Assembly: GCF_008298015.1 (NCBI RefSeq)
Contig: NZ_VTPX01000017.1
Location: forward strand, 1-64,000
DNA: 64,000 nucleotides
Origin: Salinicola corii
Lineage (GTDB): Bacteria > Pseudomonadota > Gammaproteobacteria > Pseudomonadales > Halomonadaceae
Direction: 5' to 3'
The position numbers and the translations under genes are program-made. The notes beneath the pieces are model-generated. The model searched no databases, was not told where the DNA came from, and was given only the letters and a program-made list of their open reading frames with translations. Shown here piece by piece: positions 1-64,000 of the stretch (position 1 is its first letter; each line of letters begins with the position of its first letter).

Positions 1-127
1 AAGACGTTGGTGAGTATCTGATGGGGTACTACAACCGACAGCGACCTCATGCCTTCAATGACAGCATGTCCCCCGTTGTGGCCGAGGAAAACCTTAAAAT
101 ACTGTCCGGAAATAGTTGACCACTACA
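1..127 (+). mobile_element. Right end of an IS3-family insertion sequence
   Basis: An open frame at positions 3-119 encodes the last 38 residues of an IS3-family (IS150-like) OrfB transposase. It includes the typical GYYNRQRPH motif that follows the last catalytic acid of the DDE domain, and it ends at TGA 117-119. The following bases GACCACTACA, ending near 127, read as TGTAGTGGTC on the other strand. This is a typical terminal inverted repeat start for this group. The rest of the element lies off the left edge, so copy completeness cannot be judged. The IS sits about 265 bp upstream of the complex I-like operon and could affect its promoter. Confidence 0.8.
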
Positions 128-227
128 CTGTCGTTCACACCTTGCCGTTCCAGCCGACCGTAACTTCCGCATGACCCGATGCCGCTGGCTGCGTGACGGC
201 CGACTCTGCCTCGCACCTTGGCTATTG

Positions 228-256
228 TTGACCTACTTTATCCAGGGAGCTAAATG
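228..256 (+). promoter_or_regulatory. Possible sigma70-type promoter before the complex I-like operon
   Basis: TTGACC at 228-233 is followed after 17 bp by TAAATG at 251-256, a fair -35/-10 pair upstream of the first gene at 392. It lies about 100 bp downstream of the IS end. The -10 match is imperfect and no operator is evident, so this is a weak call. Confidence 0.3.
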
Positions 257-391
257 AGGACGCTTATTCAGTTTGCGTTCAGGTCAGCCGCCTACCCTTC
301 GATAAAGGGCTGGTTATCAGCGAAGGGACTGGGACCCGCGGTCATTGTCTCTGGCCCAGGTTCGTTTGAATCAGCGACGCGAGGGATCCGC

Positions 392-739
392 ATGGAGCTG
401 TTCGCTCTTCTCATCATTCTGATCGTGGTACTGGGCGCCGGGCTGCTGGTGCAGTGGCTGCCCATGCGTCATCAGCCTCGGCCCAGATGGTCCCAGCGCG
501 TGCCGTTTCTGGGCGGGGGGACGCCCGACAGCCACGCCTGGAGCCGCTACCACGTTCGCTACTACTCCATGACGCTGCTGTTGATCGCCTTCGAGATGGA
601 GATGATGTTCATGTACCCGTGGGCGGTCGTGTTCGTCGAGACGGGCAAGAAGGCCATGATGGAGATGGGCATGTTTCTCGCCATCCTGTCGGTGGGCATC
701 GTCTATGCCTGGCGTGAGGGGGTGTTCAAGTGGCAGTGA
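392..739 (+). CDS. nuoA: Complex I-like subunit A (NuoA/ND3-like)
   Basis: This 115-residue membrane protein has three predicted hydrophobic segments and resembles NuoA (ND3) of NADH:quinone oxidoreductase. The characteristic acidic helix FEMEMMFMYPWAVVF is kept. The loop that in canonical NuoA reads YECG, with the conserved Cys near the quinone channel, is replaced by a VPFLGGG stretch. The frame is open further upstream, from 254, but GAGGG at 381-385 before ATG 392 and the family length favour this start. It is the first gene of an eight-gene operon and overlaps the next gene by 10 bp. The call is by family resemblance and gene order; the altered loop fits loss of quinone chemistry in this complex. 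Confidence 0.75.
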   Translation: MELFALLIILIVVLGAGLLVQWLPMRHQPRPRWSQRVPFLGGGTPDSHAWSRYHVRYYSMTLLLIAFEMEMMFMYPWAVVFVETGKKAMMEMGMFLAILSVGIVYAWREGVFKWQ

Positions 740-2040
740 ACTGGCTGCACAAACTCGCCTCGCGTGGCAGCGTTCCTGTGTTTCCCGTGCTGGGCAAGCA
801 GGGTGATGGCGCGCTGCGGCATCTCGCGCTTTCTCCGCAAATCGAACTGGTCGACTCGCCGCGCCACGCCAGTGTGTTGCTGGTGGCGGGGGAGATTCCG
901 GCCGACCGCTTCGAGCCCCTGCGTCGGGTGCATGACCAATTGCCATACCCCTTCACGACGCTGTGGTTTCGCAGCGAACCCTGGCCTCATCTGGAACGCG
1001 TGGCCCGTATCGACGATCTCGACGACCTGCCCGGCGCACTGGTCACGGCGCATCTCGAATTGATGGAAGGCTGCCGCGGCAGTACCCATCGTCTCCTGCC
1101 GGACGAGCCGCCCAACCCTTGGGAAGGCGAGGGCGATTTCGGCCAGGGCGGTGAAGGCATGATGGGCGGGGTGCCCTACGGGCGACCCATGGCCATGAAC
1201 ATGGCAGATGACATCCGCGACGGATTGACGCTGGATTCACTGACTTTCCGGCTGGGGCCGTTCTTTTTCGCGTTTCCGCCCGGCATGGCGGCGGAGATCA
1301 CCCTGCAGGGGGATCTCGTGCAGACATGGCAAACGCAATTTGCGCCATATCCACAATCTCTCGACGATATCTTTTTCAACGCTCGCGAGCGCCCCGTCCC
1401 CATTGCGGAGGTCGAGCTTGCCCGGGCCCGCCATCACCTTCACCGGCTGTTCCATGCATTGCACCTGGCGGGTCTGGAGAATGTGAGCCTGCGGACCTTG
1501 CGTCTGGCGCATGGATTGTCGACGTCGAGTACCCTCGATGGATTGCGGCGCGCACTATCACGTAGCGGCTTCTTTCGCCTGACGGCGGGCGGCGGCGTGC
1601 TCGGCCCCGAGCAGGCGCGCATGATCGGTGGGTCCGCCGCTCGAGCTGCCGGAATGGCTGATGACCTACGCTCGGAGGATGCCGGCTATCGACGATTGGG
1701 GTTCTCTCCCGTCTGTCAGACTGCGGGCGATACCCATGCTCGCTGGCGGCAGCTTCTGGACGAAATCGATCAGTCCCTCCATCTGGCCCGTCTGGCCGAA
1801 CGCGACAGGGTACACACGGAGCGAACAGGCAGCGTCGAGACACCGCGTGGCCCCTGGTCGGCGCGGCGGCCGGCGGATGCGAGCGCGCTCTTCGACGAGC
1901 TGTTACCCGGGCTGGAGTGGGGCGATGCCCTGGCGACGGTCGCCAGCCTGGATGTCGCGGGGGTGGCCGATCAACCTGTCGGCACACGGCCATCCGGCGA
2001 GTCCCGGGCGGTACGGGGAGGCACCGGGAACGATGTTTAG
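730..2040 (+). CDS. Degenerate NuoB-NuoD-like fusion subunit of a complex I-like complex
   Basis: This 436-residue soluble protein starts at GTG 730 inside the end of nuoA. Residues 1-110 resemble the NuoB/hydrogenase small-subunit fold (SPRHASVLLVAG at 43-54). After a glycine-rich linker and PYGRPMA (149-155), the rest resembles NuoD/hydrogenase large subunit (LGPFFFAFPPGM near 175-186, a late GPEQARMIGG segment, and VETPRG near the end). I see only two cysteines in the whole protein, one near 115 and one in SPVCQT. The CC..C..C ligands of cluster N2 are therefore absent, and the NuoD His/Tyr quinone-site motifs are not recognisable. It probably acts as a structural connector rather than a redox subunit. 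It overlaps nuoH by 8 bp. Domain identity is inferred from short motifs. Confidence 0.65.
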   Translation: MAVNWLHKLASRGSVPVFPVLGKQGDGALRHLALSPQIELVDSPRHASVLLVAGEIPADRFEPLRRVHDQLPYPFTTLWFRSEPWPHLERVARIDDLDDLPGALVTAHLELMEGCRGSTHRLLPDEPPNPWEGEGDFGQGGEGMMGGVPYGRPMAMNMADDIRDGLTLDSLTFRLGPFFFAFPPGMAAEITLQGDLVQTWQTQFAPYPQSLDDIFFNARERPVPIAEVELARARHHLHRLFHALHLAGLENVSLRTLRLAHGLSTSSTLDGLRRALSRSGFFRLTAGGGVLGPEQARMIGGSAARAAGMADDLRSEDAGYRRLGFSPVCQTAGDTHARWRQLLDEIDQSLHLARLAERDRVHTERTGSVETPRGPWSARRPADASALFDELLPGLEWGDALATVASLDVAGVADQPVGTRPSGESRAVRGGTGNDV

Positions 2041-2956
2041 CGAGCTGTTTCTGCCGGTTCTCATGGTGATCTTCATGTTGGTTGTCGGCGGTTATGCCGT
2101 TGCCGTGCTCGATCGCCTGGTTGCCAGCGCGCTTGGCACCCCCCAGGCCGGAGGTATCTGGCTGGCGCCGATAGCGCGCGGAGCCTGGTTGCTGATCCAG
2201 CACGCCAATGCCACCGAAGCGCCTGACTGGCGAGCCTGGCGGCTGGCACCAGCCCTGTATCTGGCGTTGGCGGCGGGCGGGCTGGCGGTGGTGCCATGGT
2301 CGGCATCGCTGGTCGCCACGGATCTGGTCACCAGCGTGGTGCTGTGGGGCAGCGTGGAAGCGCTGGCGACCGTCGTCATCTTCTTGCATGGCTGGTCGGC
2401 GAATTCGTTACTGGCCTTGATCGGCGGGTACCGGTACGTGGCGCTGGGGCTCTCCTACATCCTGATCAGCATGTTCGTGCTGATCGGCGTGGCATTGCCG
2501 GCCGAATCGCTGCAGTTCACCCAGGTGGTGGCTTCGCAGGAAGGGCTGTGGAACGTCATTCGCCAGCCGCTGGGGCTGCCGCTGTTTCTCATCGTCGGCC
2601 TGGGCATGACCTTCTGGGGGCCGCTGAACCTGGCCGATTCGACGGATCTGGCCGGCGGCACGGCCTCGGAGATCTCGGGACCGCCACGGCTGGTCTGGGA
2701 CATGGCCCGGGCGGCCATGCTGGTTGCGTTCAGCGGCGTGGCAGCGACTGCCTTCCTGGGGGGGGGGCTGGGGCCCTGGCTGCCCGGCCCGTTATGGATG
2801 TCCCTCAAGATGCTGGCGGTATTGAGCGTGCTGCTGTTGCTCGGGCGGCTACTGCCGCGACTGGCGCCGGAGCGCTGCGTCACCTTGATGTGGGTCGTGT
2901 TGCTGCCGCTGTCGTTTATCGATCTGGTGTGGGCCGGGATAGGAGCGCTGTTGTGA
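2033..2956 (+). CDS. nuoH: Complex I-like subunit H (NuoH-like, divergent)
   Basis: This 307-residue polytopic membrane protein with about eight hydrophobic segments sits in the NuoH position. Start ATG 2033 overlaps the preceding stop. Traces of the family remain: a GPLNLADSTDLAGG segment corresponds to the usual acidic loop before a Glu-rich helix, and the following SEISGPPRLVWDMARA keeps a conserved glutamate and SG. The N-terminal GRxGPNxVG-type signature is reduced to GTPQAGGIWLAPIARG, and the usual AEY-type acidic residues are missing. NuoH normally lines the quinone chamber, so the divergence agrees with the decayed NuoB/D partner. A more open reading frame begins at 1628, but that part only shadows the upstream gene. 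Confidence 0.65.
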   Translation: MFSELFLPVLMVIFMLVVGGYAVAVLDRLVASALGTPQAGGIWLAPIARGAWLLIQHANATEAPDWRAWRLAPALYLALAAGGLAVVPWSASLVATDLVTSVVLWGSVEALATVVIFLHGWSANSLLALIGGYRYVALGLSYILISMFVLIGVALPAESLQFTQVVASQEGLWNVIRQPLGLPLFLIVGLGMTFWGPLNLADSTDLAGGTASEISGPPRLVWDMARAAMLVAFSGVAATAFLGGGLGPWLPGPLWMSLKMLAVLSVLLLLGRLLPRLAPERCVTLMWVVLLPLSFIDLVWAGIGALL

Positions 2957-3591
2957 TGGAGAGCATGAATGACGGCATCGGTGTCGATATCGCGTTTCTG
3001 CTGCTGGCCACGCTGGCGGTGGCCACCGGGTGGCGCGTGTTTCGCACCGACTCGATGGTACGGGCCTCCTTCTTTCTGCTGGTGTCGTTCATCGCCGTGG
3101 GCGTGATCATGATCCTGTTGGCGGCGGAATACCTGGGCGTTGCCATGTTCTTCATGATGGCCGTGGAAATGACGGTCATGGCGCTGTTCATGGTCATGTT
3201 CATGATGAACCCGGCCGGCCTGAATCCCATGAACATGGTCCACCAGGAACGTATCGCCATCGGGGCCGGCATCGCCGGTTTTCTGATACTGGGCGCCATG
3301 GCCCTGTTGGCGGTATTTCCCGATCAGCCGGTGCCGGCAGACCTCGAACCCGTCAGATCACTAGGCAACGAAATGCTCGGTGATTCGATGCTGATTTTCG
3401 AATCGGCGGGTCTCGTGCTGCTGACCACCATGATCGGCGTGGTGGTGCTGTCGAGCCATCGCGGGCGCTATGGCGCAGCGGCGGAGGGCTCGATGCCGCC
3501 GGGGCTGGAACCGGGCGGCGACCCGGCAGGCAAGCCCGAGGAGGACGAAGCGGGCGAGGGCGAGCATCACCATCATCACCATCATCACTGA
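2956..3591 (+). CDS. nuoJ: Complex I-like subunit J with natural C-terminal His8 tail
   Basis: This 211-residue membrane protein starts at ATG 2956, overlapping the nuoH stop. It has five hydrophobic segments and a methionine-rich helix (MAVEMTVMALFMVMFMM) typical of the NuoJ (ND6) transmembrane helix 3 region. The last 40 or so residues form a hydrophilic Gly/Glu-rich tail ending in EGE followed by eight consecutive histidines directly before the stop at 3591. A genomic polyhistidine tail is unusual for NuoJ and could bind Zn, Ni or Cu, or be a neutral low-complexity extension. NuoJ helps to form the proton path next to NuoK. A 27-bp gap with GGGAGGC at 3608-3614 separates it from nuoK. Confidence 0.8.
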   Translation: MESMNDGIGVDIAFLLLATLAVATGWRVFRTDSMVRASFFLLVSFIAVGVIMILLAAEYLGVAMFFMMAVEMTVMALFMVMFMMNPAGLNPMNMVHQERIAIGAGIAGFLILGAMALLAVFPDQPVPADLEPVRSLGNEMLGDSMLIFESAGLVLLTTMIGVVVLSSHRGRYGAAAEGSMPPGLEPGGDPAGKPEEDEAGEGEHHHHHHHH

Positions 3592-3618
3592 GCGGGACAG
3601 ACAGGCAGGGAGGCTTGC

Positions 3619-3924
3619 ATGACACTCGCCACACTTTTGCTATTGGCAGCGGCACTGATCGGTATCGGGATCTATGGCGCGCTTTCCCAGCAGTCGTTCG
3701 TGATGTTGATGATGGGACTGGAGCTGATCCTCAACGGTGTCATGCTGGCGGCGGTGGCTTTCTGGGCCTTCAGCGGGGCCGGAGCACCGGAAGGCCAACT
3801 GCTGACGATCATCGTCATGGCCGTGATGGCCATCGAGATGGCGATGGGGTTCGCCCTGGTGGTCGCGGTCTTTCGCGGTAAACAGGCCGACATGACCGAA
3901 TCGCTGACCGGGCTGAAATATTGA
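3619..3924 (+). CDS. nuoK: Complex I-like subunit K (NuoK/ND4L)
   Basis: This 101-residue protein with three transmembrane helices has the usual NuoK length. It carries the conserved glutamate in helix 2 (MGLELILNGVMLA) and a second in helix 3 (VMAIEMAMGFALVVAVF), so the proton-conducting residues of NuoK are kept. This contrasts with the decayed NuoB/D/H part and suggests the membrane arm still moves protons or Na+. An upstream GGGAGG precedes ATG 3619. The stop overlaps the nuoL start. Confidence 0.88.
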   Translation: MTLATLLLLAAALIGIGIYGALSQQSFVMLMMGLELILNGVMLAAVAFWAFSGAGAPEGQLLTIIVMAVMAIEMAMGFALVVAVFRGKQADMTESLTGLKY

Positions 3925-5816
3925 TGCTGTGGTCCGTTCCTCTCGTGCCGCTGCTGGCGGCCCTCGTCATCCATGGGGTCGGCAAGCGTTGGCCGGGCGA
4001 CGACAGGGGCCGTGCCATGCTGACCCTGGCGGGGGTGGCGATCACGGTCGCTACCTTGCTGCTCGTGAGTGTCGCGGTCACGGTGGACTGGAGCGGCACC
4101 TATCGCTGGAGTTCCCGAGTCGTTCTGTCGCTCGGGATGACGTCCGCGAGCGCCGTGTTCGCCATCGTCGTGCCACTGATCGCCGCGCCGATCATCGTCT
4201 ACAGCGCCTACCATGAAGCATCGCCGGTCAGTGGCGGGGGAACGGCGCGCCCACCCGTCGGACTGATGGTGCTGCTGACGGCGTTCGTCGGCGCGATGGA
4301 ACTGCTCGTCCTGGCCGAGGATTTCGTCACCCTGCTGATCGCCTGGGAACTGGTCGGGGCATGCTCGTGGGCGCTGATCGCCCATGAATGGCAGAAGGCC
4401 GGCAACCTGCGGGATGCCGCCTGGGCGTTCCTGGTCACTCGCTTCGGGGATCTGGGGCTGTACATCGCCGCGGCGGCAGCGTTCGCCGGCACGGGCTCGT
4501 TTGCCTTTGCAGACCTGGCCCAACTCGATGGGTGGCGGCTGGACGTGTTCGTTGCCGGCGTCGTGCTGGCCGCCGCCGCGAAATCCGCCCAGGTGCCGTT
4601 CTCTCCCTGGCTGTTTGCCGCCATGTCCGGGCCGACACCGGTGTCGGCATTGCTCCATGCGGCGACCATGGTCGCGGCGGGGATCTATCTGGTGGTCCGG
4701 CTGCATGCGGAACTCTCCGCCGTCGCCTGGTTTGCGCCGGTCGCCATCACGCTGGGGTTGACCACTGCCCTGTCAGGGGGGCTCGTGGCCTGTCTTCAGG
4801 GCCATGCCAAGAAGCTGCTGGCCGCCTCGACATCGGCCCAGTATGGCCTGATGTGGCTGGCGGCAGGGGCGGGCTTTCCCGGCGTCGCCCTGGTGCACTT
4901 CGTCACGCATGCATTCACCAAAGCGGCGCTGTTCCTGGCCGCCGGCATCGCCGAACGCCATGTCGACAGCTATTCGCTGACGGCGATGCGCCTGGGTCGC
5001 CTGCTTCCTGGCGTCGCGGCAGCCAGCATGGTGGCCAGCCTGGCGCTGGCGGGCGTCGTTCCGCTGAGTGCGGCGTGGAGCAAGGAGAAGATCGTCACGG
5101 CCGCCGGCCATCAGGCGCCCTGGCTGGCCGTGATCGTCGCCGTGGCGGCAGGGCTCAGTGCGCTGTACGCCACGCGCTTTCAGCTGCTGGCGTTCGGGCG
5201 GGGGCGGCATGACCGCATGAGCGAGGCTGTCTCCCGGCCCGGCCACTCCCGGGCGGAAGCCGCCGCGCTCTACCTGCTGGCGGCAGGCACATTGGCACTG
5301 TCGCTACTCTGGTGGCCCGGTGTCGGAAATGGTCTCGCCGATTGGCTGTCCGTGCACTTTCCCGGGACCAGGCCGTGGGAACTCATCCTGTCGCTACTGC
5401 TGGTGGCGCTGGGCATGGGCCTGGGCGTCTGGGCGGTGCGTCGTGAAGTGACGGGGGCGCGCCGACCTGGCGCCACGCGAACCGGCGTGGCGGACTGGCT
5501 GGGCCTGCCGAGGCTGGCAGCATGTGGTGCGAATGCCGTGCTGATTTTCAGCCATGGCCTGGCACGCTTCGACGATCGCGCCGTGGATGCCGGGATCCGG
5601 GGCAGTGCCCGCTTCGGTGCGTGGTTGGCCAGGCTGGGAGAGCGGCGTGGCGAAGGCGCGTTCGATGGGGCCACGAACCAGCTCGCGAAGGGTGTCGATT
5701 GGGCGGGGCAAGTGGCACGTCGGGTGCACACTGGGCAGATGCATCACTACTACACCGGTATCGCGGCAGGACTCGCCGCGATCCTGATCATCCTGAGCAT
5801 AGGAGCGCTCCTTTGA
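3924..5816 (+). CDS. nuoL: Complex I-like antiporter subunit L (NuoL/ND5)
   Basis: This 630-residue protein of the proton_antipo_M family has around 14-16 transmembrane helices. It has the antiporter-type lysines and histidines (for example LLHAATMVAAGIYL and FVTHAFTKAALFLAAG) and a glutamate in WELVGACSWALI. The C-terminal part carries a long amphipathic stretch before a last hydrophobic helix, as in NuoL, whose lateral helix clamps the membrane arm. ATG 3924 overlaps the nuoK stop (TGATG). It ends four bases before the nuoM start. NuoL, M and N are the pumping subunits, related to Mrp antiporter MrpA/MrpD. Confidence 0.88.
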   Translation: MLWSVPLVPLLAALVIHGVGKRWPGDDRGRAMLTLAGVAITVATLLLVSVAVTVDWSGTYRWSSRVVLSLGMTSASAVFAIVVPLIAAPIIVYSAYHEASPVSGGGTARPPVGLMVLLTAFVGAMELLVLAEDFVTLLIAWELVGACSWALIAHEWQKAGNLRDAAWAFLVTRFGDLGLYIAAAAAFAGTGSFAFADLAQLDGWRLDVFVAGVVLAAAAKSAQVPFSPWLFAAMSGPTPVSALLHAATMVAAGIYLVVRLHAELSAVAWFAPVAITLGLTTALSGGLVACLQGHAKKLLAASTSAQYGLMWLAAGAGFPGVALVHFVTHAFTKAALFLAAGIAERHVDSYSLTAMRLGRLLPGVAAASMVASLALAGVVPLSAAWSKEKIVTAAGHQAPWLAVIVAVAAGLSALYATRFQLLAFGRGRHDRMSEAVSRPGHSRAEAAALYLLAAGTLALSLLWWPGVGNGLADWLSVHFPGTRPWELILSLLLVALGMGLGVWAVRREVTGARRPGATRTGVADWLGLPRLAACGANAVLIFSHGLARFDDRAVDAGIRGSARFGAWLARLGERRGEGAFDGATNQLAKGVDWAGQVARRVHTGQMHHYYTGIAAGLAAILIILSIGALL

Positions 5817-5818
5817 TT

Positions 5819-7300
5819 TTGACTGCAGCCTTGGGGCTTCCCATGCTGGGGGCTCTCGCACTCGCCGTTTCAAGCCTTTGGACCGAGGCCACGGCTCGCC
5901 GGTTTGCCATCGCGGTCTCGGTGTTGCCGGTGTTGTTGCTGGCCTGGGCGTGGCGACAGTTCGATCCGCAAGGTGCGCTATTCCAGTTCGTCGAGGAGGT
6001 GCCCTGGGTACCCAGCCTGGGCATGAGCTACAGGTTGGGCGTGGATGGCATTGCGCTGGCTGTCGCGACGATGAGTGCGCTAGTCTTCTCGGCCAGCATC
6101 GCCTACCCCGTGGACACGAAGCATCAGCCTCGCCAGTACTACGCCTGGATGCTCTTTCTGCAGTCCGTGTCACTGGGTGTCTTTCTGGCGCTGGACCTGC
6201 TGCTCTTCTATGTCTTTTTCGACCTGAGCCTCGTGGGGATGTTCTTCCTGATCGGCCGTTGGGGGCATGGCCAGGCGCAGTTCGCCGCGTTCAAGTTTTT
6301 TCTATACACCTTCTGCGGCTCGCTGTTGCTGCTGTTAGCGATCATCGGACTCTATCTGTCGGTCGAACCGCATACCTTCGACATGCGCGTGCTCATCGAG
6401 CAGCAACCGCTGGCGGGCGCGGGCATGACGGCCGGCCTGGTGTTCCTCGCCCTCATGCTCGGCTTCGCCATCAAGACACCGGTGGTGCCCGTGCATACCT
6501 GGCTGCCCCAGGCGCATGTCGATGCCCCGGGGCCGGTCTCGGCGATTCTCGCCGGGGTGCTGCTCAAGATGGGTACTTACGGAATCATCCGCATTCCGTT
6601 CGCCATGATGGCGGAGACGTTCTCACGCTATGCCCTGGTCATTGCGCTGTTCGCGGTCGCGTCGATTCTCTACGGGGCTTTCGTGGCGCTTGGTCAGAGC
6701 AACCTGAAACGACGTATCGCCTACACGTCGATCAATCACATGGGCTACACGGTGCTGGGTATCGCCGCCGCCGGTGCCCTGATCCAGGACACCGGATATG
6801 CCCGCGAGCTGGCCCTGGTGGGGGCCACGATGGAAATGGTGGCGCACGGCCTGATTACCGGGGCGCTGTTCCTGATCTGTGGCTCGTTCTGGCAGCGTAC
6901 CGAGGAGTATGACCTGGACAGCTACGGTGGTCTGCTTCGTCAGGCCCCGTGGCTGACCGCCTTCGCCGTGCTCGCCTCCTTTGCCAGCCTGGGCCTGCCC
7001 GGCTTGGCCGGTTTCGTGGCGGAGTTCCATATCTTTGCCGGCACCTTCGGTGTCTATCCATGGCTCGCCGTCATCGGTGTGCTGGGCATCCTGGTGACGG
7101 CGGCGCTGTTTCTGCAGATGCTGCAGAAGGTGTTCTTCGGGGCGATGCCGGAGCGCTGGGCGCAGTTCGAGGATCTGCGTCCCATCGAGTGGGGCGTGCT
7201 CGCGGTGCTGTCGGCAGGCTTCGTGATCATCGGCGTGGCGCCGGCGTTTCTGCTGACCCTGGTCGAGGCATCGGCGACGCTGCTGGTGGGAGGTCGCTGA
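5819..7300 (+). CDS. nuoM: Complex I-like antiporter subunit M (NuoM/ND4)
   Basis: This 493-residue proton_antipo_M protein carries strong NuoM motifs: MFFLIGRWG, GFAIKTPVVPVHTWLPQAHVDAP, LAGVLLKMGTYG and MVAHGLITGALFLICG. The pumping residues (Lys in GFAIKTP and in LLKMG, His in MVAHG) are present. No ATG lies at the expected start. TTG 5819, just after the nuoL stop, with AGGAG near 5801-5805, is the best candidate, giving LTAALGLPMLG as the N-terminus. ATT 5816 or ATG 5843 are alternatives. It overlaps the nuoN start by one base. Confidence 0.88.
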   Translation: MTAALGLPMLGALALAVSSLWTEATARRFAIAVSVLPVLLLAWAWRQFDPQGALFQFVEEVPWVPSLGMSYRLGVDGIALAVATMSALVFSASIAYPVDTKHQPRQYYAWMLFLQSVSLGVFLALDLLLFYVFFDLSLVGMFFLIGRWGHGQAQFAAFKFFLYTFCGSLLLLLAIIGLYLSVEPHTFDMRVLIEQQPLAGAGMTAGLVFLALMLGFAIKTPVVPVHTWLPQAHVDAPGPVSAILAGVLLKMGTYGIIRIPFAMMAETFSRYALVIALFAVASILYGAFVALGQSNLKRRIAYTSINHMGYTVLGIAAAGALIQDTGYARELALVGATMEMVAHGLITGALFLICGSFWQRTEEYDLDSYGGLLRQAPWLTAFAVLASFASLGLPGLAGFVAEFHIFAGTFGVYPWLAVIGVLGILVTAALFLQMLQKVFFGAMPERWAQFEDLRPIEWGVLAVLSAGFVIIGVAPAFLLTLVEASATLLVGGR

Positions 7301-8709
7301 TGCCTATCGGTGACGTACTGCCGGAAATCAGCCTGACGCTGGGTGCCGTGGCGATCGTCCTGTTCGCCAGCTTCGTCCGTCAGCGGCAGCATCACTGGGC
7401 AGCCGTGCTGGCCCTGCTCGCCATCGGCCTCGGCGCGGGGTTGACCGTCGCGCAATGGGGCGGGGCGCCGCGGCTGACGTTTTCCGGTGTCTGGGCCCTG
7501 GATGGCGTGGCGCTCGCCAGCAAGCTGGTGGTGCTGGTCGCCGGTGCGCTGGTTGTCGCGATGTCGCCTGAATGGATGCGGACCGATCGCCGCCATGGCG
7601 AGTACTACGCGCTGGTGCTGTTCGCCCTGCTGGGCGTCATCATGATGGCATCGGCCAGCGATACCATGGAACTGGTGTTGGGCGTGCTGCTGTCATCGGT
7701 GGCGAGTTACCCGCTGGCCGCCTATCACCGTGGCTGGGCGCCCGCGCTGGAAGCCGGGATGAAGTATTTCCTGATCGGCGCCTTGACCAATACGTTGCTG
7801 ACGATCGGGGTGGTGGTGCTGTTCGGCCTGACCGGCAGTACCGGGTATCCGGACATCGCCCAAACGCTTGCCACGGACAGCGACCGCCTGGCGCTTACCA
7901 TTGCCACGGCCTGCGTTGTGCTGGGCCTGACCTTCAAGCTGGCGGCGTTTCCGGCTCACGCCTGGATGCCGGACGTGGCGCAGGGCTCGCCAGTACCGGC
8001 GGCGGCCTTCTTGACTGTCATTCCCAAGGTCGGTGCCGCAGTGGCGCTGGCCCGTTTCGTCTCCCTGCTGCCGCCGGACGTCGCCTCGCGGGCGATCGTG
8101 GCATTGATCTCCGTCGCTACCATGACGCTGGGTAACGTGGCGGCGTTGCGACAGACGGACGTGCGCCGCCTGCTGGGCTGGTCATCGGTTTCCCAGTCCG
8201 GCTATGCCCTGATGGCCATCGTGGTGCTGGGTGTCAGCGATCAGGCCCTGCCGGCACTGGTGTTCTTCCTGGCGAGCTATGCCACGGCCAACCTGGCTGC
8301 CTTCGCCGTGGTCACGCACCTGCGGGGACGTACCGCACTGGACGATTACCGGGGGCTGGCCCGACACGCACCGATCGCGGCCACGATACTGATCGTGTCG
8401 CTGTTGTCCCTGGTGGGGATCCCGCCGCTGGTCGGCTTCTTCGGCAAGCTGATGCTGTTTCGCGTCACCCTCGACGGCGGTTACGCCTGGCTGGCGCTCG
8501 TGGCGGCAATCAACACCGTCGTCTCGCTGTTCTATTACCTGCGCATCGTCGCGCCGATGATGTTCGGCAATCATCGGTCCGCCGTGCATGTGCTGTCGGG
8601 CCAGTGGGCGCGTGCCACGATGGCCGTGGCGGGCGTGCTGCTGATCGTCGGAGGACTCGGCGCGGAAGCGCTCTCGCTGTTTACAGAATCGATACGCTTT
8701 GCCCTGTAG
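7300..8709 (+). CDS. nuoN: Complex I-like antiporter subunit N (NuoN/ND2)
   Basis: This 469-residue proton_antipo_M protein has NuoN-type signatures: YFLIGALTNTLL, LTFKLAAFPAHAWMPDVAQGSP, LLGWSSVSQSGYALM and SLVGIPPLVGFFGKLMLF. ATG 7300 overlaps the nuoM stop. It is the last gene of the operon; no canonical nuoB, C, D, E, F, G or I is found next to it. The operon therefore encodes a membrane arm plus a single altered connector protein. Electron input must come from another partner, or the complex works as a cation/proton antiporter. No clear terminator hairpin with a T-run follows in the 63 bp before egtB. Confidence 0.88.
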   Translation: MPIGDVLPEISLTLGAVAIVLFASFVRQRQHHWAAVLALLAIGLGAGLTVAQWGGAPRLTFSGVWALDGVALASKLVVLVAGALVVAMSPEWMRTDRRHGEYYALVLFALLGVIMMASASDTMELVLGVLLSSVASYPLAAYHRGWAPALEAGMKYFLIGALTNTLLTIGVVVLFGLTGSTGYPDIAQTLATDSDRLALTIATACVVLGLTFKLAAFPAHAWMPDVAQGSPVPAAAFLTVIPKVGAAVALARFVSLLPPDVASRAIVALISVATMTLGNVAALRQTDVRRLLGWSSVSQSGYALMAIVVLGVSDQALPALVFFLASYATANLAAFAVVTHLRGRTALDDYRGLARHAPIAATILIVSLLSLVGIPPLVGFFGKLMLFRVTLDGGYAWLALVAAINTVVSLFYYLRIVAPMMFGNHRSAVHVLSGQWARATMAVAGVLLIVGGLGAEALSLFTESIRFAL

Positions 8710-8772
8710 GCCCCGGCGGGCCTGGCCTGCCGGATCCACGTCAATGGAGTGATACTGAGAAAGGAGTCATTT

Positions 8773-10089
8773 ATGTCACCTGCTCAAGGTTTGGCCATCG
8801 AAACGCCAGACAACCTGCACGCCAAGGAGTGGCTGCGCGCGTACCAGCGGATTCGTGCCGCCACCGAGGCCATCTGTGCGCCTCTGCACAAGGAAGACTA
8901 CATGGTGCAGAGCATGCCGGATGTCAGCCCGCCGAAATGGCACATCGCCCATGTCAGCTGGTTTTTCGAAGCCTTCATCCTGAAACCGTTCCTGCCCGCC
9001 TACCAGACCCTCGACCCCGCGTACGATCACCTCTTCAACTCCTATTACGTGACCCACGGCACGCCGTTCCCCCGGCCCGAACGCGGCATGATCTCGCGGC
9101 CGACCGTGGACGATGTCTATCGCTATCGCGCTCACGTCGACCGGGCCATGGAAGCGCTGCTCAGCGATCCACCGCAGGAACATCTCCAGGAGATTCTCCG
9201 ACGTCTCGAGCTGGGCCTGCCGCACGAACAGCAGCATCAGGAGCTGCTGCTAATGGATATCAAGCACATCCTGGCTCAGAACCCGTTGTGCCCGGCCTAC
9301 CGGAACGACCTGGCGCTGACGCCCGCGCATGACGTCGCTGCGCTCGGCTGGCATGTCTATCCGGCCGGCGTTCGGTACATCGGCCACGACGAAACCAAGG
9401 AGGGCTTTGCCTATGACAACGAGATGGGGCGCCACCGCCAGTTCGTCGAGGCTTTCCAGATCGCCGACCGCCCGGTGACCAACGGCGAGTTTCTCGCGTT
9501 CATGCAGGCGGGGGGATACGACAAGCCCGAGCACTGGCTGTCGGACGGCTGGGCCACGGTCGAGGCCGAAGGCTGGCAGGCGCCGCTCTACTGGGTCGAG
9601 CGCGACGGTGTCTGGCACCACTACACTCTGGGCGGCCTGGTACCGGTCGACATGAACGCGCCGGTCTGCCATGTCAGCTTCTTCGAGGCCGATGCCTATG
9701 CACAGTGGGCCGGTGCCCGCCTGCCCACCGAGGCCGAGTGGGAGACGGTGGCCCATGATGCCGCCATTCAGGGCAACTTCGGGCAGGGGAACTTCGTCGA
9801 GCAGGACCATCTGCAGCCGGTCGCGGCCGTGCAGCCAGCGGAAGTGCCAGGACAAATGTTCGGCGATGTCTGGGAGTGGACGGGCAGCGCCTATCGCCCC
9901 TATCCGGGGTTTCGCAAGTTGCCGGGCAGTCTGGGGGAATACAACGGCAAGTTCATGTCCGGCCAGATGGTGTTGAGAGGCGGCTGTTGTGCGACGCCGG
10001 CCGATCACATCCGCGTCACCTATCGCAACTTCTTCCCGCCTCATGCCCGCTGGGCATTCTCGGGATTTCGCCTGGCAAGAGAGGCGTGA
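8773..10089 (+). CDS. egtB: Hercynine oxygenase EgtB (ergothioneine biosynthesis)
   Basis: This 438-residue non-haem iron sulfoxide synthase would join hercynine to a thiol (gamma-glutamylcysteine or cysteine) with O2 in ergothioneine synthesis. An N-terminal DinB-like helical domain supplies the Fe ligands (WHIAH and the HEQQHQE three-histidine motif near residues 145-155). A C-terminal FGE-sulfatase domain follows (PVTNGEFLAFM, RLPTEAEWE, FGDVWEWTGSAY, RGGCCATP, ARWAFSGFRLAR at the end). AAGGAG at 8760-8765 before ATG 8773 sets the start; the in-frame codon at 8749 lacks a ribosome site. The partner methyltransferase gene egtD directly downstream is broken, so EgtB may have lost its substrate unless another EgtD is encoded elsewhere. 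Confidence 0.93.
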   Translation: MSPAQGLAIETPDNLHAKEWLRAYQRIRAATEAICAPLHKEDYMVQSMPDVSPPKWHIAHVSWFFEAFILKPFLPAYQTLDPAYDHLFNSYYVTHGTPFPRPERGMISRPTVDDVYRYRAHVDRAMEALLSDPPQEHLQEILRRLELGLPHEQQHQELLLMDIKHILAQNPLCPAYRNDLALTPAHDVAALGWHVYPAGVRYIGHDETKEGFAYDNEMGRHRQFVEAFQIADRPVTNGEFLAFMQAGGYDKPEHWLSDGWATVEAEGWQAPLYWVERDGVWHHYTLGGLVPVDMNAPVCHVSFFEADAYAQWAGARLPTEAEWETVAHDAAIQGNFGQGNFVEQDHLQPVAAVQPAEVPGQMFGDVWEWTGSAYRPYPGFRKLPGSLGEYNGKFMSGQMVLRGGCCATPADHIRVTYRNFFPPHARWAFSGFRLAREA

Positions 10090-10094
10090 CCATA

Positions 10095-11038
10095 ATGTCG
10101 AACACGGCAACAGCCGTGCGTTTCCACGATCAGCAACCTCCGGTTGCCTTCAAATCGCTACGCGACGAGTTGCTTCGAGGCCTGAGGTCGGCCCCCAAGA
10201 TGGCATCACCCTAGTGTTATACGATCGGCGTGGTTCGGAGCTGTTTGACCAGATCTGCGAACAGCCTGAGTATTATCCCACACACGGAGGAAGCGATCCT
10301 GCGCGATGCCGCCGATGACATCGCCAATGTGGTAGGCCGGGATGCCACGCTGATCGAACTGGGTAGCGAAGCGAGCCGCAATGTCCGCCTGTTGTTCGAG
10401 ACGGTGCGACCGACGAGCTATCTGGGTATGGATATTACCCGTGATTTCCTGCTGGATAGTACGCGATGTCTCGTCGCTGACTATCCTTCATGCTGCTTAT
10501 GCTGACTTTTCGCAGCGCGTGGCGATGCCCAAGGGGCTGGCGTGCGATCATCCGGTAGCTTTCTTTCCCGGCTCGAGCATCGGTAACTTCACACTGCAGG
10601 AAACGGAGCCATTTCTGCACAGCCTGCACTCAATGCTGCCTGGGGATAGCGGTTTGCTGATCGGCGTCGACCTGATCAAGGACGCCACAATCCTCAATGC
10701 TGCTTACAACGATGTAGCGGGGTGACGGCGGCCCTCAACTTCAATCTGCTCGAGCGGCCGTGCCGCGAATTTGAGGCCGATCTCGATCCGCAGTTCATTT
10801 TCGCCTATGGCGTTTTACAGCGAAGCGCAATCGCGTACCGAGATGCACTTGGTCAGCGATATTGCCCAGAAGATCGAGGTGGTCGACGAAATTTTCCGTT
10901 TCGAGGCTGGAGAGACGCAACATACCGAGAATTCCTATAAATACACGATCGAGGGATTCCAGGTTTTAGTTGGGCGTGCGGGCTTTTCAAGCGAGAGCTG
11001 AGTGGGTCGATGATGCCGCTCTGTTTAGTGTTCATTAG
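10095..11038 (+). pseudogene. egtD: egtD remnant (histidine N-methyltransferase), many frameshifts
   Basis: The start is intact (ATG 10095, five bases after egtB) and encodes VRFHDQQPPVAFKSLRDELL. Thereafter EgtD-like sequence jumps between frames: YDRRGSELFDQICEQPEYYPT (from about 10215), TEEAILRDAADD (about 10290), HAAYADFSQ (about 10490), TAALNFNLLER (about 10730), FYSEAQSR then HTENSYKYTIEGFQ (about 10815-10960), and WVDDAALFSVH ending at TAG 11036-11038. At least five or six indels are needed, so this is a decayed gene and not a single sequencing error. EgtD normally makes hercynine from histidine and SAM for the EgtB next door. Confidence 0.9.
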
Positions 11039-11137
11039 GTGGAAAGAGCTTGGTCTACTGTTTTTAAGGCTGAATCACGTACATAGGTTCTTTTTTTAAC
11101 TATTCTTTTGCAAAAGCATTTGCCAAAAACGTGACAG

Positions 11138-11161
11138 CCAGGCCCTTTGTTTAGGGCCTGG
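11138..11161 (-). terminator. Hairpin terminator of the small secreted-protein gene
   Basis: CCAGGCCCT (11138-11146) pairs perfectly with AGGGCCTGG (11153-11161) around a 6-nt loop. Read on the minus strand, a T-run follows shortly after (GTTTTTGG, complement of about 11124-11131). It lies 27 bp beyond the stop of the gene ending at 11188. Confidence 0.7.
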
Positions 11162-11187
11162 TGCGTTGATTTAATTATTTTTTGTGG

Positions 11188-11601
11188 CTATTCAAATCCC
11201 ATGTGTATGTTGTAACGACTGTTTGACTCGTTGACACTGCCCAGTGCAGAACCTTTTATCTCAAGGTAGTACTGCCCCGGTGTTACGTCCTCGGTGATCA
11301 TGAAGTGTCCACTGTTGTCGGTGTCGCTAGCTAGTAGCTGATCAGCAGAGTTGTATAATGCAGCTTCGATTGCCATTGATTGGCCTGAATCGCTGGCAAG
11401 GTGTTCGCTGCTTAAGTAAAGCTTACCAGCCCGATCAACCGGGACTTGGTAGCGAACGGAGGTGCTCGCTAACTGCTGGGTAGAAGAGATACCTTCTTGT
11501 AATATCTTGTTCGCTGTATCTTGATGTCCCGGAGCAGCAAAGGCGGGTGCAGTGATAGCCACGGCAAGCGCTAAGGTCAATGCTTGAATTCCACGGTTCA
11601 T
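11188..11601 (-). CDS. Small secreted protein of unknown function
   Basis: This 137-residue protein has a clear Sec signal peptide (LTLALAVAITAPAFA, cleavage likely before APGHQ). The mature part is about 115 residues with beta-strand-rich sequence such as GKLYLSSEH, MAIEAALYNSADQLLASD and PGQYYLEIKGSALG. This recalls pre-peptidase C-terminal (PPC)-like beta-sandwich domains, which often ride on secreted proteins. I cannot assign a function. It is monocistronic, with a good terminator downstream and TAGGAG on the minus strand just before ATG 11601. The surrounding 2 kb is gene-poor and contains decayed genes. Confidence 0.65.
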   Translation of the reverse strand: MNRGIQALTLALAVAITAPAFAAPGHQDTANKILQEGISSTQQLASTSVRYQVPVDRAGKLYLSSEHLASDSGQSMAIEAALYNSADQLLASDTDNSGHFMITEDVTPGQYYLEIKGSALGSVNESNSRYNIHMGFE

Positions 11602-12442
11602 GACAATCTCCTAAAAGTTGGTACAGCCTAAGTATGTGCGACGAATCTGAACTGGAGCTGAAAGCGATACGAATATTGATGGATAAACTTGAAAAGCGAA
11701 TCTGGTAATGGGGTGGCGTAAGTCAATTGCACTAAGTGAATGTTTTCTTTGCGGTTCTGCTTGTTCTATCACATTGCAATCCTTTCACCAAATTAGATAG
11801 GTCTTCAGATGTTCATGCCACGACACCTCGTCCGACCTATGATAGCACCACTTATGTTAAACTCTGTTTCTTTATAGCCTCTCTGTATTTCGAACGTTTC
11901 TCGAATCTGCTTGAAGATTCAGACCACTAACGGTGTTTAAAATGACTGAAAAGGTTTGGTGCATAGGAAATGATATTTCTATAGCCGGTAGCCGGTAGCC
12001 GGTAGCCGGTAGCCGGTAGAGGGTAGGGGATGCCGTGTTGCCAGCAAATAAATCTTGAAGAACCGACCAGCAGAGCGGCACTGGTTAGCTTGTTTGGCGA
12101 GTGAGTCCTCCAATTTCCGAATTATAGCTGCATTTGTCCTGCATTTTGACGAACATAAGGATCGGGAAAGGCCGCATTGTCTAACACGATCGCACGGGAT
12201 CCATATGCAAACTATCGAATTATAAAGGACACCGACTAGAATCACTCAAACCATGATGGATACGTCACACCTATGACGATGAGACGGCATTCATGGTTTC
12301 CTGCATGAGTCTCCCTGAGTCCGACAAGTATTTTCGGTCCGATCCATCGACTCTTCAAGAGGATCAAAAGATTGGAAACAGGGAGCTCTACCAATTATTT
12401 CATCCGAATATCTTCGAAATCTTGCTTCGAACTGACGCTAGA
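11602..12442. other. 840-bp gene-poor region with short tandem repeats
   Basis: No convincing coding sequence is visible; the open frames here (64-109 codons) have no family features and several overlap the heptamer repeat. The stretch is richer in A+T than its flanks. It holds the promoter region of the secreted-protein gene at its left end, the tandem heptamer at 11982-12023, and nothing else I recognise. With the decayed egtD it looks like a region undergoing gene loss. Confidence 0.6.
11982..12023. repeat. Tandem heptanucleotide repeat, five copies of TAGCCGG
   Basis: Five exact head-to-tail copies of TAGCCGG (11982-12016) are followed by a degenerate TAGAGGG (12017-12023). A 7-bp unit is not a multiple of three and lies outside any supported gene. 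It could change copy number by slipped-strand replication. Confidence 0.9.
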
Positions 12443-12997
12443 TCAGCGGCGCCGGGGCCCGGCTATGCGGCTAAGAGTACCATCCCGGCGTATCAGGCCG
12501 TGCCAAAGCAGTGCCATACCGGCATGACCGACAATCAGCACCAGCAGGGTCCAGCCAAGCCAGACATGCCACTGGCGAGCCTGCATCATCCGAGGACCTT
12601 GGGTGCTTCCGCCGTCGAATAAAGGTATGCCGAAAGGTGCGAAGGGCTGACCACCGAGCCAGGTCATGTAGAGCCCGAGAGCCGGTATTCCCAGCATTAG
12701 CAGATAGAGCAATAAGTGCGACAAAGTCGCGATTTTGGCTAACTTGCCGACGTGAGCTGGGCGGTGGCGTAAGTTGAACAGTGCCCAAAGTGCGCGAAGT
12801 ACAATCAAGCCCATCAACAGCGTGCCCAGGGGTTGATGGGTCGAAAGCCAGGCTTGTACCCACTGTGGGTGTCCCCATAATATTTTTGCTGCCATCCCGC
12901 CAAGTTGCCAAAGCAGCAGCGCGCCGATTCCCCAGTGTAACCATCGGCTGATTCTGCCGTAGCGATCAGGTGTGTCCTTCACGGGTAAAAATGCCAT
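12443..12997 (-). CDS. Cytochrome b561 family membrane protein
   Basis: This 184-residue integral membrane protein has four hydrophobic helices and histidines placed as in bacterial cytochrome b561 (RWLHWGIGALLLWQ, STHQPLGTLLMGL, ATLSHLLLYLLML, WHVWLGWTLLVLIVGHAGMALLWH). It would bind two b-type haems and pass electrons from the quinone pool to periplasmic acceptors. It is the last gene of the minus-strand copper operon, 31 bp after copB. A role in keeping periplasmic copper reduced, or in supplying electrons to a copper-handling enzyme, is possible but inferred only from position. Confidence 0.85.
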   Translation of the reverse strand: MAFLPVKDTPDRYGRISRWLHWGIGALLLWQLGGMAAKILWGHPQWVQAWLSTHQPLGTLLMGLIVLRALWALFNLRHRPAHVGKLAKIATLSHLLLYLLMLGIPALGLYMTWLGGQPFAPFGIPLFDGGSTQGPRMMQARQWHVWLGWTLLVLIVGHAGMALLWHGLIRRDGTLSRIAGPRRR

Positions 12998-13028
12998 CGT
13001 GATGCTTCCTCCTCCCCACAGCAGAGAC

Positions 13029-13811
13029 TCAGTACCAGGCTCGCAGACCCACTACCCATGCAGTAGTCGATTCATCCTCGTCGTAATTGCGTTCATGACT
13101 GATCCCCACGTAAGGGCTGATCTCCCGTATCAGGCTATAACTTAGCCTCAGCCCGACCTCGCTGCTGTTGAGGCCTTGCTCCAGGTCATATTCCGGCACA
13201 TCTTGAAGCGATGCCGAGAGCTCCAGCCGAGGCTGAAGAATCAGTCGTTGAGTGATGAGCATTTCATATTCGAATTCGGTGCTTGCGCTGACATCACCCT
13301 CGTCACTGACGAATAACGCAGTGTCGGTTTCCATCATCAAAGGTGCCAGCCCCTGAAAGCCAACGACCGCGAAGCGTCGATCGGGGTCCGGATTGAAGCT
13401 TTGACGCACGCCCGTCTGCAAGTTCCAGAACGGGCTTATCGCGCGACTATAGAGCAACTGGAGATCGCTGCTTTCGGGACCTCCTCCATTGGTTGGCCCT
13501 TCTCCTTCGCTTTTCCACCAGAAACGGTCGATGTCGTTTCCAATCCAGCCTTGGGCATCCCACAGCCAGGCGTTGGGGGCGCCGTTTGTGTCGCGATACT
13601 CGAACCGATCCAGGAGTATCTGGCTGAACAGCGCGTCATCATGTACCGGTTCGTTCCACTCGGCGGGAGAGCCGCTGTGGGCGTTCAGAGGCCCGCCGGG
13701 GACGACTTCGTCCACATTGGCACGGCCATGGTTGTCGGCGATAGCGGCGACTGGCAAGCATAGAGCCGCGAGGAGGAGTGTTCCGCAACAGGTGAATTTG
13801 CTGTTAAACAT
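13029..13811 (-). CDS. copB: Copper resistance outer-membrane protein CopB
   Basis: This 260-residue protein has a signal peptide (LLLAALCLPVAAIA) and the CopB/PcoB core: FSQILLDRFEYRD near the start, WDAQGWIGNDIDRFWWKSEGEG, LYSRAISPFWNLQTGVR, and a terminal beta-strand ending in tyrosine (VVGLRAWY) as in outer-membrane barrels. The N-terminal methionine/histidine-rich repeats found in many CopB proteins are absent, making it shorter than plasmid-borne versions. Its ATG overlaps the end of copA by 8 bp (13804-13811), so the two are translationally coupled. CopB works with CopA in periplasmic copper detoxification. Confidence 0.9.
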   Translation of the reverse strand: MFNSKFTCCGTLLLAALCLPVAAIADNHGRANVDEVVPGGPLNAHSGSPAEWNEPVHDDALFSQILLDRFEYRDTNGAPNAWLWDAQGWIGNDIDRFWWKSEGEGPTNGGGPESSDLQLLYSRAISPFWNLQTGVRQSFNPDPDRRFAVVGFQGLAPLMMETDTALFVSDEGDVSASTEFEYEMLITQRLILQPRLELSASLQDVPEYDLEQGLNSSEVGLRLSYSLIREISPYVGISHERNYDEDESTTAWVVGLRAWY

Positions 13812-15777
13812 TGTCGAACGCCTCCGCCGGAGCGACTCTGACTACCCGGAACATCCCGGCATCCATGTGGTACAACAAATGGCAGTGGAAAGCCCAGCGA
13901 CCCGGTTCATCTGCAGTGAGAAGTAATGACGCACGCGAGGCCGGCAGGACGCTGAGCGTGTGTTTGAACGGTAGGTGTTCCCCCTGTCCGTTCTCCAGCT
14001 CCATAAACATGCCATGTAGGTGGATGGGATGCTCCATCATGGTGTCGTTGACCAGCACCAGACGAATACGGTCTCCCAGCACGATGTCGATTGGCTCGGC
14101 GTCGGAATACTTCACGCCGTCGAATGACCACATGTAGCGATCCATATTGCCGGTCAGGTGCAGTTCGATCGTACGTGACGGCGGGCGTCGGTCGCGCATG
14201 GGCTTGATGTTGCGTAGCTGACTATAGGTGAGCACGCGATGATCGACAGTCTCGAGACCGGTCCCACGTTCACCGAGCCGGTTGCGCTGCAGCTCGGCGA
14301 CGTTGATGTTGCCGGGTCCGTGGCCGCCTTGCTCATGGCGTGACACGACCGGGCCGGCATCCTCTGCGCCCATTCCGCCCATTCCGCCCATTCCGCCCAT
14401 TCCGCCCATTCCGGCCATGGCGTTGTGGTTGCCGCCGGCGTGATTCATGCCCGACATGCTGCCATCGCCCATGCCATTCCTGGAGCCGTGATTCATACCC
14501 GACATGCCACCATCGCTCATGCCATTCATGGAGCCGTGGTTCATCGACATGCTGCCATCGCTCATGCCACTCATCTCACCGGCGGCCATGCCGCCCATGG
14601 CGCCGTGCGACATATCCATACCCATATCCACCATCGTGCGCTGCGGTGGCTCTCTCAACGGGGGTACCGCCGCGCGCATGCCAGCGCGAGGCGCCAAAGT
14701 GCCCAAGGCGAAACCACTGCGGTCCATTGATTCCGCCATCAGCGTGTAGGCAGTGTCTGCTCGCGGCTCGATGATAACGTCATAGGTTTCTGCGACACCG
14801 ATCTGAAACTCGTCGGTTTCTACCGGCTCCACTTCCTCACCGTCAGCACCTACCACTGTCATGGCCAGGCCGGGAATGCGGAAGTTAAAGTAGGTCATTG
14901 CCGAGGCATTGATAACCCGCAGCCGTATCCTCTCTTCCGGTTGAAAGAGTCCTTCCCAGCCAGCCGCCGGATGACGGCCGTTCATCAAGTAGGTGTACGT
15001 CGACCCTGTCACATCGGCAATGTCTCTGGGACTCATGCGCATATTGTTCCACGCCAGACGGTCTTGTAGCGTGGCTTTCCAACCATGCTTCTCCACGGCC
15101 TCGAAAAAATCGCCTGCCGTGCGTTCGTTGTAGTTGTAGTAGTCGCTTTGACTTTTCAGCCGTGCCATCACTCTATGTGGATCTTCAAAGGTCCAGTCGT
15201 TGAGCATGATCACGTATTCGCGATCGGCCTGTATCCGATGGGGGGCTGCAGGGTGCACGACGAGCGGGCCGGTCAGACCGATCTGCTCCTGCATGCCGGA
15301 GTGACTGTGATACCAATAGGTGCCGCTCTGGCGCACGGGGAATGCCGCCTCAAAACTTTCGCCAGGTGCGATGCCGGGGAACGACACACCTGGCACGCCA
15401 TCCATCTCGAACGGCAAGAGCAAACCATGCCAATGAATAGAGGTATCTTCATCGAGATGGTTGTGAATGCGCAGGCGTGCGGTTTGCCCCTCCCATAGTT
15501 CGATTAGCGGCGCGGGAATCGAACGATTGATGGTGATGCCGCTGCCAAGGCCACCGGCGATGGCAACCCGTTCTCGACGCACGTCGAGATCCAGCGAGAC
15601 AGGGCGGGGCGAGCCGCCCGCAACCAGCGCCGCGACCCCACTCTGCGAAGAGAGCGCCTCGCCTCGGGCATAGCTGGGTAGCAGTGACTCCAATCCTGCT
15701 AGGGCGCCGGTTCCGGCCAGTGCGATCAGAAGTCGACGACGATCATTATCGATCGAGCGATGTTTCATGGATTTCAT
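13804..15777 (-). CDS. copA: Periplasmic multicopper oxidase CopA
   Basis: This 657-residue multicopper oxidase carries a twin-arginine signal (NDRRRLLIALAGTGALAG) for export after folding. The four copper-ligand motifs are present: HWHGLLLPFEMDGVPG, WYHSHSGMQ, HPIHLHGMFMELENG, and HCHLLYHMDAGM near the C-terminus. Between the second and third cupredoxin domains lies a long Met/His/Gly-rich segment (about residues 385-480) built of GMSDGSMSMNHGSM-like units and a run of GGM triplets, as in CopA/PcoA copper-storage regions. It probably oxidises Cu(I) and sequesters copper in the periplasm. It is coupled to copB and lies downstream of the cupredoxin gene in the same operon. Confidence 0.95.
   Translation of the reverse strand: MKSMKHRSIDNDRRRLLIALAGTGALAGLESLLPSYARGEALSSQSGVAALVAGGSPRPVSLDLDVRRERVAIAGGLGSGITINRSIPAPLIELWEGQTARLRIHNHLDEDTSIHWHGLLLPFEMDGVPGVSFPGIAPGESFEAAFPVRQSGTYWYHSHSGMQEQIGLTGPLVVHPAAPHRIQADREYVIMLNDWTFEDPHRVMARLKSQSDYYNYNERTAGDFFEAVEKHGWKATLQDRLAWNNMRMSPRDIADVTGSTYTYLMNGRHPAAGWEGLFQPEERIRLRVINASAMTYFNFRIPGLAMTVVGADGEEVEPVETDEFQIGVAETYDVIIEPRADTAYTLMAESMDRSGFALGTLAPRAGMRAAVPPLREPPQRTMVDMGMDMSHGAMGGMAAGEMSGMSDGSMSMNHGSMNGMSDGGMSGMNHGSRNGMGDGSMSGMNHAGGNHNAMAGMGGMGGMGGMGGMGAEDAGPVVSRHEQGGHGPGNINVAELQRNRLGERGTGLETVDHRVLTYSQLRNIKPMRDRRPPSRTIELHLTGNMDRYMWSFDGVKYSDAEPIDIVLGDRIRLVLVNDTMMEHPIHLHGMFMELENGQGEHLPFKHTLSVLPASRASLLLTADEPGRWAFHCHLLYHMDAGMFRVVRVAPAEAFDNV
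14371..14415 (-). repeat. 9-bp minisatellite within copA (Gly-Gly-Met units)
   Basis: Four exact copies of CATTCCGCC and a fifth variant (CATTCCGGC) lie head to tail; read on the minus strand they encode repeated Gly-Gly-Met. The unit length keeps the frame, so copy changes would lengthen or shorten the methionine-rich copper-binding segment without breaking copA. Confidence 0.9.
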
Positions 15778-15831
15778 TCCCCAACGTGCGTGAGATCACC
15801 TAAGAGCGCGTGCGGTGCGCATGACCAAGGT

Positions 15832-16338
15832 TCAAGCGTTCGAATTCAAGGTGACGGTTCCTTTCATCCCGGCTTCGTAATGACCGGGAAGGAAGCACGC
15901 GTACTCGATGACGTCGCCCTGCTCGGGTGCGGTCCAGATCAGTGTCTCGGTCTCGCCCGGCGCTATGGTGACGGCTGCGCTTTGGGTCTCACCGTGATCC
16001 ATCATGCCGTTGTGATGATCGCCCATCATCTTATCGCTGCCTTCAGCGCCGTGATGGTCTCCGCCCTGTTGCATCATTTCTCGATGCATCTGCTGCATGC
16101 GGCCGCTGCCGATAGAAAATTCGTGGGGAATCATGGATACGTTTTCGATCCGAAAACGTACCGTCTTACCGGGTTCAATCTGCAGTTTGTCGGCGTCGAA
16201 CCACATGCTTCCGGCCTGAATATCGATCGTTCGGCTGGGCGCGGGCTCACTTTGGTGTGACTGACCGTGGCCGGTATCTGCCAAGGCTGAGGCGCTGACG
16301 GCAGTCAAGGTGAAAAGCAAGAACAGGAATTTCATCAA
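15832..16338 (-). CDS. Periplasmic cupredoxin-like copper-binding protein
   Basis: This 168-residue protein has a signal peptide (FLFLLFTLTAVSASALA) and a single cupredoxin domain. The type 1 copper ligands appear as His in SMIPHEFSIG, then Cys, His and Met in EYACFLPGHYEAGMKG. An insertion of about 40 residues rich in Met, His and Asp (MQQMHREMMQQ, GDHHGAE, MMGDHHNGMMDHGE) sits between the first ligand and the C-terminal strands and may bind extra copper. Two start codons are adjacent (16338 and 16335). It lies 54 bp upstream of copA in the copper operon and probably acts as an electron or copper carrier for CopA. Confidence 0.9.
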   Translation of the reverse strand: MMKFLFLLFTLTAVSASALADTGHGQSHQSEPAPSRTIDIQAGSMWFDADKLQIEPGKTVRFRIENVSMIPHEFSIGSGRMQQMHREMMQQGGDHHGAEGSDKMMGDHHNGMMDHGETQSAAVTIAPGETETLIWTAPEQGDVIEYACFLPGHYEAGMKGTVTLNSNA

Positions 16339-16435
16339 AAAGCTCCGCTGTTATGAGAAAGGATATTTAAAAATGATGTTTTCGCCCGCTGATCGAGGCC
16401 GGCGGATACCAAAACCAGATTGCCGGGTGCCAGAA

Positions 16436-16891
16436 TCAACCTGCCGATATCGGCAGGGTCATGAACACTTGAGTTTCGTTATCGTCGAACTGATGCACGT
16501 TCAAGGCCCGAGCCTGATCGCCGGGCATCCCCGGTGTGCCAGCCGGCATGCCGGGCAGGGCTATACCGCGAACGCTTGGACGTTCGGCAAAAAGCCGATC
16601 GAGCGCTGCGCCGGGGACATGGCCCTCGACAACGTAGCCCCCCATCTCGAGGGTGTGGCAGCTCCCGAGTCCATGAGGAAGGTCAAGGCGTTCTTTGATT
16701 TCGCCGAGGTTGGTGGTTTCCACGACTTTGACATCGACACCACGTTCCTTCAGATAATCGCCGTAAGCGGCACAGCAACCGCAGGAAGGGCTTTTATAGA
16801 GTGTCGCCTGGTCGGGCAGTGAAGCGTGGGCCACTTGGGCACCCAGCATGAATGTTGCGGATAACAACAATGCGATGTTTCTGCTTGGCAT
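16436..16891 (-). CDS. copG: DUF411 metal-binding protein (CopG-like)
   Basis: This 151-residue periplasmic protein has a signal peptide (IALLLSATFMLGAQVAHA) and a DUF411 domain with thioredoxin-like layout. It shows the CxCC motif in YKSPSCGCCAAYGDYL and a second cysteine in LGSCHTLEMGGYVVEGHVPG. These cysteines match the copper-cluster site known from CopG proteins, which are thought to interconvert Cu(I)/Cu(II). It is the first gene of the structural copper operon, with the next gene about 97 bp downstream. Its promoter region carries the paired TTCAG repeats described separately. Confidence 0.88.
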   Translation of the reverse strand: MPSRNIALLLSATFMLGAQVAHASLPDQATLYKSPSCGCCAAYGDYLKERGVDVKVVETTNLGEIKERLDLPHGLGSCHTLEMGGYVVEGHVPGAALDRLFAERPSVRGIALPGMPAGTPGMPGDQARALNVHQFDDNETQVFMTLPISAG

Positions 16892-16942
16892 GACGAATCT
16901 CCGGAGCGTTCATGAGCCTTCGCCAACAGTAAACGTGGGTAA

Positions 16943-16959
16943 GCTGAAAAGAGGCTGAA
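16943..16959 (-). promoter_or_regulatory. Candidate CopR operator before the copper structural operon
   Basis: On the minus strand TTCAGC occurs twice with starts exactly 11 bp apart (complement of 16954-16959 and 16943-16948), 52-68 bp upstream of the copG ATG. The 11-bp phasing is that of OmpR/PhoB-type regulators binding direct repeats. The same TTCAG-N6-TTCAG pattern occurs in front of copR. Confidence 0.55.
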
Positions 16960-16987
16960 TGGATCCGCCAAAACGAGAAAAGTATCT

Positions 16988-18313
16988 TCACGGTGCCGAG
17001 CCAGGGTGTAACGTGATTTCGACCCGCAGCCCGCCCAGTCGTGAACGGCCATAGGTCACACGACCGCCGTAGCGTTCGGTGAGCTGTGACAGAATGGAGA
17101 GCCCCAGGCCGTGGCCACGATGTTGTTCATCAAGCCTGACGCCTCGCTGGCCAAGGCGCTCGAGCATGATATCCGGAACCCCCGGGCCATCATCCTCGAG
17201 CCTTAGGCAACAGGGCTTGGGAAGTAGCGTAAGCTCGACGCGTTGGCGCGCCCATTTACCGGCATTGTCGAGCACGATACCGAGCATCTCCATGCCGTCC
17301 TGACGCTCCAGCGGTATCCGGAAATCGACGACGGCGGTGTCATCGAGAACGAAGATGCGATCGGGGTAGAGGGTACGAAACATTTCCAGCATGGAAATGA
17401 CTTCTGCCATGCCGGTATGTTGCTGTCCTGTAGACTGGCCGGCGATACGCGAATGGCGTAGTTCGCTCTCCAGTTTTTCATCGATGTCGTCGAGACGAGC
17501 CAGAATCTGCTTACGACGTTGATCATCCAGGGCTCGTTTTGAGCGAAGGGCTTGCATGACCGCCGTTAGTGGCGTCCTGATCGCGTGAGAAAGGTTGGCC
17601 AGTGACTCCCGCGAGCGCTGCTGACGACGTTCATGTTCGTCGAGAAGGGTATTGAGTTGAGCGATGGGGGCTTTCAGCTCGGAGACGGTTTTGATGTCCA
17701 GGCGGCGGCGCTCGCCGCGTTGCAGCTCGATGAGCTGGCGCGATAGCCGACCGAACGGGCGTAAAGCATGATTGACCGCGAACAGGTTGAGCAGTATCAA
17801 CAGCAACAGCAGCACCATGGCCGCTGCACCGATCCACCAGTGAAGGCGTGTCAGTCCTCGCTCGATGCCGGCGAAGTCTTCGCCGACCGTCAATGTGGCG
17901 GGTTCGCCGGCAAGCATCAATCCGGTTCGCCACAGCAGCAGTCGATGATCGCGCCACTGCAAGAGTTGCGCGCCTTCTGTGTCCCCGGTCGGCAATGTCT
18001 CGAGCGCATCGTGAGTCGCGTAGACACGGCCGTTGGTCCGCAACTGATAGAAGTGGTGAAAGGTTTCGGCGGGGCTGGAATCAGGTGGCAGCGACAGGGC
18101 ACTCGGGCCCTCGAGGCGCAATCGGCGCACGACCAGTTCGGATTCCTGCTGTAAGCGATCGGCGAGAAAATTCCGTGCCAACTGGTCCAGCAGCAGTCCG
18201 TGCAGTACCCAGGTACTCCCGACGACGATCAGCGCCGCAATGCCCAGGCTACCCAGCAACCGGAGGCGTAGGCTTCGCCGGCTAAACCGAGACAAGCATG
18301 TACCCCTCACCAC
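16988..18313 (-). CDS. copS: Copper-responsive sensor histidine kinase (CopS-like)
   Basis: This inner-membrane sensor kinase is 441 residues with the GTG start at 18313, or a few shorter from GTG 18310 or TTG 18295. It has a transmembrane helix near 18-38, a periplasmic sensor region to about 160, a second helix (AAMVLLLLLILLNLF), a HAMP-like linker, the H-box SLANLSHAIRTPLTAVM, an N-box (GIVLDNAGKWARQ), and ATP-lid motifs DDGPGVP and GHGLGLSIL. The sensor region is only generally like PhoQ/QseC kinases. It overlaps copR by about 30 bp and is the second gene of that unit, so it very probably phosphorylates CopR. Copper specificity is inferred from the neighbouring operon. Confidence 0.85.
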   Translation of the reverse strand: MVRGTCLSRFSRRSLRLRLLGSLGIAALIVVGSTWVLHGLLLDQLARNFLADRLQQESELVVRRLRLEGPSALSLPPDSSPAETFHHFYQLRTNGRVYATHDALETLPTGDTEGAQLLQWRDHRLLLWRTGLMLAGEPATLTVGEDFAGIERGLTRLHWWIGAAAMVLLLLLILLNLFAVNHALRPFGRLSRQLIELQRGERRRLDIKTVSELKAPIAQLNTLLDEHERRQQRSRESLANLSHAIRTPLTAVMQALRSKRALDDQRRKQILARLDDIDEKLESELRHSRIAGQSTGQQHTGMAEVISMLEMFRTLYPDRIFVLDDTAVVDFRIPLERQDGMEMLGIVLDNAGKWARQRVELTLLPKPCCLRLEDDGPGVPDIMLERLGQRGVRLDEQHRGHGLGLSILSQLTERYGGRVTYGRSRLGGLRVEITLHPGSAP

Positions 18314-18947
18314 GGCGCGTCACGATGCGCTCACGTCCGAGCCGATGACGTAGTCTGCCGATATAGACCTCGACGAGATTGGGAGCCGCAGCATCCTGCT
18401 CGAGCGCGTAGAGTTGTTCGAGCAAGTGTCGCTTGGAGTGAACGCGATCAGGGTGGCGCATCAGGTAGCGCAGAAGCCGAAATTCGGTGGAGGTGAGTGT
18501 TTGCCACTCCTGGTGATCCAGACTGAACTGCTGGCGTGCCTCATCGAGCCGAAGATTGTTGATCTCCAGAAGGGAGGAAAAATGACTACCTTGACGACGC
18601 AACAAGGCCTCCAGGCGCGCCAGCAACTCTTCCTCATGATAAGGCTTGGTGAGGTAGTCGTCGGCGCCGGCGCGAAGCCCTTCGACCTTATCCATCCAGC
18701 TATCTCTTGCGGTCAGAATCAGTATCGGCACAGACCACTTAGCGTCCCGCCAGTCGGAGAGGAGACTCAGCCCGGAGCCGTCCGGCAAACCAAGGTCCAG
18801 AATGACCAGCGTGTACTCCTCGCTAGCCGAGAGCGCAGACGCCGATCGGCTACTAGGTGAAATGTCGGTGCGGTAGCCAGCATCATCTAGAAGCTCTGCC
18901 AAACTTTCCGCCAACAGCTCATCATCTTCTACCAGTAATATTCTCAT
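18282..18947 (-). CDS. copR: Copper-responsive response regulator (CopR-like, OmpR family)
   Basis: This 221-residue regulator has an intact receiver: acidic residues in LLVEDDE (7-9), phosphorylation site Asp51 in LVILDLGLPDG, Thr in LILTAR, and Lys101 in DDYLTKPY. A winged-helix OmpR/PhoB domain follows (TSTEFRLLRYLM, NLVEVYIGRLRHRLG, IVTRRGEGYML). It is the first gene of the copRS pair. A perfect 10-bp direct repeat with 11-bp phasing lies about 40-60 bp upstream, and a related one lies before copG, suggesting autoregulation and control of the copper operon. Confidence 0.9.
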   Translation of the reverse strand: MRILLVEDDELLAESLAELLDDAGYRTDISPSSRSASALSASEEYTLVILDLGLPDGSGLSLLSDWRDAKWSVPILILTARDSWMDKVEGLRAGADDYLTKPYHEEELLARLEALLRRQGSHFSSLLEINNLRLDEARQQFSLDHQEWQTLTSTEFRLLRYLMRHPDRVHSKRHLLEQLYALEQDAAAPNLVEVYIGRLRHRLGRERIVTRRGEGYMLVSV

Positions 18948-18988
18948 GGCTCATCGAGAGACTGAATCTGTTTGCCGAAGATACAGCC

Positions 18989-19009
18989 GGTTCCTGAATG
19001 GTTCCTGAA
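18989..19009 (-). promoter_or_regulatory. Candidate CopR operator before copR (perfect 10-bp direct repeat)
   Basis: On the minus strand TTCAGGAACC occurs twice (complement of 19000-19009 and 18989-18998), with starts 11 bp apart, about 42-62 bp upstream of the copR start. The shared TTCAG core and spacing match the repeat before copG. Confidence 0.6.
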
Positions 19010-19137
19010 AATCCGGAAGGCGCCGGATATCGTGATTTATCCCAATTCGGTGTTCATTCAACTGAGGCCTCCCCGAAGCCACATCTCAGGCATTTCGATC
19101 GACCGGGTTTTTGCGTGACGGTGGCAGGATCATCGCT

Positions 19138-19614
19138 TCACCTGGAATGCCATCGGTGCCACAGGGTAAGCCCCACAAAGAGCACAATACATGCAAAGAA
19201 TGCCGCCATAACGTCATCCAGCACGATACCCAAGCCGCCACCGATGGCTTCGCTATAGCCAATGGGCAATGGCTTGGTGACATCGAACAGCCGATATAAC
19301 ACGAACGCCACTCCCATCGTCCAGGCACGGCGCGCCACCGTGATTCCGAGCATGGCGATCGGAAACGCCAGGTACTCATCGGCGACGATCTGGGAGAGAT
19401 CTCCGCCGCCGAGCCAGATTGAAGCCCAATGACAAATTGGCACTGCCGTGACCAGCAGTACCGACAGAATGACAACCCGGCGTTGCGGCGAGTGATGTGT
19501 CAGCCACCAGGCCAACGGCACACCGATCAGCGACCCGATTGTCCCCGGTGCCCAGGATATCCATCCCAGGCCAAAGCCGGTCGCTACCAGCAAGACCGCA
19601 TTCTCTATCAACAT
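19138..19614 (-). CDS. pgpA: Phosphatidylglycerophosphatase A family protein (PgpA-like)
   Basis: This 158-residue membrane phosphatase removes phosphate from phosphatidylglycerophosphate to give phosphatidylglycerol. PgpA features are visible: an early WAPGTIGSLIGVPLAWWL segment, then Asp-Glu in QIVADEYLAF, and FDVTKPLPIGYSEAIGGGLGIVLDDVMAAFFA with the Lys/Pro/Asp-Asp residues of the active site. It is transcribed away from the PadR-chrA pair. A housekeeping PgpA normally neighbours thiL or nus genes, so a copy beside metal resistance genes may be a second, acquired one; the function call itself is solid. Confidence 0.85.
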   Translation of the reverse strand: MLIENAVLLVATGFGLGWISWAPGTIGSLIGVPLAWWLTHHSPQRRVVILSVLLVTAVPICHWASIWLGGGDLSQIVADEYLAFPIAMLGITVARRAWTMGVAFVLYRLFDVTKPLPIGYSEAIGGGLGIVLDDVMAAFFACIVLFVGLTLWHRWHSR

Positions 19615-19668
19615 CTGTCTAATCCATGAGAGGAGGGGGTTGGCTTGCGATCAGGAGCAAGACTTGCT

Positions 19669-19698
19669 AAAACGAAAGTCGATATCGATCTTCGTTTT
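19669..19698. promoter_or_regulatory. 30-bp palindromic operator before the PadR regulator and chrA
   Basis: Arms AAAACGAA (19669-19676) and TTCGTTTT (19691-19698) are perfect reverse complements around the self-complementary centre CGATATCG (19680-19687), with 3-bp spacers. It lies 22 bp upstream of the PadR start and is a likely site for self-repression by that dimeric regulator. Confidence 0.6.
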
Positions 19699-19720
19699 CG
19701 GTAGACCGGAAGTCAATACA

Positions 19721-20035
19721 ATGAAGCATCATCACTTGCTCGTGGGCCTGGTCAGACTACACGTCCTTCACCATGCCGCCGAGCATGAAATCAACGGACA
19801 ATGGATGATCGATGAGCTGGCGCGTCACGGCTATCGACTGAGCCCCGGCACTCTTTATCCCATGCTGCACTCGATGGAGAACAGGGGATACCTGATCTCC
19901 CGCGAAGCGCATCAGGGTAGCGTTCGCCGTAAGTTCTATCGCGCGACCGATCTAGGTCGAGAAGGGCTTGAAACGGCCAAACGCCAGCTGAGAGAGCTGA
20001 CCGGCGAGGCCTTAAAAGACGACAGTCCATTGTAA
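19721..20035 (+). CDS. PadR-family transcriptional regulator
   Basis: This 104-residue winged-helix regulator starts at ATG 19721. An in-frame upstream start at 19640 would translate through the palindromic operator and is unlikely. PadR features: INGQWMIDELARHGYRLSPGTLYPMLHSMENRGYLIS (recognition helix and wing), then RRKFYRATDLGREGLETAKRQLREL in the C-terminal dimer helix. It lies 23 bp upstream of chrA on the same strand, a pairing seen for many chromate transporters, so it probably controls chrA in response to chromate, sulphate status or redox stress. The inducer cannot be read from sequence. Confidence 0.88.
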   Translation: MKHHHLLVGLVRLHVLHHAAEHEINGQWMIDELARHGYRLSPGTLYPMLHSMENRGYLISREAHQGSVRRKFYRATDLGREGLETAKRQLRELTGEALKDDSPL

Positions 20036-20058
20036 GAGAGCCATGGCAAGGAGCCCGG

Positions 20059-21261
20059 ATGGAGAATCAGACACCACGCCCTGCCGGACTTATTAGAGAG
20101 GTCTTCGCGGCCTTTCTGTTGCTGGGCTTGACTTCCTTTGGTGGTCCCATCGCTCACCTGGGTTACTTTCGCAGCGAGTTCGTAGAGCGACGCCGCTGGC
20201 TTTCTGAACAAGCGTACGCAGACCTGGTGACGCTCTGCCAGTTTCTACCTGGGCCCGCCAGTAGTCAGGTGGGATTCGCTTTAGGGCTGATGCGCGCCGG
20301 CCCCTGGGGCGCGGCGGCGGCTTGGACGGCCTTCACGCTGCCCTCGGCCATTTTGCTGGCGTTGTTCGCCCTGGGCGCTGAAGTGCTTGATGGCCCCATC
20401 AGCCAAGGCATCATCCACGGCCTAAAGATAACGGCCGTGGCCGTGGTCGCCAACGCCGTGTGGGGAATGGCGCGCAGTCTCTGTCCCGATTCTCGGCGCG
20501 CCGGCATTGCCTTGTCCGCCGTGTTCACCGTGGCGTTGGTGAGCGGTCCAGCGGGACAAGTGGCCGCCATCATGATTGGGGTGGCGGCAGGCATTATCCT
20601 TTGTCGGACTCACGCCGTAACCGATGTCCAAAATCTGACTTTCCCGGTGTCTACTCGTGCCGGTTATCTGTCGGGGTTCGCTTTCATCACACTTCTGCTC
20701 GGCTTGCCGTTACTGGCTTGGGCTTTTCCCACCGCCTTACTGTCGGTCATGGATGCTTTCTATCGCGCTGGTGCTCTCGTGTTCGGGGGGGGTCACGTTG
20801 TGTTGCCGCTTCTCGAGACTGAGGTGGTGCAGTCCGGCTGGGTCGCCGCGGACGAGTTTCTGACCGGCTACGGAGCCGCCCAAGCCGTACCTGGGCCACT
20901 ATTCACCTTTGCTTCCTATTTGGGCGCGTTGATGACGCCGCTCGCCGGCGGCTTGGCGGGCGCCGCCGTGGCGCTGGTGATGATTTTCCTGCCCGGATTG
21001 CTGCTGCTGGTGGCGGTACTGCCCCATTGGAACCGATTCCGGCGCTGGGACAGCGCGCAAGCGATGATGCGTGGGGCCAATGCGGCGGTCGTGGGCATTC
21101 TGGGCGCCGCCCTCTACCAGCCAGTCTGGACCAGTGCGATTCACGGCCCCCGTGAGTTCGCTCTGGCGCTGACCGGCTTCCTCCTGCTGAGCGTCTGGAA
21201 ACTGCCAGCGTGGATAGTGGTCTTGGTCCTTTCAAGCGGAGGCGTGCTAATCACCCTATAG
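20059..21261 (+). CDS. chrA: Chromate transporter ChrA (long-chain type)
   Basis: This 400-residue membrane protein is made of two homologous CHR domains. The N-terminal half has the signature LTSFGGPIAHLGYFR, then LCQFLPGPASSQVGFALG. The C-terminal half repeats it as GALVFGGGHVVLPLLE and GYGAAQAVPGPLFTFASYLGAL. It exports chromate by exchange or proton motive force. With PadR it forms a two-gene unit. The start at 20059 follows AAGGAG at 20047-20052. After its stop at 21261 the composition turns clearly A+T-rich, so chrA marks the left flank of the envelope island. Confidence 0.95.
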   Translation: MENQTPRPAGLIREVFAAFLLLGLTSFGGPIAHLGYFRSEFVERRRWLSEQAYADLVTLCQFLPGPASSQVGFALGLMRAGPWGAAAAWTAFTLPSAILLALFALGAEVLDGPISQGIIHGLKITAVAVVANAVWGMARSLCPDSRRAGIALSAVFTVALVSGPAGQVAAIMIGVAAGIILCRTHAVTDVQNLTFPVSTRAGYLSGFAFITLLLGLPLLAWAFPTALLSVMDAFYRAGALVFGGGHVVLPLLETEVVQSGWVAADEFLTGYGAAQAVPGPLFTFASYLGALMTPLAGGLAGAAVALVMIFLPGLLLLVAVLPHWNRFRRWDSAQAMMRGANAAVVGILGAALYQPVWTSAIHGPREFALALTGFLLLSVWKLPAWIVVLVLSSGGVLITL

Positions 21262-21572
21262 TCAGCATTGCACTTTAGGTTTTTTCGCCGATTTATCGGT
21301 AGTTAATGAAGCGGTGTGACTTGTCAGAGGTGAATTTGGGTTGTGTTTCTAGCACTAGATGCCGTTTATATGACTGCGAACCTCGGTAAGGTGACAAAGT
21401 TTTTATACGGTTGTTGTGATAGATACCAAATTGCTTAAAAAACACTTATGTGAAGAAAAAAAATAGTGCAGTGATTATAATCTTTTCTTAAGGCACCTCT
21501 CCCAATATGCCCATCTGAAGTCGGCCCGAGTTCTGGTGCGCCGGCGATATGACGTCAGAGGGACTGTCTTAA
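21262..21572 (+). promoter_or_regulatory. A+T-rich promoter region of dgkA-PAP2-eptA with PmrA-like boxes
   Basis: This 310-bp stretch holds no gene. CTTAA at 21434-21438 and CTTAT at 21445-21449 are direct half-sites with 11-bp phasing. A further pair, TATAAT 21476-21481 and CTTAAG 21487-21492, has the same phasing. TATAAT may instead be the -10 element, with no good -35 at the right distance, as expected for an activator-dependent promoter. PmrA/BasR boxes are (C/T)TTAA(G/T) repeats 11 bp apart. Confidence 0.5.
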
Positions 21573-21953
21573 GTGAAGACAACGATAGAGCATTCTGTGG
21601 TTCCTTCTCGCAAAGGCCTTGCGAGGATCCTATACGCAGCTAGATATTCCGTATTCGGCCTCAGGCATGCATGGAAGCAGGAGGCGGCATTTCGGCAAGA
21701 AATCATATTGTGTGCGGTGCTGTTGCCTGTGGTTTTGATGGCTAACGTTTCCGGTTTAGAGCGGGCTATGCTTTTTGGGACCGCAATACTGGTCATCATT
21801 GTTGAATTGCTAAATTCCGCGTTAGAAGCAGTCGTGGACCGAATCGGCCTAGAGTTTCATCCGCTGAGCGGTAGCGCAAAAGATATGGGATCGGCAGCGG
21901 TCTTGGTCAGTCTGGTCCTAATGGCAGGAGTATGGCTATGCATACTTCTGTAG
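21573..21953 (+). CDS. dgkA: Diacylglycerol kinase DgkA
   Basis: This 126-residue trimeric membrane kinase phosphorylates diacylglycerol to phosphatidic acid. DgkA features: ARYSVFGLRHAWKQEAAFRQEI with the catalytic region Glu, a central helix, and VIIVELLNSALEAVVDRIG, the family signature with metal and catalytic Glu/Asn/Asp. The start is GTG 21573. It is the first gene of a three-gene unit with a PAP2 phosphatase and eptA. EptA releases diacylglycerol each time it takes phosphoethanolamine from phosphatidylethanolamine, so DgkA would recycle that product. This linkage is known from eptA-dgkA and mcr-3-dgkA arrangements. Confidence 0.93.
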   Translation: MKTTIEHSVVPSRKGLARILYAARYSVFGLRHAWKQEAAFRQEIILCAVLLPVVLMANVSGLERAMLFGTAILVIIVELLNSALEAVVDRIGLEFHPLSGSAKDMGSAAVLVSLVLMAGVWLCILL

Positions 21954-22714
21954 GATTCGAAAGCCATCTGTTGCGATTGTTTTACGGATGGCTTTTTTTT
22001 ATTGCGCTAATGCTGCTGTTTCAGCTCTATGACATAGATTTTTATATTGCTGATTATCTCTACCACTGGGAGGGCGGTCAGTGGTTACTGAAAGATAATG
22101 CTATCGCTAAATCCATTCTTCATGACGATGGACGAATTTTAAGCGAGTTGATGGGAGCCGGGCTGATTGGATTTGCGGTGACGGCATTTATGAAAAAGAG
22201 CCTCGGCCATTGGCGTCGACCTTTGCTGTACCTCATCACCTCCGTGGCTTCATCCACGGTGCTTGTAAGCCTCATCAAAAACTCCATCAGCATGGATTGC
22301 CCTTGGGATCTTGCACGCTACGGTGGTGATCTTCCTTTTATCGGTCTGTTTGAAAGCCGTCCAGCAGGCATGCCTGATACGGCATGCTTTCCTGCGGGCC
22401 ATGCTAGTGCGGGCTATGGCTGGGTTGCGTTGTATTTTCTTCTTGCCGTAATGGCGCCGAGTTGGAGGTATGTTGGCTTGGCGATAGGCCTGAGCATGGG
22501 TTTGGTTTTCGGTATCGATCAACAGCTCAGGGGCGCTCATTTCTTATCGCACGATCTGTCGACGCTCATGATCTGCTGGTCGTGCAGCGCCATTTTGGGG
22601 TGGCTGATGCTAAGGAAGTTCAGCGCCCAGTCCGAATTCGTGAATGCGTGGATGTCCCACGCCGCTCGACCAGTCATTGCCCCCACTCATCACGTCAAAA
22701 AGGAGGGGGCATGA
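21938..22714 (+). CDS. PAP2-family lipid phosphatase (LpxT/mcr-associated type)
   Basis: This 258-residue membrane phosphatase starts at ATG 21938, preceded by GGAG at 21927-21930; the ATG at 21932 is too close to that site. The three PAP2 catalytic motifs are present: KNSISMDCPWD, where the usual RP is replaced by CP; FPAGHASAGYGW with the catalytic His; and RGAHFLSHDL with the nucleophilic His and Asp. This variant of motif 1 is shared with the PAP2 proteins that accompany mobile phosphoethanolamine transferases. It overlaps dgkA by 16 bp and eptA by 4 bp. It may dephosphorylate lipid A phosphate, undecaprenyl pyrophosphate or phosphatidate. Confidence 0.88.
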   Translation: MHTSVGFESHLLRLFYGWLFFIALMLLFQLYDIDFYIADYLYHWEGGQWLLKDNAIAKSILHDDGRILSELMGAGLIGFAVTAFMKKSLGHWRRPLLYLITSVASSTVLVSLIKNSISMDCPWDLARYGGDLPFIGLFESRPAGMPDTACFPAGHASAGYGWVALYFLLAVMAPSWRYVGLAIGLSMGLVFGIDQQLRGAHFLSHDLSTLMICWSCSAILGWLMLRKFSAQSEFVNAWMSHAARPVIAPTHHVKKEGA

Positions 22715-24339
22715 ACAAGTTCATAAATTTACTGAGCCGTCGCCCCACGGCAAGCCCAGAACTGTTGACGCTAATTGTCTCGGTAGCATTCACATTATTT
22801 TATAATAATGCCTTCTGGCAGAAGGTGCTGGATTTGCATTCTCCGGCCTTAGCCGGGTCGTGGCTGACCTTGATAGGATACGGTGTACTGATGACTCTTG
22901 TTCAGTACATCGTTTATATGCTATTTGCGACTCGATACACGGCAAAACCAGTGTTGATAGTATTAATACTGGTTGCCGCTAGCATCAGCTATTTTACCTC
23001 CGCATATCACACGTATTTCGATACAACTATGGTGGTGAATACGCTTCAGACTGACTCTCATGAGGCAAGCGAGCTAATTACGGCTGGCTTTTTTAAGCAT
23101 CTGCTGATATTTGCGGGATTGCCTATTCTAATTTTGCTGAGATTCAAGGTCGTAAGGAGTGGTTGGAAAGTCACAGTTTTCAGAAAGGTCGGTTATTTTT
23201 TGTCGGGCGTCGTTCTGCTAATCGGCAGCGCGCTTCTCATTTATCAGAGTTTTGCTTCGGAGATGCGTAATAATCCGGAGATGAGATATCTTTTAACTCC
23301 TGGGAACTATGTTGTATCATTGGCTAGGGTGTTAACAGCAAGCGAGAAAAATAAAGTTGAGACGAAGATCCCTTTGACCGCCCAAGCGACCTACGAGGGC
23401 AGTGATAGACCAAAGTTGATTGTTATGGTTGTCGGAGAAACTACTCGTGCCGCTAACTGGGGGCTTAACGGCTATGATCGACAGACGACGCCTGAGCTTG
23501 CCAATCGGGATCTGGTTAACTACTCCAACGTAACCTCATGTGGCACGAGTACAGCCGTTTCAGTTCCGTGTATGTTCTCACCTTGGGGCAGAGACAATTA
23601 CGACGAAAGTGCGATAGACCAGCATGAGGCGCTACTGGATGTGCTGAAGATGGCCGGCTACGACGTGCTGTGGATCGATAATCAATCCGGCTGCAAGGGT
23701 GTTTGTGATCGAATTCCCAGTATCAAGCTAGATTCATCGACCCAAACACCAGGGTGTGGCCAGGATGAATGCTTTGACGATGCGCTCCGAGAACAATTAC
23801 AGGTGAGAACCAAGGAGCTTAAGAAAAATACCGTCATCGTTCTGCACGAAATGGGCAATCACGGGCCTAGCTATTATAAGCGTTATCCTAAAGTCTATGA
23901 AAAATTTACTCCTGTGTGTCAGCAGGATGACTTAAGTAAGTGTGACGTTCAAAGCATCAAGAATGCTTACGATAATGCGATCTTTTACAATGATCATGTA
24001 TTATCCGGAATCATTGACTATCTGGAAACGCAGGATAACTATGATTCAACGATGTTGTATGCTTCTGATCACGGAGAATCCTTAGGTGAAAATGGTGTTT
24101 ACCTCCACGGGTTGCCCTATCTGATCGCGCCTGACGAGCAGACGCATGTTCCCATGATTTGGTGGCTTTCCAAGAATATCCGGCACGATGAAGGCATTGA
24201 TTACAGGTGCATTCAGCAAGCGGCTGGATCTCATCACAGTCACGCCAATCTGTTCCACACGATCTTGGGTTTGGCCCAAGTCAAAACTGATGTTTACGAC
24301 GTCAAACTCGACATGGCGGCTTCCTGCCAAGCATCTTGA
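22711..24339 (+). CDS. eptA: Lipid A phosphoethanolamine transferase (EptA/MCR family)
   Basis: This 542-residue enzyme has five N-terminal transmembrane helices and a periplasmic alkaline-phosphatase-like domain. By comparison with MCR-1 the active site is complete: Glu243 (GETTRAAN), nucleophile Thr281 in SCGTSTAVSVPCMF with a flanking disulphide pair, His384 in MGNHGPSY, Asp453-His454 in ASDHGESLGENG, and His466. It moves phosphoethanolamine from phosphatidylethanolamine to lipid A phosphates, lowering the surface negative charge and polymyxin binding. AAGGAGGGGGC precedes ATG 22711, which overlaps the PAP2 stop. A terminator hairpin follows 9 bp after the stop. Confidence 0.95.
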   Translation: MNKFINLLSRRPTASPELLTLIVSVAFTLFYNNAFWQKVLDLHSPALAGSWLTLIGYGVLMTLVQYIVYMLFATRYTAKPVLIVLILVAASISYFTSAYHTYFDTTMVVNTLQTDSHEASELITAGFFKHLLIFAGLPILILLRFKVVRSGWKVTVFRKVGYFLSGVVLLIGSALLIYQSFASEMRNNPEMRYLLTPGNYVVSLARVLTASEKNKVETKIPLTAQATYEGSDRPKLIVMVVGETTRAANWGLNGYDRQTTPELANRDLVNYSNVTSCGTSTAVSVPCMFSPWGRDNYDESAIDQHEALLDVLKMAGYDVLWIDNQSGCKGVCDRIPSIKLDSSTQTPGCGQDECFDDALREQLQVRTKELKKNTVIVLHEMGNHGPSYYKRYPKVYEKFTPVCQQDDLSKCDVQSIKNAYDNAIFYNDHVLSGIIDYLETQDNYDSTMLYASDHGESLGENGVYLHGLPYLIAPDEQTHVPMIWWLSKNIRHDEGIDYRCIQQAAGSHHSHANLFHTILGLAQVKTDVYDVKLDMAASCQAS

Positions 24340-24348
24340 AGTGCTACA

Positions 24349-24368
24349 CGAGCCCCGCTAGGGGCTCG
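24349..24368 (+). terminator. Terminator of the dgkA-PAP2-eptA operon
   Basis: CGAGCCCC (24349-24356) and GGGGCTCG (24361-24368) form a perfect 8-bp stem with a GCTA loop. A T-rich tail (TATCATTTT) follows. It starts 9 bp after the eptA stop. Confidence 0.85.
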
Positions 24369-24962
24369 TATCATTTTCCCCGCTCTCAGTAAGCGCCGGA
24401 TTATTTCAAGAGGCAGCTTTCTTGTTTGAGTAGAAGTGTATGATCACCGGCACTAATGAGAGGAAAATGATCCCTAAGGTCATCCACTGAAAATGCTGTT
24501 GCACTCATTCTATCTTTTCTAACCGTTAATCTGCTGATATTAAAAATGTATACCAGCAGGAGGCTTATATTATGTTGTACATAGAAAATCGCATCATTTC
24601 CATTCTCGATATCCCTGCAAGGAAAGGTGCGATCGTCCCTACAATCGGAATAAACCGGGCAATTTAGCCATCGCCAATTCCTCACTCTTTTTCGATACCA
24701 TTAGTGGTACTGATCACAGCAAGGAGTGCCATGCTTACCTGAACCTGATGGCGATGAAATGGAATAACTTTTTATTCGTGTTTTTGAGTATTAACAGAGA
24801 GCCACGATGGAAATGATCCCCTACAAGCCAAAACTGGTTCTAATTATAAGCGGCTATTGAGAGCAGTCGAGGAGGGGGTCTTTCAGTGTCATTTGAGAGA
24901 AGGTAATGGAAGGAAAGGCCATATCTACGACCCGCGTATAGATATGGCTCGCTATTCTCGAC
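24369..24962. other. About 600-bp A+T-rich intergenic region
   Basis: It lies between the eptA terminator and the 3' end of the minus-strand epimerase gene. The only longer open frame (minus, 94 codons, GTG start at 24685) has no ribosome site or family features, so I do not call it. No transposase, tRNA or hairpin cluster was recognised. It may hold the decayed end of a lost gene. Confidence 0.5.
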
Positions 24963-25946
24963 TCAAGCGTCGACCGATTCCAATACCAGTTCGTGATGGC
25001 TCTCTAGCCATCGCACGAAACGCCCAATACCTACCTCCAGCGATATCTGCGGGGTGTAATCAATGACGGATCTAAGCTTCTCTGTATCTGCCCAGGTCTT
25101 CTCGATATCGCCGAGCTGCATTTGTTTAAAATGCTTGGTTGCCGTGGTACCCATCGCGCTTTCCAGCGTTTCAACGAAGTCGAGCAGCGCGACAGGTTTA
25201 CCGCGACCCAGGTTGTAGATCTCATGTGGCGCGGAATCCTGACCCTTGGGAGGAAGAGGCAGAAGTCGCACAATGCATTCCACGACGTCGTCGATGTAGG
25301 TGAAATCTCGCGCCATCCGGCCATGATTGAATACGTCGATGGGCTCGTCTCGAAGCAGACTCGCAGCGAACATGCAGGGTGCCATGTCCGGCCGGCCCCA
25401 AGGACCGTAAACCGTGAAGAAACGCATACCTGTGGCCGGTAGGCGATGCAGATCTGCATAGCTGTATGCCATCATTTCATTGGCACGTTTGCTCGCAGCG
25501 TAGATCGAAGCCGGTTGGTTGGCTGCGTCGGTCTCCCGAAAGGGCAATGTTTCTTGTCGACCGTATACCGAGCTGGACGACGCGTAGAGTAAATGCTCAA
25601 CCTGGTAGCGGTTGCAGACATCGAGGATGTTGAGGAAGCCGGTCAGATTGCTAAGGCCGTATTCATGAGGATGGTCGACGGAGTAACGCACGCCGGCCTG
25701 AGCAGCCAGGTGCACGACATGGGTAAATCTTTCCTGGGCGAATAGCGCATCCAGCGCTTTCAGATCGGCGATGTCGATGGTGTGGAAAGGCACGTCTCCA
25801 AGCCTTTCAAGGCGAGCCCCCTTAAGCGACACCGCATAGTAGTCGTTCAGGTTATCAAGCGCGACGACGTCGTGGCCATCGTTGGCGAGCCGAAGAGTAA
25901 GGTGAAAGCCGATGAAACCAGCCGCGCCGGTGACGAGAATTTTCAT
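24963..25946 (-). CDS. NAD-dependent epimerase, UDP-glucuronate 4-epimerase-like
   Basis: This 327-residue short-chain dehydrogenase/epimerase has an NAD-binding GAAGFIGFHL motif, Ser-rich ASSSSVYG, catalytic YAASK, and TDxAANQPASIYAASKRANE context. VDHPHEYGLSNLTGFLNIL and ARDFTYIDDVVECIVRLL are typical of UDP-glucuronate 4-epimerases (Cap1J/LpsL type) and related WbpP/GalE enzymes. The likely reaction is UDP-glucuronate to UDP-galacturonate. It is encoded just downstream of the ArnT-like transferase on the same strand (45 bp gap), suggesting that it supplies the sugar nucleotide for the lipid-linked donor made by the GT2 of this island. Substrate is inferred, not proven. Confidence 0.8.
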   Translation of the reverse strand: MKILVTGAAGFIGFHLTLRLANDGHDVVALDNLNDYYAVSLKGARLERLGDVPFHTIDIADLKALDALFAQERFTHVVHLAAQAGVRYSVDHPHEYGLSNLTGFLNILDVCNRYQVEHLLYASSSSVYGRQETLPFRETDAANQPASIYAASKRANEMMAYSYADLHRLPATGMRFFTVYGPWGRPDMAPCMFAASLLRDEPIDVFNHGRMARDFTYIDDVVECIVRLLPLPPKGQDSAPHEIYNLGRGKPVALLDFVETLESAMGTTATKHFKQMQLGDIEKTWADTEKLRSVIDYTPQISLEVGIGRFVRWLESHHELVLESVDA

Positions 25947-25991
25947 TATGGGTCCTAACGTTAAATCACACGGATGTACTTCGCTGTCCGA

Positions 25992-27614
25992 TTAGCTGTG
26001 TCCGGAACAGTTGGCTTCGTATCCGCTTGGAAAAAGGGCATGAACGGGAACGATGACCAGTTGCCCCCCACGGTACTTGAAAGTGTGGGCGGCATTGTCA
26101 TCGACAATGAGATGATTGACATCTCGATCCCGGGCGACGACCCAGCCTGTCGGGAACTGTTTATTAAATTTGCACATTCTTGCGGTTGAGCCGTCCAGGG
26201 TCATAAGAGGGCGCTTTAGCCGCCCCGCAAACTGGAATGTCGCTTGATATCCATCGCCATTGAATGCCACCGGTATGTCTTGTGATTCCAGTTGCGCCAG
26301 CAGCGCACTCGGTGGTCTGACATCGAAGCGATTCCAAAAAGGTCCCAGCATGAATTGCGTGGCGATCAACACGGCGAGACCTGTGCCTAACGCGATTCCT
26401 CGCACAGCCGCTCCGGCGGAAGCCCAGTGCCAGCGCCAGAGTAAGCCGGCCCAAGCGATCAGAGCGAACGCACCGAGCGGAGAGATGGTGGAGGGCCCCA
26501 CGGCTCCTTTGCCCCATATCATCAGCGAAAGCCCGACCACCCCAAGTAGACCGATAGCGAGTGCCGGCGCTCGGGTTCTGTGGGGAACATCGGAGTCCAA
26601 TTGGCTTTGACCGATACGGTCCATTATCACCAGCGCTAGCGCGGGTATTAATGGCATCAGATAGTGGATTTGTTTACCACTGATCAGCGAGAACACTATC
26701 AACGGAATGACAAGCCACACCCAGGCAAGACGTTGATATCGAAAGCGTGGCAAACGTGGCCATGTAGCCGGCCACACCATCCAGGGAAAGGTAATCAGTG
26801 GCAACCATGGGATATACCACCACAATGGGTGTGCGTGAGCTATCGCGTCATGAAGCCGATCGACACTTTGGCCCCAAAGCAATTCCCGGGCATAGCTACT
26901 GCCACCCAGCCAGGACGCAGAGAGGGCCCAGCACAACAGGATGCTCGTGCCGATCAAGAGCGATAGTCCTAGCCGCATACGTCCCTCGGGTCCTAGTTGC
27001 CTCTCGCGCCACCAGCGCATGGCGAGAAGAATTGGCACGAGAGTAACGAAAACGGCAGGTCCCTTGGCCAGCAGTGCCAGCCCTAGCCAGACTCCGCTGA
27101 CGAGGCTTTTTCGCGTGGTCAATTGTCCTTGGATCAGGGGGCTAATAGCGCCCAGCAGACAGGCGGTCAACAGGATGTCGAACATCAAGGCACTGCTGTA
27201 AAGGCTCCACATCAGCATCGCCATCATCATCATAGGCGCAAGCCGTGCTCGACTGCCGGCGTAACCCAGGCGGCGGGCGACTCGATAGAGGTGGATCATC
27301 GCCACTAGAGATGCAAGGGGACCTATGAGTTTAGGCCACCAGTCGTTGACGCCAAATGCCTCCCAGCCAATATGAATCAACCAGAACAGCAAAGGGGGCT
27401 TATCGGCATAGGCCTCGCCATTCATCAATGGCACCCACCAGGAATGCGAGTACCACATCTCCCACGCAACAGAGACGTACCGTGTCTCGTCAATGGGTAA
27501 GAAAGGGCGTGTCAGGGCCCCAGCGACTGCTATCAACCACAGAAAAGCAATGATGAGCGTATCGCGATGCTTGGCTTCCCAGAGCCGGGCCCAGAAGCGT
27601 CTTGAACTTGCCAA
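25992..27614 (-). CDS. ArnT/Rgt-like lipid-linked sugar transferase (first copy)
   Basis: This 540-residue polytopic membrane glycosyltransferase of the PMT/GT83 superfamily has about 12 helices. The N-terminal periplasmic loop carries the catalytic acidic motif (PIDETRYVSVAWEMW) and YADKPPLLFWLIHIGWEAFG, as in ArnT, followed by a C-terminal soluble part. ArnT moves aminoarabinose, and Rgt enzymes move galacturonic acid, from polyprenyl phosphate to lipid A or core. No arnA, arnB or arnD is present here, while a uronate epimerase follows directly, so a uronic acid donor is more likely. A divergent regulator gene starts about 200 bp away, with a PmrA-like box between. Confidence 0.85.
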   Translation of the reverse strand: MASSRRFWARLWEAKHRDTLIIAFLWLIAVAGALTRPFLPIDETRYVSVAWEMWYSHSWWVPLMNGEAYADKPPLLFWLIHIGWEAFGVNDWWPKLIGPLASLVAMIHLYRVARRLGYAGSRARLAPMMMMAMLMWSLYSSALMFDILLTACLLGAISPLIQGQLTTRKSLVSGVWLGLALLAKGPAVFVTLVPILLAMRWWRERQLGPEGRMRLGLSLLIGTSILLCWALSASWLGGSSYARELLWGQSVDRLHDAIAHAHPLWWYIPWLPLITFPWMVWPATWPRLPRFRYQRLAWVWLVIPLIVFSLISGKQIHYLMPLIPALALVIMDRIGQSQLDSDVPHRTRAPALAIGLLGVVGLSLMIWGKGAVGPSTISPLGAFALIAWAGLLWRWHWASAGAAVRGIALGTGLAVLIATQFMLGPFWNRFDVRPPSALLAQLESQDIPVAFNGDGYQATFQFAGRLKRPLMTLDGSTARMCKFNKQFPTGWVVARDRDVNHLIVDDNAAHTFKYRGGQLVIVPVHALFPSGYEANCSGHS

Positions 27615-27671
27615 GTTGGTACCCCGGTATCAGTTTTGAGCTATATCTCAGCCGTACCCTGAGTGATGAAT

Positions 27672-27688
27672 CTTAACAAAACATTATC
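27672..27688. promoter_or_regulatory. PmrA-like box in the divergent region before the two-component genes
   Basis: CTTAA (27672-27676) and ATTAT (27683-27687) form direct half-sites with 11-bp phasing. The 17-bp site matches the dgkA box at about 12 positions. It lies between the minus-strand ArnT-like gene (ATG 27614) and the plus-strand response regulator (ATG 27811). The second half-site is imperfect. Confidence 0.4.
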
Positions 27689-27810
27689 GACGGGTGTTGA
27701 TGCGTATTTAATGCCTTTAGACTCGATATGAGCGGATGTTGAAACTGATAAGTCAGCGTTAAGCTACCTGTGTCTCAATCCTAGGCTATGACTTTCGGGA
27801 GAGTGTCAGT

Positions 27811-28497
27811 ATGGCTAGCGAGGGCACGAATAAAATGAATGTTTTGTTGGTTGAAAGCGATCTTGTTCTTGGCAGGGGAATTAAAGCGACACATGATCGG
27901 GAAGGGTATCGTGTCACTTGGTTGACCGAAGGCAAGCAGGTTTTGCAGCAGGTTTTATCTGAATCTTTCTTGCTGCTCATTCTGGATCTGGAATTATCTG
28001 ATGTCGATGGGTTGGGCGTGCTGAGAGAAGTTAGGTCTCATTCCCTGCTGCCCATTATGACCCTCACACTAGGGGGAGATGTTGAAACGCACATTTTGGG
28101 TCTGGATGCGGGAGCAGATGATTATATAGTCGAACCTTGTAGTTCTCAGCCGCTTCTCGACCGAATTCGTGTGTTAACCCAGCGCGCTGGGGAAAAATCC
28201 AACCAGCAATTGTCCATGGGTCGCCTATCAATTAGTGAGCTAGGGCATCAGGTCGTTTGGAACGGAGCTCCCATTAGTCTCGGACGGCGAGAATTTTCGT
28301 TGCTACTCGAACTTGCTCGCCATCGGGACGTGGTGATGTCACGCATTGACCTCGAAAGGCTGCTTTATACCAATGACGAAGAAATCGGTTCAAATGCTCT
28401 TGAAGTTCACATACACCACTTGAGGCGCAAACTTGATAAGCAGCTAATAGTTACTATTAGAGGGGTTGGTTATTGTCTCGATAGCCGCGCGGCATGA
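27811..28497 (+). CDS. OmpR-family response regulator (PmrA/QseB-like) with altered receiver
   Basis: This 228-residue regulator starts at ATG 27811 after GGGAGAG; ATG 27835 is an alternative. The receiver has Glu15 and Asp17 (VESD, normally EDD or DDD) and a likely phosphorylation site Asp59 (LLILDLELSD). The otherwise near-invariant lysine is replaced by Glu108 (DDYIVEPC for DDYLxKPF). The C-terminal winged helix is standard (RREFSLLLELARH, NALEVHIHHLRRKLD, TIRGVGYCLD). It overlaps the kinase gene by 4 bp. Neighbouring lipid A genes suggest a PmrA role. The missing Lys could alter phosphorylation-driven activation. Confidence 0.85.
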   Translation: MASEGTNKMNVLLVESDLVLGRGIKATHDREGYRVTWLTEGKQVLQQVLSESFLLLILDLELSDVDGLGVLREVRSHSLLPIMTLTLGGDVETHILGLDAGADDYIVEPCSSQPLLDRIRVLTQRAGEKSNQQLSMGRLSISELGHQVVWNGAPISLGRREFSLLLELARHRDVVMSRIDLERLLYTNDEEIGSNALEVHIHHLRRKLDKQLIVTIRGVGYCLDSRAA

Positions 28498-29894
28498 AAT
28501 CTATCCGGCGTTATTTGAATATAACACTGGCAGGTGTCCTCTTCGTTATTATGGGGTTGGCAGGTGCCGCTGCATATTATATGACGCGCCATGAGATGGA
28601 GGAAATCTTCGATGCCCAACTGAGTGTGCAAGCTCGCATCGTTTCATCGCTGGTGGGCGTCCATACGACCAGCGATGAATATGCAATGATTGCCAGACAA
28701 CTGTCTCAGCCGGGACACTTCGCTCGCTGGTTTGACCCATCCAATCGCTTTAGGCGCAAGCCCATTGACTTAAGCCTTTACGATGATGAAGAACGGATGC
28801 TATCGATGGGGTTTTGGGACCCCAAGGGACGGCCTATTCTGATGGGGGCGCGTTGGAATGAGCCGGACCGTGCTTTTCCCGTTCCCGACAAAACAGGGCA
28901 TCGTTCGCAATACTACGACGGCAATTGGTGGCGCATTTTCAGTCTGCATTTAGATGATGGTCGTTGGATTAGTATTGGTTTGAGGGAGACCTTTCAAAGT
29001 GAGCTAGCCAATAAGATTGCGATGGGAAATCTCGCCCCACTTCTTTTTGCCTTGCCGATTCTGTTTATACTGATCGCTCACTTTGTTCGTCGAGGGCTGA
29101 AGCCGATAGGTCAGCTCTCTCGTCAAGTAGAGGCACGCGACGAGAAAGATCTCAGTACGATCCACATGTGGGTACCCCTAGAATTGGAAGCGCTGCATCG
29201 CGCGCTCAACGACTTTATCTCCCGATTGGCGAGCACATTGGAACGTGAGCGACGCTTTACAGCAGATGCGGCTCATGAAATGCGCACACCGTTGGCTGCC
29301 ATGAAAATTCATCTAGATAATGCGCGGCATGGTGAGACGAGCTCCCTAGATAAGGCGTATCAGGGGGTGGAGCGGTTACAGCGAGTGGTAGAGCAGCTAC
29401 TTCTATTGGCTCGTCTGGATATCAGCGACGAGAGCCTTTCGGGCGAAAAGGTAAAGCTCTCCGGGGTGATCCTGGAATTGGTTGCGGACGTCTGGCCCCA
29501 GGCGGAAGCCCGTGAACAAGTGTTGAGCGTCGGAGACTGCGCCTCTGTATGGGTGCTAAGCAACAAGACTGAGTTGGGAATATTAATTCGTAACTTGTTA
29601 GATAATGCACTGCGTTATACCCCAGCAAGCGGCGAGGTAGCTGTGAACTGGGGTGTCGAGTCTGCTCGTGCTTGGGTGACCATCGAAGATTCGGGTCCGG
29701 GGATCCCTGACGATATGATTGATTTGGTGAAACAGCGTTTTCAGCGAAACGCCAATCAGAGTATCAGCGGTAGTGGTTTGGGACTCGCGATTGTCGTTGA
29801 GATAGCCGAGCGTCAACGTATCACGCTAACGCTCGAGAATCGTCCTTCAGGAGGGCTTTCCGCCAGGCTGGATTGGCATGACCCCTATTCTTGA
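28494..29894 (+). CDS. Sensor histidine kinase (PmrB/QseC-like)
   Basis: This 466-residue inner-membrane kinase has TM1 near 10-30, a periplasmic domain of about 145 residues, and TM2 near 178-200. The H-box has His261 (FTADAAHEMRTPLAAM), followed by NLLDNALRYTP (N-box), EDSGPGIPDD and GSGLGLAIV. FTADAAHELRTPLA is the typical QseC/PmrB-type H-box. The periplasmic part has acidic clusters (YDDEERML, DDGRW), but I see no ExxE iron-binding motif of PmrB. It overlaps the response regulator gene, so the two form one operon and probably one signalling pair controlling the envelope genes around them. Confidence 0.9.
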   Translation: MKSIRRYLNITLAGVLFVIMGLAGAAAYYMTRHEMEEIFDAQLSVQARIVSSLVGVHTTSDEYAMIARQLSQPGHFARWFDPSNRFRRKPIDLSLYDDEERMLSMGFWDPKGRPILMGARWNEPDRAFPVPDKTGHRSQYYDGNWWRIFSLHLDDGRWISIGLRETFQSELANKIAMGNLAPLLFALPILFILIAHFVRRGLKPIGQLSRQVEARDEKDLSTIHMWVPLELEALHRALNDFISRLASTLERERRFTADAAHEMRTPLAAMKIHLDNARHGETSSLDKAYQGVERLQRVVEQLLLLARLDISDESLSGEKVKLSGVILELVADVWPQAEAREQVLSVGDCASVWVLSNKTELGILIRNLLDNALRYTPASGEVAVNWGVESARAWVTIEDSGPGIPDDMIDLVKQRFQRNANQSISGSGLGLAIVVEIAERQRITLTLENRPSGGLSARLDWHDPYS

Positions 29895-29905
29895 ATCCTT
29901 GGCGA

Positions 29906-31636
29906 CTAGACGCTAGGCCCATCTTGTTTGTTTGACAGCGTGGTGGGCGCCACGAACAGCGGCGCGGCGTCAGCATCACTATGGCAGGTGCCAACGGCGC
30001 CTGCCGGTACTAACCACCATATGTCGCCATTTTGCATACCTAGGTCATGCATTTGTGACCGGTCGATACAGCTATAATCCTCGGCCTCACGCTGGATCGC
30101 CAGCATCCATCGACTTGAATCTGCCTGAAGCCAGGCAAAGGCACGGCTGAATTGATCACGGTTCCTTGTTCCATCTCCAAAATGGACGGTGGGTTGACGT
30201 GATTGCAGCAGAAACTCTTCATCGAAGTCGGGCATGGCAAGCCACGCGCCGTCGCCGGTAATCTCAACGACCTTTCCCATCATGTCGCGAGGAGAGCGAG
30301 CCGGATCTTGTAGCGCATACCCCCACGTTGACCAACTTACCCAAAAAACGATCAGCCACGCACTAAGCGCCCAAAGGCCACGATGTGGGCGGAAGCCAAT
30401 CAGCAAGCCCATGGCGATCGCGCCGATGGTGATCCACCACGCCCAGGGAACCACATCATGGCGTTCGGCTACGCGTTGCAGCGCGGTCAGGCCTGATGCT
30501 CCAAGAATACCTGTCAGAAGGAATACGCCGCCTAAGGCTGCCAGCAGCGTGAAGCCCAGCCAATGCAATTTGCGTTTGCCAAAGAGCCCTGGCACCAGTG
30601 GGACTAGCGCCATCACCAACAGTGGCAAGGTCGGCAACATGTAGACACCACGCTTGCCCGGCGACAGCGAAAAGAAAATCACGATCAGTACGACGGCGGT
30701 CAGAGGTAATATGATTTTTGCATCGCCACGACGCAGGCGCCTCCACCAGGCCGGGATAGCCCAAGGGAATGCGAGTACGAGAGGCATCCACGCCCACGGC
30801 AACACTTCCAGTAAATAGTAGTACCAGGGGGCTAGATGGGCCCAAGACTCCGCGTAGCGCTGTCCGGTTTGCTTGAACAGAATATTATCGCGATAGGCCG
30901 CGAGCGCGGGATCCCCACTTATTGTCGCCATGATAATCATGGGTACGCGCCAAGCGGCTATGCATAGCATTAATACTGTCAAGCCTTGAAGCAGATCCTT
31001 CACACCAATACGTGTCACGCTGCCGCGATGCGCTAGCCATAGCCATGCTGGCAACAGGGCAAGGGGAAGAATGCCGACACCTTTGGTGATGATTCCCAGG
31101 CCCATGGCACCCCAACCGATCAGCCACCAGCGCTTGGAGGGGCCTAGTAGAGCATGGCGAAGGAGCCCATAAGTTCCCAAGGTGGTGAAGAAGGTCAGCA
31201 TCATGTCGATTTGAGCAGTCTTGGCTTGCAGCACGAACTGTAGTGCGGCCAGCAATGTGAGCCCAGACATGATGGCCAGGCGGCGTCCGTAAAGACGCCG
31301 ACTGAGATCAACGACCAACACCAGACAGCCCAGAGCGGCCAAGGTGGTGGGAATCAGAAAGCCAAGCCGAACGGATCCGGTGAGAGCGATGGACAGTGCC
31401 GATGCCCACATGAAAACTGGCGGCTTATCCGGGTAGAGTTCTCCTCCTCGATGCGGGAACCAGAATTGACCGGTGCGCAGCATTTCCAGCGCATTAAGGG
31501 CAAAACGAGGCTCATCGGCTGGCCAGGGATCGCGCAGGCCGATACCGATCCCAAGAAGAATGACAGCGAACAGCATTAGAAGCAGCCAAGCACGGCGATA
31601 GTGTGCCTGTGATGGGGCATTCCAAAAGTCTTTCAT
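29906..31636 (-). CDS. ArnT/PMT-like membrane glycosyltransferase (second copy)
   Basis: This 576-residue GT39/GT83-type transferase starts at ATG 31636. The in-frame longer version from 31699 would overlap the upstream gene and lacks support. The ArnT-like N-terminal motif is RDPWPADEPRFALNALEML, with GELYPDKPPVFMWASALSIAL, ISG... helices, and a C-terminal periplasmic domain. It follows the LAB_N gene by 16 bp, completing a GT2-LAB_N-transferase unit. Such units build a polyprenyl-phosphate sugar and transfer it to a periplasmic acceptor. It is only distantly similar to the first ArnT-like copy, so the two may use different acceptor positions, as Rgt paralogues do. Confidence 0.85.
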   Translation of the reverse strand: MKDFWNAPSQAHYRRAWLLLMLFAVILLGIGIGLRDPWPADEPRFALNALEMLRTGQFWFPHRGGELYPDKPPVFMWASALSIALTGSVRLGFLIPTTLAALGCLVLVVDLSRRLYGRRLAIMSGLTLLAALQFVLQAKTAQIDMMLTFFTTLGTYGLLRHALLGPSKRWWLIGWGAMGLGIITKGVGILPLALLPAWLWLAHRGSVTRIGVKDLLQGLTVLMLCIAAWRVPMIIMATISGDPALAAYRDNILFKQTGQRYAESWAHLAPWYYYLLEVLPWAWMPLVLAFPWAIPAWWRRLRRGDAKIILPLTAVVLIVIFFSLSPGKRGVYMLPTLPLLVMALVPLVPGLFGKRKLHWLGFTLLAALGGVFLLTGILGASGLTALQRVAERHDVVPWAWWITIGAIAMGLLIGFRPHRGLWALSAWLIVFWVSWSTWGYALQDPARSPRDMMGKVVEITGDGAWLAMPDFDEEFLLQSRQPTVHFGDGTRNRDQFSRAFAWLQADSSRWMLAIQREAEDYSCIDRSQMHDLGMQNGDIWWLVPAGAVGTCHSDADAAPLFVAPTTLSNKQDGPSV

Positions 31637-31652
31637 CGGGATGGCATTCCGT

Positions 31653-31949
31653 TCAGGAGGTCTGATTGTTGCCAGGTGGCATAAATTGCTGTCGCTCACC
31701 GCGGATCAACATGAGATTGCGTACGTAAATGACCAACCCGGCCCCTTGGCCGGCGATGAACACTGGGTCACGGCGATAAATGGCGTATGCCAGAAGCGTC
31801 GCCCCTCCACCTAAGCTGAAGAACCAGAATGCAACCGGCACGACGCTACGTCTTGCCCGCTCGCTAGTAAGCCATTGCACAATGAATCTCGCTGAAAATA
31901 GTGTTTGGCCGGCAAAGCCAACGCAGACCCATATCCATTCGGTATTCAT
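31653..31949 (-). CDS. Lipid A biosynthesis N-terminal domain (LAB_N) protein
   Basis: This 98-residue membrane protein with three hydrophobic helices matches the LAB_N family: WVCVGFAGQTLFSARFIVQWLTSERARRSVVPVAFWFFSLGGG, then LLAYAIYRRDPVFIAGQGAGLVIYVRNL. The family lies N-terminal to, or next to, lipid A and glycosyltransferase genes, and is thought to act in lipid-linked sugar handling or flipping. It overlaps the upstream GT2 gene by 4 bp and precedes the ArnT-like gene, a recurrent three-gene order. The exact biochemical role is not known. Confidence 0.9.
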   Translation of the reverse strand: MNTEWIWVCVGFAGQTLFSARFIVQWLTSERARRSVVPVAFWFFSLGGGATLLAYAIYRRDPVFIAGQGAGLVIYVRNLMLIRGERQQFMPPGNNQTS

Positions 31950-32722
31950 CGTTTCGACTCGACTTCTGTTTTATCTGGCTTGTGTGTGACGCTACTCGTG
32001 ACGACGCTGGCATCCGCGTTCGCTATCGGCAGACGGCTTCTTCGTCGTAACCACATCACCCCAACCATATCGACTAGGCCTACCCAGAGGCGGTTATTGA
32101 GCCCGTAGTGTGATTTGCCAGTCCCCCGCTGACGGTGATTCACGGGAAGTGAAACGCAACTGCCTCCCTGGGCTTGTACCAAGGCAGGCAGGAATCGGTG
32201 CATGTGATCGAAATAGGGAAGTGATAAAAAGGCATCACGGCGAATGATCTTCAAGCCACAGCCTGTATCCGGTGTAGAGTCATTGAGCATCGCCGAGCGT
32301 ACTTTATTGGCAATCTTCGAAGACATTCGCTTGATCCAGTCATCGCGACGATTGGTTCTGTGCCCAGCTACTAAGGTGACGCCATCGAGTTGCGCTCGCT
32401 CGAACAAGTTAGGCAGATCAGTTGGGTCGTTCTGCCCATCACCATCAAGCGTGCCAAGCCAGACGCCACGTGCCGCCCAGGCTGCTTGCCAAACTGAGGT
32501 ACTCTGTCCAGCACTTTTCGAGTGGCGCAAAGGACGCACACGGTCATCTCCGGAAGCTCTTTGTTCCAATAACGACCAGGTATCGTCGGTGGAGGCGTCG
32601 TCAACGACGATGACTTCGTAGTCGGTGGATGCCAGGGCGGCAGCGATTTCATCCAATAACGTGGAGAGGTTACCGGCCTCATCCTTGGCGGGAATGAGTA
32701 TCGAAAGCAAAGGGGAGTGCAT
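31946..32722 (-). CDS. Family 2 glycosyltransferase (polyprenyl-phosphate sugar synthase type)
   Basis: This 258-residue GT2 enzyme starts at ATG 32722 (an upstream in-frame codon at 32764 adds 14 unsupported residues). GT-A motifs: LSILIPAKDEAGNL, VIVVDDASTDDTW, LGTLDGDGQNDPTDLP (DxD), and GHRTNRRDDWIKRMSSKIANKVR plus DTGCGLKIIRRD. This is the ArnC/DPM1/RgtE layout, but without the C-terminal transmembrane pair of ArnC. It probably charges undecaprenyl phosphate with a sugar from a UDP donor for the two ArnT-like transferases. It is the first gene of a minus-strand operon with the LAB_N and ArnT-like genes, and a PmrA-like box lies 155 bp upstream. Confidence 0.88.
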   Translation of the reverse strand: MHSPLLSILIPAKDEAGNLSTLLDEIAAALASTDYEVIVVDDASTDDTWSLLEQRASGDDRVRPLRHSKSAGQSTSVWQAAWAARGVWLGTLDGDGQNDPTDLPNLFERAQLDGVTLVAGHRTNRRDDWIKRMSSKIANKVRSAMLNDSTPDTGCGLKIIRRDAFLSLPYFDHMHRFLPALVQAQGGSCVSLPVNHRQRGTGKSHYGLNNRLWVGLVDMVGVMWLRRRSRLPIANADASVVTSSVTHKPDKTEVESKR

Positions 32723-32876
32723 CGCGTCGAATTTTCTCGCTCGGAGTATAAGACTGCCCAGCACAGGACGCAGTGGGCATCCGTTCTGAACAATGCAAGT
32801 TCAATAAATGCTATCTGATTTCGATGATTCTGGAGCCAGCGCTCTGCAAAGCAGTTACCTATCTTCACGAGTTAGT

Positions 32877-32893
32877 CTTAAAAGACCCTTAAG
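32877..32893. promoter_or_regulatory. Strong PmrA-like box upstream of the GT2-LAB_N-ArnT operon
   Basis: CTTAAA (32877-32882) and CTTAAG (32888-32893) are direct half-sites with 11-bp phasing, an almost perfect match to the PmrA/BasR consensus of two (C/T)TTAA(G/T) repeats separated by 5 bp. It is 155 bp upstream of the GT2 start (minus strand) and 256 bp upstream of the orphan regulator (plus strand). Confidence 0.6.
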
Positions 32894-32905
32894 GAGGAAC
32901 GCAAT

Positions 32906-32965
32906 ATGACTTTCGTAGAGTCTTGGGCTTACAAGACTGAAACAAAAATGGATGGGGTCATCTGA
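32906..32965 (+). CDS. Possible 19-residue leader peptide or small protein
   Basis: AAGGAGG at 32891-32897 is an ideal ribosome site 8 nt before ATG 32906, which opens a 19-codon frame ending at TGA 32963-32965. Inside it AGTCTT and AAGACT form a short hairpin; a second one (GTCTT/AAGAC) overlaps the PmrA-like box. No longer gene follows until 33149. It may be a leader peptide for the orphan regulator, a small membrane-free protein, or the decayed start of a lost gene. The box overlapping its ribosome site makes it an odd arrangement. Confidence 0.3.
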   Translation: MTFVESWAYKTETKMDGVI

Positions 32966-33148
32966 AAATTGAGGCCTTGGTGAGGTAAGTGTTATTATCG
33001 AATACGCTGATTTTATGCCAGCACCATTTTTTGGTTGCAATAATATTAAGCTTTAATAAGATTTGGCTAATGGGTAAGGACCACGGTCTGTATTTACGCT
33101 GCAACGCCTTTTCTGAAAAGGTTAGATGAAAAATAGCAGGTTCATTTT

Positions 33149-33805
33149 ATGCGTGTGTTGATTTATTCAAAAATTGTCGCGAGTGGGAGGTTTTGGCAAC
33201 AGAAGCTCGAAGAGCAATCAGTTCAGGCAGATTTGTGCGCCAGTATGGAAGAGGCGAGAGAGATACTCGCTATGGCCACCCATGATGCAATTATTCACAT
33301 ATTTGATGGGAACTGCTCTCATAATCTCGAAGTGTTGGGCCGACTTCGGGATGGGCTAAATTTACCAATTTTGGTAATGACATACGGACAACAAAAACAT
33401 AGTACCTTTGAGGTGCTTGACGCCGGCGCTGATGATTTTTTGCCATCTTCTGTTGACGTTCGTGAGTTGTTTGCCAGGGTTCGATGCAAATGTAGAGCTA
33501 CTAACGCGAGGGGGCATGATATAATTTATAAAAGCGGGGTCAGTATTGATATGGAGGCTCATGAAGTGCGATGGCAAGGGCGAAAAATATACCCTTCTTC
33601 GCGAGAGTTACTGATTCTGAATGAGTTGATAGCTAATCCCCAGCGTATATTTACTAAGCAACATTTAGAAATACTGCTCTATGGTTATGGCTATGTGGCT
33701 AAATCAAATACGATTGAGGTTTTTATTCACACTCTCCGTAAAAGGACGAGTCCCAATGCCATTCTCACGGTCCGAGGTGTTGGGTATAAGCTGGGGCTTA
33801 ATTAA
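33149..33805 (+). CDS. Orphan OmpR-family regulator with non-phosphorylatable receiver
   Basis: This 218-residue regulator has no adjacent kinase. Its receiver fold is recognisable (VLDAGADDFLPSS, ELFARVRCK), but the key residues are lost. There is no acidic pair after strand 1 (LIYSKIV). The phosphorylation position in HDAIIHIFDGN holds Ile51, with Asp53 displaced. The conserved Lys is Ser100. The DNA-binding domain is intact (SSRELLILNELIAN, NTIEVFIHTLRKR, LTVRGVGYKLG). It may act constitutively or through another ligand or partner. The 380-bp region before it is A+T-rich and contains the PmrA-like box and the small open frame. Confidence 0.85.
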   Translation: MRVLIYSKIVASGRFWQQKLEEQSVQADLCASMEEAREILAMATHDAIIHIFDGNCSHNLEVLGRLRDGLNLPILVMTYGQQKHSTFEVLDAGADDFLPSSVDVRELFARVRCKCRATNARGHDIIYKSGVSIDMEAHEVRWQGRKIYPSSRELLILNELIANPQRIFTKQHLEILLYGYGYVAKSNTIEVFIHTLRKRTSPNAILTVRGVGYKLGLN

Positions 33806-33830
33806 TAAGAGGTTTGTCTAGAAATCGTTG

Positions 33831-33869
33831 AGTAGTCAACCGGGATCTCTAGTCCCCGGTTCGACTGCT
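33831..33869. terminator. Bidirectional hairpin between convergent genes
   Basis: AGTAGTC-AACCGGG on the left pairs with CCCGGTT-CGACTGCT on the right with one mismatch and one bulge around a loop near 33845-33853. It sits between the plus-strand orphan regulator (stop 33805) and the minus-strand DedA-PAP2 gene (stop 33882). No long T-run follows, so it may work as a weak or factor-dependent terminator. Confidence 0.5.
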
Positions 33870-33881
33870 TCGCTGACCCAG

Positions 33882-35933
33882 TTAAGCGTCCCCACATGGC
33901 TGAAGTCCACGGGGGTAGCCAGCCAGGATATCGAAACTGTTATTCCGAATCAGCTGGCGCACCTCCAGGTCTGGATCGTCCTTAATGGCTTTGAATAGTG
34001 CCGGCTGTGAGTACGAGGCGTCTTCCCGGTCTTTCTCCAAAGCTATCAACCCTAGAATTGATGTGTGCTCCTGTAACCGTAGTGATCCGGTCCATAACGG
34101 CACTTTGGCGGGTCCACACGCGCCCACGAGCCTGAATAATGTGGGCCACACTTGTAGGACAACCCGTCGTGTCGGCTCTCCGGCAACGTTGGCCGATGCG
34201 CTCAGCGCGGCGGGGCGCCCGTCATTGAGACGAGGCAAAATCGGGAATAGAGCTTCGCTTGTGTTGGGATCTAACCATGCTAGCGTGTTGTGAAGAGACC
34301 AAGGTGTATCGACCTGCCATCCACCACGCTCAAGCGCGTTGCTGAGCAACGACAGATCCCCGGCCCATTGAAGCACCAGCTGCTCCTCGGTTTCTCCAGC
34401 CAGATCGATACGTTTGGCGGGAATATCGAGTGTTTTTCCATTCAGCCAATCGGACCAGGTAGACTTTTGAACCGACAACTCAGGCGTGTATCGACTGCGA
34501 TCATGGTCCAGTTGTTGAGAAACATGATAGGGCCACGTGATCGCCAGAGTTATCAAAAATACAAGAATCAAACCCTTCACCCCCGGCTTTTTGATCTCGC
34601 TTCGATGATGAAGCAAGGCCAATAAAATGACCCAAGCAGTGCCCAGAGACATGCCAGCCACAACATCGGCAAACCAGTGGGCGCCTAAATAGAGTCTTGA
34701 GAAGGCAATCATAAAGATGATCAGGTAGGCGGTTCCTATGATCCATCGATGCCAGCGAGCAGGTGAGCTTCGAGCGATAAGATAGGCAAGAAACCCGTAA
34801 AGAACCGTATTGATCGTGGCGTGGCCACTAGGGAAAGAAAAAAGCTCCCATCCACTGTACAGGTTCGCCGTCGGACGTGGCCATTGCACCCATGCCTTGA
34901 TACCGGGGGTAAATAATGCAGCCCCTCCTACAGCAATAACCCAGTAAGCGGCGCTGTACCATGAGCGCTTGATCAAGAACCAGGCCGTTATCGCCAGTGT
35001 TAGTGAGGTAGTCACGAAGCCATCACCCATCTCCGTGATAACCAGCATTGCACTATCGCCCCACTGGGAACGTAAGGTCTGTAGCGCATGGAAAACAGCT
35101 TGGTTGGCTTGAACCAGCGAATCGTCCGTCACGAGATCTTCAAGCAAATCTGAAAATAGCCAGAGACATTCAAGCACTACCATCAATGCCCCGATAGTCA
35201 GCGTTCGCATGCCGCTGATTGACCGCACTACCCGAGCCAGGCATTGACCTGCCCATGTTGTCGGCATTGTTGTGCGATGCATCACGCCTTTCTGGGCGCT
35301 CGATAAGGCGTACTTTCCATAGGGCAGCAGAATTCTCCGGCTGATCCACAGAATCGCCCATGCCAAGGCGGCGACTAGCCCAGCCAGCAGGGCCAAGCGT
35401 CCTCCGATCTGTTCGAGTACCTGTAGTGACGTGCCGACGATGACACCGACAAGGACGTGACTGGGGGCCCAGATCAACGCAGATGCAATATTCGCTAAAT
35501 AAAAACGGCCCGCTGGCATCTGGCTCATGCCGGCGACTAACGGTACAAAAGCACGAGGACCCTGCACAAATCTCGCCGTGAAAACGCTCTTTCCGCCATG
35601 ACGACTAAACAACGACTTGGCACGATTCAACCAGTCTGGGTAACGGCTAATTGGCCAGATTCGCGCTATACGTGACTGGTAGTGACAGCCAATCCAGAAA
35701 GAGAGGCCGTCGCCGGCTATTGCGCCTACGAAAGCTGAGATGACAAGTGAAAGCGGGTTTAACGTACCGGAACTGGCCAATGCGCTCAAACCAACAATCA
35801 GCATCGACCCAGGAAAAACTGTCCCGACGACAGGTATCGCTTCCAGCAATGCGGATAGACCCACCACCAGATAGGTGAGCAATGCATGGCGGGAGGCAAG
35901 GTCGGGAACGTGGTCTAGGGCGTGCTCAAGCAT
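33882..35933 (-). CDS. DedA-PAP2-LssY three-domain membrane protein
   Basis: This 683-residue fusion has three parts. Residues 1-190 form a DedA/SNARE-associated domain (VGTVFPGSMLIVGLSAL, FVGAIAGDGLSFWIG, ARFVQGPRAFVPLVAGMSQMP). Residues about 250-440 form a PAP2 phosphatase with all three motifs (KAWVQWPRPTANL, FSFPSGHATINTVLYG, SRLYLGAHWFADVVAG). The last 220 residues match the LssY C-terminal domain (RGGWQVDTPW, FRLVGACGPAKVPLWTGSLR). DedA proteins include undecaprenyl-phosphate translocases and PAP2 enzymes dephosphorylate undecaprenyl pyrophosphate, so the fusion may both recycle and flip the carrier lipid. The next PAP2 gene lies 26 bp upstream on the same strand. Confidence 0.92.
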   Translation of the reverse strand: MLEHALDHVPDLASRHALLTYLVVGLSALLEAIPVVGTVFPGSMLIVGLSALASSGTLNPLSLVISAFVGAIAGDGLSFWIGCHYQSRIARIWPISRYPDWLNRAKSLFSRHGGKSVFTARFVQGPRAFVPLVAGMSQMPAGRFYLANIASALIWAPSHVLVGVIVGTSLQVLEQIGGRLALLAGLVAALAWAILWISRRILLPYGKYALSSAQKGVMHRTTMPTTWAGQCLARVVRSISGMRTLTIGALMVVLECLWLFSDLLEDLVTDDSLVQANQAVFHALQTLRSQWGDSAMLVITEMGDGFVTTSLTLAITAWFLIKRSWYSAAYWVIAVGGAALFTPGIKAWVQWPRPTANLYSGWELFSFPSGHATINTVLYGFLAYLIARSSPARWHRWIIGTAYLIIFMIAFSRLYLGAHWFADVVAGMSLGTAWVILLALLHHRSEIKKPGVKGLILVFLITLAITWPYHVSQQLDHDRSRYTPELSVQKSTWSDWLNGKTLDIPAKRIDLAGETEEQLVLQWAGDLSLLSNALERGGWQVDTPWSLHNTLAWLDPNTSEALFPILPRLNDGRPAALSASANVAGEPTRRVVLQVWPTLFRLVGACGPAKVPLWTGSLRLQEHTSILGLIALEKDREDASYSQPALFKAIKDDPDLEVRQLIRNNSFDILAGYPRGLQPCGDA

Positions 35934-35959
35934 CGGGACACTCCAGAGTCGAGGCCAAG

Positions 35960-36508
35960 TTAGAGAATCCTTGTGAGACAGCGGTTGAGAAAGCTCTCTC
36001 TGTAATGAAAACGTCTGACCAACAACCCCGCTATAGACGCAGTCACAAGTCCTCCCAAAACATCCGTCACGTAATGTGTGCCTACGTAGACTCGAGAAAA
36101 CATCACTAGGAGAGCTCCCAAAGAGAAGAGCGCTCCCATTTTGTTGCGGCCATGGAAGAAAAATGTGACGGCTATCGCGAAAGCACCGGTAGCGTGGTCA
36201 GAAGGGAACGAGGGATCTGTGGAGGGTTCAATCAAAAGATGCGTGAGCCCTTCCGTGTAGGGGCGTGCGCGCGATATGAACATCAATACAAATTGGTTGA
36301 TTAGCAGGCCAGAGATGAACGTCAGGGCCGAGGAAACAGCCAAATACCTCATTTCGCATCTGTTGAGCCGGAGCCACCACAGGGGCACGACGCATAGAAT
36401 CATCAAAGGTAGTCCCCAATGGGTAACAGCGACCACCAGCGAGTCGATGAAAGATATATGCCCAGATAACCCATTGATGAGAGAAGTCAAGTTGGAATCG
36501 ATCGACAT
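35960..36508 (-). CDS. PAP2-family phosphatase (BcrC/undecaprenyl pyrophosphatase-like)
   Basis: This 182-residue membrane phosphatase has a compact PAP2 fold: motif 1 MFISRARPYTEG, motif 2 DPSFPSDHATGAFAIAV, motif 3 FSRVYVGTHYVTDVLGG. Length and motif spacing match BcrC-type undecaprenyl pyrophosphate phosphatases. It is the upstream gene of a two-gene operon with the DedA-PAP2-LssY fusion. It would supply undecaprenyl phosphate to the glycosyl transfer steps encoded nearby. It is the third PAP2 domain in a 15-kb stretch, a marked concentration. Confidence 0.88.
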   Translation of the reverse strand: MSIDSNLTSLINGLSGHISFIDSLVVAVTHWGLPLMILCVVPLWWLRLNRCEMRYLAVSSALTFISGLLINQFVLMFISRARPYTEGLTHLLIEPSTDPSFPSDHATGAFAIAVTFFFHGRNKMGALFSLGALLVMFSRVYVGTHYVTDVLGGLVTASIAGLLVRRFHYRESFLNRCLTRIL

Positions 36509-36631
36509 TTCTGAAATCCGTCACATTTTCGTAGCGTGACTCTAATCGATCAATTATGAAGGAATCCTTATCAAATCTCGATTTCACTACAACGCATATA
36601 CACGTAATGCCCTCATGAAGAAAACATTAGA

Positions 36632-36648
36632 GTAAATATTCTCTTAAG
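36632..36648 (+). promoter_or_regulatory. PmrA-like box before the family 9 glycosyltransferase gene
   Basis: GTAAAT (36632-36637) and CTTAAG (36643-36648) are spaced 11 bp start to start, ending 46 bp before ATG 36695. The first half-site matches CTTAAT at four of six positions, the second fully. The layout resembles the second pair before dgkA. Confidence 0.4.
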
Positions 36649-36694
36649 CTTCGTTGTTTATTCTGTGCGAAAATTAGTTTGTCGGGAGAGCAGT

Positions 36695-37822
36695 ATGAGC
36701 AACGTGCTAACTAAAATTCGTCGTCATGATGTCATGCGCCGGCTGGGAAAATGCTTAGAAAAAATGGCTAAAACTGGGTTGTATCTTTTGCTTGGTGTTA
36801 TGTCTCGTAAGCCTAGTCGTGCGTCCTCATTGGCATTGGTCGATGTAAAACGGGTTCTTCTCGTGAGACCGAATTTTCGACTTGGAAACGCTGTTATAGG
36901 GGCGCGGCTGGCTGAGGCATTTTCGAAAAATAAACCGGAAATCCGAATAGACTATCTGGGTACCGATACGACAGTCCAGCTGTTTTCAGGAATCGGTATC
37001 TCAAGTTATCATGCCTACAGTCGAACTTTCTCGTATCGGCCTTGGCTTTTTTTGCGCATGATTTGGGAGCTACGTAGAGAGAACTACGACTTGGCAATCC
37101 AGATTGGAGAAGGATCTTTAACCAGCTGGGCCTTTACGCACCTTTGTGGCGCAAAGAAAACATTGGGTCAAAAAGGGCGCTTGCAGAATACCTATGATTG
37201 GCTTATCGAAGGAAAAACCAGTCACGCATATGAACTACCTAGCGCTATTGCACACTCTCTAGGTTTACATTGCGAATCATTGCCGTGGATGGTCGTTAGT
37301 GAAAAAGAACATGCTAGGGCCAAAGAGCTTTTTAAGCATTCGTCTGAGGGCGGCGTTGTCGGAGTATTCGTCGGCGGTCATCTCGATAAACGATTGCCAC
37401 TAATTTTCTGGCAGGCGCAGATTCGAGAGCTCAATATGACAGGAGAGAATTATGTGGTAATGGTGGGTCCCGAAGAGGAACATTATCGTCAGCACTTGGA
37501 ACAGTGTTGTGGCCCCCAGGGTCAAATATTGCCCTTGATGCCTATTCGAGAATTTGCGGCTGTGCTATCTCATGTAATCACATTGATTACGCCGGACACG
37601 GGGCCTATGCACATGGCCACGGCTTTAGGAGTACCTGTGATCGCCCTACTTAATACCGATAAGTCGCGTAAGTTTTGCCCTAAGGGAATCGCCGATAAAA
37701 CTCTCTTTCGTCCAACACCGACAGAGGTTGTTGCGGTGCTGTCGGGGAGCCCTCTTATTCAGTTCGACCGGGCAAGAAAAGAGCATATGCTGGATCGAAG
37801 GATGCTGCTGGGTAGTTGTTAA
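36695..37822 (+). CDS. Family 9 glycosyltransferase (heptosyltransferase-like)
   Basis: This 375-residue GT9 protein starts at ATG 36695 after GGGAGAG at 36684-36690. It shows the heptosyltransferase layout: VKRVLLVRPNFRLGNAVIGARLAEAF at the N-terminus (nucleotide-sugar transferase entry motif, with RLGN in place of GIGD), a middle NYDLAIQIGEGSLTSW, and the donor-site TLITPDTGPMHMATALGVPVIALLNT. It would add heptose or a related sugar to the LPS core on the cytoplasmic side. It is monocistronic and A+T-rich like its neighbours. It probably belongs to the same envelope island and may be under the same regulator. Confidence 0.88.
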   Translation: MSNVLTKIRRHDVMRRLGKCLEKMAKTGLYLLLGVMSRKPSRASSLALVDVKRVLLVRPNFRLGNAVIGARLAEAFSKNKPEIRIDYLGTDTTVQLFSGIGISSYHAYSRTFSYRPWLFLRMIWELRRENYDLAIQIGEGSLTSWAFTHLCGAKKTLGQKGRLQNTYDWLIEGKTSHAYELPSAIAHSLGLHCESLPWMVVSEKEHARAKELFKHSSEGGVVGVFVGGHLDKRLPLIFWQAQIRELNMTGENYVVMVGPEEEHYRQHLEQCCGPQGQILPLMPIREFAAVLSHVITLITPDTGPMHMATALGVPVIALLNTDKSRKFCPKGIADKTLFRPTPTEVVAVLSGSPLIQFDRARKEHMLDRRMLLGSC

Positions 37823-38344
37823 AATCCATTTCGTTTCCAATGATGCGAAGTTTGCGTTTTCAAGGCTTGGCTGAAGCTATGTGGTTGGTTCGAGTTTGGC
37901 GTTCCTCATGGTAATAGTGTAAGGTTGCCCGTTTTTTATCCGCCTGCCTGCATTTAATGCCCTTTAAATTAATTGGGTGATTGTTTTTGGGTGATGCGCC
38001 GATTTCTACTTTTTATTTCATGTGATGTGAATATTTTTCTTCAAGCTCACTCGGGAGAGGTCTACTAGATTTGGATGTGAAATCAATTATCCGATGACGG
38101 ATCGAGACTCTCGACGCAAATCCTTGCGCTAGCAGGAATGGGTGTTACCTATCAGTATCTATGATCTTGTTTGTGCTGCATCAGAATAGCGATAACGTCT
38201 TATACGCGATCCCCTTGTTCACTGCCAAGACGTTGCATGGCAATGGGCTAGAGAAAGCCGGCGCGGTAGAATTAACGTTTCTGCTTTGTCTGTTGCTGGC
38301 TTCCTGTCATACCTGTCGCTCACGCAATTCGACAGGGATCACCA
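37823..38344. other. 520-bp non-coding region between GT9 and the relaxase gene
   Basis: No supported gene, tRNA or IS end is seen. The longest plus-strand frames (about 70 codons) overlap the relaxase start and have no ribosome site. It separates the envelope genes from the mobilisation/integration module and could hold the oriT or relaxase promoter, but I cannot identify either. Confidence 0.5.
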
Positions 38345-40186
38345 ATGCTACGGCGTTTGTTCTCAAGACCCACCCAGAAAGCTAGGCCGTCGCAAGGCTT
38401 CATGCAGCCGTTTAGCGGTGGGGAACTGCTCGATACTCCACGCCGCCAGCAGATGGTCAAAATGCTATGGGATGCGACATCGTTGACCCAGAGGGTCTTT
38501 GACGAGTACCTCCTTGAACCGATCTGCCGGTATGCCGAGCTGGTCCAACTGCTCCCTGCCTCGGAATCACATCACCACGCCTATCCAGGGGGTATGCTGG
38601 ATCATGCCCTGGAGATGGCCTGCTACGGACTGCGTCTACGTCAGCGTCATCTCCTGCCACCCGGAGCAAAGCCCGAGGATCAAAGTTCAGCAGGTGAGCT
38701 TTGGAGTGCGGCCGTCATCTACGGTGCACTCATGCACGACGTAGCCAAGACGCTGGTCGACATTGAAATTCATCTTGAGGATGGGCAGGAATGGAGGCTG
38801 TGGCACGGCCCCATTCCTGCGCCTTATCGCGTCAGGTACCGAGCTGGACGGGAGTATCACCTTCACGCGGCGGTTAATCCGTTGTTATGCGAACGAGTCC
38901 TTGGGGCGAAGGTGCTCGACTGGATGATGACGCAGCCCAAGCTTTTTGCGCTGTTCATGTACACCATCGCAGGGCACACCGAGCGAGGCGGGATCGTTGC
39001 GCAGCTGATTCACCAGGCGGATCGCGCCAGTGTCGCCAAGGCTCTGGGAGGCGATCCGCTTCAGGCTCTTTCTGCCCCGGTGGAGTCCATCCAGAGAAAG
39101 CTGGCAGAAGGCCTGCGGTGGATGGTCAAGGAGCAGTTCAAGCTCAATAAGAAGGGCGAAGTCGCTTGGCTGACTGAAGAGGCCCTCTGGCTGGTTTCAC
39201 CGCGTGCGGTCAATGAACTGAAAGCACACCTATATGCTCAGGGCGTCAAGAGCATTCCAGGAGACCTCAACAGGCTCTACGGTGAGCTGCAGTCACATGG
39301 GCTGATCGAGGAAGTCACCGAGGGGAAATCGGTGTGGAAGTGCGAGATCGTGGAAGGGGACTGGAGACAGTCCTTCAACATGATCAAGGTGCCCCCAACT
39401 TTGATCTGGGGGGTAGAGGATAAGCCAGCCCCTTTTCGAGGGAAAATCACGATCAGAGGTGAAGGTGCAGTAACAGTAGATAAGTCGTCCTCAGAAGATG
39501 TGGCAGTAACCAAATCGGAATCGATCACAGAGAACAAGCCACGGGCTGGCAAGATGCCGCCGCCGCGAACCACCGACTCACAGCCTTCCTCTCAGACTGA
39601 CACCGTCAATGACACTCTGGACGACGACATCATGACACTTTTTCCAGAGGTGAATCCTGAGCCGGAGATAGTTTCGGACCAGCTTCAGAGCGCTAATGCT
39701 GCTGGGCAAGAAAGCTCGGCCGAGCCAAATTCATCTAGATCTGATAAAAATGTCGGTTCTCGACCAAAGTCGAGTACACAGGGGGTTAATAATAATTCGG
39801 ACCTCGGTGAGCGGTTCTGGCAGTGGTTGAAGATGGGGATCACGGATCACTCCATCGTCATCAATGACACTAAGGCGCCCATCCATGTCGTGGAAGGCAC
39901 CTATTTTCTGGTCAGTCCCGGCATATTCAAGCGCTTTAGCACCAAAGAGCTTGGTGATGAAGAACAGTGGAAGTTAGTTCAAAAGCGCTTCCAAAAGCTG
40001 GGTTTGCATATCAGAAGCCAGGGACAAAACATTCATAACGTTTCCGTCGAGGGGCCGAACAAGACCCGACTGCTGAAGGGTTACTTGATCAAGGATCCGC
40101 GAGAAGTGAGTCAACGGATACCGCCTGACAATTGGGTATTGACTTTAATTCCACACCAAGTCGATAAGGACGAAACGAATGAATGA
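38345..40186 (+). CDS. traI: MobH-type relaxase (TraI_2 domain protein)
   Basis: This 613-residue protein has an N-terminal TraI_2 domain with the MOBH/HD-like metal motif (SESHHHAYPGGMLDHALEMA near 80-100, then YGALMHDVAKTLVD), and HTERGGIVAQLIHQAD further on. A Ser/Pro/Glu-rich linker covers residues about 375-480, and a C-terminal TraI_2_C winged-helix-like domain includes FWQWLKMGITDHSIVIND and TYFLVSPGIFKRF. Such relaxases nick oriT in ICEs of the SXT/PFGI type and in mobilisable islands. It overlaps the integrase gene by 8 bp. No other transfer genes are visible, so the element is either mobilised in trans or a remnant. Confidence 0.9.
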   Translation: MLRRLFSRPTQKARPSQGFMQPFSGGELLDTPRRQQMVKMLWDATSLTQRVFDEYLLEPICRYAELVQLLPASESHHHAYPGGMLDHALEMACYGLRLRQRHLLPPGAKPEDQSSAGELWSAAVIYGALMHDVAKTLVDIEIHLEDGQEWRLWHGPIPAPYRVRYRAGREYHLHAAVNPLLCERVLGAKVLDWMMTQPKLFALFMYTIAGHTERGGIVAQLIHQADRASVAKALGGDPLQALSAPVESIQRKLAEGLRWMVKEQFKLNKKGEVAWLTEEALWLVSPRAVNELKAHLYAQGVKSIPGDLNRLYGELQSHGLIEEVTEGKSVWKCEIVEGDWRQSFNMIKVPPTLIWGVEDKPAPFRGKITIRGEGAVTVDKSSSEDVAVTKSESITENKPRAGKMPPPRTTDSQPSSQTDTVNDTLDDDIMTLFPEVNPEPEIVSDQLQSANAAGQESSAEPNSSRSDKNVGSRPKSSTQGVNNNSDLGERFWQWLKMGITDHSIVINDTKAPIHVVEGTYFLVSPGIFKRFSTKELGDEEQWKLVQKRFQKLGLHIRSQGQNIHNVSVEGPNKTRLLKGYLIKDPREVSQRIPPDNWVLTLIPHQVDKDETNE

Positions 40187-41132
40187 TGTGTCTTTTATGG
40201 AGTTGCTGAGCAGGTACTGTGCCGACACACATCTCAAGCCGAAATCCGTTGATAGCTATGCTTCAGCAGTGAGAGCCGCTCGCCGTCACTTCGGAAAGGA
40301 AACTTATCCGAGCATGCTCTCCAGAGAAAAAGTATGCGCTTGGCGTAAAGTGGCATTGCGTTCGAGGGAAAATCCACGTGGCATTGTCGAGGTTAGCTGG
40401 AATAATTATGTGAGGCATCTGGCTGCGCTATACAATTTTGGGATCAAGCATCAACTCATAATGGTCGAGGAAAATCCGTTTAATCAGGTGCGGGTCAGGG
40501 AGCCTCGCAAGCCTAAGAAAACCTTACAGCCGTATACTATCAGGTATGTGCGTGAGGTCATGGATGTATGCCGTAGATTCGAAACCGCGCAAGGTGATCC
40601 ATCGAAGCTCTATCCCGCTTGGTTTTGGGAGACCGTTATTGAGGCTTTTTATTTCACAGGTATCAGATTGAATCAGTTGCTCCATATTAAAGCCAAAGAC
40701 GTTGATCTCAAGAGAATGATTTTAGTGACTTCGTTTGAAGGATCCAAAACCTATTCTGAGTCCGTAGTGCCGATCGCAGATGGCTTGTACCCTTACATTG
40801 CAAAGCTGATGCTTGCGGCGCATCGTGAAGGTTTCAAACGTGAAGATCAGCTTTTTAACGTAAACCGCTTTTCACGTAGGCATCGGCGCAAGGAGATGGA
40901 CATAAATCAGGTCGAGCATTTCTTTAAGAGGCTGTCAGGGTTTTGCGGCACGCGGGTCACACCACATCGGTTTAGGCACACTCTCGGGACCGACCTCATG
41001 GAAGACCCTGATCGTAACATCCGAGTCACCCAAATGATCCTCGACCACTCTAGTATGCGCACAACCATGGAGTATGTTCATCCTAGCGTTGACTCCATGA
41101 GGAAGGCGCTGAATCAACGTCGGTGCCCCTAG
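40179..41132 (+). CDS. Tyrosine recombinase / island integrase
   Basis: This 317-residue integrase has an N-terminal SAM-like core-binding domain (LLSRYCADTHLKPKSVDSYASAV) and a C-terminal catalytic domain with the full tyrosine recombinase set: Arg in FTGIRLNQLL, HRFRH (His-x-x-Arg), His in LDHSS, and Tyr in TMEYVHPS. ATG 40179 lies within the relaxase end, so the two proteins are translationally coupled; this int-after-relaxase order is a compact mobilisation/integration module. About 200 bp downstream lies a 3' tRNA-Asn fragment, the likely attachment site. Confidence 0.92.
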   Translation: MNDVSFMELLSRYCADTHLKPKSVDSYASAVRAARRHFGKETYPSMLSREKVCAWRKVALRSRENPRGIVEVSWNNYVRHLAALYNFGIKHQLIMVEENPFNQVRVREPRKPKKTLQPYTIRYVREVMDVCRRFETAQGDPSKLYPAWFWETVIEAFYFTGIRLNQLLHIKAKDVDLKRMILVTSFEGSKTYSESVVPIADGLYPYIAKLMLAAHREGFKREDQLFNVNRFSRRHRRKEMDINQVEHFFKRLSGFCGTRVTPHRFRHTLGTDLMEDPDRNIRVTQMILDHSSMRTTMEYVHPSVDSMRKALNQRRCP

Positions 41133-41332
41133 ATTTTAGGCGAGCAAAGGGCGGCCCAGAGACGGCCGCTCGTTCTTGCGGCGGGCAGCTTGACAATGAT
41201 CACCTCGGAATCCAAGATTGCTGATGCCAATGTAGTGCAGGCGCGGTAGGCAATTAGCCAGCACTTCATATCAGGCATGTTTTTCTTAAGCGACTGAAAC
41301 TTCGGGTTTTTCCGACTCAAATAGTCCAACTG

Positions 41333-41379
41333 ACTGTTAATCATTGGGTCACAGGTTCGAGTCCTGTTCGGGGAGCCAG
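41333..41379 (+). other. tRNA-Asn 3' fragment, probable attachment site
   Basis: These 47 bp read as the anticodon loop (GACTGTTAAT, anticodon GTT), variable loop, T-arm (GGTTCGAGTCC) and acceptor end with CCA of a tRNA-Asn. The 5' half (acceptor strand, D-arm) is not upstream, so this is not a functional tRNA gene. Integrases of genomic islands target tRNA 3' ends and leave such a direct repeat at one boundary. It follows the integrase gene and is taken as the right junction (attR) of the island. The intact tRNA-Asn would mark the other end; I do not find it within this window. Confidence 0.85.
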
Positions 41380-42276
41380 CGCGATGTTCGTTCCAGAATC
41401 CCCTTCCCGATAGTTCTCTCTGGTTCTTACCGTGTTTCTCGATTAGTGCTCTCAACATTCCCTCATTGACCGGTGGTCAATCGCTCAGGCTCGTTCCAAG
41501 AGATTTCCCGATCGTGGCGCCGTTTGAAACCTGGACCTTGGATCATCGAGATTGCCCCCGAGTGAAAGATGGTCTTGTATGCCGCTCTCGTTGATGCTCC
41601 GCAAATGATCATGCCGCCCATCCCACGATTCTGCCGATTGCTATAGTCGGTGGGGCTTCTCTGGCGTTAAATTTTACCGAACGAATAGTTCAAAGCGTCT
41701 TGCAGTGCCGCCTCGCTTCGCTGCTGTAGACGACCACAGCGGTCTGAACTCGGTGAGTCACTATTACACCCTGCGCGGATCCAATCTACGATGGCGCGCT
41801 TTTGAATATCTCCCTCAATGGCGCAGGCTTCACGCTGTCCATCGCCCGCGCCATCAGGAAACATCGGATGCCAGTCCCGGTTATACCAGGGACTAAAGCG
41901 GGCCCTTGGCTCAACCTCCGCATGGCTGACCATTGGGTTAGGTTACCAGGTAGCATGTTCACCAATGGCGCGCGTAGCTTCTGGCTCGACCAGCGAAGGG
42001 CGCGGCCGCAGTCGGGCATGATCTCCGGATCGAACTCTCCAGGAATTAGGTAGATGTGACCGGTCGGCCAGGTGGCGTCCGATGCCAGAGGTCTTGGCTT
42101 CAGGCACTACGCCGCATTCCGGCAATCGGCAAAGTCACATCGGATAAGCCGAGCGGAGTAACGCGCGGTCTTTCTTAGTATATCGCGCTCCTATTCAGCA
42201 CCGAGCGTCCGGATGGTGCCTTTGACGTCGCCGGAGTCGAACAGGCTGTAAGGTAATGCACGATGAGGCCAGGCGC
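41380..42276. other. 900-bp region without a recognisable gene
   Basis: Between the attachment-site fragment and the LysR gene several short frames overlap on both strands (up to 88 codons), none with a ribosome site or known motif. The G+C content rises again relative to the island. It may contain decayed chromosomal sequence disturbed by island insertion. I could not assign any product. Confidence 0.5.
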
Positions 42277-43179
42277 CTAACCGAGATTGCGCTCGGCATA
42301 GATCGACGTGAGCCAATCCAGGAAAACCTTTACCCGGGGGGAGAGCTGGCGACGTTGCGGGTAGACCACATAGAGAGGCAAGGTGGGTTTGGGCCAGTCG
42401 GGGAGAACCTCCACGAGTTCGCCTCTCTCTAGCGCGGGGGCAACGTGAAAGCGAGGTAGCTGAATCATGCCACAGCCCTGCCGGGCACATTCGGCGTAAT
42501 TGGCGGCGTCGTTGACCGTGATCCAGCCGCTGGCCTCGAACAGTTGCGTTCGGCCATTGATGACAACCTCCAGTGTGCTGTCGATGGCACCGTTGCCTGA
42601 GAAAAAGCGAACGACCCGGTGGGATCGTAGCTCGTCAGGATGGCCTGGGTGGCCGGCACTCTCCAGATAGGCCGGGCTGGCGCAAATGACCTGGGTCATG
42701 TCGGTCAACTTTCGAGCAATCAGGCTCGAGTCGTCCGGGATACCGGCGCGTACTGCGCAATCGACTCCTTCTCCAATCAAGTCGACTCGACGGTCTCCGC
42801 TGGTCAGGACCAGTGTCAGCTTGGGTTGAAGCTCGTGAAACGCCTGGATGTGGGGCAGCACGACCAATTGAGCATGGGCGCCATGCATCTCGACTCGAAG
42901 CACGCCGGAGGGCGTAGTGGAGCCCGGCCGCACGATCGCCTCGGCATCCTCCAGCTCCGCCAGTAAATGCACGCAGCGTTCATGGAACGCCTCGCCTTCC
43001 GGCGTGGGGCGGACCTGGCGCGTAGTTCGCTCCAGCAGACGGACGCCGAGGCGGCTCTCCAGCTGTTGGATAGCGAGGGTGGCGGTGGCTCTGGGGATAT
43101 CGAGCGCATTGGCCGCCTTGGTGAAACTACCGCTCTCGACGATGCGTACGAAGAGCGTCATGGCATCGAGTCTGTCCAT
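42277..43179 (-). CDS. LysR-family transcriptional regulator
   Basis: This 300-residue LysR regulator has an N-terminal winged HTH (MTLFVRIVESGSFTKAANALDIPRATATLAIQQLESRLGVRLLERTTRQV, shown in parts) and a C-terminal periplasmic-binding-like effector domain (LRVEMHGAHAQLVVLPHIQAFHELQPKLTLVL region). It is transcribed divergently from paoABC with 192 bp between the start codons, the classic arrangement for a LysR regulator controlling its neighbour. It probably responds to an aldehyde or related metabolite, but no effector can be read from sequence. Confidence 0.9.
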   Translation of the reverse strand: MDRLDAMTLFVRIVESGSFTKAANALDIPRATATLAIQQLESRLGVRLLERTTRQVRPTPEGEAFHERCVHLLAELEDAEAIVRPGSTTPSGVLRVEMHGAHAQLVVLPHIQAFHELQPKLTLVLTSGDRRVDLIGEGVDCAVRAGIPDDSSLIARKLTDMTQVICASPAYLESAGHPGHPDELRSHRVVRFFSGNGAIDSTLEVVINGRTQLFEASGWITVNDAANYAECARQGCGMIQLPRFHVAPALERGELVEVLPDWPKPTLPLYVVYPQRRQLSPRVKVFLDWLTSIYAERNLG

Positions 43180-43371
43180 GGCAATTGTTGTTCATAGTTG
43201 AATAGTGTTCTCAATCTAGCTGATTTATTGATCCACGACGAATGCCAATACTCTCTCCGTTCGTATCGTATGGCGGACCGCCATACTCACTGGGTCAGGA
43301 GAAGATGGGCTTGCCGCCCAAAGGTTCCGCCAGCTAACCAAAGCGGGATTGAAACCACAGAAGAGGTCGCG

Positions 43372-44037
43372 ATGATGGACCATGAATCAAACCCGCCGGA
43401 CACCGAAGCGCCTTGCCAATCATCGGGCGTGACACGACGCACCGTCATGAAGGTTGGGGCGATGTCGGCCACCATGGTGCCCTTGGGTGTCATGGTCCCC
43501 TGGAAGGCCAGCGCGCAGCCGCTCGACGATAAAAGGCAACCGGCCCCGGGGCTGGCTGCCGGCAATGTCGTCGAGATTTCACCGCGGATCAACGGCACCC
43601 GCCGGACGCTACGGGTGGATGCGCGCACCTCGCTGCTCGATCTGCTGCGCGAGAGGCTGGACCTGGTCGGGGCCAAGAAGGGCTGCGACCACGGTCAGTG
43701 CGGCGCCTGTACGGTGCATGTGAACGGGCGCCGGGTCGCTTCCTGCCTGACGCTCGCGGCGAAGGTCGACGGCGCGGAAGTGCTGACCATCGAGGGCATC
43801 TCCGACGGGCAGGCGCTTCATCCCATGCAGCAGGCCTTCATCGATCATGACGCGCTGCAGTGCGGCTACTGCACGCCGGGACAGATCATGGCCGCCATCG
43901 CCTGCATCGAGGAAGGGCACGCCTCCAATGCCGCCACCATTCGCGAATACATGAGCGGCAACATCTGCCGCTGCGGCGCCTACAACGGCATCGTCGCCGC
44001 GGTCGAGCAGATCGCCAGATCCGTGCGGGAGGGCTGA
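43372..44037 (+). CDS. paoA: Periplasmic aldehyde oxidoreductase, 2Fe-2S subunit PaoA
   Basis: This 221-residue small subunit of a xanthine-oxidase-family aldehyde oxidoreductase starts at ATG 43372 or 43375; the open frame reaching back to 43198 has no ribosome site. A twin-arginine export signal (TRRTVMKVGAMSATMVPLGV) directs the folded heterotrimer to the periplasm. Eight cysteines bind two 2Fe-2S clusters: KKGCDHGQCGACTVH with a fourth in RRVASC, and LQCGYCTPGQ with NICRCGAYNGI. It is the first gene of the paoABC operon. Confidence 0.93.
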   Translation: MMDHESNPPDTEAPCQSSGVTRRTVMKVGAMSATMVPLGVMVPWKASAQPLDDKRQPAPGLAAGNVVEISPRINGTRRTLRVDARTSLLDLLRERLDLVGAKKGCDHGQCGACTVHVNGRRVASCLTLAAKVDGAEVLTIEGISDGQALHPMQQAFIDHDALQCGYCTPGQIMAAIACIEEGHASNAATIREYMSGNICRCGAYNGIVAAVEQIARSVREG

Positions 44038-44040
44038 GAT

Positions 44041-45045
44041 ATGCGTGCATTCAGCTACAGCCGCCCCCGCACTCCGGAAGCCGCCGTGGCCGCCTTCACC
44101 GATGCCGGGGCGGGCGCGCGGTACATTGCGGGTGGAACGACGCTTTTCGACCTGATGAAACTCAATGTCGAGCGTCCCACCCATCTGGTGGACGTATCCG
44201 AACTCCACGGCACCGATCTGATCGAGACATCCGGCGACGTGCTGCGTTTCGGTGCGGGCGCGCGAATGGCCGATATCGCCGACGACGAGACGATCAAAAG
44301 AGAGTATCCGCTGCTGGCGGAGAGCCTCTGGCGGGCCGCCTCGCAGCAATTGCGCAACATGGCCAGCGTTGGTGGCAACCTGCTGCAGCGCACCCGGTGC
44401 CCCTATTTCCGCAACGGCGCAGGTGGTGTCTATCCCTGCAACAAGCGCGACCCGAGAACGGGATGCGCCGCCATCGATGGATTGGATCGCGGACAGGCGG
44501 TGCTGGGAACCAGCGACGCCTGCACCGCGGTATCGCCGGGAGACTGGCCGGTGGCGTTGACCGCCCTCGACGCCGACATCGTCGTACTCGGGCCCCAGGG
44601 CAATCGCACCATTCCGATCGCGGACTTCTACCTGTTGCCCCAGGACACGCCGGATCGCGAATTCTCGCTGGAACCCGGTGAACTGGTCATCGAGATCCGC
44701 GTGCCCAGGACGGCTGCCGGCCGCGCCTCGACCTATCACAAGGTGCGCGACCGGGAATCCTACGCCTTCGCGCTTGCCGCCGCCGCCGTCGCCCTGCGGA
44801 TAGAGGGCGGCCAGGTGCGGCAGGCCCATATCGCACTGGGGGGCATCGCCACCAAACCCTGGCGGTCGCGAGAGGCGGAAGCGGCGCTGCGCGGGAAGGC
44901 GCCGACGCGCGAGAACGCACTCGCCGCGGGACGTGCCGCGCTAGCCGGCGCCAAGGCCGGCCGGCACAACGGTTTCAAGATCGATCTCGCCGCCAACACG
45001 ATCGCCGATGCGATCTCGATCGCTGCAGAAAGGAGCGCATCATGA
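44041..45045 (+). CDS. paoB: Periplasmic aldehyde oxidoreductase, FAD subunit PaoB
   Basis: This 334-residue FAD-binding subunit shows a CO-dehydrogenase flavoprotein fold: YIAGGTTLFDLMKLNVERP (FAD pyrophosphate loop), then LRNMASVGGNLLQRTRCPYFRN. As in E. coli PaoB, extra cysteines in RCPYFRNGAGGVYPCNKR and TGCAA, with SDACTAVSP, can bind an additional 4Fe-4S cluster. ATG 44041 follows the paoA stop by three bases and the end overlaps paoC by four. It passes electrons from the molybdenum centre to an external acceptor. Confidence 0.93.
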   Translation: MRAFSYSRPRTPEAAVAAFTDAGAGARYIAGGTTLFDLMKLNVERPTHLVDVSELHGTDLIETSGDVLRFGAGARMADIADDETIKREYPLLAESLWRAASQQLRNMASVGGNLLQRTRCPYFRNGAGGVYPCNKRDPRTGCAAIDGLDRGQAVLGTSDACTAVSPGDWPVALTALDADIVVLGPQGNRTIPIADFYLLPQDTPDREFSLEPGELVIEIRVPRTAAGRASTYHKVRDRESYAFALAAAAVALRIEGGQVRQAHIALGGIATKPWRSREAEAALRGKAPTRENALAAGRAALAGAKAGRHNGFKIDLAANTIADAISIAAERSAS

Positions 45046-47234
45046 CCCTCTCCTCCAACCCGGATCGTCCGCGTGTCGACGCGCGCCAGAAAGTGCTCGG
45101 CGAAGCGCTGTTCGCGGCCGACCAGCGGGTCGATAACCTGCTCCACGCCATGACGGTCCCGGCCTCCATCGCCAAGGGGCGGATCCGCGCTATCGACTCA
45201 TCCGCCGCGCTGAAGGTTCCGGGCGTCGTCAGGGTCATGACCTTCGACGACTTCGCGGACATCCGGACGACGCCGGCGTCGCGGGGCGCCTATGGGCAGC
45301 CGGGGAAAGGCTACCAGCCCATGACCGGTCCCGACATCGTCCACCGCGGCGAACCGGTTGCGCTGGTACTGGCCGAAACCCTGGAGGCGGCCATCGAGGG
45401 CGCCGAGTCGGTGTCGGTGGAGTATGACGAGGCGGCGGAGTTCACCGCGCTGATGGAGCAGGACGGGGCCGAGGAGGAGTCCGAAGTCTTCACCCGCCTT
45501 GACCATGGCGATGCGGAAGGGGCCTTCGCAGGCGCCGTGCACAAGGTCGACGTGACGTATCGGCATCCCCAGCAGCATCACAATCCGATCGAGTTGATCT
45601 CGACGACGGCACTCTTCTCGGAGGGCAAGCTGCGCATCCTCGAGGGCACCCAGTGGAGTTCGGCCCTCGCCGGTGGGCTGGCCGGCATGATCGGCCGCGA
45701 GCCGCAGTCGGTTCGCGCCTCCAGCCCCTATGTCGGCGGCGGTTTCGGGCAGAAGAACGGGATACAGGAGCAGAGCGCGCTGGTCGCCCGCGCCGCCACG
45801 ATCATGGCACGCCCGGTCAAGCTGGTGATGCCGCGCGGCCAGCTCTTCCACACGGCGTCGTATCGGCCGCGCAGCCTACATCACGTGCGTCTCGCGGCCG
45901 ACGCCGACGGCAAGCTGGCGGCCGGCCTCTACCGCACCGAGCAGCAGAACAGCCGCTACGACGGCTACAACCCGCTGTTCGGCGAAACCCCGCCACGCAT
46001 GTACGGCTACCCGAACTGGGCGGGCGAGGATCGCGTGATTCGCGTCGACACCCAGACGCCGGGCCACCAGCGCGCTCCCCACGAACATCCGTCCAGCTAC
46101 GCCACCGAATGCGCCCTGGACGAATTGGCGCACGAGCTGGGCATGGACCCCGTCGAACTGCGGCTGGCCAACGATACCGATACGGACCCCATCACCGGCA
46201 AGCCATACTCGTCGCGGCATCTGGCGGAGTGCCTGAGACGCGGAGCCAGGATGATCGACTGGGGCCGCCGGAGACGGGAGCCGGGGACGCTGCGGGCCGA
46301 GAACGGCGACAGGATCGGGCTCGGCGTGGCCTGCGGAAACTACAAGGCGTCGATGAGCCCGGCGATCGCGACGCTGCGGCTTCAGGCGAACGGCGTCTGC
46401 CGCATTTCGCTGTCGGGTCACGAGATGGGGCAGGGACTACGCAGCGTGATCGCGGCGGAACTGATCGAGGTGCTGGGCGTCGACCCCGCCAAGCTCGACA
46501 TCAGGATCGGCGATACCGGCCTTGCCCCGCAGATGCTCACCGCCGGCTCCTGGGGCACGGCCAGCGTGGCACCCGCCGCCCGGGCTGCCGCGCTCAAGCT
46601 GCGTGCCAATCTCGTCGAACTGATCGGCCGGGACGATTTCGAAGGGCCGGCTCACGTGCAACTGGCGAAGACCCGCCGACCCATGCTGAAGGTCGAGATC
46701 GACACGGTTCCCCTGGGTGAAGGCCCACAGGCGCTCGACAATCTGCGCAGGGGCCTGCCGGTCACGACGGGTCCCGAGTACGCCGACTTCATGGCCTTCA
46801 GCTGGATTGCCCATTTCGCCGAAGTGCACGTCGAACCGTCGACGGGGCGGGTCCGAACGCGAAGGTTCGCCAGCGTCATCGATTGCGGTCGCGTGATGAA
46901 TCGGCGCACCACGGAAAGCCAGGTCAAGGGGGGCGTCGTCTGGGCTATCGGCGCCGCGTTGCGCGAGATCGGTGAAACCGACCCCCGCTACGGCCGGGTC
47001 CTCAACAACGATCTCGCAGAGTACCTGGTGCCCGTGAACGCCGATATCGACTGGATCGACGTCGAGGTCATAGACGAACCCGATACCCGACTGAACCTGT
47101 CGGGCGTCAAGGGCGCGGGTGAGGTGGCGATGGTAGGCGCGGCCGCGGCGATCGCCAATGCCGTCTTCAACGCGACCGGCAAGCGTATCCGGCACCTTCC
47201 GATCAGAATCGAGGATCTGCTTCAGGGCCTCTAG
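45042..47234 (+). CDS. paoC: Periplasmic aldehyde oxidoreductase, molybdenum subunit PaoC
   Basis: This 730-residue catalytic subunit binds the molybdopterin cytosine dinucleotide cofactor. Motifs: SSPYVGGGFGQKNG (Mo-site glycine loop), GHQRAPHEHPSSYATE, and SGHEMGQGLRSVIAAELIEVLG. The catalytic glutamate lies in GVKGAGEVAMVGAAAAIANA near the C-terminus. It oxidises aldehydes to carboxylic acids, and E. coli PaoABC detoxifies aromatic aldehydes. It needs a PaoD/MocA-type cofactor maturation protein, which I do not see in this window. It is the last gene of the operon. Confidence 0.94.
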   Translation: MTLSSNPDRPRVDARQKVLGEALFAADQRVDNLLHAMTVPASIAKGRIRAIDSSAALKVPGVVRVMTFDDFADIRTTPASRGAYGQPGKGYQPMTGPDIVHRGEPVALVLAETLEAAIEGAESVSVEYDEAAEFTALMEQDGAEEESEVFTRLDHGDAEGAFAGAVHKVDVTYRHPQQHHNPIELISTTALFSEGKLRILEGTQWSSALAGGLAGMIGREPQSVRASSPYVGGGFGQKNGIQEQSALVARAATIMARPVKLVMPRGQLFHTASYRPRSLHHVRLAADADGKLAAGLYRTEQQNSRYDGYNPLFGETPPRMYGYPNWAGEDRVIRVDTQTPGHQRAPHEHPSSYATECALDELAHELGMDPVELRLANDTDTDPITGKPYSSRHLAECLRRGARMIDWGRRRREPGTLRAENGDRIGLGVACGNYKASMSPAIATLRLQANGVCRISLSGHEMGQGLRSVIAAELIEVLGVDPAKLDIRIGDTGLAPQMLTAGSWGTASVAPAARAAALKLRANLVELIGRDDFEGPAHVQLAKTRRPMLKVEIDTVPLGEGPQALDNLRRGLPVTTGPEYADFMAFSWIAHFAEVHVEPSTGRVRTRRFASVIDCGRVMNRRTTESQVKGGVVWAIGAALREIGETDPRYGRVLNNDLAEYLVPVNADIDWIDVEVIDEPDTRLNLSGVKGAGEVAMVGAAAAIANAVFNATGKRIRHLPIRIEDLLQGL

Positions 47235-47459
47235 GGAGCCCCATCGCGGCCGCAGCATGGTGCCATGGGGCGGCTGGCCGGCGCGGAGCGCGTTACCTAA
47301 AACGCGCCGACAGACAACATTAAGACAACACTCCCCGCTGAACCTCCATTCCACCATCCCGCTCTAAGCCTTGTTTGAACGCTCGACGAGCGACCTGAAC
47401 AATCGACGAGCGACGGCCAACCCGTGCCTCACCCGGAAGCCATACAGGATGGTGGAATC

Positions 47460-48851
47460 ATGGACTCGAAGACGCCCGAAAAGCGCCCTGTCCGGCAGGA
47501 TGCCGACACGTTCACCGACAAACTCTTCAAGACGCTAGCGATCGTCGCAGCGCTGGTGCTGGTCTTCGTGATCGGCGCCTTTTCGGTCGTCACCGAGATC
47601 TTTCCCGGACCGCAGATTCAGCATGCCTACCAGGCGGGGCAGGCGCTCTACCATCAAGCGACCGATTACAACGACGTCTACAAGGGCGATATCTGGCGCC
47701 CCCAGCGCACCGACGCCAAGGGCGTCACCCAATACGACCCCCAACTCGCACGCAATGGCTTGACGCTCTATACCGTGGGCACCGAGCCGGCCGCCTATCT
47801 CGTCGACATGCACGGCAAGGTGGTGCACGAGTGGCGCAAACCCTACAGCGAGGTGTGGTCCGACGGGGAGGGCGTGCCGAACCCGCGCCCGGACGAGTTC
47901 ATCCACTTCCGCAATGCGCAAGTGCTGCCCAACGGCGACCTGATCGCGCTCTACGAGGGCAACGGCGATACGCCCTACGGCTACGGGCTGGTCAAGCTGG
48001 ACAAGGACTCCAACGTGATCTGGCGCTACGCCGGGAGAGCCCACCACCAGTTCGCCATAGCGCCGGACGGCAAGATCTATGCGCTGATTCACGGCATCTT
48101 CGACGACGAGATCGAAGGGCTGGACTACCTCAAGCCGCCGCGCCTCGAGGATTCGCTGGTGGTGCTGTCGCCGGGGGGCAAGGAACTGCAGCGCACCCGC
48201 CTGCTACCGACGATCCAGCACTCGCCGTTCAGCGAGCTGCTGAACAACGTGCCGGGCATCATGCTGGGAGACCCCATCCACGCCAACGCGGTCGACTACC
48301 TTACTGCCGACAAGGCCCGCAACTTCTCCTTCGGCAACCAGGGCGACCTGCTGCTGTCGTTCCGCGAGACCAGTTCCATCGCGGTGTTCGATCCGCGCTC
48401 GCAGAAGATCAGTTGGGCGACGCGCGGCCCATGGATTCGCCAGCACGATCCCGATGTTCTTCCCAACGGCGATATCGTGATGTTCGACAACCGCGGTCAC
48501 TACCACACCCCGGAGGGCGAATCGCGGGTCGTGGAGTTCGATCCTCGAACCCTAAAGGTCGTCTGGCAGTACGCCGGCACGCCGGAGCGTCCGCTGGAGA
48601 GCGAGATCCGCGGCGATCAGCATCGGCTCGACAACGGCAATACTCTGATCAGCGAATCCGATGGCGGTCGCCTTGTGGAAGTGACCCGTGAAGGCCGCAT
48701 CGCCTGGGAGTACATCGTGCCGACGCGGGGAGGCCCGAACGACGACATGATTCCGATCATCGGCTGGTCGCAGCGACTCGACCCCGCAAGCTTCGATAGC
48801 GACTTTGCCCGGTCGCTGGATCTCGGCAGCGACGGCGATTCCCGGGCGTAG
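47460..48851 (+). CDS. Arylsulfotransferase (ASST)-like membrane-anchored beta-propeller protein
   Basis: This 463-residue protein starts at ATG 47460, preceded by GGTGGA. One N-terminal transmembrane anchor (IVAALVLVFVIGAFSVV) is followed by an ASST-type beta-propeller with repeated blade motifs: TEPAAYLVDMHGKVVHEW, AQVLPNGDLIALYEG, VIWRYAGRAHHQFAIAPDGKIYAL, SDVLPNGDIVMFDNRG-like repeat with H, and VVWQYAG. Histidines in YAGRAHHQ and NRGHYHTP could correspond to ASST active-site residues. Some family members move sulphate between phenols; others are only structural relatives, so activity is uncertain. It lies between paoC and the biotin operon with its own upstream gap of about 225 bp. Confidence 0.75.
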   Translation: MDSKTPEKRPVRQDADTFTDKLFKTLAIVAALVLVFVIGAFSVVTEIFPGPQIQHAYQAGQALYHQATDYNDVYKGDIWRPQRTDAKGVTQYDPQLARNGLTLYTVGTEPAAYLVDMHGKVVHEWRKPYSEVWSDGEGVPNPRPDEFIHFRNAQVLPNGDLIALYEGNGDTPYGYGLVKLDKDSNVIWRYAGRAHHQFAIAPDGKIYALIHGIFDDEIEGLDYLKPPRLEDSLVVLSPGGKELQRTRLLPTIQHSPFSELLNNVPGIMLGDPIHANAVDYLTADKARNFSFGNQGDLLLSFRETSSIAVFDPRSQKISWATRGPWIRQHDPDVLPNGDIVMFDNRGHYHTPEGESRVVEFDPRTLKVVWQYAGTPERPLESEIRGDQHRLDNGNTLISESDGGRLVEVTREGRIAWEYIVPTRGGPNDDMIPIIGWSQRLDPASFDSDFARSLDLGSDGDSRA

Positions 48852-48973
48852 TCGCCCCGCGGTGATGCGGCACGGGCCGGGGCGCCGGCCAGGCTTCCTG
48901 AGACGACGCTGCGGCGATCGTCGGCATCATCGCGGGACGCCATGCCGATATCGGCATGGCGTCTCTTTATTTA

Positions 48974-49001
48974 GTCAACATGGTTTTTATTTGAAGTTGA
49001 C
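48974..49001 (+). promoter_or_regulatory. BirA-type biotin operator, copy 1
   Basis: GTCAAC (48974-48979) and GTTGAC (48996-49001) are perfect inverted half-sites separated by 16 bp, the spacing of the BirA bio operator (GTAAAC-N16-GTTTAC in enterobacteria). It is 57 bp upstream of bioB. Confidence 0.75.
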
Positions 49002-49022
49002 CAGTGGTCGTGACACCATTCC

Positions 49023-49050
49023 GTCAACCACTTTGGAAGTCAAGGTTGAC
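49023..49050 (+). promoter_or_regulatory. BirA-type biotin operator, copy 2
   Basis: GTCAAC (49023-49028) and GTTGAC (49045-49050) repeat the first operator exactly in half-sites and 16-bp spacing, 49 bp further on and only 7 bp before the bioB ATG. The spacer sequences differ, so it is not a recent duplication. Confidence 0.75.
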
Positions 49051-49057
49051 TGAGCGT

Positions 49058-50155
49058 ATGGCAACGCCTCTCTCTCGAGCGGAAAACACCGCACTTTCGG
49101 CAACGGAAAACACGACGCTGCGCCACGACTGGCAGCGGGCGGAAATACAGGCACTACTGGAACGTCCGTTCAACGATCTGCTGTTCCAGGCGCAGAGCGT
49201 GCATCGACGCCATTTCGATCCCAATGCCGTCCAGATATCCACACTGTTATCGATCAAGACCGGTGCCTGCCCTGAGGACTGCAAGTACTGTCCGCAGTCC
49301 GGGCACTACAACACCGGACTCGAGCGCGAGAAGCTGTTGCAGGTCGAGGCAGTGCTCGAGGAGGCGCGCAAGGCCAGGGCGGTCGGTGCCAGCCGCTTCT
49401 GCATGGGCGCGGCCTGGAAACATCCCAGCGCCAGGGACATGCCCTACGTGCTGGAAATGGTGCGTGGCGTGCGTGCCATGGGGCTCGAAACCTGCATGAC
49501 CCTGGGCATGTTGAGCCGGGATCAGGCCGAGCAGCTCGGGGAGGCCGGGCTCGATTACTACAACCACAACCTGGACACCTCGCCGGAGTACTACGGCGAG
49601 ATCATCACCACCCGCACCTATGCAGATCGGCTGGAGACCCTGGACCATGTCCGTCAGTCCGGCATGAAGATCTGTAGCGGCGGCATTCTCGGCATGGGCG
49701 AGAGCGTCGGCGATCGGGCGGGGCTGTTGCAGCAACTGGCCAACCTGCCCGAGCACCCTGAAAGCGTGCCGATCAATATGCTGATCCGGATTCAGGGCAC
49801 GCCGCTCGAACACGTCGAGGATCTCGACCCCATCGATTTCATTCGTACCATCGCCGTCGCCCGCATCCTGATGCCGCGCTCCCACGTCCGTCTGGCCGCC
49901 GGGCGTGAACTGATGAGCGACGAGACCCAGGCGCTGGCATTCCTCGCCGGTGCCAACTCTATCTTCTACGGCGAACGCCTGCTCACGGCACACAATCCTC
50001 AGGCGAGCCACGACCAGCGCCTGTTCGATCGCCTTGGCCTGCATCCGGAGCGACGCGAGGATGTCGACGATAGTGCCTACGAGGCCGCCCTCCGGGAGCG
50101 AGTAGCCCGGGCACGGCTCGATACCATGGTCACTGACGCCACGGCCCGGGTGTGA
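49058..50155 (+). CDS. bioB: Biotin synthase BioB
   Basis: This 365-residue radical SAM enzyme inserts sulphur into dethiobiotin to give biotin. The radical SAM cluster motif [14 protein letters not shown] is present, along with [20 protein letters not shown] and [12 protein letters not shown], containing the cysteines that bind the 2Fe-2S sulphur-donor cluster. ATG 49058 is preferred over an upstream in-frame start at 49004, which would lie between and within the two operators. It is the first gene of bioBFHCDA, with each following gene overlapping or nearly abutting the one before. Confidence 0.97.
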
Positions 50156-51438
50156 GCGAGGCCGTGGAGACAGCGCTCGAAACGCGGGACAAGTCGCTGG
50201 ACAGTGTGCTGGCGGCACGGCTTGCGCGTCAGCGGCAACGCCAGCGCTACCGCCAGCGAGCGACGACGACCGGCATCGGGCCACGCTTTCGGCGAGACGG
50301 GGGCGAGAGACTCGCCTTCTGCAGCAACGATTATCTCGGGCTGGCCGGGGATCCGCGTCTGGCCGAGGCATTGACCGAAGGCGCGCGCCGTTTCGGTACC
50401 GGTGGCGGCGCCTCACATCTGGTCTGCGGTCATAGCGAAGCCCACGAACGCCTCGAATCCCGACTCGCCGAGTTGACGGGGTGCTCGCGGGCGCTGCTCT
50501 TCTCCAGCGGCTACCAGGCCAATCTCGGCGTCATCTCCACACTGCTGGGGCGAAGGGATGTGGCGCTCCACGATCGCCTCAACCACGCTTCGCTGCTGGA
50601 CGCGACGCGACTGGCTGGAGCTCGGCTGGAGCGATTCGCGCATCGGGATGCCGACGACTGCGGCCAACGGTTGGCGACGCTGGCCGCCAATCGACGCACC
50701 CTGGTCGTCAGCGATGGGGTGTTCAGCATGGATGGCGATGTCGCCGACCTGGACGATCTGGCAGTGCAGTGCGAACGTCATCGGGCGTGGCTGATGGTCG
50801 ATGACGCCCACGGACTGGGTGTGCTGGGCGATGAGGGCGGCGGTACGCGGCAGGCGCAAGGAATCGCACCGTGCAGGATAGCGGTTACCGTCGGCACGCT
50901 GGGCAAGGCGCTCGGTACCCAGGGGGCGTTCGTCGCCGGCAGCGAGACACTGATCGACGCGCTGATCCAGTTCTCCCGCCCCTACATCTACACCACGAGT
51001 CTCTCGCCGGCGCTGGCATGGGCGACGCTGACCAGCCTCGACATCGTCCGCGGCGAGCCGGAACGCCGCAGTCACCTCGCGTCATTGATCGCGAAATTTC
51101 GTCGCGAGGCAGCCGGCTTGCGCGAACTGGATTTGCATCTGATGCCATCGCCCACGCCGATCCAGCCGCTGGTGGTCGGGCCGAGCTGGGGCAGGGCGCC
51201 GGGCGAGGGACGGGCCAGCGAGCGAGGTGGCAACGAAGCCGCGGCGCTGGCGCTGGCAGCCGCACTCCAGGATGCCGGCACCTGGTGCAGCGCGATCCGT
51301 CCCCCCACGGTGCCCGAAGGCACCTCGCGTCTGCGCTTCACGCTGTCGGCGGCCCACACCCACGACGATCTCGACCGGCTGTTGAGCGTGCTGTTCGACG
51401 CCGCCCGCCGGCTGTCCAGTGGAGGCCCGTCGGCATGA
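50152..51438 (+). CDS. bioF: 8-amino-7-oxononanoate synthase BioF
   Basis: This 428-residue PLP enzyme condenses pimeloyl-ACP with alanine. Motifs: [60 protein letters not shown], and the PLP lysine in [16 protein letters not shown]. The start is GTG 50152, overlapping the bioB stop by four bases. It is somewhat longer than E. coli BioF because of a variable insert ([18 protein letters not shown]) near the C-terminus. It is coupled to bioH downstream. Confidence 0.96.
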
Positions 51439-52187
51439 GCACGCAGACCCTACTGCTCCTGCCCGGCTGGGCGCTCGGTTCGGCACCGCTGGAACCGTTG
51501 GCCGACGCCCTGCGTCGACGGCTGCCCCCGTGTTACCGGGTCGAGTGCATCGACTATCCCGCCTTGACCAGCCACCGCCCCGAAAGCTGGGTGGCGGCGC
51601 TGGATCATGCGCTGCCCCAGGACGCCTGGCTGGCGGGCTGGTCCCTCGGTGGGATGCTGGCCACGTCATTGGCGCAGTGGCGCGGCCGTCGGGCGCGAGG
51701 GCTGATCACGCTGGGCGCCAACGCCAGCTTCGTGACGCGATCGGGTTGGACGGAGGCGATGACGGCGGAATCCGTGGGAGAGTTCCGGCGCGGCTTGCGA
51801 GCGTCGCCCGCCCGGACGTTCAGACGATTTGCGCAGTTGAGCGCCCAGGGCGGCCGCGATACGCGTCTTCTGGGGCGCGAATTAATGACCGCGCTGGAAG
51901 CGACGCCGCTCGATCAGGCGCTGGCCGGGCTGGGAGTGTTGTCCGCGCTCGACCTGCGGGACGTATCGGCAACGCTGAGAATCCCGCAACTGCATCTGTT
52001 CGGCGACAACGATGGTCTGGTGCCAGCGGCGGCACGCCACGCCATCGCCGCACGCCTGCCCGAGGGCGGCCGTACGGCGTCGATCGCGGACGCGGGCCAC
52101 GCCTTCCCGCTGGAACGCGCCGAGGAGACCGCTGAGTTCATGGCGACTTTCATTCTCTCGTCAGCTCACGCCGAGACCGACCCATGA
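51435..52187 (+). CDS. bioH: Pimeloyl-ACP methyl ester carboxylesterase BioH
   Basis: This 250-residue alpha/beta hydrolase frees pimeloyl-ACP from its methyl ester. The oxyanion region is LLPGWALGSAPL, the nucleophilic Ser lies in AGWSLGGMLA, the acid in LFGDNDGLVPAA, and the His in DAGHAFPLERAEE. BioH is often encoded away from the biotin operon, but here it sits between bioF and bioC, overlapping both by four bases, so pimelate synthesis is complete in this operon. Confidence 0.92.
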   Translation: MSTQTLLLLPGWALGSAPLEPLADALRRRLPPCYRVECIDYPALTSHRPESWVAALDHALPQDAWLAGWSLGGMLATSLAQWRGRRARGLITLGANASFVTRSGWTEAMTAESVGEFRRGLRASPARTFRRFAQLSAQGGRDTRLLGRELMTALEATPLDQALAGLGVLSALDLRDVSATLRIPQLHLFGDNDGLVPAAARHAIAARLPEGGRTASIADAGHAFPLERAEETAEFMATFILSSAHAETDP

Positions 52188-53020
52188 CCACCATGTCTGC
52201 TTGCCGCCGATCCGTCGCCGGCGGGGATCGCCGTCGGCAGCGGATTGCGAACGGCTTCTCACGGGCCGCGGCCAGCTATGACGCCGGCGCCCAGTTGCAG
52301 CGGGCGGTGGCCGACGACCTGTTGGCGCGGCTGCCGACCCTTGAGGGAGTGCAGACCCTGGTCGATGTCGGCTGTGGCACCGGTTATCTGGTTTCACGCC
52401 TGGCCGAGCATCACGACGGGCTTTCCATCGGTCTGGACATCGCCCCCGGCATGCTGGACGAAGCCCGGCGACGGCATGCCGGGCATGCCATTCAGTGGGT
52501 GACCGGGTGCGCGGAGGCACTGCCGTTGGCCGATGGCAGCGTTGATCTGGTGGTTTCCAGCTTGGCCGTGCAGTGGTGCGATTCGCTCGAAGGCTTCTTG
52601 AATCAGGCCGCCCGCGTACTTCGTCCCGGCGGCTGGCTCGCCTTCACGACGCTATGCGAAGGCACGCTGGAGGAGCTGCATCGGGCCTGGCAGCAGGTCG
52701 ACGGCGAGCGTCACGTCAACGAGTTCATGGCCGAAGCCAGGCTGATCGATACGCTGAAGACGCCCGGTTGGCAGTGGTACGAAGTGGCCATGGCGACACG
52801 CCGAACCCATCATGCCACGCCGGCCGATACGCTGCGCGCGTTGAAGCGTATCGGCGCCAACACGATAACGGCGTCGGCGGCGGCCGGTGGTGGTCTCTCC
52901 GGTCGTCGCCGTTTCGCCCAACTGGCGCAAACGCTGGAAACCTGGCGCGAGCCGACCGGAATTCCCACCCGTTACCGCGTCGCCACGGTGCTGATGCAAC
53001 GTCGTCACCTTCAGGATTGA
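52184..53020 (+). CDS. bioC: Malonyl-ACP O-methyltransferase BioC
   Basis: This 278-residue class I SAM methyltransferase primes pimelate synthesis by methylating malonyl-ACP. The start of the conserved region is RIANGFSRAAASYDAGAQLQ, followed by LVDVGCGTGYLVSRLAE (SAM motif I), GLDIAPGML, ALPLADGSVDLVVSSLAVQWC and NQAARVLRPGGWLAFTTL. The C-terminal helix-rich region includes NTITASAAAGGGLSGRRRFAQL. It overlaps bioH by four bases and is followed by bioD after three. Confidence 0.94.
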   Translation: MTTMSACRRSVAGGDRRRQRIANGFSRAAASYDAGAQLQRAVADDLLARLPTLEGVQTLVDVGCGTGYLVSRLAEHHDGLSIGLDIAPGMLDEARRRHAGHAIQWVTGCAEALPLADGSVDLVVSSLAVQWCDSLEGFLNQAARVLRPGGWLAFTTLCEGTLEELHRAWQQVDGERHVNEFMAEARLIDTLKTPGWQWYEVAMATRRTHHATPADTLRALKRIGANTITASAAAGGGLSGRRRFAQLAQTLETWREPTGIPTRYRVATVLMQRRHLQD

Positions 53021-53023
53021 GTC

Positions 53024-53776
53024 ATGAACGCCTATTTCGTTACCGGTACCGATACCGACGCCGGCAAGACCGTGATCGCCACCGGGCTGATGGCAGCGGC
53101 CAGGCGTCGGGGGCTGGCCGTCGCTGGCGGTAAGCCGGTCGCTTCCGGTTGTGAGCCAAGCCCGCAAGGATTGCGCAACGCCGATGCACTGGCCATTCAG
53201 ACCCAATGCCACCCGGCGTTGCCTTACGAGGTGATCAACCCCTTCGCCTTCGAGCCCGCTATCGCGCCCCATATCGCCGCCCGTGAAGCGGGCGTGGCGC
53301 TGTCGCTGTCGTCACTCAAGATTCCGATGCGCTCGCTACTGGCCCACGGCGCTGACTTCACCCTCATCGAAGGCGCCGGCGGCTGGCGCGTGCCGCTCAA
53401 TGACAAGGAGTCGCTGTCGGACCTGGCGATCGAACTGGCGTTACCCGTCGTGCTGGTGGTCGGCGTGCGGCTGGGCGCAATCAATCACGCTCGATTGACG
53501 CTGGAAGCGATCCATCGCGACGGCGTGCGCGTCGCCGGTTGGGTCGCCAACGTGGTCGATCCCGAACTGCCGCGACGACAACAGAACCTGGACTCACTGG
53601 TCGAGTGGCTGAGCGAGCAGGGCGGCGCGCCGTGCCTGGGCACAGTTCCGTGGTTGGAAAAGGCGCCCTGGCTGCAGGCGCCATCAGCCGAACGCGTCGC
53701 CGATTTTCTGGATGTCGAACCCTTACTGACAACGACCGCCGAGACCGAAAACCCCAACCCTGGATTCATCGAATGA
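53024..53776 (+). CDS. bioD: Dethiobiotin synthetase BioD
   Basis: This 250-residue ATP-dependent enzyme closes the ureido ring of dethiobiotin from 7,8-diaminopelargonate and CO2. P-loop GTDTDAGKTVIATGLM, followed by VAGGKPVASG (catalytic Lys), INPFAFEPAIAPHIAA, LIEGAGGWRVPLND and VVLVVGVRLGAINHARLT. It is the fifth gene of the operon, and its stop overlaps the bioA start. Confidence 0.96.
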   Translation: MNAYFVTGTDTDAGKTVIATGLMAAARRRGLAVAGGKPVASGCEPSPQGLRNADALAIQTQCHPALPYEVINPFAFEPAIAPHIAAREAGVALSLSSLKIPMRSLLAHGADFTLIEGAGGWRVPLNDKESLSDLAIELALPVVLVVGVRLGAINHARLTLEAIHRDGVRVAGWVANVVDPELPRRQQNLDSLVEWLSEQGGAPCLGTVPWLEKAPWLQAPSAERVADFLDVEPLLTTTAETENPNPGFIE

Positions 53777-55125
53777 CCTCCAACAATGACTGGATGCAGC
53801 GTGACCTGGCTAGCCTCTGGCATCCCTGCACCCAAATGAAGGACCACGAGACGCTGCCCGTCGTGCCGATCCGGCGCGGGAAGGGCGTATGGCTGGAGGA
53901 TTTCGAGGGCAAGCGCTATCTCGATATCGTCAGCTCCTGGTGGGTCAACGTGTTCGGCCATGCCAATGACCGGATCAACGACCGGATCAAGCAGCAGCTC
54001 GACGAACTCGAACACGTGATCCTGTCCGGCTTCACTCACCAGCCGGTGATCGAGCTGTCGGAAAGACTCGGACGACTGGCACCCGCCGGCCTCGGCCACT
54101 GCTTCTACGCCGACAACGGCTCTTCCGCCGTCGAGATCGCGCTCAAGATGAGCTACCACTACTGGCGCAATGTCGGGCGGCCGGAGAAGCGGCGCTTCCT
54201 GACCATCACCAACGGCTATCACGGCGAGACGCTGGGGGCGCTCTCGGTGGGAGACGTGGCGCTTTACACCGACACCTACCGCTCGCTGCTGCTGGACGTG
54301 ATCAAGGTGCCGGCGCCGGACGGCTTCGGCCTGCCGCGAGATCAATGGGCCGACCAGGCGCGAGGCGCCTTCGCCTACATGGAAGCGGCGCTGGCGCGTC
54401 ACGCCCACGAGTTGGCGGCGGTCATCGTCGAGCCGTTGATCCAGTGCGCAGGCGGCATGCGCATGTACCCGCCGGAGTATCTGACCTGGCTGCGCGAGGC
54501 CTGCGACCGTCACGGCGTCCAGTTGATCTTCGACGAGATCGCTGTCGGTTTTGGCCGCACCGGGACTCTGTTCGCCAGCGAGCAGGCGGGCGTGCGCCCC
54601 GACTTCCTGTGTCTCTCCAAGGCGCTCACTGGCGGCTACCTGCCGCTGTCGGTGGTGATGACCACCGACGAGGTCTACGCCGCCTTCTACGACGACTATT
54701 CGACGCTCAAGGCGTTCCTGCACTCCCACAGCTATACCGGCAACCCGCTGGCCTGCGCCGCCGCGCTGGCGACGCTGGATATCTTCGAGCAGGACGACGT
54801 GATCGCCACCAACCGTGGCAAGGCCGAGACGATGGGGCGGCTCGCCGAACCGCTGCGCGACCACCCCCACGTCGGCGACGTCCGCCAGACCGGCATGGTG
54901 GTAGCGATCGAGATGGTCGCGGACAAGGCCAGCCTGACGCCTTACGACTTCCGCGAACGTCGCGGCCTGCGCGTTTACCAGCACGCGCTCTCGCGCGGGG
55001 TGATGCTGCGGCCGCTGGGCAACGTCATCTACTGGATGCCACCCTACGTGATCTCGCAAGAGGAGCTGGCCATGGTGGCGCAAGTCACCCACGAGGGGCT
55101 GGAACTGGCCACCGCGGATCAATAA
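53773..55125 (+). CDS. bioA: Adenosylmethionine-8-amino-7-oxononanoate aminotransferase BioA
   Basis: This 450-residue class III aminotransferase uses SAM as amino donor to make 7,8-diaminopelargonate. Motifs: LWHPCTQMKDHE near the start, SSWWVNVFGHAN, YADNGSSAVEIALKMSYHYW, NGYHGETLGALSVGD, VEPLIQCAGGMRMYPP, DEIAVGFGRTGTLFA, and the PLP lysine in LSKALTGGYLPLSVV. ATG 53773 overlaps the bioD stop; the longer open frame from 53539 shadows bioD. In enterobacteria bioA is divergent from bioBFCD, whereas here it is the last gene of one continuous operon. Confidence 0.97.
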   Translation: MTSNNDWMQRDLASLWHPCTQMKDHETLPVVPIRRGKGVWLEDFEGKRYLDIVSSWWVNVFGHANDRINDRIKQQLDELEHVILSGFTHQPVIELSERLGRLAPAGLGHCFYADNGSSAVEIALKMSYHYWRNVGRPEKRRFLTITNGYHGETLGALSVGDVALYTDTYRSLLLDVIKVPAPDGFGLPRDQWADQARGAFAYMEAALARHAHELAAVIVEPLIQCAGGMRMYPPEYLTWLREACDRHGVQLIFDEIAVGFGRTGTLFASEQAGVRPDFLCLSKALTGGYLPLSVVMTTDEVYAAFYDDYSTLKAFLHSHSYTGNPLACAAALATLDIFEQDDVIATNRGKAETMGRLAEPLRDHPHVGDVRQTGMVVAIEMVADKASLTPYDFRERRGLRVYQHALSRGVMLRPLGNVIYWMPPYVISQEELAMVAQVTHEGLELATADQ

Positions 55126-55569
55126 TTTGAAACCCGGCTAACTCCCTGTCGACGAAAGTCGCGGGTCAGTTGGCCGGCGACAGGGAATCCGGCAGGCACG
55201 CCGTGGTCGAGACCATGGCGCCGCGGTCGCCCCAAGGTGATGAAACCGCAGCGGTTTTGGAAATCGTCCGCAATCTGGCAGGGCGACAGTGGTTTTCCGG
55301 CAAATGATTTCCCCGCGCTGGAACGATGGGCATCATACGTCATACATGACTACAGGATTCATCCATAAGCGCCATTTTTGGTAGAAGCCTTACCATGATG
55401 ACGGCTAAGTACGAATTGTTGGCATGGCACCGCTTCTCACATAGTGAACTCGCCGATGGGGCATTTTCTTCTCATTGTCAGGATTAAAACGGGCGTTTTT
55501 GATCCGTCGAAAATGACACGGGAAGAAACGGGCCCAGGAGAGTATTCCCATTCCTGTGTGGAGACAGTC
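55126..55569. other. Intergenic region between bioA and aceA with an inverted repeat
   Basis: About 440 bp without a supported gene. TCCCTGTCG (55143-55151) and CGACAGGGA (55178-55186) are perfect 9-bp inverted arms 26 bp apart, 17 bp after the bioA stop. They may form a terminator-like structure, though no T-run follows. The aceA promoter must lie in the A+T-richer right half, but I cannot place it with confidence. Confidence 0.5.
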
Positions 55570-57192
55570 ATGTCCATCTATCAGAGCGATATCGATTCAC
55601 TCGAGCGATTGCGTCGGGAACAGAATGGCCGCTGGAACAATATCGATCCGGAAAACGTGGCACGGATGCGGGCCCAGAACCGCTTCCGTACCGGCCTCGA
55701 CATCGCCCGCTACACCGCCGCCGTGATGCGCCGCGACATGGAGGCCTACGACCGGGACCCTTCCCGTTATACCCAGTCGCTGGGGTGCTGGCACGGCTTC
55801 GTCGGCCAGCAGAAGATGATCGCCATCAAGAAACACCACGGTACGACGCAGGGGCGGTATCTCTATCTCTCCGGTTGGATGATTGCCGCCATGCGCTCGG
55901 AGTTCGGCCCGCTTCCCGATCAGTCGATGCACGAGAAGACAGCCGTTCCGGCCCTGATCGAGGAACTCTATACTTTTCTTCGCCAGGCGGATTCCAGAGA
56001 GTTGACGCTGCTTTTCCGGGAACTGGACAGCGCCCGGAAACAGGGTAACGAGGTGGTGGCGCGGGGAATCGTGGAGAAAATCGATAACTTCGAGACCCAT
56101 ATCGTGCCGATCATCGCCGACATCGATGCCGGCTTCGGTAACGAAGAGGCGACCTACCTGCTGGCGAAAAAGATGATCGAAGCGGGCGCCTGCTGCATCC
56201 AGCTCGAGAACCAGGTGTCGGATGCCAAGCAGTGCGGGCACCAGGATGGCAAGGTCACCGTTCCCCACGAAGACTTCGTCGCCAAGATCAACGCGGTTCG
56301 CCATGCGTTTCTGGAACTCGGCGTGGAGGAGGGCGTGATCGTCGCCCGGACCGACTCGCTAGGCGCCGGCCTGACCCAGAAACTGCCGGTCAGCAAGGAA
56401 CCCGGAGATCTCGCCCACCAGTACAACGGTTTTCTCTGCACCGTGCCGATTTGCTCGGCGGACGATGTCAACGAAGGCGATACGATCATCAAGCTCGACG
56501 GCGATCTGCGCAAACCCCTGCGTCTCGCCAACGGACTCTATCGGTTCCGCTCCGATACCGGCGAGGATCGCGTGGTGCTGGACTGCATCAACGCCCTGCA
56601 GAATGGCGCCGACCTGCTGTGGATCGAGACCGAGAAACCCCATGTCGGCCAGATCGCCGGCATGGTCGATCGTATCCGCCAGGTCGTGCCCAATGCCAAG
56701 CTGGTCTACAACAACTCGCCCTCGTTCAACTGGACGCTCAACTTCCGCCAACAGGTCTTCGACGACTGGGAGCGAGAAGGGCAGACAGAAGGGCAACGAG
56801 AGGGGCGGTCGCTCTCCGGCATCGAACGCAGCCAACTGATGAGCGCCGCCTACGACGATTCCAAGCTGGCGCGGGAGGCGGATCACCGTATCCAGGCATT
56901 CCAGCGCGACGCAGCCCGCGACGCCGGCGTATTCCACCACCTGATCACCCTGCCAACCTACCACACGGCGGCGCTCTCCACCGACGAGCTGGCCGAGGGC
57001 TACTTCGGCGAGGCCGGCATGCTGGCCTACGTCGCCGGCGTCCAGCGCCGGGAGATTCGGCGAGGCCTGGCCTCGGTCAAGCATCAGGATATGGCCGGCT
57101 CCAATATCGGCGACGACCACAAGGAGTACTTCTCCGGTGCCGCCGCGCTCAAGGCCGGCGGCGGGCTCAATACCATGAACCAGTTCGGCTGA
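55570..57192 (+). CDS. aceA: Isocitrate lyase (long Pseudomonas-type)
   Basis: This 540-residue glyoxylate-cycle enzyme splits isocitrate into glyoxylate and succinate. The signature KQCGHQDGK holds the catalytic cysteine, with IADIDAGFGNEEATYLLAKKM, IVARTDSLGA, WIETEKPHVGQI, YNNSPSFNWTLNF, and a C-terminal HQDMAGSNIGDDHKEYFSG. The length matches the 530-residue subfamily found in Pseudomonas and relatives rather than the 434-residue E. coli AceA. ATG 55570 is chosen from the family start; the frame is open to 55444. It is monocistronic, with a strong terminator downstream. Confidence 0.96.
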   Translation: MSIYQSDIDSLERLRREQNGRWNNIDPENVARMRAQNRFRTGLDIARYTAAVMRRDMEAYDRDPSRYTQSLGCWHGFVGQQKMIAIKKHHGTTQGRYLYLSGWMIAAMRSEFGPLPDQSMHEKTAVPALIEELYTFLRQADSRELTLLFRELDSARKQGNEVVARGIVEKIDNFETHIVPIIADIDAGFGNEEATYLLAKKMIEAGACCIQLENQVSDAKQCGHQDGKVTVPHEDFVAKINAVRHAFLELGVEEGVIVARTDSLGAGLTQKLPVSKEPGDLAHQYNGFLCTVPICSADDVNEGDTIIKLDGDLRKPLRLANGLYRFRSDTGEDRVVLDCINALQNGADLLWIETEKPHVGQIAGMVDRIRQVVPNAKLVYNNSPSFNWTLNFRQQVFDDWEREGQTEGQREGRSLSGIERSQLMSAAYDDSKLAREADHRIQAFQRDAARDAGVFHHLITLPTYHTAALSTDELAEGYFGEAGMLAYVAGVQRREIRRGLASVKHQDMAGSNIGDDHKEYFSGAAALKAGGGLNTMNQFG

Positions 57193-57235
57193 GCCACGGC
57201 TGAAAGGCGACCGACGATCCGGTCGCGACAACGAC

Positions 57236-57273
57236 AGCGGGCCATGCCTCGGATCGAGGCATGGCCCGCTTTT
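57236..57273. terminator. Strong intrinsic terminator after aceA
   Basis: AGCGGGCCATGCCTCG (57236-57251) and its perfect complement (57255-57270) form a 16-bp stem with a GAT loop, directly followed by TTTT. It separates aceA (plus) from the convergent large gene (minus) ending at 57300. Confidence 0.95.
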
Positions 57274-57299
57274 CGCAGCCCGTAGCTCGTGGCTTCAGC

Positions 57300-60200
57300 C
57301 TACAGCTTGTACGACGCCGGGTTGTCCCAGATGCTGTCTTCCTCGGCGAAGGCCGGGTTGTCGTCGGTGATTGCACGCTCGCCGATCAACTGCATCCAGG
57401 AGTCGATGTCGGCGCTGCTGATCTTGTCGTCCGAGCCGTCCTGCTTGTGCAGCGTATCCAGCAGGGCAAAGAAGTCCTCGTTGTCGAGCAGGAATTGTGC
57501 CGCGTCCCGCTCTTTCTTGGAGTGGCCGTTTTCCGGGTCGGCGATCTTCTCGAGATCCTTCTTGCTGACGATATCGTCGCCGCCCGTCCAGTCGTTGCCG
57601 CCATCGCCCTCGTCCCAGTTGAAGAGAATGGTGTCGATGGTCTCCTTGTTCTCCTGGTAGAACTCCTGGCCGTGGATATTGAGCTGCATCTGGTCCTGGT
57701 CGAAGTCGAAGAAGAAGTCGTCGACGTTGCCGTTCTCCCGGATCTCCTGGGTGAATTTCTCGTACTGCTCTGGTTGCGCCTCCCACGCCGCCATGTCCTC
57801 GGGGAACCACTCCTTGAACAGCGGGTCGGGCTCCTTGTCGTCGTCACCGGCGTGCATCATGTCCTTGAAGCCGTAGCTGGAGTTGATCAGGTAGTTGAAC
57901 TTCTCGCCCCAATCGTCCTCCGTCACGCCATCTTCGGCGAACTGCTCGAACTGGTCGCGTATCTTGCCTTCGGTCTCGGCGCCTTTCTTCTGCGCCATCA
58001 CCGCATTGAGGATCAGGCTGGCGAAGCCGACGCCCAGCCCGATCAGGTTGCCGATGGGGCCGGCCGCGCGCAGGCCCGCGCCCAGCCCGGAGAGCACGCG
58101 GGACGCGGTCTGCAGCGATGCCCCGATTTCAGCGGCCCCGCCGATGGTGAAGAACGAGCCGGAGACCACGCCGGTGGAGCTGGCGGCGAACTCTATCGGG
58201 GTGCCGCCGTTCTTGATCAGCTGGTTCAGCCCGACACCCGCCACGACGGTGTCGAGAATGCCGCCGGCGAAGTCGGTCATGTAGGCCAGGCCCTTGAGCG
58301 CCGGGCCGATGAGCGCCTTCTTCTTGCTGCCGATGTCGCCATCGCCACCGGTGCCGCCGGGGCTGTCGGGCGACGTGCCGCCAGGGGTGGGTTCGCCGTT
58401 GGTCATCACGTCGGCTTCGGCATCCAGCGCCTGGTTGAAGGGCTGCATGGCGACTTTCGACGATTCGCCGTTGGCGGGATCGAAACGCTGCTGGAGATCG
58501 CCGCTGAGGCTGTCGAGGTCGTCCAGCGCGTCGCCGGCGCCGCTGGGCAGGGCGCCGCCGTCCGTCGGGCGCACGTCGTCCAGGCGGTTGGCGATCTCGT
58601 CCAGGCGATCGAGCTGCTGTGCGCGATCGCTGTCGGAGAGCGTCGGGTCGGATTCGATCGACGAGCGGATGGCACGATGTCTCTCCATGATCTCGTCGAA
58701 CAGGGCCGGCGCCTGTTCCGGCATCTTGCCCTTACCCTTGCCATCGGCATCCAGCAGCTCGCGGTACTCCGCCACTGCGCGGTCGAAGTCGTCGATCTGG
58801 GCGAAGCGCTGCTCCGACGGCGTCGCCGAGGAGGCGAAAGGCTGGATCTCCTCGAACAGGTCGTCGACCACTCCCCTGAGATCGTCCGCATTCTGGGGCG
58901 CCAGGCCCTCCTTCTTCATCTCGACCTTGTCGAGCCGATCCTCGATCGTGTCCAGGCGCTGCTGGATCTCCTTCTTCTCGTCGTCGCTGAGCGAGTCGGA
59001 CTCCTTGACGATGCGGTCGACCTCGTCGAGCTGGCCCTGGATGTCGTCGACCAGCCCCTGGGCCTTCTGCTCGAAGTCGGGAGCGTCCTTCTGATCGAGA
59101 AGGGTATCGAAGGATTCGAGCTTGCCGCGGATGTCGTCCAGCTTGCCCCGGGCCTGCTCGCCCGGGTTGAGGGAGGGCGCCTTGTCGCCATTGAACGTGT
59201 CGGGGAAGCGCTCGCGCAGGACGTCGCCCATCTCCTTGTCGAGACCGAGCGCCTGGGTGATATTGGGGCTGCCGAACAGCTTGGCCAGCCGGCTGCCCTC
59301 GTCGAGTTTGGGACCCACCGCGTCGGTGATGCCCTTGAGCGCGAAGGGCGTGGTGCCGATGAACACCAGCATGCCGCGCGCGACGGTCATGCGCTCTTGC
59401 CAGGTGTCGCCGAAATCATCGCCCGAGCGGCGATAGATGGCGTTGGCCAGCGCTGCGGTGCCGCCGATGGCGAACATCGTGTTCGAGCTCATCAGGCTGC
59501 GGAACTGGGATTTCAGCGAACTCTGCACGTTGGTGCGCTGGCTGTCGCTGAGCTCGACGATGGGTGGCTGGCCGTCGCGGCTGGTGGTCATGTTGCGGAA
59601 CTGCTCGTTCACCTTCTTCATAACATCGCGCATGAGGGACGAATCCTTCAGCGCCGTCTCGACGTTGCTGCCGCTCAACGCCGCCGTCTTGATCACCTCC
59701 TTGAGGCCGGCGGCGATCGCCATGATCTTGGTGAACTGCAGCTTCTCGTCCGCCGACAGGTTGGGCGGTACCGAGCCCTTGGGATCGGTCTTGTCGGCGG
59801 AGAGCGCATCCTTTACCGCGTTCCAGACGCCATCGGTGGTCTGGATGCCGAAGGTGCTGTAGGTAATCCCGGTGAGAACGGTCGGCACCATGTCGGCGGC
59901 GACCTGTTCCGCGGCCTCTTCACTCTCCGGCGAGACCTCTCCGCTCTCGTATTCGGCGTCGATGTCGGCGAGTTCCTCCTCGAGGCCTCTGGCGGTACTG
60001 GCCGCCGTGATGCTGCCTCTCGCCTCGGCCGCGCGGTCGGGATCGAGGGCCTGCAGCGTGTTCAGGTCATTGTTCAAGCGGGTGGCGGCCTCGTCGCCGA
60101 AGCCCTTGTCGCGCAGCTCCTCGATGGCATCGAGATAGTCCGCGCCATTGTCGCCGGTCAACGAGTCGTAGATCTTGTCGGCGAGCCCGTCGCGATCCTT

Positions 60201-61847
60201 GATCTTGCTCTGGGCCTCCGCCATCGCCTCGTCGGTGAACTCGGCGATCTCCTCGTCCCCGAGCAGCTTGGCGAGCTCCTCGCCGAGCTTCTCCTCGTGG
60301 ATCAGGCCACGCAGGTCGGCCGGGTCCATGCCCTGGGTATCGCTGGCGTAGTAGGTCCAGTCGCCGCCGTGGTCTACCGTCATGTAGGGCAGATACTGGA
60401 AGCTGCCATCGTCCAACTGGGACTTGAGCTCAAGCAGGCGGGCATATTTCTTGAAGTTCTCGTTGTCCGAGTTTTCCGCCTTCTCCTCCAGCTTCTCCAT
60501 GTAGAGTTCGGTGACCGTCTTGGCCTCACCGTCGTCGTTCTCGACGGTGGTCTCCTGACCCATCAGGTTGGTCTCTTCCGAGCCGGGCAGGTCGTGATCG
60601 GCGAACACGTCGTCGATGACATCCTCGCTGGAGGTCTGCTGGAAGCTGGAGGCGGCCTCGAAATGCTCCGGTGTCACCCCCTTGGAGACCACGAACTTCT
60701 CGCCATCGACCTCGACCAGCTTGAGCCCCTCGATGACGTCGCCGTGCTCGTCGGTGGCGCTCTTGACGCTGTCACCCTTGCCCAGCACCGGGATGTCCTC
60801 GTCGGCGGAGCGCAGCTTGTAGCCGTCGTCCTCGAATTCGTGGATCCGATTCCAGGTCTGCTGTGCGGTGGAGACCGTTTCGAACAGTGCCGGCGTCAAC
60901 GCCTTCGATACCACCACGTCCTTGCCGTCGTGAGTGGTGTAGCGAATGACGTCCTCCCGCGCATCGTTCTGCCAATGGAACCGCTTGTAGTCGTTGAAGT
61001 CGGGGGCTTCGGTATCGGCGCCGGCAATGGTGGCGCCATCCTCGACCGCAATGTCGATGGCATCCTGATGCTCGGCGTTACCGCCCAGGGTCGCGTACTG
61101 CTCGCTGAGATAGTCATAGAGTTCCGGATTGTCGCTGCGTGCGACGACGAACTTCTCGCCGTCATGCTCGTAGCGAATCACCTCCGGGCCCATCTCACCG
61201 GGCGCGCCGACTTCGGTGTTGTAGTAGGGCGGTGGCGTGGCGTCGCTGCCGATGCGCTGGTAGCCATCCGCCTCGCTCTTGTTGATGCCGATCAGGCTCT
61301 CGTAATCCTTCTTGACGGCAGCGAAGAGCTCAGGGTTGGCGCGCTCGGCAACCACGACCCGGGTGCCGTTCTGCATCTCGTAGCGGATGACACCCTTGGC
61401 GACTTCGTCGGGCGGGGCGATGAAACGGTAGTCGCTCAGCTTGCCGGGAGGCTCGGCATCGGGCGGCAACACGCCATAGCCATCCTCTCCGCTCTCGTTG
61501 AGGCCATTGATCTGGTCGAAATCCTGCTTGAGCGTCTCGAACAGCTCCGGGGTGGATTGCCGGTCGACCTCGACGATCTTGCCGCCCTTGGTCTCGTAGC
61601 GAATGAGATCGTCGCCAATGGTCACGATCTGCTTGTAATCGTTCAGGTTCCTGGGCGCCTCGGTGTCGGCATCCGCGCGCTTCCCAGGCTTGGACTCGTC
61701 GTCATCGGAGGAGGGGGATTTCCGGCTCAGGTTCAGGGTCTTCGACAGCGTCGACTGCCAGCGCCCGGCGCTGCGCTCGCCGACACTCGGGTCGCCAGTA
61801 TCTGGGACATGGTTCGAAGCATTCTCTCGCGTGATTTCCTGAGCCAT
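57300..61847 (-). CDS. Giant repeat-containing HrpK-like protein
   Basis: This 1515-residue acidic protein without signal peptide starts at ATG 61847 after GGAGG. Residues 62-405 hold five degenerate repeats of about 60-75 residues (62-123, 131-195, 203-265, 278-343, 352-405) with core VIRYE..G.K.VVV.R..PELF. The middle (about 930-1150) is a long charged coiled-coil-like stretch. Hydrophobic segments lie near 640, 780, 820 and 1220-1330 (for example IGLGVGFASLILNAVM). The C-terminus (NWDEGDGGNDWTGGDDIVSKKDLEKIA, quoted in parts, and DKISSADIDSW) resembles the HrpK domain of plant-pathogen type III translocator HrpK. No secretion genes are nearby. The HrpK link is from memory and needs a search. 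Confidence 0.6.
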   Translation of the reverse strand: MAQEITRENASNHVPDTGDPSVGERSAGRWQSTLSKTLNLSRKSPSSDDDESKPGKRADADTEAPRNLNDYKQIVTIGDDLIRYETKGGKIVEVDRQSTPELFETLKQDFDQINGLNESGEDGYGVLPPDAEPPGKLSDYRFIAPPDEVAKGVIRYEMQNGTRVVVAERANPELFAAVKKDYESLIGINKSEADGYQRIGSDATPPPYYNTEVGAPGEMGPEVIRYEHDGEKFVVARSDNPELYDYLSEQYATLGGNAEHQDAIDIAVEDGATIAGADTEAPDFNDYKRFHWQNDAREDVIRYTTHDGKDVVVSKALTPALFETVSTAQQTWNRIHEFEDDGYKLRSADEDIPVLGKGDSVKSATDEHGDVIEGLKLVEVDGEKFVVSKGVTPEHFEAASSFQQTSSEDVIDDVFADHDLPGSEETNLMGQETTVENDDGEAKTVTELYMEKLEEKAENSDNENFKKYARLLELKSQLDDGSFQYLPYMTVDHGGDWTYYASDTQGMDPADLRGLIHEEKLGEELAKLLGDEEIAEFTDEAMAEAQSKIKDRDGLADKIYDSLTGDNGADYLDAIEELRDKGFGDEAATRLNNDLNTLQALDPDRAAEARGSITAASTARGLEEELADIDAEYESGEVSPESEEAAEQVAADMVPTVLTGITYSTFGIQTTDGVWNAVKDALSADKTDPKGSVPPNLSADEKLQFTKIMAIAAGLKEVIKTAALSGSNVETALKDSSLMRDVMKKVNEQFRNMTTSRDGQPPIVELSDSQRTNVQSSLKSQFRSLMSSNTMFAIGGTAALANAIYRRSGDDFGDTWQERMTVARGMLVFIGTTPFALKGITDAVGPKLDEGSRLAKLFGSPNITQALGLDKEMGDVLRERFPDTFNGDKAPSLNPGEQARGKLDDIRGKLESFDTLLDQKDAPDFEQKAQGLVDDIQGQLDEVDRIVKESDSLSDDEKKEIQQRLDTIEDRLDKVEMKKEGLAPQNADDLRGVVDDLFEEIQPFASSATPSEQRFAQIDDFDRAVAEYRELLDADGKGKGKMPEQAPALFDEIMERHRAIRSSIESDPTLSDSDRAQQLDRLDEIANRLDDVRPTDGGALPSGAGDALDDLDSLSGDLQQRFDPANGESSKVAMQPFNQALDAEADVMTNGEPTPGGTSPDSPGGTGGDGDIGSKKKALIGPALKGLAYMTDFAGGILDTVVAGVGLNQLIKNGGTPIEFAASSTGVVSGSFFTIGGAAEIGASLQTASRVLSGLGAGLRAAGPIGNLIGLGVGFASLILNAVMAQKKGAETEGKIRDQFEQFAEDGVTEDDWGEKFNYLINSSYGFKDMMHAGDDDKEPDPLFKEWFPEDMAAWEAQPEQYEKFTQEIRENGNVDDFFFDFDQDQMQLNIHGQEFYQENKETIDTILFNWDEGDGGNDWTGGDDIVSKKDLEKIADPENGHSKKERDAAQFLLDNEDFFALLDTLHKQDGSDDKISSADIDSWMQLIGERAITDDNPAFAEEDSIWDNPASYKL

Positions 61848-62224
61848 GGCAAAAAGGCCTCCCTATCGTTTATCAAATACTCGTTCAATATCCTCTTGAA
61901 ATCAGCGCCGATTCGATAAAAGAGGTGTCACCCTGTCGTAAAGTCGTCAGTCGTTGTCACGATTTCGTAACACGGTTGATTGGAAATTTGACGCCTACGC
62001 TAGACGAACAGGATCGTCGATGCCCATTCGATAACCGATTCGGCTTCGACCGAATTCATGCAGCAATAGCCGACACGCCCTTGTGTGGTGGGCGTTGCAG
62101 AAAATGTTGTTTTATGTTGCCAAAATGTTCCAGTTATGTTGTAAGACGTTACGAAATTCGGCGCCGAACATTGATATAAAAGCGGGGGAGATTTGGCGGG
62201 AATGACAACGGAGCGATACGCGTC
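61848..62224. other. Divergent A+T-rich promoter region
   Basis: This 377-bp region separates the minus-strand giant gene and the plus-strand phosphotransferase-like gene. GGAGG (61858-61862) on the minus strand is the ribosome site of the former. TATAAAA-like sequence near 62173-62179 could be a promoter -10 for the latter, whose ribosome site is GGAG at 62210-62213. No repeat or RNA gene recognised. Confidence 0.5.
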
Positions 62225-63432
62225 ATGCCGGGGGTCGTGGATGAGGTGAGTCAGCAGGTGATCCGGGGCTGGTATGTCGATGACAGCCAGAGCGGGCCCC
62301 GTGCGGTGCTGGTCTCGATCAACGGCGAGGTTCGCTACTGCGCGCTGTGCCAGGAGCCGAGACCCGATGTGGTCGAGGGGGGCATCGCGACCCGGGCCGA
62401 TGTCGGTTTTATCGCGCCGATGCCGCTGCAGCCAGGAGATCTCGTTCGAGTCAGCGCGCTCGATGGTGGGCGACTGCTCAACGATGGCCTGGCCGTGGTG
62501 GTGGCGCATGACGTCGGCGACGGATTCATCGACGTCGAGACAGGCACAGCCCACCCCGTCTTGGGGCCATTGGTCATACCGCTGCGACCCCATCTCGACA
62601 TTCGCGCGTTCCGCCCGCTGCTGGGTCATATGGGCCATCTCTCCGCGCTGGAGGTGCGAACGGCGGATACCTGCTACGTCGTCCACTGCCAACTGCCGCG
62701 CTCCCTCGCCGAGGGTCTGGAACGGCTCTACCGCCATGTGCTCGCGCCTGCCGGAATCGCGGCGCCGTCGTTGAAAGCCGTCATTAACCACGGGGAGGCC
62801 GCCAGCCTGGTGGTGGAGCGAATCGAGGCGCAGCCGCTGGGCGCCTATCGCGAGGGCAGGGAGCCTGCCTTTCGCGACACGATGGATTCGCTGGTATGGC
62901 TTGCCTTCATCGACCGTCACGGTGGTGGTCCGATCGTGATATCGGCCGTCGAGGACGTCGCGCACTGAACAAGATGGTCTCCGGCGTCTGTCTTGTGGCA
63001 CTCAAACGACGGCAGTGGCGAGAATTCGGACGGCTGCTGAGAATGGCGTTGGTCGCCTATCGATTGCCGCGCGTCTTCTCCCACGGTGACCTTCATCCCC
63101 AGAACGTGCTGATTCAGAATTCGACCGGTGCTCCGGTACTTATCGACTGGGATCACGCAGGGATGCTGCCGGTGGGCTGTGATCTCGCCCGCCTGCTGCT
63201 GAGCGTGCCACCCAGGCTCGCCGAATCCTGGATCGAGGCGGCGCAGGAGCGAAAAGGAGGCCCCAGGCCGGATGCGATGCTTTTGGGATGGCTGATCATG
63301 ACCTATTTCGCCATGTCTCAGCGTCATTCCGAGTTCCATGACACGGAGGCGGGCAGGCATTTGCATCGGCGGTTCGCCGAGTTATCTAGCCGACGACGCC
63401 CTGGAGTTGGGGGAGTTTTCCATGAAAATTGA
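62225..63432 (+). pseudogene. Phosphotransferase (APH/choline kinase-like) gene with one frameshift
   Basis: Two overlapping frames together make one protein of about 400 residues. The first (62225-62968, 247 codons) has an N-terminal RGWYVDD-type domain and runs to PIVISAVEDVAH before TGA. The second carries on as ALNKMVSGVCLVALKRR and contains the aminoglycoside-phosphotransferase-like active site: FSHGDLHPQNVLIQN (catalytic HGDxxxxN) and PVLIDWDHAGMLPVGCDLARLL (metal-binding DWD). One missing base near 62959-62965, within GTCGCGCAC, restores continuity. The gene is either newly inactivated or a sequencing error. Kinase substrate unknown; LPS-core kinases such as WaaP-like enzymes share this fold. 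Confidence 0.75.
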
Positions 63433-63655
63433 GGCAATCGCGAAGCATCGCCTGCCTTCGGTTTGCGGGTTCTCATGTCGCTCACCTCATTAACAGTATC
63501 ATTACTTTTTTAGGAAAAGCTGTGCTGGTACCTGCCTTAATGACTGGCTTAGAATACGTAGCTATGGAATTTTCCGCAGGAAGCGGAATTTTTGGTTAAC
63601 TGGTTAATTTCTAACCGTTAACACAGTGTCATCCGGGCATTTGACAGGGGAAGGT

Positions 63656-64000
63656 ATGGATATCGATGCCTGGTTGAGCATCGCGACAGTCATGGCGGTT
63701 CTGGCCACGCTCGTTTTCACCCGGATCGCGCCGGACGCCATTCTGGTCGGTGCCATGGCGTTTCTGATTTTTACCAACGTGCTGACTCCCCAGGAAGCGC
63801 TGTCCGGCTTCGCCAATACCGGGGTGATGACCATCGCGGCGCTATATGTGGTCGCGGCAGCCCTGAAGGAGACCGGCGCGATCAAATGGATAGCCGGGCA
63901 GTTGCTGGGTCAGCCGACGACGCTGCGTCGGGCGCAGTGGCGGGTGATGCTGCCCGCCTCGATCATGAGTGCTTTCATGAACAACACTACGGTGGTGGCG
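63656..64000 (+). CDS. SLC13/CitM-type anion permease, N-terminal part (runs off window)
   Basis: ATG 63656 follows AGGGGAAGG and opens a frame that continues to the window edge (115 codons). The visible part has hydrophobic helices (LSIATVMAVLATLVFTRIAP, ILVGAMAFLIFTNVLTP) and the family-typical NTGVMTIAALYVVAAALKETGAI and SAFMNNTTVVA. The last carries the NNT motif of SLC13/ArsB-related Na+-coupled transporters. Members carry sulphate, dicarboxylates or citrate and may hold cytoplasmic TrkA-C domains later in the sequence. Substrate cannot be told from this part. Confidence 0.88.
   Translation, partial: MDIDAWLSIATVMAVLATLVFTRIAPDAILVGAMAFLIFTNVLTPQEALSGFANTGVMTIAALYVVAAALKETGAIKWIAGQLLGQPTTLRRAQWRVMLPASIMSAFMNNTTVVA

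What the first reader, a model, noticed from the sequence alone, without database searches (positions are those of the whole stretch)
392..8709. Complex I-like operon with membrane arm kept but redox core decayed
Seen: the gene order is A, a B/D-like fusion, H, J, K, L, M, N, with no E, F, G or I. The fusion protein has only two cysteines, so cluster N2 cannot be bound, and NuoA and NuoH have lost their quinone-site motifs, while K, L, M and N keep pumping residues. Known: NuoL/M/N are homologous to Mrp antiporters. Inferred: this is a redox-free ion-translocating complex, or one driven by an unknown partner. The catalytic subunits seem to have been turned into a scaffold.
Basis: partly seen in the sequence, partly recalled or inferred. 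Interest (0 to 1): 0.7.

Follow-up and report, generated by a model that had tools for sequence, protein, structure and literature searches.

The report
Copper-linked, redox-free complex I relative
A respiratory-complex-I-like gene set that has lost its electron-transfer chemistry, sits among copper-resistance genes and carries metal-binding features instead, so it may be a proton-driven copper pump, a use of this machine that we did not find described.

Summary
Window 392-8709 encodes A, a NuoB/NuoD-like fusion, H, J, K, L, M, N, with no C, E, F, G or I. The N2 cysteines and quinone-site residues are gone; proton-path residues of K, L, M and N are mostly kept. The genome has a separate complete nuo operon. 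This is not decay: 80 related loci in five phyla keep the set, and 25 sampled NuoM proteins form one clade apart from canonical ones. In 35 of 80 loci copper-resistance genes lie within the fetched flanks (0 of 38 canonical controls). In 44 of 55 distant relatives the NuoD-like subunit carries Cu/Ag-type HMBD motifs. Both subfamilies share new methionines in A, J and K (88-100% conserved), where the related Mrp antiporter moves Na+/K+; complex I's essential NuoJ Tyr59 is Met in 80 of 81. In the window a direct repeat, TTCAG-N6-TTCAG (4 sites, 0.07 expected), precedes nuoA and three copper-region transcription units. Best reading: a copper-induced, proton-coupled Cu(I) transporter, probably an exporter. 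Copper link and lack of redox are well supported; transport and direction are inferred. None of ten literature searches listed a description.

The parts
267..282 (+). TTCAG-N6-TTCAG direct repeat, putative response-regulator box before nuoA (start codon at 392)
   Evidence: 4 exact copies in the window, 0.07 expected, 0 of 100 shuffles reach 4; 8 in the whole genome, 4 of them in this region, reversed-pattern control 4; near the start of the nuoA ORF in 12 of 20 Halomonadaceae loci
392..739 (+). NuoA-like subunit; gained Met69, Met71, Met74 in TM2
   Evidence: PF00507 E 4e-23; Met columns
730..2040 (+). NuoB/NuoD-like fusion, head subunit without Fe-S or quinone ligands
1114..1230 (+). linker (residues 129-167) with GGEGMMGGVPYGRPMAM, conserved but predicted disordered; lies where distant relatives carry HMBD or His/Met-rich stretches
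   Evidence: alignments; pLDDT below 50
2033..2956 (+). NuoH-like subunit, quinone/E-channel acids lost
   Evidence: PF00146 E 3e-37; residue table
2956..3591 (+). NuoJ-like subunit
   Evidence: PF00499 E 6.5e-19
3154..3207 (+). Met-rich TM3 of NuoJ (residues 67-84, MMAVEMTVMALFMVMFMM); Tyr59 of E. coli replaced by Met68, new Glu71
   Evidence: 80 of 81 family sequences have both; canonical 48 of 48 Tyr and 47 of 48 Ala
3565..3588 (+). natural His8 C-terminal tail of NuoJ
   Evidence: translation; 24 of 27 type I NuoJ have at least 4 His in the last 60 residues, 0 of 54 type II, 0 of 34 canonical
3619..3924 (+). NuoK-like subunit; gained Met29, Met67, Met70, Met74
   Evidence: PF00420 E 1.6e-15
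3921..5816 (+). NuoL-like antiporter-type subunit
   Evidence: PF00361 E 2.8e-42; proton-path residues
5816..7300 (+). NuoM-like antiporter-type subunit
   Evidence: PF00361 E 2.9e-64; tree
7300..8709 (+). NuoN-like antiporter-type subunit (E133 equivalent lost)
   Evidence: PF00361 E 4.6e-58
8749..10089 (+). egtB (ergothioneine biosynthesis), follows the operon in many Halomonadaceae
   Evidence: phmmer to annotated EgtB of the KO116 plasmid; cluster in 9 loci, with egtD-labelled cluster in 12
11647..11662 (-). second TTCAG-N6-TTCAG box, before a small protein with an apparent signal peptide (read by eye) at 11188-11601(-)
13029..13811 (-). CopB copper resistance protein
   Evidence: PF05275 E 4.8e-72
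13804..15777 (-). CopA-type multicopper oxidase with Met-rich region; the only PF07732 match in the genome
15832..16338 (-). cupredoxin, Met/His rich
   Evidence: PF00127 E 5.9e-10
16439..16909 (-). DUF411-like protein (ORF stretch)
   Evidence: phmmer E 3e-48 to the annotated DUF411 protein of the KO116 plasmid
16944..16959 (-). third box, before the DUF411-cupredoxin-copA-copB group
16988..18313 (-). sensor histidine kinase
   Evidence: PF02518/PF00512
18282..18947 (-). response regulator, OmpR-like by sequence (recalled; no domain search run)
   Evidence: translation
18994..19009 (-). fourth box, before the regulator/kinase pair

Best explanation
A copper-induced membrane complex built from complex I parts, which couples movement of Cu(I) (or a similar soft ion) to the proton gradient, most likely as an H+/Cu+ antiporter that expels cytosolic copper to the periplasm, where the co-regulated multicopper oxidase CopA and cupredoxin deal with it. 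Shown by sequence: loss of the Fe-S and quinone sites, conservation of most proton-path residues in K/L/M/N, highly conserved new methionines plus a new Glu in A/J/K, metal-binding domains or tails in the complex, association with copper genes, and a promoter element shared with them. Inferred: that the element makes the operon copper-induced; that the methionines carry the metal; that the head collects it; that proton entry through the antiporter-like subunits drives it; and the direction (export).
For: Copper neighbours in 35 of 80 loci vs 0 of 38 canonical nuoD loci; after 75% identity clustering 26 of 49 clusters; median distance 492 bp in the 35. Clustering of flanking ORFs without any reference: multicopper oxidases (16 loci) and P1B-ATPases (15) lead, leaving out two unlabelled clusters that I judge to be antisense shadows of the ATPases. 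HMBD motifs in the NuoD-like subunit of 44 of 55 type II loci; 8 of the other 11 have a His/Met-rich linker, 3 are cut by a contig start; Pfam HMBD E 7.4e-72 in Sulfitobacter; the two solved structures matched are a Cu efflux ATPase, 3rfu, and 8ovl, a Cu-translocating ATPase chain of 83 residues; passages of PMC11970713 describe the LpCopA domain and SilB's as Cu+/Ag+ sites. Met gains: 17 of 61 gained columns in A/J/K vs 3 of 127 in H/L/M/N, Fisher p 4e-7, a grouping made after seeing the columns; it held with 13 canonical NuoJ and NuoK from the family's own host genomes, several of other phyla. NuoJ Tyr59 is Met in 80 of 81 with Glu three residues on; passages of PMC7419157 place the Mrp Na+/K+ path at that residue's equivalent (E706) and at MrpC, the NuoK homologue. 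Shared box. Proton-path residues.
Against: No transport or phenotype data. 45 of 80 loci show no gene of the strict copper list in their flanks (many flanks are short). The Met positions of NuoJ TM3 do not lie on one helix face (p 0.41). NuoN E133, whose Mrp counterpart faces the cation site, is Leu/Val. The window's own fusion has no HMBD and two Cys. The box is missing before nuoA in 8 of 20 Halomonadaceae loci and from all 60 other loci. A three-antiporter machine for exporting Cu(I), which ATPases already do, is energetically lavish.
Confidence: 0.5

Rival explanations
1. A copper-regulated Na+/H+ or K+/H+ antiporter: the complex repairs pH or ion balance under copper stress, and the metal-binding parts only sense copper and gate it.
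For: Homology to Mrp; L/M/K residues kept; HMBD, linker and His tail are in the head or at a subunit's end, not in the membrane helices.
Against: Does not explain the conserved methionines inside A/J/K in both subfamilies; hard cations are not bound by thioethers (general chemistry).
Confidence: 0.2
2. A pmf-driven Cu(I) importer or supply line, feeding multicopper oxidase or cytochrome oxidase assembly.
For: The sequence data do not fix the direction; multicopper oxidases are the commonest labelled neighbour.
Against: Neighbours are resistance genes (CopB, P1B-ATPase, CsoR-like, CopC).
Confidence: 0.12
3. A copper-redox pump: Cu(I)/Cu(II) chemistry at the head or quinone-free electron transfer drives proton pumping.
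For: Complex I ancestry; Cys-rich HMBDs in type II.
Against: Quinone and N2 sites lost; window head has two Cys; no complex I redox subunit in 80 of 80 loci.
Confidence: 0.08
4. A soft-metal system whose real substrate is Ag(I) or another ion, copper genes being neighbours by island structure.
For: HMBD-type sites bind Ag+ as well as Cu+ (passages of PMC11970713).
Against: Shared box with copper genes; labelled neighbours are mainly Cu families.
Confidence: 0.06
5. Non-functional hitchhiker or decaying complex I.
For: Patchy: present in 6 of 18 genomes of the genus; contig ends at an IS-like sequence before the operon.
Against: Conserved in five phyla with nearly invariant residues; one NuoM clade 99/100.
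Confidence: 0.02

Closest known systems
Respiratory complex I (NDH-1)
   Same: Homologous A, B, D, H, J, K, L, M, N; most proton-path residues kept
   Different: No C, E, F, G, I; no N2 or quinone site; Met-rich A/J/K; metal-binding additions; linked to copper genes
Mrp Na+(K+)/H+ antiporter
   Same: Redox-free; NuoJ/NuoK-type subunits next to antiporter-like subunits; the proposed mechanism is modelled on it
   Different: Has A, H, a BD head and three antiporter-like subunits; the E706 position is Met here, with Met around it
MBH/MBS membrane-bound hydrogenase or sulfane reductase complexes
   Same: MbhJ is the best sequence match of the head and MbhL the third fold match
   Different: No metal cofactor ligands of the hydrogenase type (two Cys in all); complex I-type subunit set
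DAB2 (DabA/DabB) CO2-hydrating complex
   Same: Precedent for a NuoL-type subunit coupled to a non-redox enzyme head (abstract of PMC13144422)
   Different: One antiporter-like subunit, beta-carbonic-anhydrase-like head, other substrate
P1B-1 Cu+-ATPases such as LpCopA, and SilB
   Same: HMBD-type Cu+/Ag+ domain; sulfur ligands for Cu(I)
   Different: ATP-driven or RND-linked, unrelated membrane parts

Membership tests
Complex I (NADH:quinone oxidoreductase) | NuoE, F, G NADH module and NuoI | tested here: not met
   0 of 80 loci have such a gene as best label; own genome's copies lie in the canonical operon
Complex I (NADH:quinone oxidoreductase) | Cluster N2 cysteines of NuoB | tested here: not met
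   2 Cys in the fusion; Fe-S motifs lie outside the 44 alignable columns
Complex I (NADH:quinone oxidoreductase) | Quinone site (NuoD HPSxHG, NuoH acids) | tested here: not met
Complex I superfamily membrane arm | NuoL/M/N/K proton-path Lys/Glu/His | tested here: met
   (exception NuoN E133)
Mrp antiporter | Mrp subunit set (MrpA-G) | tested here: not met
   Subunits are NuoA/H/J/K/L/M/N type, best NCBIfam matches are Nuo models for these seven
Mrp antiporter | Cation/H+ exchange | not testable with these tools
   -
Membrane-bound hydrogenase | [NiFe] ligands in the large subunit, [4Fe-4S] in the small | tested here: not met
   2 Cys in the whole fusion
DAB complex | DabA-type head beside one DabB | tested here: not met
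   Pfam matches of the eight operon proteins are all Nuo-type; the rest of the locus was not searched for DabA
New copper-linked complex I-like family (proposed) | A-(B)D-H-J-K-L-M-N only, Met-rich NuoJ TM3 with Met at Tyr59 | tested here: met
New copper-linked complex I-like family (proposed) | Copper binding and transport | not testable with these tools

The most novel reading that the evidence does not exclude
Complex I was turned into a proton-driven Cu(I) pump: the redox head became a metal collector (HMBD, Met linker, His tail) and the E-channel bundle a methionine-lined metal path taking the place that Na+/K+ has in Mrp. This would be a new class of copper exporter, spread by plasmids and islands among five phyla.
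Probability: 0.5. Interest if true: 0.93.

Novelty: new variant of a known kind. Interest (0 to 1): 0.85.

Why it matters
It would be a complex I relative with no redox chemistry and a metal substrate, giving a direct test of how charge in the A/H/J/K bundle couples to the antiporter-like subunits, a central open question for complex I. It would also add a pmf-driven inner-membrane route to copper resistance and give a function to genes now annotated as NADH-quinone oxidoreductase subunits or hypothetical proteins.

Tried and rejected
Viral contigs: no relative by tblastn among 44 pattern matches. PADLOC defence models: no match for 3 proteins. The Pseudomonas-type cop box (recalled pattern TKACA-N6-TGTNA, one mismatch): 7 matches, 10.6 expected, none near nuoA or copA. 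Met positions of NuoJ TM3 on one helix face: not significant. 10-mers shared between the nuoA upstream region and three copper-region upstream stretches: one, by the regulator, which I took for chance. Extra operon genes upstream: in L036, near-identical with a longer contig, the stretch I read (5500-9700) has a helicase-like gene and nothing nuo-like before nuoA. Structure-library search with VIA-align: not available.

Limits of the counts: the copper reference proteins came from four plasmid regions in which I had already seen the association, one of which (Rubrobacter, L056) is among the 80 loci; one search does not use those references to form clusters, only to label them. Control L145 was a filler and was left out. 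L044 and L056 were left out of the residue alignments as duplicates. The canonical controls are all from the window's phylum; NuoA came from only two loci more; NuoN had one canonical control. The TTCAG pattern was picked from nuoA upstream regions, so only its other sites are a test. HMBD counts are by a sequence pattern on stop-to-stop frames; in L099 the motif lies on a second, overlapping frame.
Full report
OBSERVATION. The eight ORFs are real and in the order stated. The window is the start of contig 8 of a 4.66 Mb genome; bases 1-119 read as the end of an IS3-type transposase (recalled from its sequence; translation). A near-identical genome with a longer contig (L036, labelled uncultured Kushneria sp., 100% over 279 residues; other close matches are Salinicola and Chromohalobacter) shows nothing nuo-like in the 3.7 kb read upstream, so the operon starts at nuoA. 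The genome also has a complete canonical nuo operon on contig 29.

THE HEAD. The 436-residue fusion keeps NuoB residues ~40-83 and a NuoD-like domain along 307 columns. AlphaFold from 26 sequences gives mean pLDDT 84 and pTM 0.82; the best PDB matches are NuoD, NdhH and MbhL chains at modest TM-scores of about 0.4-0.5. The Fe-S and quinone motifs are gone. The linker between the halves, residues 129-167, is predicted disordered, yet it holds one of the most conserved stretches among the nine type I proteins, GGEGMMGGxPYGRPMAM.

DISTRIBUTION. A scan of 84,980 species genomes with the NuoD-like domain found 96 relatives among 359 pattern matches; 80 loci were kept: Halomonadaceae, Rhodobacterales and other Alphaproteobacteria, Gammaproteobacteria such as Thiogranum, Actinomycetota (Rubrobacter, Egibacteraceae, Acidimicrobiales), Chloroflexi, Fodinibius (Balneolota) and Cyclobacteriaceae (Bacteroidota). 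In an even draw of 398 genomes of the phylum, 7 have a true member (E < 1e-60; the next matches are at 7e-14 and weaker). In the kin draw, 15 of 97 genomes matched; one of these (G095) is a weak partial match; within the genus 6 of 18. A plasmid search gave 18 records with a match; in the four with usable annotation that I opened the eight genes are together, and in a fifth they are broken into many frames. In a NuoM tree of 50 rows the 25 family rows form one clade (99/100) with two subclades; canonical copies from the same genomes lie outside. The tool warns about long branches elsewhere in that tree (E. coli NuoL and NuoN, two controls). Type I (window; 25 of 80 loci): fusion with the Met linker, GMMGG in 23 of 25, no HMBD in 25 of 25, and a His-rich NuoJ tail in 24 of 27 sequences examined. 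Type II (55 of 80): NuoD-like subunit with HMBD motifs in 44, His/Met-rich linker in 8 of the other 11, and 3 cut by a contig start (tails).

COPPER LINK. Within the fetched flanks 35 of 80 loci have a copper-resistance gene from a strict list; 0 of 38 canonical nuoD loci do (Fisher p 6e-8). After clustering at 75% identity, 26 of 49 clusters have one. The 45 others have none; many flanks are short. Reference-free clustering of flanking ORFs puts multicopper oxidases (16 loci) and P1B-ATPases (15) first among labelled clusters, then EgtB/EgtD, CopB, CsoR-like and DUF6629. In the window, CopB, CopA, a cupredoxin, a DUF411-like protein and a two-component pair lie at 13.0-18.9 kb; this CopA is the only PF07732 match in the genome. 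The direct repeat TTCAG-N6-TTCAG occurs 4 times in the window (0.07 expected), before nuoA, before a small protein with an apparent signal peptide, before the DUF411-cupredoxin-copA-copB group and before the regulator/kinase pair; 8 occur in the genome, against 4 of the reversed pattern. In the 20 Halomonadaceae loci it lies near the start of the nuoA ORF in 12 and of 6 of 9 CopA-labelled ORFs (some are fragments of one broken gene in L044); 21 sites against 0.74 expected; in the other 60 loci and the 38 controls there are none. On the KO116 plasmid it precedes CopC, cupredoxin, CopA, a permease and nuoA.

MEMBRANE ARM. Residues of the proton paths in K, L and M, and most in N, are kept, whereas the NuoH acids leading from the quinone site are not. 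Columns that changed between canonical and family proteins in both subfamilies show methionine gains in J (10 of 33), K (4 of 14) and A (3 of 14), against 3 of 127 in H, L, M and N together (N had one control, and the grouping was made after seeing the columns). NuoJ TM3 reads MMAxEMxxMAxFMVMFMM; E. coli Tyr59 is Met in 80 of 81 and Ala62 is Glu in 80 of 81. In the Mrp structure paper (PMC7419157, passages only) the residue equivalent to Tyr59, E706, lies on the Na+/K+ path together with histidines of MrpC, the NuoK homologue. Several gained methionines are therefore in the subunits, and one at the residue, where Mrp moves its cation. Thioether ligands suit Cu(I) (general chemistry).

MECHANISM. 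Proposed: Cu(I) is collected by HMBD or Met/His segments of the cytoplasmic head or the NuoJ tail, handed to the A/J/K bundle, and released to the periplasm while protons enter through N, M and L. Direction, stoichiometry and substrate are inferred. The side of the membrane on which the NuoJ tail lies was not determined.

NOVELTY. Ten searches of a PMC open-access library listed no paper that, by title and start of abstract, describes such a complex; I saw search listings for most, the abstract of PMC13144422 and passages of PMC11970713 and PMC7419157. Subscription papers and preprints were not searched.

Noticed in passing
window 10215-10998: egtD-like sequence is split over different frames (three ORF pieces), so it looks broken in this genome; egtB beside it is open.
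   Followed up: partly
window 1-119: Contig begins inside what reads as an IS3-type transposase end; the sequence before the shared nuoA upstream region differs in the near-identical L036, where a helicase-like gene lies upstream.
   Followed up: partly
L024, L051, L075, L082, L084: Rhodobacterales P-type ATPases near the operon have CPD in place of the usual CPC motif, with His/Met-rich N-termini: possibly an unusual P1B subgroup.
   Followed up: partly
L098 5695-6414 and 9 other loci: DUF6629 membrane protein is a recurrent neighbour of type II operons (10 loci).
   Followed up: no
L054 9906-11147: Recurrent histidine kinase (cluster of 9 loci), in L054 with a Met-rich N-terminal region; may be a metal sensor.
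   Followed up: no
   Followed up: no
L022/L044 (AP019515.1): The operon on the Vreelandella sulfidaeris plasmid is broken into many frames and annotated as hypothetical proteins; sequencing errors or decay.
   Followed up: no
window 57300-61847: 1515-residue ORF on the minus strand without a Pfam match at E 0.001.
   Followed up: partly
window 22462-24339: Phosphoethanolamine transferase (EptA/B-type), followed by several other sugar- or lipid-modifying-looking genes (by eye).
   Followed up: no
L087: Thermomicrobiales locus where J, L, M and N labels each occur on more than one ORF, perhaps a duplicated or broken set.
   Followed up: no
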